From a virus, in the IMG/VR virus record IMGVR_UViG_3300005515_000451, positions 1-26,443 of that record: 26,443 bases of DNA; one strand, given 5' to 3'. Position numbers and translations under genes: made by a program. The first letter of the stretch is position 1, and each line of letters begins with the position of its first letter. Positions 1 to 26,443 of the stretch are shown one piece after another. The notes under the pieces are model-generated. The model worked only from the letters and a program-made list of their open reading frames with translations. It ran no database searches and was not told the origin of the DNA.

Positions 1-1170
1 GATCGTATCGCCCGCCAGCTCCGCGGAGGTCCCGCGGAACACGTCCTCGCCGCCGCCGCCGGACAGCTGATCCGCGCCGGCCCCGCCGCGGATGACGTTG
101 TCCAGGGCGTTGCCGAAGATGATGTCGGCGTTCGAGCCGCCGATCGCGTTTTCGATGGCGGCATGCTCGGCGATCGCCACGTTGCCGACCAGTCCGCCAA
201 CGCTGGAGAAGTTGCCGGCCCTCAGGTCGATCGTCTGGACGTTGGCATATCCGGAAAAATCGAACGTATCGACGCCGCCGGCATCCCATACCGCGAAGAT
301 CAGCATCGATGAGGCGCTGGTGGCCGAGAACCAGGACCGGCCGGCGGTGGAGTTGAATCCATAGACGGTGTCGCCCGTGCGGGTCGACAGATTGACGCCG
401 TACTCCTGCTGGGCCGCCGAAATATCGTCCAGCATCGGAACCGAGCCGTAGGCGCCGCCGAAATTGGCCCCGGTCACGTCCTCGTCGAAATAACTCATCA
501 CCGTGTACTGGGTGGAGTCCTCGTAGTACTCGGCGTCATTGGCGTAGGTGATCGTGGCGCCGCCGTCGGCGTTGTAGTCGCCCGGATGAGTCAGGCCTAT
601 CGCATGGCCGATCTCGTGGACCAGGACCAGGGCGCCGTACTTTCCGACGGTTGGATTGGCGTTGTAGTTCAAGGTGCTGTTCACCCAGACGTCGCCAGAC
701 GCCGAGGAGGCGGCGGTGTCGCCCGGATAGTTGGCGAACGCGGCCGCGCCGTCCTGGCCGGTGGCGTAGTTGGCGAACAGGATCGCGGCGTTGTTCGAAT
801 AGGCCTGATCGCCGCTGGCGCCGCTGCCCACCCGCGTGAACGTGATGTTGGCCACGTCGCTCCAGGCCTGCAGGGCGTATTCGGCCTGTGCGATCTGGAC
901 GGCGTTGAAGCGTGTGAAGCCGCCGGTGTCCTCGGGCATCGGCGCCGGCGCGGTCGAGCGAAAGGCGTAGGTGACGGTGAACGCGACGCCCAAGGCGCTG
1001 GACCAGCCGGGCTCGCCGCCAACCAAGTGCAGGCCCGCCTGAGCGATGGTCAGGCTGGGCTTGCCATTCACCGTCGCGCCTTGGCGTTGGTCGGCGTTCA
1101 GGAAGCCTTGGCTTTCGGTCTCGCCTCCGATCGCGAGAAGCGTTTCATCGTTGCCGTCAAGATCAAGCAT
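1..1170 (-). CDS. Serralysin-type RTX metalloprotease (5' part, cut by window edge)
   Basis: Secreted zinc endopeptidase of the M10B (serralysin) metzincin family. The reading frame is open from the ATG at 1170 to the window edge (390 codons), so the C-terminus is missing. The zinc signature HEIGHAIGLTH lies at residues 185-195 and the Met-turn VMSYF at about 224-228, in the order and spacing of serralysins. From about residue 345 glycine/aspartate-rich RTX calcium-binding repeats begin (for example GGAGADQLSGGGGEDVF). There is no Sec signal peptide, as expected for type I secretion through a C-terminal signal that would lie outside the window. No secretion genes are visible. A weak TATATA-like element near 1318-1325 could belong to its promoter. 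The family call is firm; substrate is unknown. The start is chosen as the first in-frame ATG; the Shine-Dalgarno is weak. Confidence 0.9.
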   Translation of the reverse strand, partial: MLDLDGNDETLLAIGGETESQGFLNADQRQGATVNGKPSLTIAQAGLHLVGGEPGWSSALGVAFTVTYAFRSTAPAPMPEDTGGFTRFNAVQIAQAEYALQAWSDVANITFTRVGSGASGDQAYSNNAAILFANYATGQDGAAAFANYPGDTAASSASGDVWVNSTLNYNANPTVGKYGALVLVHEIGHAIGLTHPGDYNADGGATITYANDAEYYEDSTQYTVMSYFDEDVTGANFGGAYGSVPMLDDISAAQQEYGVNLSTRTGDTVYGFNSTAGRSWFSATSASSMLIFAVWDAGGVDTFDFSGYANVQTIDLRAGNFSSVGGLVGNVAIAEHAAIENAIGGSNADIIFGNALDNVIRGGAGADQLSGGGGEDVFRGTSAELAGDTI

Positions 1171-1338
1171 GCTGAATTCTAGCCATCCAAGCCAACGGGG
1201 CAAGATCGTGTAACGTGTTCGATCCATGTGGCTACCGGGCGTGGGCTGTTACATCGCCGGCCGAATTGCTGCGACGAGGACCTCCCTCGTCATCGACGGC
1301 GCGCCATGGACGGTCGCTATATACACCCAAGTCGAGAA

Positions 1339-2161
1339 GGCGTTGTCAGGTTAGAGCCACGGTCAGCGATCATCGTCTGACGACTCTGTCTCAGACCGCG
1401 GCTGCTGCGTCCCAGATGCGCATGGCTTCGCCGCGGAATTGGCGAAGGGTTTGGCGGCGGATCAAGTGAAGTTGGGTGTAGAAAGTATTGTAGACCGCCG
1501 CGTGGGTAGTGAGGAAACGCTGGGCGGAGGCCTGGGACTTGAACCCTTGCATCTTCCGTTCTCGGCGGCGGATCGGCAGGTGTGAGTTTTCCGCCCGATT
1601 GTTCTCGCGTAATCGACCGGGACGGTGGAGGTCGGTCAACTCCAGCTCCTTCAGAGCGGCGGCATAGGAGCCAAGGCCGTCTGTCGTGATGGATTCGGGC
1701 CCAATGGGCTGATTTCGCAGCAGACGCTTGAGCAGTTTCAGGGCGGCGTTCGTATCACGCCGACGCTGCATCACGAGATCAAGAACCTCGCCCTCGTCGT
1801 CAACGGCGCGCCACAGGTACGTACGGCGTCCGCCGACCGAACAGACCATCTCGTCCAGATGCCATCGTGGCGAGGGCTTGGGCCGCTGTCGTTTCAAGTT
1901 CCTGGCGATCCGCGGGCCAAACTTGATCGTCCAGCAACGAATGGTCTCGTAGCTGACCTCGATCCCACGTTGGGCCAGCAGTTCCTCGACGTCGCGGAAG
2001 CTCAGGGTGAAGCGAAAGTAGAGCCACACCGCGTGGCGGATGACCTCCGCTGGGAACCGATGACGTTTGAAGGACAAGGCGCGCATGGCGCGCTCCCTGC
2101 CCGCCTCGTCAGGCTGCGTCTAGCCCGGGACACACGATGGCGCGGTTAGGCTGACAACACC
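1339..2161 (-). mobile_element. IS6-family insertion sequence
   Basis: A compact element of about 823 bp, the usual IS6-family size, carrying one transposase. Imperfect terminal inverted repeats are visible: the left end begins GGCGTTGTCAG (1339) and the right end, read on the minus strand, begins GGTGTTGTCAG (ending 2161). After the first 11 bases the arms diverge. The 8-bp flanks (1331-1338 and 2162-2169) are not identical, so no clear target duplication is seen. Boundaries are my inference from the paired repeats. Confidence 0.7.
1391..2086 (-). CDS. IS6-family DDE transposase
   Basis: Catalyses replicative transposition of the surrounding element. The 231-residue length is typical of the IS6/IS26 group. 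An N-terminal helix-turn-helix region (about residues 25-60, with SFRDVEELLAQRGIEVSYETI) precedes the DDE catalytic core: Asp78 in WHLDEM, Asp136 in TTDGLGSY and Glu166 in NNRAENSH. The C-terminal RRRERKMQGFKS segment is also characteristic of the family. The frame is intact with no frameshift, so the enzyme is probably functional. It lies between a protease gene and an AT-richer repeat region, on the same strand as both neighbours. Confidence 0.93.
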   Translation of the reverse strand: MRALSFKRHRFPAEVIRHAVWLYFRFTLSFRDVEELLAQRGIEVSYETIRCWTIKFGPRIARNLKRQRPKPSPRWHLDEMVCSVGGRRTYLWRAVDDEGEVLDLVMQRRRDTNAALKLLKRLLRNQPIGPESITTDGLGSYAAALKELELTDLHRPGRLRENNRAENSHLPIRRRERKMQGFKSQASAQRFLTTHAAVYNTFYTQLHLIRRQTLRQFRGEAMRIWDAAAAV

Positions 2162-2173
2162 TGCCGAGTAGCG

Positions 2174-2263
2174 CCCTTAAAAATCGGCGTTCCGATTAGT
2201 ATAGAGAAGTCAAAGCGTTACGAGCACCGAGAGGTGCGTATGGTGTAGTGCCGATTTAAGGGG
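2174..2263. repeat. Inverted repeat enclosing two hairpins
   Basis: CCCTTAAAAATCGGC (2174-2188) is nearly complementary to GCCGATTTAAGGGG (2250-2263), differing by two extra A residues. Inside are a 6-bp hairpin AATCGG-CGTT-CCGATT (2182-2197), which competes with the outer pairing, and a 5-bp hairpin GCACC-GAGA-GGTGC (2224-2237) with a GNRA-type loop. This could be a mobile-element end, a MITE-like fragment or a structured RNA. The sequence shows the pairings; the function is unknown. Confidence 0.5.
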
Positions 2264-2354
2264 ATTTTGGCGCTGATTTGACCGCCAAAAAACCCTCTTA
2301 AGGGGGTCCATAACCAACCGATCGCGGCACGCGAGCGGAAACGCCAGCGACATG

Positions 2355-2438
2355 ACAGATAATTACATAAAATTACGGATTATCGATAACATCTGTACAG
2401 ATAATTACACTTCATCGACTGATTATCGACAAAGCCAC
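2355..2438. repeat. Two tandem copies of a ~42-bp AT-rich unit
   Basis: ACAGATAATTACA occurs at 2355-2367 and again at 2397-2409. GATTATCGA occurs at 2378-2386 and 2421-2429, so a unit of about 42-43 bp is present twice. ATCTGTACAGAT (2391-2402) at the junction is a perfect 12-bp palindrome. The AT-rich half-sites resemble recombinase or resolvase binding sites (TGACAGATAATT against the Tn3-type half-site TGTCYGATAATT), but this is only a resemblance. Confidence 0.5.
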
Positions 2439-2658
2439 GGCGCTAACAGAGCCGCTCGCGGAGCGCGCCACCACGGGGCGCCGTAGCGAGCAATCGGAGC
2501 AGAAAATTACAGGCACCATTCAGCACGTCGACCAACGGATTGAGATTGGGGTCGATCGTGACAAACAGCGCGCTTCGATCAGTTGCCCATTTCGGCAGCG
2601 GCCTCACCCATCTCCAACGGGTTGAGTTCAGAGGATGTTCTTTCGCATATCGCAAAAA

Positions 2659-3102
2659 TCACTTGCTCACAAACGTATAACTTCCATCTCTATATCTAAA
2701 GACACCCCCACCAGCCCAACCATCACCAGATGCGCGAACCAAATAGTCTTGATTTTCATCGAGATTATTCGCCGGAATCAAAACACGGAAACCATTCGGA
2801 AGCCTTCCATATTCTAAACTCGATAGAGTTATGCACTTTGGGGCCGAAGAAATAGACCAAACAACCTCGGCCCGATCAACGAATGCTCGCCTTACACTTA
2901 TCGAGGTAAAGCATGGCAGTTTACTTGAAAACAATTGGTTATTTTCGAAGGAAAATATCGGGCGTCCGGAATGTCCAGATATTTTCACGTCAACACCGCG
3001 CTCGCACCCAGACAACGCCAAGAAGGTCATCGCAAGCAACGACCAACTCACAACACCGCACATTGATTTCAAAACGTTTGCCCTCATCGACCGTAAGATC
3101 AT
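2659..3102 (-). CDS. Lipoprotein, candidate immunity protein for the Rhs toxin tip
   Basis: A 147-residue protein of no recognised family. The N-terminus has a hydrophobic segment followed by the lipobox LSGC, predicting a lipid-anchored protein exported to the periplasm or outer membrane. Its ATG at 3102 overlaps the Rhs stop codon as ATGA, so I prefer this start to the upstream ATG at 3114 or the internal one at 3087; overlap implies translational coupling. Base composition is AT-richer, like the Rhs tip next to it and unlike the Rhs core. A small gene coupled to the variable C-terminal end of an Rhs gene is the classic immunity position. Periplasmic location suggests that the toxin would act there. 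This function is inferred from context alone. Confidence 0.75.
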   Translation of the reverse strand: MILRSMRANVLKSMCGVVSWSLLAMTFLALSGCERGVDVKISGHSGRPIFSFENNQLFSSKLPCFTSISVRRAFVDRAEVVWSISSAPKCITLSSLEYGRLPNGFRVLIPANNLDENQDYLVRASGDGWAGGGVFRYRDGSYTFVSK

Positions 3103-6100
3103 TTCGCTGAACACCCCCCCTGGTCCTCAGCGCGCAGACAACTGCGCACATGTTCTAGTTCTGTCGCCCTCGGAGCATCCCCAGAGTCCCTTTTCGCCAC
3201 AGAGTCCCCCACGACTTGAGCTTGCTGCTCATAATGCAGCGAGCCGAAATCCGTTTCCCCGGTCACACTCTGTATATCGTATGGGTCTAACCCTTTTGAC
3301 TGCATACCCAAGGAGTCTTCCGCAATCTTCGTGGGGCCAAGCAGGAAGCCAATAACGTTCTTATACTGCCAAATATGTGTGGTTTCATGAGAAATTAATT
3401 CTCGCGGATTCATCGGCAAGCTTCCATTATCAACCGACATATCTGCACTGTAATAATTTGGCCTGACATAAATTGTATGACCAAGAGTAATAGCCGGTGT
3501 GCCACCAGCAAAGGCAGCCTTCGCTATCAAATTAAGACCAGAACCAGATTTAATATCGACCTTACTATATGGCACATTCGAACCGAATATCGATCTCAGG
3601 AGACTGAGTTCGCCCTTCGTGTAGGGGCGCAGCCCGGTGGGATCGGTCCGATTCAGCGGGTCATTGCCAACGTAGGCGTACCAGTTGAGACCTGCATTGT
3701 AGCCCGAGGGGTCGGTTTGTAGAAACCGCCCCAGGGTGGGAGAATAGGCCCGGGCCTTGTAGTGGTACAGCCCCGCCTCCGGCAGCCAGATCTGGCCGGT
3801 GTATTGGAAACGGCCGACATTGCCGGCGGCGGGGACGCCGTATTCGTCATAGGTGTTGGTCCAGGCGGCGACGCCCGCGGCGTTGGCCACCGCCACGATC
3901 GAGCCTTGCGGATCGGCCAGCAGCCAGCGGCGGTCGGCGACGCCGGCGCCCTCGTACCAGGCGACCGGCGCATCGGTCCCGGGGCCGGGCACGTAGCGGC
4001 GCAGCAGGGTCGCGCCGTTGTACTCGGCCACTAGGTCCGAACCCGAATAGAGGAACCGCGTCGCGGCCCCGCCGCTGGCCACCGACCACAGGCGGCCCAT
4101 AGGCTCGTAGACCAGGCCGGCCGTTCCGGCCGAGGTCAGGTTGTTGAGCAGGTCGTAGCCGTAGGCCGTGGCGCCGTCGTTGCGCAGGTTGCCGCGGCCG
4201 TCATAGGCGACCGCCGTCCCCGCCACCGTGGCGTACTGGTTCAGGCCGTTGACGGTGTAGGCCTTGCTGGACTGGCTCCCGCTCCACTCGTAGAGGCTGT
4301 TCGTGGCGGTGCGGGTCTTGATCTGGCCGGCGGCGTTGTAGGCGAAGGTCCAGGTCTGGTCCTGGGCCGTTCCGGCCTGGTCGAGCACCAGGCTCGAAAG
4401 CCGGGACGCGGCGTCATAGCCGTAGTCTTCGGAGACGGCCTGAGCGCCGACGCCTTGCCAGGCGTAGTCGCGGCGACCCAGATCGTCATAGGCGTAGGCC
4501 GCGATCCGGGTGACGCCCTGTTCGTAGATCCCGGTCATCGCCCCCGACGCATCGTAGCCGTAGGTGACGTAAAAGGCCGGAGCGCTGTCCGGCCAGGTGA
4601 TCTTGGTGCGGCGGCCAGCCGGGTCGTACTCATACGACATGGTCAGGCCGTTGGTGGTCTCGCCGGTCATCCGGCCCAGGGCGTCATAGGTCGCCGTGGT
4701 CGCGCCGCCGCCATAGGTCGCCGAGGTCCGCCGGCCCAGATTGTCGTAGCCGTAGGCCTCGCCGCGCAGCCCGTTCTGGACCCGGTTCAGGGCGTCATAG
4801 GTGAAGGTGACGACCGAGCAGTCGAGAGCGGCGGTGGAGTCGCGGCGCCGCCAGGTCTTGCGATTGCCGGCCTCATCGTAGCAGTAGCCGTCATAGTCGG
4901 TGGTCGAGGATCCGCCGCCCGAGGCGTTGGGATAGCGAACCTTGGCCAGCCGGTCCAAGCCGTCGTACTCGTAGGTCGTCAGGTTGCCCTTGCCGTCGGC
5001 GACCGTCTGTTCCTGGCTGTTGGCCGTGTAGGTCACGGCCTTCTCGACGCGGGGATCAACGCCGTAGCCCGAGGTCACCTTGGTCAGGCGACCGATGGTG
5101 TCGTATTCGCTGTAGGTGATCCGGTCGGGGCCGTCCGCGCCCTGGGCCCCCAAGATGCAGGCGTCCGGCGTCGAGCCGAAGGCGGCCGGGTTCATCCGCA
5201 CGGTCGAGCAGGTCAGACGGCCCAGGATGTCGAAACCGTAGGCGCTTTGCGCCACCGCCGAACCGTCCGTGCCGTAGGTGGTCTTGAGGACGACTCGCGC
5301 CTGGGCGTCGAAGTCGTTGACCGTCCGCGTCAGGTTCTGGAAGCCCGAGGGGAACAGGCTGGGGCTGGTCACCGTGCCCACATAGGCCGTCGAGACCTGG
5401 CCGTCGGCGCGATAGTCGGTCTTGCTGGCGCGATAGAGCAGCGGGCCTGAACCGTCCGGATCGGGCGTGACCTGGCCGATCTCCCAGCGGGAGTCGTCAT
5501 AGTAGGACTGGACGACGTCGCTCGTCCCCGCCAGCGGCCCGTCGACCACGGTCACGTCGCCGCGGTCGTTGTAGGCGTAGGTGGTGGTGGCCGACAGCGA
5601 GTTGTCGCCCGCCCGGACGGTCTTGGAGACCAGCCGCACGTTGTTGGGTTGGCTGCCGTCCTCGTAGGCGTATTGGGTGACCGTCTCGTCGGCCGTGCCC
5701 ACGCAGGCGGGAGCCTCGCCCGTCGCACAGGCGGACATCTTGGTAACGCGCCTGACCGGCGCGCCCGTCACCCAGGCGCCATTGACGATGTAGCGCGCGG
5801 TGAACGTGCCGTACTCAAAGCGGATCTGCGGCCGCTTGGTGTTGGGCGCCGTCGGCTGGGTGACGCTGGAGAGCTCGCCCGTGACGGAGTCGTAGCCGTA
5901 GTCGGTCTGATTGCCGCGCGCGTCCCGCGTCCAATCGGGCGACTTGCAGTTCTGGCCGCCGGCGAAGGTGGGCCGGCAGCTGTAGCCGGCCCGCTCGACG
6001 ACCGCCCCGGCAATCGTCGTCGCCTCCGGGTTCACGCCCGCCGGAGTCCCCTTGGGGATATGCCATTTAGCTGTGACGTTCAGGTTGCCGTCCATCACGT

Positions 6101-7403
6101 ACCAGAAACGGTCACCCTCCGGCAGGGTGACTTGCTGGATCTTGCCCGCGCCCGGCTTGCCCTGATCGTCGCCGATATATTGGTAGGTCGTTACTCGCCC
6201 TTCGCTGTCGGTGTCGCTGATCACGTGGCCGTTGGAGGTGCGCGACACGACGATCCGCTTCTTGCCCAAGGGATCGGTTGCCGTGGTCGTCAAGAGACCG
6301 TCGGTGGGGAGATATTGGGTCCCGACCGACGACCAGGTGTCGACAACGTAGTTGTAGCTGTAGGTCCAGGTCGAAACGCCGTCGGTGAACGAGGTCACCC
6401 GCATCTTGCCGTCGTCGGTCGTGGTGTCGACGACGTAGGTGCGCTGGTTGTCTCCCGTCGCGTTGCGGAAGGTGATGGTGAACGGCGCGCCGACCGGCGC
6501 GCTGACGGAGCCCGTCAGGCCGCGCCCCCGAGTGATCTCGTCGGCATAGGTCGGGCCCGAGCATTGAGTCGCGTCGCAGCCGCCGTTCTTTAGGTTGGCC
6601 GTAACCGGCGCCACATAGGGCGAGAACGCGCCCCCGCTGGACCCGACCATGGCGTAGCCCAGGCTGCTCTCGACCTTCATGTGCGGGTCGAATCCGGTCG
6701 TGCGGCTGAAGGTCAGCTTTTCACCAGTCGGATAGGTCAGGCTGGTGATCAGGCCGATCGGCGTGGGGTTGTTGCTGCTCCAGACGCGCTTTTCGAAGGT
6801 CGCCACCCGGCCGTCGGCCCCGGTGTAGACGATCTCCGAACCCGAGGAATTGAGGGTGCCAGTGGTTTCGCCCACTCGAATGGAACCGTTCCGAAAGGTC
6901 AGGCTCTCGCCTTCCAGGACGATGTTGGTGAAAACGTAGTGACCATCGTCGGAAAGCTGGAGATAGGAGGTCGGCGACGATCGCGTCGTCGTGTCGAAAT
7001 AGTTGTTGGTGCTGGCCAGGCCGCGGGCCCCCGCGCCGCCGATGCTGTTGACCGTCTCGCTCACCGAATAGCCGCCGGTGATCAGGTTCACCCCGACCGA
7101 ATCGGTGGCCGAATAGACCGGCGGCCGAAGCTCCGCCGGGTGACCCACGCCGTCGGTCGGATCGGGTTCGACCTGCACATTGGTCACTGGTGCGGCGATA
7201 TTGGCCTTGGCCGAGGTCGCCCGGGCGGCGTCGCCGTCGCCCTTCTGCGCCGCCTGGCTGTCGGCTGGCGGAGCCTCGACCACCGGAGGCGCGGTCTCCT
7301 GTGCCTGGACGGCGCGAACCGACAGGATCGAGGCTGCGCACAGCGAGATGGCGGAGGCGGCAAGGCACGCGCGAACGCGCGACGAGAACATTGAAATCTT
7401 CAT
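3099..7403 (-). CDS. Rhs/YD-repeat protein with C-terminal HETTH metallopeptidase-like tip
   Basis: A 1434-residue polymorphic-toxin-like protein. Residues 1 to about 34 form a Sec signal peptide ending near VQA, so export by Sec is likely. YD repeats (for example YGYDNLGRR, YEYDPAGRR, YAYDDLGRR) fill the middle. The Rhs core hallmark follows (GLYHYKARAYSPTLGRFLQTDP, then NDPLNRTDPTG). The last 176 residues (from about 1259) form a distinct tip with HETTH at 1339-1343 and HYEQQA about 50 residues later. This fits a zincin with His, His and Glu ligands, as in DUF4157/'vgr-related' domains. The tip DNA (about 3099-3629) is AT-richer than the core, consistent with tip exchange. It sits between a small secreted protein gene and a coupled lipoprotein gene. 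Toxicity and metal binding are inferred, not shown. Confidence 0.9.
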   Translation of the reverse strand: MKISMFSSRVRACLAASAISLCAASILSVRAVQAQETAPPVVEAPPADSQAAQKGDGDAARATSAKANIAAPVTNVQVEPDPTDGVGHPAELRPPVYSATDSVGVNLITGGYSVSETVNSIGGAGARGLASTNNYFDTTTRSSPTSYLQLSDDGHYVFTNIVLEGESLTFRNGSIRVGETTGTLNSSGSEIVYTGADGRVATFEKRVWSSNNPTPIGLITSLTYPTGEKLTFSRTTGFDPHMKVESSLGYAMVGSSGGAFSPYVAPVTANLKNGGCDATQCSGPTYADEITRGRGLTGSVSAPVGAPFTITFRNATGDNQRTYVVDTTTDDGKMRVTSFTDGVSTWTYSYNYVVDTWSSVGTQYLPTDGLLTTTATDPLGKKRIVVSRTSNGHVISDTDSEGRVTTYQYIGDDQGKPGAGKIQQVTLPEGDRFWYVMDGNLNVTAKWHIPKGTPAGVNPEATTIAGAVVERAGYSCRPTFAGGQNCKSPDWTRDARGNQTDYGYDSVTGELSSVTQPTAPNTKRPQIRFEYGTFTARYIVNGAWVTGAPVRRVTKMSACATGEAPACVGTADETVTQYAYEDGSQPNNVRLVSKTVRAGDNSLSATTTYAYNDRGDVTVVDGPLAGTSDVVQSYYDDSRWEIGQVTPDPDGSGPLLYRASKTDYRADGQVSTAYVGTVTSPSLFPSGFQNLTRTVNDFDAQARVVLKTTYGTDGSAVAQSAYGFDILGRLTCSTVRMNPAAFGSTPDACILGAQGADGPDRITYSEYDTIGRLTKVTSGYGVDPRVEKAVTYTANSQEQTVADGKGNLTTYEYDGLDRLAKVRYPNASGGGSSTTDYDGYCYDEAGNRKTWRRRDSTAALDCSVVTFTYDALNRVQNGLRGEAYGYDNLGRRTSATYGGGATTATYDALGRMTGETTNGLTMSYEYDPAGRRTKITWPDSAPAFYVTYGYDASGAMTGIYEQGVTRIAAYAYDDLGRRDYAWQGVGAQAVSEDYGYDAASRLSSLVLDQAGTAQDQTWTFAYNAAGQIKTRTATNSLYEWSGSQSSKAYTVNGLNQYATVAGTAVAYDGRGNLRNDGATAYGYDLLNNLTSAGTAGLVYEPMGRLWSVASGGAATRFLYSGSDLVAEYNGATLLRRYVPGPGTDAPVAWYEGAGVADRRWLLADPQGSIVAVANAAGVAAWTNTYDEYGVPAAGNVGRFQYTGQIWLPEAGLYHYKARAYSPTLGRFLQTDPSGYNAGLNWYAYVGNDPLNRTDPTGLRPYTKGELSLLRSIFGSNVPYSKVDIKSGSGLNLIAKAAFAGGTPAITLGHTIYVRPNYYSADMSVDNGSLPMNPRELISHETTHIWQYKNVIGFLLGPTKIAEDSLGMQSKGLDPYDIQSVTGETDFGSLHYEQQAQVVGDSVAKRDSGDAPRATELEHVRSCLRAEDQGGCSAK

Positions 7404-7419
7404 GGTGGAGCCCCCGCCC

Positions 7420-7689
7420 TTAATCGTAGTACTCGGTCTCGACGACCACGGTGATCGCCGAGGACGCCGTGCCGGCTTGAGTGAGCGCGCCGCCCTCGCC
7501 CAGCACCCGGCGGCCAGAAAACGCCGCCACGCAGCGGCGCGCCAGCTTCGTTGGCCGATTGATTGCTGCGCCCGCCCTCATACCCGGCTGGGCCGGCCCC
7601 GCCTGGCCGGCCGCCAACGCTCCGATCGGCACGGCGACCAACGTCGCGCCGGCCACCGCGCTCAACACCAATCGCATCAAAATCCCCAC
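7420..7689 (-). CDS. Small secreted protein upstream of Rhs
   Basis: An 89-residue protein that I do not recognise. It begins with a short basic start and a hydrophobic alanine/valine-rich segment ending ALAAGQA, a typical Sec signal peptide. The mature part has a central basic stretch and ends ITVVVETEYYD. The stop lies 16 bases before the Rhs start, on the same strand, so the two are probably cotranscribed. An alternative start is the ATG at 7677. It may be an accessory, chaperone-like or unrelated envelope protein; nothing in the sequence decides this. Confidence 0.65.
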   Translation of the reverse strand: MGILMRLVLSAVAGATLVAVPIGALAAGQAGPAQPGMRAGAAINRPTKLARRCVAAFSGRRVLGEGGALTQAGTASSAITVVVETEYYD

Positions 7690-7877
7690 CGAGTCCGATG
7701 CTCAAGCTTCTAACAGATACCCGCTCTCGTTGTCTCGCACGCGCTCTCAATTCGTTTGAGGATCGCAGCTTGACCGAGGACTTTTACCTTCGGGCGTCTG
7801 ACCGCCGATCGCTCATCTCCCAGGCCGAACCGCAGCGGCGGCGACCTGAGCCGAGCGTGGACGCTGGGCGGGACGCA

Positions 7878-8135
7878 ATGACGTGTGTTTCCGTACGACG
7901 GGTCGCCGAGGCGACGAAGGAGCGGCTACGCGACGAAGACGGCAAATACCGTCGCGAGCATGTTCGCGCGGTAGCTCAGCGCGTGGAAGTCATCTCGCCA
8001 AACGAGATGCGGATCATGGGAAATAGGACCGATTTGCTGAGAACCTTGGCCGCCTCGGCAGGCGAACAATCGGCGGTTCTCGGCGTTCGCATCCTTAAAC
8101 CGAAGTGGCGCACCCGACACGATTCGAACGTGTGA
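7878..8135 (+). pseudogene. Remnant of a serine recombinase C-terminus
   Basis: Plus-strand fragment reading KYRREHVRAVAQRVEV, then EMRIMGNRTDLLRTLAA and ending KPKWRTRHDSNV. From memory, this pattern matches the C-terminal end of alphaproteobacterial large serine recombinases (RALAQRVEV, EVRIMGSKSELLRTLVAA, VPKWR). No resolvase catalytic domain or DNA-binding zinc ribbon precedes it; upstream sequence in the same frame is not recombinase-like. The last ten codons run antisense through the tRNA-Arg 3' end. It appears to be the scar of an older element inserted at the same tRNA. The fragment start is arbitrary. The call rests on pattern memory and needs a database comparison. Confidence 0.55.
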
Positions 8136-8152
8136 CCTTTGCCTTCGGAGGG
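8106..8152 (-). other. Prophage attachment site: 3' fragment of tRNA-Arg(CCG)
   Basis: Read on the minus strand, this is the 3' part of a tRNA. It has the anticodon loop CTCCGAA (anticodon CCG, Arg), the 3' anticodon arm GGC, the T arm around GTTCGAATC, and the acceptor strand ending CGGGTGC-G-CCA. The sequence upstream of the anticodon loop soon stops matching a tRNA, and no D arm or 5' acceptor strand is present. It is therefore not a functional gene but the displaced end created by integration. The integrase gene lies about 300 bases away on the phage side. Confidence 0.82.
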
Positions 8153-8221
8153 CGAGGTTAGACCTTCTTACACCCTTGTTTTAACGGGAAAAACTTGCCT
8201 CAGAGGTTCTCAGCTCCGGGA

Positions 8222-8458
8222 CTATTCCGGGAGTGGATCGCTTGGGAAGACGGCGTACTCGTCAGCTGCCTTATCGATCAAGGCTTGCCATTCAGCTATC
8301 GCGCCCTCGTGCCGCGCGACGTCGTCGCTCGTAGTGTCGCGGGCGCCCTCGCCGGTGTTGAACTCTCCCGCCCGTATCCGTTCCAGTAACTTCGAACGCG
8401 CGCGGCGGTCGCGCTCCCACTGGTCAACGGCTTGCTGCGTAGGTGCGTTATCGGCCAT
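8222..8458 (-). CDS. Small acidic phage protein after integrase
   Basis: A 78-residue hydrophilic protein of unknown function, rich in Asp, Glu, Arg and Ala (MADNAPTQQAVDQWERDRRA at the start). It is the last gene of the leftward block before the attachment site. A strong Shine-Dalgarno, TAGGAGG, precedes the ATG by six bases and overlaps the integrase stop codon TAG, which supports both the start and translation from the integrase transcript. No domain is recognised. It has no membrane segment or signal. Confidence 0.7.
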   Translation of the reverse strand: MADNAPTQQAVDQWERDRRARSKLLERIRAGEFNTGEGARDTTSDDVARHEGAIAEWQALIDKAADEYAVFPSDPLPE

Positions 8459-8467
8459 TTCGGCCTC

Positions 8468-9631
8468 CTATTTGGCTTTTCGGCGTTGCCGGTTTGGCGC
8501 AACGAACGCGTCATCGCTGGACTGCGCAGCGGGACTTTTCCGGGAGTTGATGGCGTCCCGCAGTCCTGAATTCAGAGCGTGGGCATAGACCAACGTCGAC
8601 TTGATATCGGAATGGCCCAGCAGATCCTTGGTCGCCGCTAGGTCGCCGGTCATGGCCAGGAAGTCGGTCCCGACGTGGTGGCGAATGCTGTGAATGAGGC
8701 GGTCGTGATCTACGCCGGCACGCTCGGCGGCCTTGCGCAGGCGGCTCTGCATGGCGGCGTAGGAGACCGTCACCAGTTCGCCGCGCTCGTCGCGCTCAAT
8801 CCAGATGCTATCGAGGTCCGCCGCCTGGGCGATGCCGGCGCGGGCCGCGATCTGGCGGGCGTCCACCAGGCGCAGCGGCATCAGCATCGGCTTGCCGCCC
8901 TTGCGTTTGTTGATGGCAACGCTGGGGCCGCGCGGCGTGTCGGGCAGGTAGGCGGAGGGGCGAAAGAACAGCTCGCCGAAGCGCAGGCCGTAGGCCATCA
9001 GCAGTTCGAGGGCGAAGCGCTCGGTGGGGCCGCAGGCGTCGGCCCAGGCCTGTTGATACGGGTCGGAGAAGTGCCGGATATCGGTCTCGGCCTCCGGTAG
9101 GGCGAGGGTTTTCCAGTCGATCTTTTGCAGGCCCTTCACCTGCCAAACGTTCTCGGCGCGGTTCAGGATGGGGCGGATGCGCTTGATGATGTCGCTGTTC
9201 ACCGTGTCGTTGGACAGGGCGTAGCGCTGGGCCTTGCGGGCCGGGGCGCCGGCCTGAGCGGGCACGTCGAAGCCCCGCGCATAGGTCTCGCCACGGCGGC
9301 GTTCGATCGCGCTGGCGATTGTCTTGGTGCTGATCTCTTCGAGCGGCGTCTGTGGACCAATCAGGCGGATCATGATGGCGAGCCGGTGGAAGATGATCCG
9401 CGCGGAGTCGCGATGCTGGCCGACCTCTTGCCACCAGCGGCCGGCGGCGGCGTCGAGCGTCAGGCGGTCGCTTGCGGCGGGGAGCCCGAGCGCGACCCTT
9501 TCGCGCTCCTTGCGCTCGAACGCCTCGGCTTTCCGGAGGGTTTCCATCCCGGTAGAGCCGTGAAAGCGACGACCTTTGAACTGGAAGTCGTAGGCATAGA
9601 AACGGCTTTTCGCGGGCTTGTAGACAGACAT
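8468..9631 (-). CDS. int: Phage tyrosine integrase
   Basis: Site-specific tyrosine recombinase that inserts and, with the excisionase, removes the prophage at the tRNA-Arg site next to it. It has 387 residues, a normal size. An N-terminal arm-binding segment (about 1-55) and a core-binding helical domain (about 60-165) precede the catalytic domain. Catalytic residues visible are Arg217 in YGLRFGEL, a Lys near 243-247, His314 and Arg317 in HSIRHH, His340 in LLGHS and the nucleophile Tyr349 in TLVYAH. The set is complete, so the enzyme should be active. The ATG at 9631 has an AGGA at suitable distance and lies inside the end of the preceding excisionase-like frame. Confidence 0.95.
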   Translation of the reverse strand: MSVYKPAKSRFYAYDFQFKGRRFHGSTGMETLRKAEAFERKERERVALGLPAASDRLTLDAAAGRWWQEVGQHRDSARIIFHRLAIMIRLIGPQTPLEEISTKTIASAIERRRGETYARGFDVPAQAGAPARKAQRYALSNDTVNSDIIKRIRPILNRAENVWQVKGLQKIDWKTLALPEAETDIRHFSDPYQQAWADACGPTERFALELLMAYGLRFGELFFRPSAYLPDTPRGPSVAINKRKGGKPMLMPLRLVDARQIAARAGIAQAADLDSIWIERDERGELVTVSYAAMQSRLRKAAERAGVDHDRLIHSIRHHVGTDFLAMTGDLAATKDLLGHSDIKSTLVYAHALNSGLRDAINSRKSPAAQSSDDAFVAPNRQRRKAK

Positions 9632-9852
9632 TGCCCCGAGGGTCCTTCGGTCAGGTAGTGGCGGAGGTCGGCCTCGCGATAGCGACGCGTCGAGCCGACC
9701 AGCGCCGCCCGGATGATAAGGGCGTCACTGAGAGACCGAAGGGTGCGGACGTCAAGTCCCAGCAGCGACGCGGCGTCCGAACTTGTCGCCAAGGCGCCCT
9801 TGGCGAAGACCTCGGCGAAGCGGGCCTCGGTGATGGGGCCGAGGTCGGTCAT
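9460..9852 (-). CDS. Excisionase-like helix-turn-helix protein
   Basis: A 130-residue protein whose first 72 residues hold a MerR/HTH_17-type winged helix. TSSDAASLLGLDVRTLRSL is the helix-turn-helix and RRYREADLRHYLTE the wing and following helix, as in small excisionase-type DNA-binding proteins. The ATG at 9852 overlaps the stop of the upstream methylase-like gene (ATGA). The tail beyond residue 74 is read over the first 172 bases of int in another frame and looks low-complexity. The DNA-binding part is complete before the overlap. Placement directly before int supports a role in excision or in control of int. It could also be a general regulator. Confidence 0.7.
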   Translation of the reverse strand: MTDLGPITEARFAEVFAKGALATSSDAASLLGLDVRTLRSLSDALIIRAALVGSTRRYREADLRHYLTEGPSGQCLSTSPRKAVSMPTTSSSKVVAFTALPGWKPSGKPRRSSARSAKGSRSGSPPQATA

Positions 9853-10514
9853 GCGGCGATCCGCTCGAATTCGGCGTCCAGGCCGCCCCACTGATCGGCC
9901 ATCGCGGCGGCGATACCGGGGAAGAAGCGCGAGCGCTCATGACCGGTTTTGCCCTGGTGGAAATAATAGTTGTAGGGCTTGCCGGCGCGAGGGCCGGTCT
10001 TGCGAACGCAGAACTTCGGCTTCGGCAGTTCGACAGGGTTGGTTGGCTGGAGACCGGGAAGGTTCTTCAGCCAAAGGCATACCTTCTTCTGCACCGGGTC
10101 GCCGAACTGCCAAGGCATGACCGTCTGAGCGGGGTCCTCATAGCGGGCAATTCGCGCCTTGGCATGCCGATGCATGATCGGATTTTCGATGGCGATCCGG
10201 TGTATGGGCGCCGTCCAGAATGCCGAGAACAGGTCGGCGGCGGCGTCCAGGGCCGCCCACATTTCCGCGACGGTCTTTCCCTTCGGCGGGTTGGTCAGCC
10301 AGCAGATGCCGGAGTTACAGAGCCTGGTGCATGGGGGGTGGGCCACCACCAGCATATCCCAGCCGTCGTTCAGAAAGTCGCGCGCGTCGCCCCTGATGTG
10401 GCGGTTGCTGCCATCGTCGCTCGGCAGAAGATCGCACGACCATGCGTCATGGCCACGGTCGTTGAAGGCGTTTCGAACGGTTCCGGAGTATTCGCAGGCG
10501 ACGAGGACTTTCAT
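9849..10514 (-). CDS. C5-cytosine-methylase-like phage protein
   Basis: A 221-residue protein resembling the catalytic half of C5 cytosine methyltransferases. VACEYSG near residue 5 stands for the AdoMet-binding motif I, HPPCTRLCNSG (about 59-69) for the Pro-Cys catalytic motif IV, and IENP (about 108-111) for the Glu-Asn motif VI. It is much shorter than classic C5 enzymes and shows no clear target-recognition domain, so specificity or even activity is uncertain. Such short versions are common in phages. Its ATG overlaps the stop of the HNH gene upstream, and its stop overlaps the excisionase-like start. A likely role is protection of phage DNA from host restriction. Confidence 0.7.
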   Translation of the reverse strand: MKVLVACEYSGTVRNAFNDRGHDAWSCDLLPSDDGSNRHIRGDARDFLNDGWDMLVVAHPPCTRLCNSGICWLTNPPKGKTVAEMWAALDAAADLFSAFWTAPIHRIAIENPIMHRHAKARIARYEDPAQTVMPWQFGDPVQKKVCLWLKNLPGLQPTNPVELPKPKFCVRKTGPRAGKPYNYYFHQGKTGHERSRFFPGIAAAMADQWGGLDAEFERIAA

Positions 10515-10927
10515 GCCGCCTCCACGAACAGCACGACCTCGTCGCCCGGCCGATAGTCGGGCTTGACGGGGTCGGTTTCCTGGATCTCGAACAGGTCGGG
10601 CGTCGGCCCGGCCAGCGCCTTACGCCGCGTCTCGCGCCGGGTCTGGGCGTGGTGAGCGGCGTCATAGGTCAGGTGGCATCGCTGACACCAGGCCTTGAGG
10701 TTCGGCCGGTCGCCGGGCGTGCCGACGTTCTCTGGAACGTGGTCCAGGTGGGCGACCGTCAGCACCACGCGCGAGAGCGTGACGGGGTGTTCCTCGCCGT
10801 TCCAGGCGCGGCAGTCGGGATAGGCGGGCGAACCTTCGCATCGGTTGCCGGCGCGGGCGCGGACTTCCACGCTGATCGCCTTCCAATCGCTGGGGTAGCG
10901 CGCGCGGTTCTCAGGACGGATGGGCAT
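10511..10927 (-). CDS. HNH-family endonuclease-like protein
   Basis: A 138-residue HNH protein. The motif runs from a Cys-containing N-terminal part (AGNRCEG) through VAHLDHV, the first histidine region, to NLKAWCQRCHLTYDAAHHAQTR, where a CxxCH knuckle and the final His/Asn-type positions lie. The acidic tail (KPDYRPGDEVVLFVEAA) is typical of phage versions. The start could also be ATG 10936 or 10951; I chose 10927, just after the upstream stop, with GGCGGG some 15 bases away. It belongs to the overlapping leftward gene block. HNH enzymes here may nick DNA in replication or recombination; the target is unknown. Confidence 0.8.
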   Translation of the reverse strand: MPIRPENRARYPSDWKAISVEVRARAGNRCEGSPAYPDCRAWNGEEHPVTLSRVVLTVAHLDHVPENVGTPGDRPNLKAWCQRCHLTYDAAHHAQTRRETRRKALAGPTPDLFEIQETDPVKPDYRPGDEVVLFVEAA

Positions 10928-10928
10928 G

Positions 10929-11303
10929 TCAATCATCCCGCCCGTCGGCATGAGCCCACGAATTCTGACCGTCGGCGTTGGACCACGCCCCTTCCCGGTC
11001 GATTTCAGCCGCGAGGGTCAGCAAGTCCCGCGCGGGGGGCTGAGGCCGGTTGTTAGCCTCGTAACCCGCGATCCACGCTTGCGCCTCGCGGGCCACGGTC
11101 ACGTAGTCGGCCGACGGTCGGCCGCTGATCTCTTGGCCCGGCTGATAGCAGCGCCAAATCCGGCGACGCAGTTCGGCCGGCAGGCGGTACCAATGCGGAC
11201 GACACCCCCACATGGCGGGCGGAACCTGGCGGGTGCAGCCCGGCCAGTGGCAATGATGGTCGCGGGTCTGGCCCTGAGACCGGACGTAGTCAGCCTTGCT
11301 CAT
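10929..11303 (-). CDS. Unknown phage protein with Cys/His-rich N-terminus
   Basis: A 124-residue protein of unknown function. The N-terminal half has CHWPGCTRQVPPAMWGC followed by RPHW, which could bind zinc. It continues with LPAELRRRIWRCYQPGQE and AREAQAWIAGY, a pattern I associate with uncharacterised phage proteins beside HNH genes. The ATG at 11303 overlaps the stop of the upstream gene as ATGA, which sets the start; an ATG at 11339 would give an extra 12 residues. The C-terminal quarter is acidic and probably disordered. Confidence 0.7.
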   Translation of the reverse strand: MSKADYVRSQGQTRDHHCHWPGCTRQVPPAMWGCRPHWYRLPAELRRRIWRCYQPGQEISGRPSADYVTVAREAQAWIAGYEANNRPQPPARDLLTLAAEIDREGAWSNADGQNSWAHADGRDD

Positions 11304-11980
11304 TGCGGCACCGCCGGCAGCGCGGACAGGTACATCCAATGGGTGGCCGGGAACTGCAGGTGGCGCGGCGTGGCGGCCGACATGGCGAACTTGAGCGAGG
11401 CGGGCGCCCAGATCATCCGCCGGCCGTCGTCGGTCGCGGCGATGATCGGCTCATCCCGATCTGGCCAGATGGCGACCGGAGTCCATGCGCTAGCCTGAGC
11501 CTGCGCCTCGTCCTCGTCGGCGCGCGACAGGCGGCCCTCGCGCGGCGGCGCGGTCGTCCAGCCGCGCGACCAGCAGAACGCCGCGTACGCGGCCACGTCG
11601 AGCGGGTCGCCTTTGGCCACGTGAGCCGACAGCTCGTGCCGGCACTCGTGTTCCCAATCCCGCGTCTTCCACTCCAGATTCCAGCCGTACTTGATCTCCG
11701 ACGCGCGCAGCTTGGTGGCCAAGGCGCGGGCGAAGCTGGCGACCAGTTCCAGGGTGTCGCGGTGCAGGCCCAGCTGGGGAATGTTCATGTGGTGGGCGTA
11801 CAGCCGATCCGGCTGGGCGATGGCCAGCACCAGGGGCCAGGCGTGTTCGAAATTGAACGGCGCAGCCGGCAAGCCATAGCGGTCCAGGTCGATGTGCTGG
11901 GCGCACGCTTCGAGCCACGAGGCGACGACGGTCAGGGCGTCGGTCTCGGGCATGGCCGACAAGTTCAGTTTGGCGGACAT
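11300..11980 (-). CDS. dATP/dGTP pyrophosphohydrolase-like protein with DUF551-like tail
   Basis: A 226-residue protein. The middle, EIKYGWNLEWKTRDWEHECR followed by HELSAHVAKGDPLDVAAYAAFCWSRGW, matches from memory the phage dATP/dGTP diphosphohydrolase N-terminal domain of the MazG-like all-alpha superfamily. In that domain, acidic residues of WEHECR and GDPLDVA bind metal and nucleotide. The C-terminus WTPVAIWPDRDEP to PATHWMYL resembles the DUF551 module (often ending THWMPLP). The N-terminal 60 residues are unknown. It would trim dNTP pools, perhaps before DNA base modification, but no PurZ-like synthase or special polymerase is visible in the window. One base separates its ATG from the upstream stop. 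Confidence 0.6.
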   Translation of the reverse strand: MSAKLNLSAMPETDALTVVASWLEACAQHIDLDRYGLPAAPFNFEHAWPLVLAIAQPDRLYAHHMNIPQLGLHRDTLELVASFARALATKLRASEIKYGWNLEWKTRDWEHECRHELSAHVAKGDPLDVAAYAAFCWSRGWTTAPPREGRLSRADEDEAQAQASAWTPVAIWPDRDEPIIAATDDGRRMIWAPASLKFAMSAATPRHLQFPATHWMYLSALPAVPQ

Positions 11981-11981
11981 T

Positions 11982-12203
11982 TCAGTCGTCCTCGGGCGTG
12001 GGAAGGGAGAGCAGACGGGCGAGGTAGAAAGGGGCGGTGGCCACCTTGACGGCGTCGGCCCAGCCCAGCCGACGGCCGACGGCGACGGCCTCGTCCTTCT
12101 GAAAGTCCAGGACGAGGGTTCCGCACACGCACCAGAACGCCGCCAGGACTCCGGCAGCGAGGAAGGCGAGGGCCGCCGCCGCGAGTGTGTGCGCGAGGCT
12201 CAC
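11982..12203 (-). CDS. Small membrane protein
   Basis: A 73-residue protein with a GTG start two bases after the upstream stop. An N-terminal hydrophobic stretch (about residues 6-30, ALAFLAAGVLAAFWCVCGTL) is a probable membrane helix. It is followed by a hydrophilic region and a second weakly hydrophobic segment (ATAPFYLARLL). There is no lipobox or clear cleavage site. The function is unknown; a phage inner-membrane protein of the early leftward block is the most that can be said. Confidence 0.65.
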   Translation of the reverse strand: MSLAHTLAAAALAFLAAGVLAAFWCVCGTLVLDFQKDEAVAVGRRLGWADAVKVATAPFYLARLLSLPTPEDD

Positions 12204-12205
12204 GG

Positions 12206-12628
12206 CTAGGCCGCCATGCCGATGGTCGGCACGTCGGGGCGCGCGACGTCGAGGGCGCGGCGCAGGGCGGTGACGCCTCGGCCTTCAAGATAGGCCCAGC
12301 CCAGGAACCGCGATTGCTCGCCATCGTCGATCGCGAAGAGCGACACGCCCTGGCGCGGCTCGTCGTCGCCGAACACGTGGATTTCGGCGTCGAACATCTG
12401 CAGGGCGCCGCCCTTGCGGTCGCGGTGGATGGTCGCGACCAGGTCGGCGAGGGTGGCCAGCAGCACCGGCCGGCTGTGCGGGTCAGTGGGTTTGCGGACG
12501 AGGGCGAAACGGGCGGTGATGGCCATGCGGGGTCTCCGGAAGCTGGCGAGGGCGTGGGCCACGAACTGACCGTGGCGGGCGAGGTCCTGGGCGCTGGGCG
12601 CCCAGGGGTTGGGGGCGGTGCGCGGCAT
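12206..12628 (-). CDS. Unknown phage protein
   Basis: A 140-residue protein of no recognised family. The start at 12628 overlaps the stop of the ParB-like gene as TGATG, and this fits the compact operon better than the much longer open frame running on upstream, which would be antiparallel noise over the ParB gene. The C-terminal half (MFDAEIHVFGDDEPRQG, then SRFLGWAYLEGRG) looks like a folded beta-rich domain. A second possible start lies at an internal ATG (MAITARF, codon 35). No function can be assigned. Confidence 0.65.
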   Translation of the reverse strand: MPRTAPNPWAPSAQDLARHGQFVAHALASFRRPRMAITARFALVRKPTDPHSRPVLLATLADLVATIHRDRKGGALQMFDAEIHVFGDDEPRQGVSLFAIDDGEQSRFLGWAYLEGRGVTALRRALDVARPDVPTIGMAA

Positions 12629-14370
12629 CAGGACTCGTCGTCCTCGGCGTCTTCGTCGGGCTCGTCTTCGAGGTCGTCGCCGTCGTCCAGTTCGTCGGGC
12701 ATCGCCTCGGCGCCGTCGTCGATGGCCTTGAGGTCGGGGCCAGTGAACAGCGGCGCGCCGAGGGCGTGGTTGAGGGCCAGGGCCTGGACGCGGCGGAGCG
12801 CTTCGAAGCCGGGGCCGGGAGCCCAGGCCAGCAGCTTGCCGTCGGCGTCGTTGAGGACGAGACTGTCGCCGTCGAGGCCGACCGTGAACGGCCCCTTGAA
12901 GCCGAAGCCTTCCATGACCGTCGACAGCTCGGCGGAGAAGTTGAAGGCCAGGCCGTCGGCGAGGGCGACGTTGGCCCGGAATTCGAAGTTGCGCACGGCG
13001 CTCAGGAAGGCCTGGGCCTGGGCCTTGTCGGCCTCGATCTTCTCGCGTCGTTCGGCCGCCTCGCGTTCGCGGGCTTCTCGCTGCGCGGCGGCTTCGGCTT
13101 CCTCGGCCGCGTCCTGCGCCGCCTTGGCGTCGGCGAACGCCTTGCCTTCCGGCGTCAGCTCGAACGGGCCGTTGAGCCACGGCGTGAGATAGCGGCCCTC
13201 GGTGTCGGCCTGTTCGGCGAGGTCCGCGCCGACGGCGGCGGCGCGCAGGGCGAGAAGCGCCGAGGCGCGGCCGTTCGGGGCCATGATCCCAGGAATGGCC
13301 GCGCCGATCTGCGACCACGCCTCATGACTTCCCAGCTTTACGCGATGATGGAATTGCCAGGCCGTGGGGCCTTCGATTGACAGCAGGCCGCGCCCTTGGA
13401 GGGCCTGGGCCAGGGTGTCGGCGGTGGCCTCGGCGGCGCAGTCGGCCTCTTGCCACCAGCTGATAGCCGATGAGCCCTCGTCGTTGCGGCCGATATGGGC
13501 GACCACCTCGCCCAACATCAAGGCCTCGGCGGGCGTCAGCTCCAGGGGCTTGGGCCGGGCCGCGATGCGCTTGAGCGCTTCGTGCACCGTCAGCTGGCCC
13601 TGGTCCATCTGGCGCTTCTCGGCGTCGGTCAGCTTGAGCAACCGCAGGCGCTGCTGGACGAATTCGCGCGACTTGCGCTTGGCCTTCTCGGCCATCTGGG
13701 CCGTGTTCCAGCCGTTGCGCTTCATGATCCGTTCGAAGGCTTCGGCCTCTTCGAGCGGGGTCAGGTCTTCGCGTTGCAGGTTCTCCAGCAGGGCGCCGAT
13801 TTCGTGGGCGGCGTCGTCGATGGCCTCGACCTTGACCAGGATGGGAAAGTCGCGGTCGAGGTCGCCGCGCTCGATGGCTAGGCCGATGGCGCGCCAGCGG
13901 CGTTCGCCAGCCACCAGTTGGTGGATCGGCAATCCCTCGGCGTCGGGATCGGCGTCGGCCTCGCGGACTTCGAGATTGGTCTTCAGGCCGCGTTCGGCGA
14001 TGTCGGCCGACAGCTCTTCGAGCGCGGCCTTGTCGAACTTCTTGCGCGGGTTGAACGCGCCGATGCGGACCTGACGATGGAACAGATAGGCGTGACCCTC
14101 GGGCGGGCGAACGGCGTTCGCATCGACGGCCACCGGGGTCAGGCCGTTGGCGCGATCGAGGGCTTCGAGCGCGGCCAGGCCGGCGGTCGTCATGGCCACG
14201 GGGTTGCGGGTGATCAGCCCATCCTTCTCCAGCGAGGTCAGGTCGCGGGTCATGTTGCCGGGCAGGCGGCCAGCCTTCCGCGCGAGGTCGCTGTTGTCGG
14301 TGAAGCCGCCGGCCTGGATGGCGCGCAGCAGGGGTTCGGCGGAGACGGCAAGCGGAGTCAGGGCGTTCAT
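12628..14370 (-). CDS. ParB/Spo0J-like phage protein
   Basis: A 580-residue protein. Residues about 8-75 look like a winged helix domain (SDLARKAGRL, LTSLEKDGLITR). The ParB N-terminal domain follows, with NPRKKFDKAALEELSADIAE (107-126) and the nucleotide-binding box GERRWRA (155-161). The central ParB helix-turn-helix region includes ENLQREDLTPLEEAEAF (196-212). A long alanine/glutamate-rich coiled-coil region lies in the last third, and the tail is highly acidic. It is about twice the usual ParB length. No ParA gene is next to it, so plasmid-type partition is not indicated; phage ParB-like proteins may act as DNA-binding or nuclease proteins. The start at 14370 has AGGA ten bases upstream and is preferred to 14418. 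Confidence 0.85.
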   Translation of the reverse strand: MNALTPLAVSAEPLLRAIQAGGFTDNSDLARKAGRLPGNMTRDLTSLEKDGLITRNPVAMTTAGLAALEALDRANGLTPVAVDANAVRPPEGHAYLFHRQVRIGAFNPRKKFDKAALEELSADIAERGLKTNLEVREADADPDAEGLPIHQLVAGERRWRAIGLAIERGDLDRDFPILVKVEAIDDAAHEIGALLENLQREDLTPLEEAEAFERIMKRNGWNTAQMAEKAKRKSREFVQQRLRLLKLTDAEKRQMDQGQLTVHEALKRIAARPKPLELTPAEALMLGEVVAHIGRNDEGSSAISWWQEADCAAEATADTLAQALQGRGLLSIEGPTAWQFHHRVKLGSHEAWSQIGAAIPGIMAPNGRASALLALRAAAVGADLAEQADTEGRYLTPWLNGPFELTPEGKAFADAKAAQDAAEEAEAAAQREAREREAAERREKIEADKAQAQAFLSAVRNFEFRANVALADGLAFNFSAELSTVMEGFGFKGPFTVGLDGDSLVLNDADGKLLAWAPGPGFEALRRVQALALNHALGAPLFTGPDLKAIDDGAEAMPDELDDGDDLEDEPDEDAEDDES

Positions 14371-14460
14371 CGACTCGGTATCCTGAATTTGGGGATGGGT
14401 TGCGCCCGGCGGCCCCATGCCAGCCGGGCGCGGCCACCTGGGCCGGGGTAGTGGGTAAGC

Positions 14461-15300
14461 TTAGGCGCTGCGGCCGGTGAACTTGCCGAACACGGCGAGG
14501 CAGTCGATGCGGTCGGCGGCGGTCAGCAAGTGCTGCTGGAACACCGCCTGCCGAACATGTTCCTTGCGGTGCAGGGCCACGCCCAGCAGCAGCTTGCCGT
14601 CCTGCACGCGGTGGCGGAGGTTGGCGTACAGTTCGACCGGGCTGTCGCCGAAGTAGACCGGGATGCTCAGCAGGAAACGCTTGGGCACCTCGACGCCGCC
14701 GGAGCGGGTACCGACGTCGGTTTCCTCGGTATAGTCGAAATTGACGTTGTCGCTGGCGGTGCGCACCGCGCCTTTGAAGTTGGCGCGGGTGACGTGCTGC
14801 ATGTCCTGCACCACTTCCAACAGATCGGCGCCCGAGGGAGCCAGGACGTCGGTCGCGTTCTCTTCAATGAACCGCGCGAACTCCAGCTGGTCCATCAGCT
14901 TGTTGTCGATGGCCGTCCAGACGCTCCACTCGACCGAGAACGGCAGTTTCAGGGTCGCGACGTGGGCGATAAGCGCGGCTTCGGTCGGGCCGTGATAGTC
15001 GATGGCTGCGACGATGGTGTTGCTGTCGACGTCGCCGAACAGGGTCGTGGTGTCGGTGCGGAACTTGCGGCCGTATTCGCCCAGCGAGTCCAGCGATTGC
15101 AGCGTGACCTGCTGGCGCGTGGTGTCGGGCTTCAGGGTCTTGAGGCCGTTGAGCGGGGTGATGTCCGACGACGAGTAGCCGTCGGGCGTCACGAGGAACT
15201 GACGGCCATCCGGGCCGGCCACGATCTGGGCAGCGCCCGCCAGGGCCGCCTTGGTGAGGGCGGCGACTTGGCCCGCCTCAGTAGTGGTATCGAAGTCCAT
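14461..15300 (-). CDS. DUF2303 (YfdQ-like) phage protein
   Basis: A 279-residue protein. DGYSSSDITPLN near residue 41, SNTIVAAIDYHGP around 92-104 and LMDQLEFARFIEENATDVLAPSGADLLEVV (about 134-163) are the recognisable core of DUF2303, the family of Escherichia coli YfdQ. The family is found in prophages and its biochemical role is not established. It is normally encoded with the small gene that also lies just upstream here. It has no signal or membrane segment. The ATG at 15300 is preceded by AGAAAGA-like purine bases. Confidence 0.85.
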   Translation of the reverse strand: MDFDTTTEAGQVAALTKAALAGAAQIVAGPDGRQFLVTPDGYSSSDITPLNGLKTLKPDTTRQQVTLQSLDSLGEYGRKFRTDTTTLFGDVDSNTIVAAIDYHGPTEAALIAHVATLKLPFSVEWSVWTAIDNKLMDQLEFARFIEENATDVLAPSGADLLEVVQDMQHVTRANFKGAVRTASDNVNFDYTEETDVGTRSGGVEVPKRFLLSIPVYFGDSPVELYANLRHRVQDGKLLLGVALHRKEHVRQAVFQQHLLTAADRIDCLAVFGKFTGRSA

Positions 15301-15347
15301 GAGTGGTCTTTCTGCTGCGGTTGAAGGGATGGGCTAGGTGTCCGTGA

Positions 15348-15698
15348 TCAGCCGGCGCCGCGCACGGGCGGCGTGTACGGACGATCGGTGTTGGCGGTCG
15401 GCGGAACGGCCTTGAACAGCTCTTGCTGGTCGGGGTCGTTGCGGACCAGGTCGCCGTCGTTGGTGAGGAAGAAGATGCCCTCGGGCAGCTCTTCCTTCGG
15501 GGTCTTGACGCCGATGGCGGCGGCCACCGTGACCTGGGCGCGGTTGCCCTTCATCGGCTTGATTTCGAGCTTCAGGGTCAGTTCGCCCTTCTTGCCCGTG
15601 GCGATGACCGCCTCATTGACGGCGAGGAGCGCCTTGTTCAGCTCCTCTGTGACCGCGCCTTTGCGGATCTGAGCGAGCACGTCGGTAAACGGCACCAT
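15348..15698 (-). CDS. Conserved-looking small phage protein paired with DUF2303
   Basis: A 116-residue protein of unknown function. It has KGELTLKLEIKPMKGNRAQVTVAAAIGVKTPKEELPEG-type alternating strands and a stretch reading FFLTNDGDLVRNDPDQQELF, suggesting a small beta domain with a flexible tail. Such proteins often sit directly upstream of DUF2303 genes in prophages, as here (47 bases apart). AAAGGACC before the ATG is a good Shine-Dalgarno and supports the start. Confidence 0.75.
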   Translation of the reverse strand: MVPFTDVLAQIRKGAVTEELNKALLAVNEAVIATGKKGELTLKLEIKPMKGNRAQVTVAAAIGVKTPKEELPEGIFFLTNDGDLVRNDPDQQELFKAVPPTANTDRPYTPPVRGAG

Positions 15699-15712
15699 GG
15701 CCGGGGGTCCTT

Positions 15713-15832
15713 TCAGCTGAGGTAGAAGAGGGCGATCACAGCGAGGCCGCTGAGAACGGAGAAGCCGGCGACCGCCAGCACGTCGCGGGCGAAGTCGGTC
15801 AGCAGCGAGCCGGCACGGCGACGGCGGCTCAC
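15713..15832 (-). CDS. 39-residue single-span membrane protein
   Basis: A very short gene with a GTG start overlapping the upstream stop as GTGA. It encodes a basic N-terminus (SRRRRAGS) followed by a hydrophobic helix (DVLAVAGFSVLSGLAVIALFYL) and ends at once. The charge pattern predicts an inner-membrane protein with its N-terminus in the cytoplasm. It fills the only gap between two confident genes, which, with the overlap, supports it. No function is known. Confidence 0.6.
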   Translation of the reverse strand: MSRRRRAGSLLTDFARDVLAVAGFSVLSGLAVIALFYLS

Positions 15833-16212
15833 AGGCCGCGCTCCCGCAGCCTGGTCAGGGCCTTGCGGGCCTCGTCGAGCGTCAGGCCTTCCAGGATGGC
15901 CAGCAGGTGTAGCGGGCCGTCACCGGCCGCCTTGGGCGTCAGGCGGATTTCGATGTCGTCGGGATTGGCGCCCTGCACGGCTTGCAGCGCCGAGGCGTTG
16001 CGTCCGATGCGCGGCAGGAAGGCGTCCAGGGCATCGAACGGCCGGGTGTTGCAGCGCAGGACGCTGCCCGCCTGGGCGGCGTGCGGCGGGACCAGCAGCA
16101 TGAACACGTCGCGCTTGCGGGCCAGGTCCTCGGCCGTGGCGTGCGGGGCCAGCAGCGGCTTGCGGTCACGCGCCGAGGGCTGGGCGAAGAGGGAGGCTTG
16201 ACGGGCGCTCAC
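15829..16212 (-). CDS. Unknown phage protein
   Basis: A 127-residue protein of no recognised family. It starts with GTG overlapping the upstream stop (GTGA) and ends overlapping the next gene's start (GTGA), typical of this operon. The N-terminal 30 residues are basic and probably flexible. The rest alternates strands and helices (VFMLLVPPHAAQAGSVLRC; LTLDEARKALTRLRERG). The conserved-looking C-terminal LTLDEARKAL helix might mediate protein contact. No function can be given. Confidence 0.65.
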   Translation of the reverse strand: MSARQASLFAQPSARDRKPLLAPHATAEDLARKRDVFMLLVPPHAAQAGSVLRCNTRPFDALDAFLPRIGRNASALQAVQGANPDDIEIRLTPKAAGDGPLHLLAILEGLTLDEARKALTRLRERGL

Positions 16213-16340
16213 AGGCCGAAGACCCGTTGAGCGACTGTCACCACGGCGAAGCCGATCAGCACCAGCACCCAGCCGGCGTCGAGATGGGGGAGGACGCGAA
16301 CGCCGTTCGCCTTCGGGGGATGCTTATGGGGTTGGCGCAT
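16209..16340 (-). CDS. 43-residue membrane protein, first gene of the leftward operon
   Basis: A short protein with a basic, proline-containing N-terminus (MRQPHKHPPKANGVR) and one hydrophobic helix (AGWVLVLIGFAVVTVAQRVF). It starts at ATG 16340 and its stop overlaps the next gene's GTG. It lies just downstream of the operator cluster at 16376-16419, so it should be the first gene expressed when the repressor is lost. A small inner-membrane protein is predicted. Function unknown. Confidence 0.6.
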   Translation of the reverse strand: MRQPHKHPPKANGVRVLPHLDAGWVLVLIGFAVVTVAQRVFGL

Positions 16341-16375
16341 GGCCGGCTCCGTCGCGGTGACGAACGGACCATGAC

Positions 16376-16419
16376 AAAATGTGCTGAGCGGCGCAAGCAC
16401 GTTTTGTGCTGAATGTGCT
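16376..16419. promoter_or_regulatory. Left operator region of the phage repressor
   Basis: The perfect palindromic site AGCAC-GTTTT-GTGCT (16396-16410) is flanked by two additional GTGCT half-sites (16381-16385 and 16415-16419). The same 15 bases occur at the right control region. The cluster lies between the first leftward gene and the gene at 16490, where a leftward early promoter should be. Repressor binding is inferred from the shared palindrome and position. Confidence 0.7.
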
Positions 16420-16489
16420 AGCGACGCCGAGCGTCGCCTTTCGCGCACCCCTGCGGTAGGGTCCGTGAAGATGATTTTGGGGATGCCGG

Positions 16490-16714
16490 ATGGAAGGTGA
16501 TGACGGCGCGGCGGTTGCCGACCAGGGAGAGCCAAGAGCAGGCGGGGCCTTAGAGGCACCGCGCGCAACCCGTCGCCTTAAGCGACGGGGTAGCTTCTAC
16601 GCCTTTCGATTGGGCGCTGCCGCTGCTCTAGGCGTTATTGCGGTTCTCGCCTTGGCGGGCTTGGCGCTTCTGTATGCGCAGAGTGTGGGACTCTACGGTC
16701 TGGGCGGGCGCTGA
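16490..16714 (+). CDS. Small membrane protein between left operator and repressor
   Basis: A 74-residue protein: a flexible hydrophilic N-terminus (to about residue 38, ending RRLKRRGSF) and one strong membrane helix (AAAALGVIAVLALAGLALLYA). GGGGAT lies eight bases before the ATG. It is the only plus-strand gene in this part, converges on the repressor gene and stays on the lysogen side of the switch. A gene expressed from the prophage, for example for superinfection exclusion, is possible but unproven. No family is recognised. Confidence 0.5.
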   Translation: MEGDDGAAVADQGEPRAGGALEAPRATRRLKRRGSFYAFRLGAAAALGVIAVLALAGLALLYAQSVGLYGLGGR

Positions 16715-16724
16715 GACCAGTCTC
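16713..16724. terminator. Small hairpin between convergent genes
   Basis: GAGAC-CA-GTCTC forms a 5-bp stem overlapping the stop of the small membrane protein gene and ending just before the repressor stop. It could help to end transcription from both sides, but there is no T-run, so the call is weak. Confidence 0.3.
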
Positions 16725-17306
16725 CTAGCGGGGGCTCATATTCTTGACCTTCGCCGCCCATAGGATCTCCTGATCAAGCAGCGAGCCTTCCGTTTGCGAC
16801 ATGAGATGGTAGAGCCCGCTGGTCTTGCTGGGCTTAACTTGCTTCACGAGAATACGGCCATCGGGCAGGCCGACCACGCACAGTTTGCCATACAGATCCG
16901 GGGTTACGGGCGACCTGACGTCGTCATAGAACACCAGCCATTCCGAGAAGATTGGGCCAAGGCTCTCGCCTCGAATCTCAACTGCGACAGTCTGAGCTGT
17001 CGACCCTGGCGGTGCTGGCACGTAGTCAAAAGGTCCCTGGCCTGCCGAGAACAAGACGGCTTCGGCGCCAGCTTGGACATAGCCCACGACAGGAACGGTC
17101 GACTCGCTGCTGGACGCTGGCTCTAGGTCGGACGGACTCAGGCCTAGCGCGGCGGCAACTCTTTCAACATCGTCGCGACCTGGTTCGGTGCGGCCCCTTT
17201 CCCAGGATGAAATGGTGGTTTGGGCCTGATTGATCGCCTCGGCTAGGCGAGCTTGCGACCAGCGCTTGGTCGTTCGCGCGGCCGCGATCCGTTCCCCGAT
17301 ATGCAT
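16725..17306 (-). CDS. Phage repressor: XRE helix-turn-helix plus S24 self-cleaving domain
   Basis: CI/LexA-type repressor that maintains lysogeny. Residues 1-58 form an XRE helix-turn-helix (WSQARLAEAINQAQTTISSWERG). The C-terminal S24 peptidase domain has the cleavage dipeptide Ala79-Gly80 in VQAGAEA, the catalytic Ser115 in IRGESLG and Lys155 in ILVKQV. All parts needed for RecA-stimulated self-cleavage are present, so SOS induction is likely. The start at 17306 keeps the operators (17352-17378) upstream of the gene. ATGs at 17348 and 17381 would place operator DNA at or inside the start of the coding region and are less likely. It probably binds the two identical AGCACGTTTTGTGCT sites flanking its gene. 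Confidence 0.9.
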   Translation of the reverse strand: MHIGERIAAARTTKRWSQARLAEAINQAQTTISSWERGRTEPGRDDVERVAAALGLSPSDLEPASSSESTVPVVGYVQAGAEAVLFSAGQGPFDYVPAPPGSTAQTVAVEIRGESLGPIFSEWLVFYDDVRSPVTPDLYGKLCVVGLPDGRILVKQVKPSKTSGLYHLMSQTEGSLLDQEILWAAKVKNMSPR

Positions 17307-17351
17307 TTCAGCACACTGCTGCGTCACGGAGTCGCGGTCTAATGACATTTC

Positions 17352-17378
17352 GTGCTTGTCATAAGCACGTTTTGTGCT
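17352..17378. promoter_or_regulatory. Right operator region between repressor and Cro-like gene
   Basis: Two overlapping palindromes: GTGCT-TGTCATA-AGCAC (17352-17368) and AGCAC-GTTTT-GTGCT (17364-17378), sharing the central AGCAC. The second is identical to the left operator. A good -35 element TTGTCA (17356-17361) lies within, so repressor binding here would block rightward transcription of the Cro-like gene. Confidence 0.72.
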
Positions 17379-17390
17379 CATTTCTGAGCT
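17356..17390 (+). promoter_or_regulatory. Predicted rightward early promoter, possibly giving a leaderless mRNA
   Basis: TTGTCA (17356-17361) is a good -35. A weak -10-like CATTTC (17379-17384) follows after 17 bases, the usual spacing. The operator fills the spacer. Transcription would then start about at the ATG of the Cro-like gene (17391), which would explain the lack of a clear Shine-Dalgarno. The -10 match is poor. Confidence 0.4.
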
Positions 17391-17633
17391 ATGCGAAGCC
17401 ATGCAGATATAGTCCGCAGCTACGGAGCCTCCGCCTTTGTGCGCGACCTCGCGGCCCGTGGCGTAAAGGTTCATCAGTCGACCCCGCAACGGTGGGCTGA
17501 CCGCAACTCCATTCCAGGGGAATACTGGAGCGCGGTTGTTGGGGTCGGCGCGGCAACGCTCGAAGAATTGGCGACCGCAGCAGAAGCGGCGTTGATCGCA
17601 AGGGCGACAGACGCCAACCGAGAGGCGGCCTGA
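17391..17633 (+). CDS. Cro-like helix-turn-helix regulator
   Basis: An 80-residue DNA-binding protein that opens the rightward operon. The N-terminal ADIVRSYGASAFVRDLAA followed by STPQRWADRNSIPGEYWSAVV is the pattern of small Cro/YdaS-type phage regulators, where the second helix (TPQRWADRN) contacts DNA. It is divergent from the repressor across a 27-bp operator region. It probably opposes the repressor at the shared operators. The Shine-Dalgarno is poor; see the promoter feature for possible leaderless translation. Confidence 0.78.
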   Translation: MRSHADIVRSYGASAFVRDLAARGVKVHQSTPQRWADRNSIPGEYWSAVVGVGAATLEELATAAEAALIARATDANREAA

Positions 17634-17839
17634 TGCTGGTCGCCCTGCCCGTTCTCGAGCCGGACGCCGCCGCCGGGCGGCGCCGCCCCGAACACCATCG
17701 CCGCGCCGACATCGTCGTCGGCGTCTTCCCGCAATCGCATCGCCTGTCTCCCGACCCCGCCAAGGGCGTCGGCAACCTGACCGCGTTGCGCTCGCCCGTC
17801 ACCCAGAAAGCCAAGCCTGAATTTCGGAGGGTTCGTTGA
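17633..17839 (+). CDS. Small unknown phage protein
   Basis: A 68-residue arginine- and proline-rich protein without recognisable domain. Its ATG overlaps the upstream stop (TGATG) and its own stop overlaps the next gene's TTG start (TTGA), the pattern seen throughout this operon. That positional evidence is the main support. A strong minus-strand open frame also crosses here but has no plausible start context. It may be a real but fast-evolving early gene. Confidence 0.45.
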   Translation: MLVALPVLEPDAAAGRRRPEHHRRADIVVGVFPQSHRLSPDPAKGVGNLTALRSPVTQKAKPEFRRVR

Positions 17840-18270
17840 ACCGTCGTCGCCACGCCATGCTCGCCCGCCAACTGCTGGAGGCCTGCGGAACCCTAGCCGA
17901 GGCCTCGGCCGCCACCGCGCGCCGGATCAGCGTGCCGCAGCTGTCGGACTATCAGAGCCCGCACGGGGAAAGCTTCATGCCGGCCGATGTCATGGCCGAT
18001 TTGGAAGCCTATTGCGGCAAGCCGCTGTATAGCCGCGCCCTGTTCGAGGCCCGCCCCGACGTGGCCGAGGCCCTGGATTTGGTGGCCGAGGCCTGCGAAG
18101 CCGCCGAGGGCGTCACCGACCTCCAGCGGGCGGTGCGGCTGGCCGCGTCGGATGGCGTGATCACGCCTGCCGAACGCACCCGGCTGGAGCGCCAGCACGC
18201 CAAGGCCACCGAAGAGCTGCGCGATGTTGGCCTGGTGCTGTCGCGGGTCGGCAAGGGCGCTGGCCAATGA
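17836..18270 (+). CDS. CII-like phage regulatory protein
   Basis: A 144-residue protein. The segment ACGTLAEASAATARRISVPQLSDYQSP, then FMPADVMADLEAYCGKPLYSRALFEARP, resembles phage CII-family regulators, which have a helix-turn-helix followed by a helical region. A second helical part (VTDLQRAVRLAASDGVITPAERTRLERQ) lies toward the C-terminus. The TTG start at 17836 has GGAGGG four bases upstream and overlaps the previous stop, so it is preferred to the ATG at 17857. The position after the Cro-like gene agrees with control of establishment or early transcription. The family assignment is moderate. Confidence 0.65.
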   Translation: MNRRRHAMLARQLLEACGTLAEASAATARRISVPQLSDYQSPHGESFMPADVMADLEAYCGKPLYSRALFEARPDVAEALDLVAEACEAAEGVTDLQRAVRLAASDGVITPAERTRLERQHAKATEELRDVGLVLSRVGKGAGQ

Positions 18271-18497
18271 TCCGCAGCAATGGCGTAGCGGCTTTCGAAG
18301 CCGGCGGTGTGCCGTTCTCGATGCGGCGCACCGACCAAGACCGCAAGCCGCCGCGTCGCGTGCTGACGGCCGTCCTGCTGGGCGATCCGCGCCCCGATCG
18401 GCTGGAGCGCGCCGAGGCTCTGCGCCGCATGCACGAACGCTCCGGCGCGGGCCGTCGCAACTACCCCATGCAGCGGGCGGGCGGTGGCCGTGATTGA
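18267..18497 (+). CDS. Small basic phage protein
   Basis: A 76-residue arginine-rich protein with no recognised domain. Its ATG overlaps the preceding stop (ATGA). The central part (RRVLTAVLLGDPRPDRLERAEALRRMHERSG) is likely helical. The next gene begins inside its last codons. It could bind nucleic acid, given the charge, but this is only a guess from composition. Confidence 0.55.
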   Translation: MIRSNGVAAFEAGGVPFSMRRTDQDRKPPRRVLTAVLLGDPRPDRLERAEALRRMHERSGAGRRNYPMQRAGGGRD

Positions 18498-18900
18498 ACG
18501 GGCCCGCCCCTATACCCCCAGCCGGGCCTGGGGCGCGACCGCGCTGCGCAACGTCGCTGACTGCCGCAACCGCTGGCGGGCCTTGCTGGCGCGCGGCGCG
18601 GACCTGTTCGAGGCTATCATCATCCGCGACGGCGAACGCTCGCCTGTGCCGTTGGACCTTCGCCACGACTTGGCGAGCATCTGTGGCGAGGGCTTTCCGG
18701 TCGAGGGCGCGACCGCTCAAGCCGTGGCCGCCGCGTATCGCGACCTGTTCGCGGCCCTGACCGACGCCAGCATTCCGCGCCGCCGCGTGGCCATCGCCAT
18801 CGCGCTCAAGGGCGTGGGCGAGGCGCTGGAATCCCTGATCGACGACCAGCAGGCGCAGGACGCCAGCGCCTGGCGACACCGACCAGGCGGGGACGCCTGA
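18484..18900 (+). CDS. Unknown phage protein
   Basis: A 138-residue, mainly helical protein of unknown function. Two GTG starts are possible (18484 and 18490), both overlapping the end of the previous gene; the choice makes a two-residue difference. The body (SRAWGATALRNVADCRNRWRALLARG; IPRRRVAIAIALKGVGEALESLIDDQQ) suggests a small helical bundle. It has no membrane segment or catalytic signature. Confidence 0.6.
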   Translation: MAVIERARPYTPSRAWGATALRNVADCRNRWRALLARGADLFEAIIIRDGERSPVPLDLRHDLASICGEGFPVEGATAQAVAAAYRDLFAALTDASIPRRRVAIAIALKGVGEALESLIDDQQAQDASAWRHRPGGDA

Positions 18901-18904
18901 CACC

Positions 18905-19642
18905 ATGCGCGGGGGCGTCCAACATTTCGAAATCAAGTCGGTCTGGGACGCAGGTTCCCAGCAGCATCAGCGCGTCCAGATCGCGCGGTGCAGCAAGTGC
19001 CCGCACACCTGCGCCATCCATGACGCCGCGCACCGGCCGACCGCCATCAGCGTCATGGCTCAAAAGTTCCGCCGCAAAGGCTGGACCATAGCACCGCGGC
19101 CGGGCGGCGACCTGTGCCCGCGGTGCACCGCGCCCAAGCCCAAGCCCGCTCTCAGCCCCGCTCAGAAGCGGGCCGCCTTCTGCCGGATCGCCGGGGTTCA
19201 GCCCGCCGCGCCGGCCTCCCCATCCATCGCCAAGCTCCAAGAGGCCGTCATGCCGCCTGCCGCCAAACCTGCCATCGCCCTCGTGTCGCCGCCGGTCGCC
19301 GATGCGCCCCGCCAGGCCACGCGCGAGGACCGCCGGCGCATCATGGAAGCGCTCGACGAGGCGTACCTGATCGACAAGGGCTGTTACGCCAAGAGCGGCA
19401 GCGACAAGGCTTTGGCCGAACGCCTGGGCGTGCCGCGCGCCTGGGTCAGCGAAGAGCGCGACCGCGCCTATGGCCCCGATGCGTGCGAGGTCGACAGCGA
19501 ACTTGTCGGGGCCTTGGCGGCGCTGGAAGCCCGCGCTCAGGTGCTGGAGTCCGAAGCCCTGGCCATGGCCGAACGCGGCGAGACCTTGAAGCGCGAGGCC
19601 GCCAACCTGCGCGCAAAGCTGTCGGCGCGGGGTGTGGCGTGA
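18905..19642 (+). CDS. Phage protein with zinc-finger-like N-terminus and helical DNA-binding-like middle
   Basis: A 245-residue protein. The N-terminal 80 residues contain CSKCPHTC and, about 40 residues later, CPRC, a plausible four-cysteine zinc site. After a proline/alanine-rich linker (80-130), a helical part (SDKALAERLGVPRAWVSEERDRAYG) looks like a helix-turn-helix, and the last 50 residues form a coiled coil (ALEARAQVLESEALAMAERGETLKREAANL). It lies four bases after the upstream stop. It is probably a nucleic-acid-binding early protein. No family name can be given. Confidence 0.65.
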   Translation: MRGGVQHFEIKSVWDAGSQQHQRVQIARCSKCPHTCAIHDAAHRPTAISVMAQKFRRKGWTIAPRPGGDLCPRCTAPKPKPALSPAQKRAAFCRIAGVQPAAPASPSIAKLQEAVMPPAAKPAIALVSPPVADAPRQATREDRRRIMEALDEAYLIDKGCYAKSGSDKALAERLGVPRAWVSEERDRAYGPDACEVDSELVGALAALEARAQVLESEALAMAERGETLKREAANLRAKLSARGVA

Positions 19643-20037
19643 GCCTCGTCCGCTTCATGTTCATCCCCGGAGAGGGGATCAGCCGCCGAGACGGGCAACG
19701 CCACCACATTTCGGCGCCGAAGCTGCGTCGGCTCTATGGCGAACCGATCGTCACCCTCCGCCCCAAATCGTGGGTTTCGCCCAGCCGGATCCCGGCTGGG
19801 CTGAGCGACGAGCGGGTTAGCCGCTTCTATGCGCAGTGGTGGCCCTGGGTGATCCCGCTGACGCCGCGCCATGACGGCGACTATTCGCTGACCAAGGCCG
19901 TCTTTCGCTGGGCGCCGTTCGCTCTGACCGCCTTCAAGGAACGGATGGTCAAGTCCGAGGCCCGTCTCGCGGCCAGCCTGCAGCGGTGCGCCGACCTGGG
20001 CGCGCGTTTGGAAGCGTTCGAGCGGCGGTCGGCATGA
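19639..20037 (+). CDS. Unknown phage protein
   Basis: A 132-residue protein with a GTG start that overlaps the previous stop (GTGA) and a stop that overlaps the methyltransferase ATG (ATGA). The N-terminal half is strand-rich and basic (KLRRLYGEPIVTLRPKSWV), with an aromatic stretch FYAQWWPWVIPLTP. The end is a helix (KSEARLAASLQRCADLGARLEAFERR). No domain is recognised. Longer in-frame extension upstream is antisense-like noise over the preceding gene. Confidence 0.65.
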   Translation: MSLVRFMFIPGEGISRRDGQRHHISAPKLRRLYGEPIVTLRPKSWVSPSRIPAGLSDERVSRFYAQWWPWVIPLTPRHDGDYSLTKAVFRWAPFALTAFKERMVKSEARLAASLQRCADLGARLEAFERRSA

Positions 20038-21179
20038 TTAGGATTTTTCACGGCGATAGCCGGGAGGTTCTGCGCGGCCTTCCCAGCAACTCGATCGACG
20101 GCAGCGTTACCGATGCGCCTTACGCCCTGGTCTCGATCGGCAAGCGCTTCGGCTCCCAGACGGCCGCGCCCGTGCGCGGAGAAGGGGCCAGCGGTGTATA
20201 TAAACGCGCCTCGGCGGGCTTCATGGGCGAGTCCTGGGACACGGGAGAGACCGCCCATGATCCGGAATTCTGGGCCGAAGTCTGGCGGGTCTTGAAGCCT
20301 GGCGCGTTCCTGGTGGCCGCCGCCGGCACGCGGACTTATCACCGGCTCGCGGTCGCCATTGAAGATGCTGGGTTCGAAATCCGCGACATGATCACCTGGC
20401 TGTACGGCACGGGCTTTCCGAAGTCGCACAACCACGACATCGGCGGCGAGATGCACGGAACGGCACTCAAGCCGGCGTGCGAGCCCTGGGTGTTGGCGCG
20501 CAAGCCACTGGCCGGGACCGTGGCTGAGAACGTGCGCCTGTACGGAACGGGCCTGCTGAACATCGACGGATGTAGGATCGGCGCGGCTGCTGGCGATGAA
20601 CCGCTCAAGTGGTCGACGCCGCGAGGCGGCATCTGGTCCACCGACGCCCAGGCCCAGGCCCAGGCCCAGGACAAGGGGCGGTGGCCGGCCAACGTTGTGC
20701 ACGATGGTTCGCCGGAGGTTGTCGCAGCTTTTCCGATGTCAGATGGCCAGCGCGGCCATCTGACCCCCACCGGCCGAGCACGGCCGTCGCGGGTGGCCTA
20801 TGGCGACATGGGGCCGCCGGTCGCGCATGCGGCGCGAGGCGACACGGGTTCGGCGGCGCGGTTCTTCTACAGCGCCAAGGCCAGCAAGGCCGACCGCTGC
20901 GGATCTCTGCACCCGACCGTGAAGCCGATTGCGCTAATGCGGTGGCTTTGCCGCCTTGTCGTGCCGCCGGGCGGTGTCGTGCTTGATCCGTTCGCCGGGT
21001 CGGGCAGCACGGGCGCGGCGGCGTGGCGTGAAGGCTTCGGGGCGGTGCTCATCGAGCGCGAAGCGCGTTGGGTCGATGACATCCGCCGCCGCATGGCGTT
21101 CGAACGGGCGATGATTGCGCCAACACCTCGGGCGGTGCTCGGCGGGGTCGGTGTCACTGGTGAACGGCTGGTGGCATGA
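20034..21179 (+). CDS. Beta-type (N6-adenine or N4-cytosine) DNA methyltransferase
   Basis: AdoMet-dependent DNA modification enzyme of 381 residues. The catalytic motif IV is DAPY (27-30, a variant of DPPY) near the N-terminus and the AdoMet motif I, DPFAGSGSTG (318-327), is near the C-terminus; this order marks the beta group, which includes CcrM. Motif-like VLKPGAFLVAAAG (about 88-100) and TGFPKSHN (about 124-131) lie between, and the target-recognition region is central. An Ala-Gln run (four GCCCAG repeats, 20646-20669) occurs in a likely loop. No restriction enzyme is adjacent, so it is an orphan, probably protecting phage DNA or altering host methylation. The ATG at 20034 overlaps the upstream stop. 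Confidence 0.9.
   Translation: MIRIFHGDSREVLRGLPSNSIDGSVTDAPYALVSIGKRFGSQTAAPVRGEGASGVYKRASAGFMGESWDTGETAHDPEFWAEVWRVLKPGAFLVAAAGTRTYHRLAVAIEDAGFEIRDMITWLYGTGFPKSHNHDIGGEMHGTALKPACEPWVLARKPLAGTVAENVRLYGTGLLNIDGCRIGAAAGDEPLKWSTPRGGIWSTDAQAQAQAQDKGRWPANVVHDGSPEVVAAFPMSDGQRGHLTPTGRARPSRVAYGDMGPPVAHAARGDTGSAARFFYSAKASKADRCGSLHPTVKPIALMRWLCRLVVPPGGVVLDPFAGSGSTGAAAWREGFGAVLIEREARWVDDIRRRMAFERAMIAPTPRAVLGGVGVTGERLVA
20646..20669 (+). repeat. Four GCCCAG hexamer repeats inside the methyltransferase gene
   Basis: Four perfect tandem copies of a 6-bp unit encode Ala-Gln repeats. The unit length keeps the frame, so copy-number change would lengthen or shorten a loop and not switch the gene off. Confidence 0.75.
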
Positions 21180-22129
21180 GTAACAGCGCCATGACCTGGG
21201 CCTGGTCTCAGCGCGACCCGTCGCCGGGCGCGTTGCTGGTGCTGGTCGCTCTGGCCGACCACGCCGGCGACCATGCCGGCGAGGATTGGACGTGCTTTCC
21301 GAGCGTCGAGCGGCTGATGGATTTCACCAATCAGAGCCGCGCCACGGTCGAGCGTCACCTCGCCTGGCTGGACACCGAAGGCTTCATCAGCAGGACGAGG
21401 CGTAAGCTCGCTGGTGGGCGATTGGGCGTCTACGATTACGTGCTGCACCGCGTCCGTCGGGTCGATCCGGCCCCCTCGGCCGAGGTCGACTCCGGGCGTG
21501 ACCACACGTCAAATTGCAGCATGGACCATGCGTCAAATTGCGGGTCCACCATGCGTCAAAATGAGGGAAGCCATGCGTCAAATTGCGGCATCTCTATAAC
21601 CCCCATAGAACCCTCAGTAGAACCCTCAGAGCGCGAGCGCGCGAGCGACGACGACGTCGAGAGGGTCGCGGCCGAGGTCTTGGCCGCTTGGGGCGAGCAC
21701 CAGCACCGGTCGAGTCGGCGAGAGGTTGCCAAGGCGCTGCATCGCGAGGTCAAGGCTGGCGCGGACCTGGCCCGGATCAAGGCGGCCTGCGTCTACTACG
21801 CCGCTCGCCGATCGATGTGGGGCGTCTCGTCCGTCCCCCTCGCCCCCCACAAGTTCGTCGCCGAGGGCCGATGGGAGACGATCGCGGGCGTCATCGACCG
21901 TGGCGATGGCTCGGCGGGGGCGCGAACGGCGTTCGCTTGCGCGAAGGTCCGCGCCGCCGTGGTGGCCGAAAAGGGCGATGCTTTCGCCACCAGCTGGCTG
22001 GACCCCTGCGGTTGGGTCGAGGCGACCAAAACCATAACCCCCGGCCTGCGGACGCGCGGCGACAAGCTGAGATCCGAGGTCGGTGACGTGTTGAAAATCC
22101 TGGGCGTACGAGTGGAAGGGCAAGGCTGA
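21176..22129 (+). CDS. Phage replication initiator-like helix-turn-helix protein
   Basis: A 317-residue protein. The N-terminal 85 residues form a replication-O-type winged helix: LLVLVALADHA and CFPSVERLMDFTNQSRATVERHLAWLDTEGFISRTRR. A low-complexity linker (about 100-160) follows and is encoded by DNA carrying four iteron-like repeats. The C-terminal half (EVLAAWGEHQHR to KFVAEGRW) is helical and could bind the helicase loader or helicase, as in lambda O. No separate DnaC- or DnaB-like gene is visible next to it. Its ATG overlaps the methyltransferase stop and its stop overlaps the NusG-like start. The initiator role is inferred from the domain and the internal repeats. Confidence 0.75.
   Translation: MSNSAMTWAWSQRDPSPGALLVLVALADHAGDHAGEDWTCFPSVERLMDFTNQSRATVERHLAWLDTEGFISRTRRKLAGGRLGVYDYVLHRVRRVDPAPSAEVDSGRDHTSNCSMDHASNCGSTMRQNEGSHASNCGISITPIEPSVEPSERERASDDDVERVAAEVLAAWGEHQHRSSRREVAKALHREVKAGADLARIKAACVYYAARRSMWGVSSVPLAPHKFVAEGRWETIAGVIDRGDGSAGARTAFACAKVRAAVVAEKGDAFATSWLDPCGWVEATKTITPGLRTRGDKLRSEVGDVLKILGVRVEGQG
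21504..21590 (+). repeat. Four iteron-like repeats: probable phage origin of replication
   Basis: CGTCAAATTG occurs at 21507-21516, 21531-21540 and 21576-21585, with a one-base variant CGTCAAAATG at 21554-21563. The wider unit is close to ATGCGTCAAATTGCGG. Spacings are 24, 23 and 22 bases, about two helical turns. Copy 3 is in another reading frame than copies 1, 2 and 4, so the conservation is at DNA level. An AT-richer stretch with two TAGAACCCTCAG repeats follows (21606-21630). As in lambda, the origin would lie inside the initiator gene. Confidence 0.72.
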
Positions 22130-22704
22130 TGGGCGCGATGTTGAAGACGGAAGTGGTGGTGTCGAGCGCTCAGGAAGTGGCCGTTGAGCCGGCTCCCGTG
22201 CGGCGCTGGCGCGTGGTGCAGACCAAGCCCCATGCGGAGCGGGTGGCCAAACAGAACCTCATCCAACAGGGATTTGAGGTCTATCTGCCGATGGCGCTGA
22301 CTGAGGAAGAGGCGACCCCTCGACGGCCCAAGCGTCGGATGATCCGGGCTTTCATCCCCGGCATCCTGTTCGTGCGGTTCGAACCGACTATCGACCAGTG
22401 GCGGTCGATTGGGTCGACGGTCGGCGTTAGCGCGGTGATGATGGTGGGTGACAAGCCCGCCTCGGTCCCTGACCGCGAGGTGCAGACCATCATGGATCGG
22501 GAAGAGGCAGGTATGATCCGCCTGGCTTCGCGGGCCTCGGTCAAGGCTACCTGGAAGCAAGGTCAGGCCGTCCGGCTGGTCGGCACGTCATGCGACATGG
22601 ATGCCGTGTTCGAAGAATTGCTTGACGAGAATCGGGCCGTGATATTCGTAGAGCTTCTCGGGCGCATGTCCCGACAGGTTGTCACTCCGCTCCTACTGAG
22701 GTGA
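22129..22704 (+). CDS. NusG/RfaH-like transcription antitermination protein
   Basis: A 191-residue NusG paralogue. After a 25-residue leader, the NGN domain begins WRVVQTKPHAERVAKQNLIQQGFEVYLP and continues through IPGILFVRF, the core strand that binds RNA polymerase. The C-terminal 47 residues (GQAVRLVGTSCDMDAVFEEL onward) match a KOW domain. The size and gaps agree with specialised NusG proteins and not with the housekeeping copy. It is the last gene before a strong hairpin and the packaging genes, so it may let polymerase read through into the late genes. ATG overlaps the upstream stop (TGATG). Confidence 0.87.
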   Translation: MGAMLKTEVVVSSAQEVAVEPAPVRRWRVVQTKPHAERVAKQNLIQQGFEVYLPMALTEEEATPRRPKRRMIRAFIPGILFVRFEPTIDQWRSIGSTVGVSAVMMVGDKPASVPDREVQTIMDREEAGMIRLASRASVKATWKQGQAVRLVGTSCDMDAVFEELLDENRAVIFVELLGRMSRQVVTPLLLR

Positions 22705-22750
22705 GCAGGAGTGCGGTAGCCGTTCCAGACCCCGCCATCATCTGACATCC

Positions 22751-22783
22751 CAGAGCCCGCCGCGATCCACGCGGCGGGCTCTG
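22751..22783 (+). terminator. Strong hairpin downstream of the NusG-like gene
   Basis: A perfect 14-bp stem (CAGAGCCCGCCGCG at 22751-22764 with its complement at 22770-22783) closes a 5-base loop ATCCA. It lies in the 95-base gap between the NusG-like gene and the HNH gene. There is no T-run after it, so it is a weak intrinsic terminator at best, but the stem is very stable. It may stop or pause early transcription. Confidence 0.6.
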
Positions 22784-22799
22784 CACATCGGAGCGGACC

Positions 22800-23216
22800 A
22801 TGCCTGACATGCCGCCCAACTATCGGCCGCCGTCCGCGCCGACGCGGCGCGAGACGAACAAGGCGGCTGACCATCGGCGCGGATCGGCCCGACAGCGCGG
22901 ATACACCACGGCCTGGGACAAGGCGTCCGCCGGCCACATCCGCAACGACCCGCTCTGCCGCTACTGCGACCTGGCGGGCGACACCGTCCCCGCCACACTG
23001 ACCGACCACCTCTATCCGCATCAAGGTCAGCAATGGCTGTTCTGGCTCAAGCTGTTCTGGGTCAGCTGCTGCAAGCCCTGCCATGACCAGTGGAAGCAAC
23101 GCCTCGAACGCCAAGGCCTGATGGCTCTTGATGACCTGGCCCAACGTCTGGGCCTCCCCACCCTGGCCGCACACCTCGCGGACCTCGCTCGCCAGGGTCG
23201 CGACCCACGCGACTGA
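22800..23216 (+). CDS. HNH endonuclease of the packaging module
   Basis: A 138-residue HNH protein next to terminase. The motif shows CRYC (about 53-56), TDHLYPHQ with the catalytic His, and CKPCHDQW with the CxxCH zinc knuckle and final His. The order fits the HNH proteins that assist terminase cleavage at cos in HK97-like phages. GGAG lies six bases before the ATG. The C-terminal part (ALDDLAQRLGLPTLAAHLADL) is helical. Its location directly before the terminase small subunit gene is typical of cos phages. Confidence 0.88.
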   Translation: MPDMPPNYRPPSAPTRRETNKAADHRRGSARQRGYTTAWDKASAGHIRNDPLCRYCDLAGDTVPATLTDHLYPHQGQQWLFWLKLFWVSCCKPCHDQWKQRLERQGLMALDDLAQRLGLPTLAAHLADLARQGRDPRD

Positions 23217-23324
23217 CCCCCCCAGGGGGAGGGTCCGAAAGTCCAACCTTTTGCGAAGGGACCGGCAGCTCAACACCGCGCAAGTTTGCGCGAGTTTCCG
23301 GGATCTTTTTTTTGGAGACCCACC
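23217..23324. other. Candidate cos/terminase-recognition region
   Basis: The 108-base gap between HNH and TerS holds a C/G-run block (CCCCCCCAGGGGGAGGG), GGTCCGAAAGTCC, the perfect inverted repeat CGCGCAA-GT-TTGCGCG (23277-23292) and eight T residues (23306-23313) just before GGAG. In HK97-like phages with an HNH gene beside terminase, cos lies in or near this gap. Exact cut sites cannot be seen from sequence alone. Confidence 0.45.
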
Positions 23325-23885
23325 ATGACGCGAGGGCCGAAGCCCAAGCCTGCTGGCGTGCGGTCTCAGATCGACGCCGTTCGCAGCAAGCGCGCCAAGA
23401 AGGCCCCGGCCGCCGAGGCGGTCGAGGTCGTTACCGTCGGCGGCGTTCGTCCGCCGGCTTGGTTGAAGGACGAGGCGCTGGCTGAGTGGAATGCTCGCGC
23501 TGGCGCCATGGTCGCCGCCAAGCTGCTGACCGTCGCCGACATCACGCCGTTCGCGCGCTACTGCCGGAACCTGGCGCTGTGGCTGAAACTGCGCGACGAA
23601 ATCGACCTGGCCGGCGTCCGGTACGAGACGAAGTCGAACCACGGCGACCTGCGCCGCCTCGATCCCGGGTTCATGGCCGCCGATCGGCTGGAGCGCCAGT
23701 TGCTGGCGACCGAAGACCGGTTCGGCATGAACCCGGCCGAGCGCCAGCGCATCGTCGCGGCGCGGATCAACAGCGGCTCGGGCGACCTGTTCGCCGGGGC
23801 CGACGGCAAGCGCGAGGGCGACCCGGCGACCAAGGCGGCCGAGCCCGCCAAGCCGATCGAGTCGCCCGTCGGAATGCTGAACTAG
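23325..23885 (+). CDS. terS: Terminase small subunit (P27 family)
   Basis: DNA-recognition subunit of the packaging motor, 186 residues. The N-terminus MTRGPKPKP and a basic stretch, then PPAWLKDEALAEWNARAGAMVAAKLLTVADITPFARYCRNLALW (about 44-87), is the helical core of P27-type small terminases. The C-terminus is flexible and basic/acidic. GGAG seven bases before ATG 23325 decides the start over an upstream in-frame ATG at 23286. It should bind cos DNA and pass it to TerL, which starts four bases after its stop. Confidence 0.9.
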   Translation: MTRGPKPKPAGVRSQIDAVRSKRAKKAPAAEAVEVVTVGGVRPPAWLKDEALAEWNARAGAMVAAKLLTVADITPFARYCRNLALWLKLRDEIDLAGVRYETKSNHGDLRRLDPGFMAADRLERQLLATEDRFGMNPAERQRIVAARINSGSGDLFAGADGKREGDPATKAAEPAKPIESPVGMLN

Positions 23886-23889
23886 CGCC

Positions 23890-25632
23890 ATGGCGGCGAA
23901 GTGCGCGGCGCCCAAGCGTCCGCTGGCGCTGGCCCGCTTCCCGAACGCGACCTGGGATGCGGCCGACGGCGTCTGGCGCGACGGCGAGTACTGGTACGAC
24001 GAGGCCACGGCCGACAAGGCCGTGCGCTTCTTCCACAACCACGTCTGTCTGACCGAGGGCGAATGGGCCGGCAAACCCTTCATCCTGGAAGGCTGGCAGG
24101 AACACGACATCGTTCGCCCGACCTTCGGGTGGAAACAGGCCGATGGCCGCCGCCGCTTTCAGCGGGTCTTCATCTGGGTCGCCCGGAAGAACGGCAAGAC
24201 CGAACTGGCCGCCGGTATCGCGCTGCTGATGCTGCTGGGCGACGGCGAGCCCGCCGGCCAGGTCTTCTCGATCGCGGCCGAGAAGGATCAGGCCTCGCTG
24301 GTGTTCAAGAAGGCCGCCGCGATGGTGGCCTATTCGGAGACCCTGAGCGCCGCCATCGACTGCATGCAAAAGGCGATCTACTGCCCGCAGTTGAACGCCT
24401 CCTTCCGCCCACTTTCCGGCCGGCCGCAGGGCAAGCACGGGCTGAGTATGTCCGGCCTGGTGGGCGACGAGGTCCACGAATGGCGTGACGGCGACCTCTA
24501 CACCTTCGTTCACGACAGCGCGGCGGCCCGCCGCCAGCCCCTGGAAGTCCTGATCTCAACGGCCGGCGTCAAGGGCACGCACGGCGAAGAGGTTTGGGAG
24601 GAATGCCAACAAATCCTGTCGGGTGAGATCGATGCGCCCGACACGCTGGTCATCGTCTACGCGGCCGACCCCGACGACGATTGGACCCAGCCGGAAACCT
24701 GGCTGAAGGCCAACCCGAACCTCGGCGTCTCGGTCAAGCGCGACGCCTTGGCCCTGGCCTGTCGCCGGGCGCAGCAGCTGCCGCGCCTTGAGAACGACTT
24801 CAAACGCTACAGGCTGAACATGTGGACCGAGCAAGCCGTGCGCTGGCTGCCGATCGACAGCCTGGACGACGAGGGCAACAAGTTCGGCTGGGACCACTGC
24901 ATCGGCGGCACCGACTGGCGGGCCTTGGAAGAGCGACTGAGGTTCAAGCGGTGCTTCGGCGGGCTCGACCTGTCGGCCGTGCAAGACCTTTCGGCCCTGG
25001 TCTGGTGGTTTCCGGTCCAGGAAGGGCTGGAGCGTCCGGCCGTTCTGGCGCGCTTCTGGAAGCCGGCAGGTCTGATCAAGGACCACACCAAGCGGGACAA
25101 GGTCCCGTACAACAAGATGCTCGCCGACAGTAAAGACCCACTGTTGTCGGGGTCGCTGCTGACCACGCCGGGCAACGTCATCGACCACGAAGCCATCCGC
25201 GCCCGCGTCCTGGCCGATGCTGAGCTGTTCCGCGTCGCCTTCCGCGACGAGAAGCGCGAGGCCCACCAGGGCGGCATCGCCATCGACCGGTTCGACGCCA
25301 CCGAAACCCTCGTGAAGCTGCAGGGCGAGGGCATGCCGGTCGCCAAGTTCGGTCAGGGGTTCGTGTCCATGAACGCCCCGGCCAAAGCGCTTGAGCGCCT
25401 GGTGCTGAGCAACGGCTTCCACCACGGCGGCCACCCCCTGTTGCGCCGTCACGCCCAGGCGGCGGCCGTCGAAACCGACGCCGCCGGCAACATCAAGCCG
25501 TCCAAGGAGAAATCGACCATGCGTATCGACGGCATCGCCGCCCTCTGCATGGCGCTGGGCATTTCGGCGAGCGACCAAGGCGCGGCCCCACCGTCGCCCT
25601 GGGAAGATCCCGATTTCAGCGTGGCCGCCTGA
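23890..25632 (+). CDS. terL: Terminase large subunit (HK97/Terminase_1 type)
   Basis: ATPase and nuclease of the packaging motor, 580 residues, full length. The ATPase half has the Walker A-like ARKNGKTE (98-105) and Walker B GLVGDE (189-194), followed by EWRDGDLY and the coupling motif region LISTAG (221-226). The nuclease half has the RNase H-like acidic residues Asp360 in GGLDLS and nearby Asp366, with further acidic residues later (IAIDRFD, around 465). The frame is intact. Its stop overlaps the portal start (TGATG), as in many siphophages. All visible motifs indicate an active enzyme. Confidence 0.96.
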   Translation: MAAKCAAPKRPLALARFPNATWDAADGVWRDGEYWYDEATADKAVRFFHNHVCLTEGEWAGKPFILEGWQEHDIVRPTFGWKQADGRRRFQRVFIWVARKNGKTELAAGIALLMLLGDGEPAGQVFSIAAEKDQASLVFKKAAAMVAYSETLSAAIDCMQKAIYCPQLNASFRPLSGRPQGKHGLSMSGLVGDEVHEWRDGDLYTFVHDSAAARRQPLEVLISTAGVKGTHGEEVWEECQQILSGEIDAPDTLVIVYAADPDDDWTQPETWLKANPNLGVSVKRDALALACRRAQQLPRLENDFKRYRLNMWTEQAVRWLPIDSLDDEGNKFGWDHCIGGTDWRALEERLRFKRCFGGLDLSAVQDLSALVWWFPVQEGLERPAVLARFWKPAGLIKDHTKRDKVPYNKMLADSKDPLLSGSLLTTPGNVIDHEAIRARVLADAELFRVAFRDEKREAHQGGIAIDRFDATETLVKLQGEGMPVAKFGQGFVSMNAPAKALERLVLSNGFHHGGHPLLRRHAQAAAVETDAAGNIKPSKEKSTMRIDGIAALCMALGISASDQGAAPPSPWEDPDFSVAA

Positions 25633-26443
25633 TGTTCGGCCTGTTCAAACGAGGCGAACGCCGTTCGTCGTCACTGGAGAATCCCGCCGTTCCTCTGAGC
25701 GCGGCGGCGGCGATGGAACTTTTCGGCGCCTGGCGGTCGGCCTCCGGAACGGTTGTCACCCACGACAACGCCGACCGTGTTCCGGCGTTCTGGTGTGGCG
25801 TCAACTTCATCGCCGCGTCGGTGGCCAGCCTGCCGGTCGGGGTGTTCGAGGGGCCGCGCGAGGCGCGCGTGCCCGTCATCAGCGACCTGACCAACACCTT
25901 GGACCTGGTCATCAACGACGAGCTGATGACCTCGTTCAGCTGGCGGCAGATCATGATGTGTTCGGCCCTTTCACGGGGCCGGCATTACACATTCATCGAA
26001 CGAAACCGGCGCGGCGACGTCATCAATCTGTGGCCGCTCCAGTACGACAACATGACGGTCGAGCGCGTCGCCGGCCGCAAGCGCTATCGCTACAACGACG
26101 CCGGCCGTACGGTCATCTATGAGCCGGCCGATATCATCGATGTCGTCTGGAAACTGAAGGACGACGGCATCTGCCACGTCGATCCGGTCGCAAAACTGGC
26201 CGACACCCTCGGTTTGGCCTTGGATGGCCAGACCTATTCGTCGCGCTTCTTCGCCAATGGCGGCGTTCCACCTCTGGCCTTGGAGGGAACGGCCGCCTCG
26301 CCGGGCGCTATCAGCCGAGCTCAGGCCGACACGGCGGCGGCGATCAAGGCGGCGCACAAGGAAGGCCGCCACGTCCTCTATATGCCGCCCGGGCACAAAC
26401 TGTCGCCGGTCGGAATTGATCCCGAAAAAGGTCAGCTGCTGGG
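25632..26443 (+). CDS. Portal protein, HK97 type (3' end outside window)
   Basis: Dodecameric ring protein at the capsid vertex through which DNA is packaged. The first 270 residues are present and the frame is open to the edge. VPAFWCGVNFIAASVASLPVGVFE (about 51-74), the basic GRHYTFIERNRRGDVINLWPL (about 116-136) and DIIDVVWKLKDDGICHVDPVAKLADTLG (about 167-194) are typical of HK97-family portals. The ATG overlaps the TerL stop by one base, so the two are cotranslated. The next genes would be the prohead protease and major capsid protein. Confidence 0.94.
   Translation, partial: MFGLFKRGERRSSSLENPAVPLSAAAAMELFGAWRSASGTVVTHDNADRVPAFWCGVNFIAASVASLPVGVFEGPREARVPVISDLTNTLDLVINDELMTSFSWRQIMMCSALSRGRHYTFIERNRRGDVINLWPLQYDNMTVERVAGRKRYRYNDAGRTVIYEPADIIDVVWKLKDDGICHVDPVAKLADTLGLALDGQTYSSRFFANGGVPPLALEGTAASPGAISRAQADTAAAIKAAHKEGRHVLYMPPGHKLSPVGIDPEKGQLL

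Follow-up and report, generated by a model that had tools for sequence, protein, structure and literature searches.

The region 21503-21629 of the window (the whole stretch of DNA analysed here, 26,443 nucleotides of IMG/VR virus record IMGVR_UViG_3300005515_000451) is probably a prophage replication origin of the ori-lambda kind, embedded in the gene for its own initiator and made up of iterons and an unwinding element with conserved strand-capture boxes. The short repeat that follows the iterons, GAACCNTCA, recurs in related initiator genes from phages of several bacterial phyla. A broader proposal, to which we give about an even chance, is that, in phages of three or more bacterial phyla, O initiators of the HTH_36 type share an undescribed unwinding-element code. 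Its unit, GAACC[ACG]TCA, would recur on the coding strand at intervals of 10-12 nt and be read as single-stranded DNA by the initiator complex, whereas the iterons would be free to diverge together with the winged helix. The specificity of the origin would then be split between a fast-evolving duplex code and a slow-evolving strand code that differs by initiator family. Iteron origins inside a gene are familiar from lambda onwards, and the iteron part is ordinary. If the proposal is true, these origins hold a second element, widely conserved, visible by eye and changing with the initiator family, which would permit a direct test of the way in which initiators of the O type melt DNA and select a strand, and would help to find the origins of many uncharacterised prophages by a sequence signature.

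The O-like gene and its surroundings

The window holds a prophage. It carries an integrase (8468-9631, minus strand), a ParB-like protein with ParB_N and HTH_ParB domains (12628-14418, minus strand), a CI-like repressor (16725-17489, minus strand), a CII-like gene (17836-18270, plus strand) and, upstream of the O-like gene, a DNA methylase (19986-21179, plus strand). Directly after the O-like gene come a NusG-like gene (22129-22704), an HNH nuclease (22800-23216) and then the small and large terminase subunits and the portal, to 26441. The NusG-like antiterminator gene stands in the place of lambda P; among the window ORFs scanned, none was recognised as a helicase loader, DnaB or lambda P. 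To the left of the integrase, positions 1-8000 encode a serralysin-like M10/RTX protein, a transposase and a 1434-residue RHS-repeat protein, a content that suggests a flank of bacterial chromosome. No tRNA was found across the window. The N-terminus of the ParB-like protein is also weakly MarR-like, and the methylase gene contains an in-frame CAGGCC tandem repeat (20646-20670) that encodes the peptide QAQAQAQAQ.

The O-like replication initiator gene (21176-22129, plus strand) encodes a 317-residue protein that matches the Pfam family PF13730, HTH_36 (E 5.2e-9, above the gathering score); this is its only Pfam domain, the lambda O C-terminal domain not being found. The PHROG families it matches are all replication initiation or O-like (phrog_270, 4e-30; phrog_1032, 2e-18; the O-like phrog_391, 2e-14, and phrog_345, 1e-10). 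In a profile comparison with lambda O (hhalign), only 34 columns aligned, at 91% probability, and tblastn of the full-length protein against phages and plasmids gave no match. Residues 1-96 (21176-21463, plus strand), the predicted iteron-binding part, are modelled by AlphaFold2 as a confident winged helix-turn-helix (pLDDT 87.9) with the topology H-H-E-H-H-E-E. A fold search with this model returned generic winged helices, all at non-significant E-values, the plasmid Rep-DNA complex 5kbj being among these weak matches (TM 0.60, E 0.016), and a sequence search against solved structures returned generic MarR/GntR-like winged helices only.

Iterons kept as DNA

The original prediction had placed four copies of a repeat, 22-24 bases apart, within the O-like gene. 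Four 18-bp iterons were indeed found there, at 21503-21589, with spacings of 24, 23 and 22 bases. They share the core CGTCAAATTG, start at 21503, 21527, 21550 and 21572, and lie on the plus strand. Iteron 1 (CACACGTCAAATTGCAGC, 21503-21520) encodes HTSNC in frame 0, iteron 2 (CATGCGTCAAATTGCGGG, 21527-21544) HASNC in frame 0, iteron 3 (CATGCGTCAAAATGAGGG, 21550-21567) MRQNE in frame 2 and iteron 4 (CATGCGTCAAATTGCGGC, 21572-21589) HASNC, again in frame 0; translation agrees with the earlier reading of copies 1, 2 and 4 as HTSNC, HASNC and HASNC and of copy 3 as frame-shifted. With up to 4 mismatches allowed, this 18-mer family has four copies in the gene, compared with a maximum of three in 60 codon shuffles.

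Three relatives, L001 (60% identity), L028 (53%) and L012 (recovered through the iteron pattern), all retain four iterons, in frames 0/0/2/1 as against 0/0/2/0 in the window. The peptide encoded at iteron 4, HASNC in the window, is PCLKL in L001, PHVNL in L012 and PCLNL in L028. The window's fourth copy is offset by one base and the offset is reversed before the boxes, by compensating indels; both the window and L012 have box 1 at a distance of 48 bases from copy 3. Since the one-base shift of iteron 4 is undone before the boxes, the DNA has been kept and the peptide has not. An alignment of homologues had been suggested as a check on the claim that the repeat is preserved as DNA and not as protein; once carried out, it bore the claim out, relatives at about 60% identity or less keeping the repeat DNA as the encoded peptide frame moves, with copy 4 differing in both frame and peptide.

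The same was seen on a larger scale. We gathered 162 O-like genes from genomes and phages, mostly with a profile limited to the HTH domain, and dereplicated them on their linker DNA to 141. Iterons, called when at least three repeat copies scored above all 10 codon shuffles, were present in 119 of them. The spacings, with a mode at 21-24 nt, are flat modulo 3 (152/145/122), and the copies occupy more than one reading frame in 108 of these 119 genes.

The domain that may read the iterons

Between loci, the mean similarity of the iteron consensus rises with the identity of the HTH domains, from 3.2-3.4 at identities below 0.35 to 5.2 at 0.45-0.55, 6.7 at 0.55-0.70 and 8.4 above 0.70. Against C-terminal identity it is nearly flat over the interval into which almost all pairs fall. 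Locus pairs alike in the HTH domain (at least 0.5) and unlike in the C-terminus (below 0.3) have a mean iteron similarity of 6.7, against 3.5 overall; for pairs of the opposite kind (HTH below 0.35, C-terminus at least 0.45) the mean is 3.0. A Mantel test of iteron similarity against HTH identity gave 0 of 500 permutations, a covariation that is in part linkage because the HTH domain and the iterons adjoin in the DNA. That the N-terminal domain may bind the iterons is supported by this covariation, and the view that the iterons are a locus-specific duplex code for the winged helix is well supported by these comparisons.

The E. coli K-12 phages mEp021 and mEp013 (L474 and L475) provide a natural experiment. 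Their HTH domains are closely alike and differ in and around the recognition helix; every iteron copy is altered in concert, and the downstream box region is nearly identical. This points the same way, towards iterons that track the HTH domain.

A strand-specific box past the iterons

Immediately after the iterons, the 40 bp at 21590-21629 (plus strand) form the predicted DNA-unwinding element. Nearest-neighbour energies rank it as the gene's least stable 40-mer (dG -50.8) and place it among the least stable 1.2% of the window's 40-mers; its GC content is 47.5%, compared with 65.9% for the window, as expected from the AT-richer stretch that had been noticed there. The stretch had also been credited with a repeat of its own. 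That repeat, TAGAACCCTCAG, is present as an exact duplicate at 21606 and 21618, but a third, degenerate unit at 21598 had been missed. Three boxes can be delimited on the plus strand: box 1 (AACCCCCA, degenerate, 21598-21605), box 2 (AACCCTCA, 21609-21616), 11 nt past box 1, and box 3 (AACCCTCA again, 21621-21628), 12 nt past box 2. What had been a side remark about TAGAACCCTCAG proves to concern the DNA feature that these putative origins share most widely.

A scan of viral contigs for GAACCCTCA-N3-GAACCCTCA yielded 13 loci; most are O-like genes, and the iterons of these genes bear no relation to the window's. Words were then counted de novo in the 330-nt linker of the 141 O-like genes. The top 8-mers were AACCATCA (25 loci, reverse 1) and AACCGTCA (23 loci, reverse 1); GAACCATC (21 loci) and AACCCTCA (12 loci) were never found in reverse. 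AACC[ACG]TCA is thus the top strand-specific word after the iterons in O-like genes whose iterons are unrelated, and the box consensus can be written [G]AACC[AGC]TCA. In the 130 linkers of protein-found genes, AACCNTCA occurs 74 times, in frames 18/39/17, and 3 times on the reverse strand. Codon shuffling gave 4.2 occurrences (maximum 10) and synonymous resampling that preserves the peptide 13.6 (maximum 26). Comparison of the sequences shows iterons and boxes alike as conserved at the level of DNA, whatever the reading frame.

The position of the box is narrowly defined. AACC.TCA occurs 97 times in the 70 nt past the last iteron, with none on the reverse strand, and not at all at 120-190 nt; elsewhere in the O-like genes it occurs twice in the HTH part and once in the C-terminal part. 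The first box mostly starts 2-26 nt past the last iteron, boxes follow each other at 10-12 nt, and the box region has a GC content of 44%, against 60-62%. O-like genes account for 110 of the 141 box pairs in viral contigs, always on the coding strand and never on the opposite one. About 11 others are in what look like O-like genes cut off by the end of a contig; the remainder are simple repeats or chance matches.

The box is not present everywhere. Degenerate-form arrays were found in 36 of the 130 protein-found loci (30 of the 36 spanning more than one frame), and one box or more, by the pattern AACCN[TC][CA]A, in only 56. Box-negative loci often carry looser variants (GAACCAGTCA, GAACCTATAA, AACAGTAGT, AACAGTA, GAACCTA); others have none. 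Boxes occur in 12 of 35 HTH clusters formed at 45% identity, and the loci are not phylogenetically independent. The profile A2, built on the HTH part only, includes members first seen through the box; the result is the same without those loci. In the open-access literature no earlier description of the AACC box repeat was found, and within that literature it appears to be undescribed. The C-terminal domain was considered as the reader of the box and rejected as unlikely, because the box-positive genes fall in 16 C-terminal clusters.

Box, host and initiator family

AACC boxes are found in the HTH_36-type O genes of Salmonella phage ST64B, of E. coli phage mEp460 (GAACCAGTCA, three times), of the P. 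aeruginosa phages TC7, LESphi3 and JBD68, and of P. otitidis phage PotUPM1, as well as in those of a Microcystis phage and an Arthrobacter phage (AACCGTCC, three times, and AACCATCC). The box thus spans phages of Proteobacteria, Cyanobacteria (L348) and Actinobacteria (L481). The lambda-type O genes of lambda, P22, PAJU2 (a P. aeruginosa phage) and the genomic locus L486 have AAAGACA-type repeats at the corresponding site and no AACC box; phi80, also lambda-type, has neither. Since phages of the same hosts carry different repeats in lambda-type and in HTH_36-type O genes, it follows, from about 10 phages, that the box goes with the initiator family and not with the host. The AAAGACA-type repeats parallel the AACC boxes and stand directly past iterons that differ from one another, in lambda (L013, about 39119-39150 of J02459), at the P22 origin (L470), in PAJU2 (L491) and in L486.

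A possible mechanism and its precedents

A sequence of events can be proposed. The O-like protein would first settle as dimers on the four iterons, which are imperfect palindromes, with its N-terminal winged helix making the contact, as the covariation and the lambda precedent suggest. The bound complex would strain the adjoining 40-bp unwinding element, whose position and predicted stability suit this role. On the coding strand, the AACC[N]TCA boxes recur once per helical turn; they would be a sequence-specific element of the unwinding region, and most likely allow the initiator complex to capture one melted strand, by analogy with TrfA on the 13-mers of RK2 and RctB on ATCA. Helicase loading is assumed to come next, a loader gene not being recognised in the window. 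The array fits an unwinding element because of its position, length, strand bias, period and instability, and we infer that the boxes are its strand code.

In lambda, O dimers at the iterons open a neighbouring 40-bp A+T tract, with which O and P make contact once it is open (PMC5043065); O, P and DnaB bind single strands (PMC5043065; PMC7466680). The original prediction of a lambda-like layout, with iterons lying in the initiator gene in different frames, is supported: the window, like lambda, has four iterons inside the initiator gene in more than one frame (spacings 24/23/22, against 20/24/23 in lambda), a similar iteron core (CATGCGTCAAATTGCGGG, against ATCCCTCAAATTGGGGGA in lambda) and a strand-asymmetric, AT-richer tract directly past the iterons. 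Three features of a lambda-type embedded origin were found: iterons in the initiator's own coding sequence, conservation as DNA and not as peptide, and an adjoining tract that is easily melted by calculation. The two differ in that the window's initiator is of the HTH_36 type and only remotely related to lambda O, that its unwinding tract has AACC boxes instead of AAAGACA/A-rich repeats, and that its next gene is NusG-like, followed by the HNH and terminase genes, lambda P not being recognised in the window.

Two other systems are comparable. In RK2, TrfA is sequence-specific for one strand of the 13-mers TAAACnTTnTTTT, all four of which are required (PMC4081077), and GGTT repeats have been noted in this plasmid (PMC10316083). 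As in the window, short direct repeats lie in the unwinding element beside the iterons, and TAAACnTTnTTTT is partly like GAACCnTCA; however, RK2 oriV is a plasmid origin with a plasmid Rep and A+T-richer repeats, and strand binding was demonstrated there, whereas in the window it is a proposal. In ori2 of V. cholerae, ATCA repeats are bound as single-stranded DNA by RctB (PMC10316083, PMC10797057), a non-AAA+ initiator; they too are short one-strand repeats in the unwinding element, and AACCATCA contains ATCA. The initiator and the replicon are different, and the ATCA core is the only common part.

Alternative explanations

The boxes might be read by a host replication factor (DnaA, DnaB, SSB or primase) and not by the phage initiator. 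Such a universal partner would be economical, the box-positive genes being unrelated in their iterons and having C-termini of at least 16 unrelated kinds, and it would suit the range of the box over three phyla; but phages of E. coli/Salmonella and of P. aeruginosa carry AAAGACA or AACC according to initiator family, and the box is, by eye, unlike the DnaA box. We consider this explanation unlikely, though worth keeping in mind. A role in RNA, for instance as a Rho or antitermination signal, would account for boxes that are strand-specific, contain C and recur about every 11 nt, with a NusG-like gene next in the window; NusG-like neighbours, however, are not general among the annotated homologues. 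The array might also be a recombination seam between the HTH-iteron and C-terminal modules, at whose border it lies, the iterons going with the HTH domain and not with the C-terminus. Against both the RNA role and the seam, a fixed AACC[N]TCA consensus directly past the iterons, together with AT-rich instability, suits an origin element better, and lambda-type O genes have another repeat at the corresponding place; taken together these two ideas are improbable.

Slightly more improbable still is an operator role, in which the repeats would let the O gene or operon regulate itself instead of serving as an origin. Autorepression would suit a winged-helix protein whose own gene contains palindromic sites, but the sites lie about 330 bp into the gene and are followed by an unstable AT-richer tract, as in lambda and P22, and the annotated homologues are replication proteins beside P- or DnaB-like genes. 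Least credible is that the repeats are preserved for their peptide, as a low-complexity linker such as HASNC... or EPSVEPS. The boxes do favour the EPS reading frame (62 of 101), to which some peptide tolerance or preference contributes; yet all three frames are occupied, most iteron and box arrays use more than one, and resampling with the peptide fixed falls far short of the observed number of boxes. For the iterons, a peptide-level repeat is refuted by the multi-frame copies and by iteron 4, whose DNA is retained with a changed peptide. Because boxes stand in all three reading frames, those of the putative origin could be rewritten with synonymous codons or transferred to a site outside the gene with the protein unchanged.

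Further searches

A profile scan of genome contigs gave 70 candidates, none of them confirmed. In a DNA scan of genome contigs for box pairs with spacers of 0-9 nt, almost all of the matches listed were chance and L118 was the sole O-like gene among them; searches at order or family level around G087, G012 and G400 were too sparse to inform. Two related viral contigs have a GAACCCTCA pair (TTGAACCCTCATATGAACCCTCAAATGCACCC) at a site not covered by an ORF of 120 codons or more (L017, about 3190-3225; L023, about 5974-6009), possibly an intergenic origin or chance. A scan of viral contigs for iteron pairs returned the close relative L012, two palindrome loci and chance matches. These two loci carry palindromic repeats built on the window's iteron core, CTACCGTCAAATTGACGGTAG at 1350-1470 of L005, where they apparently lie within an HTH gene on the minus strand, and ACGTCAATTTGACGT at 741-800 of L007.
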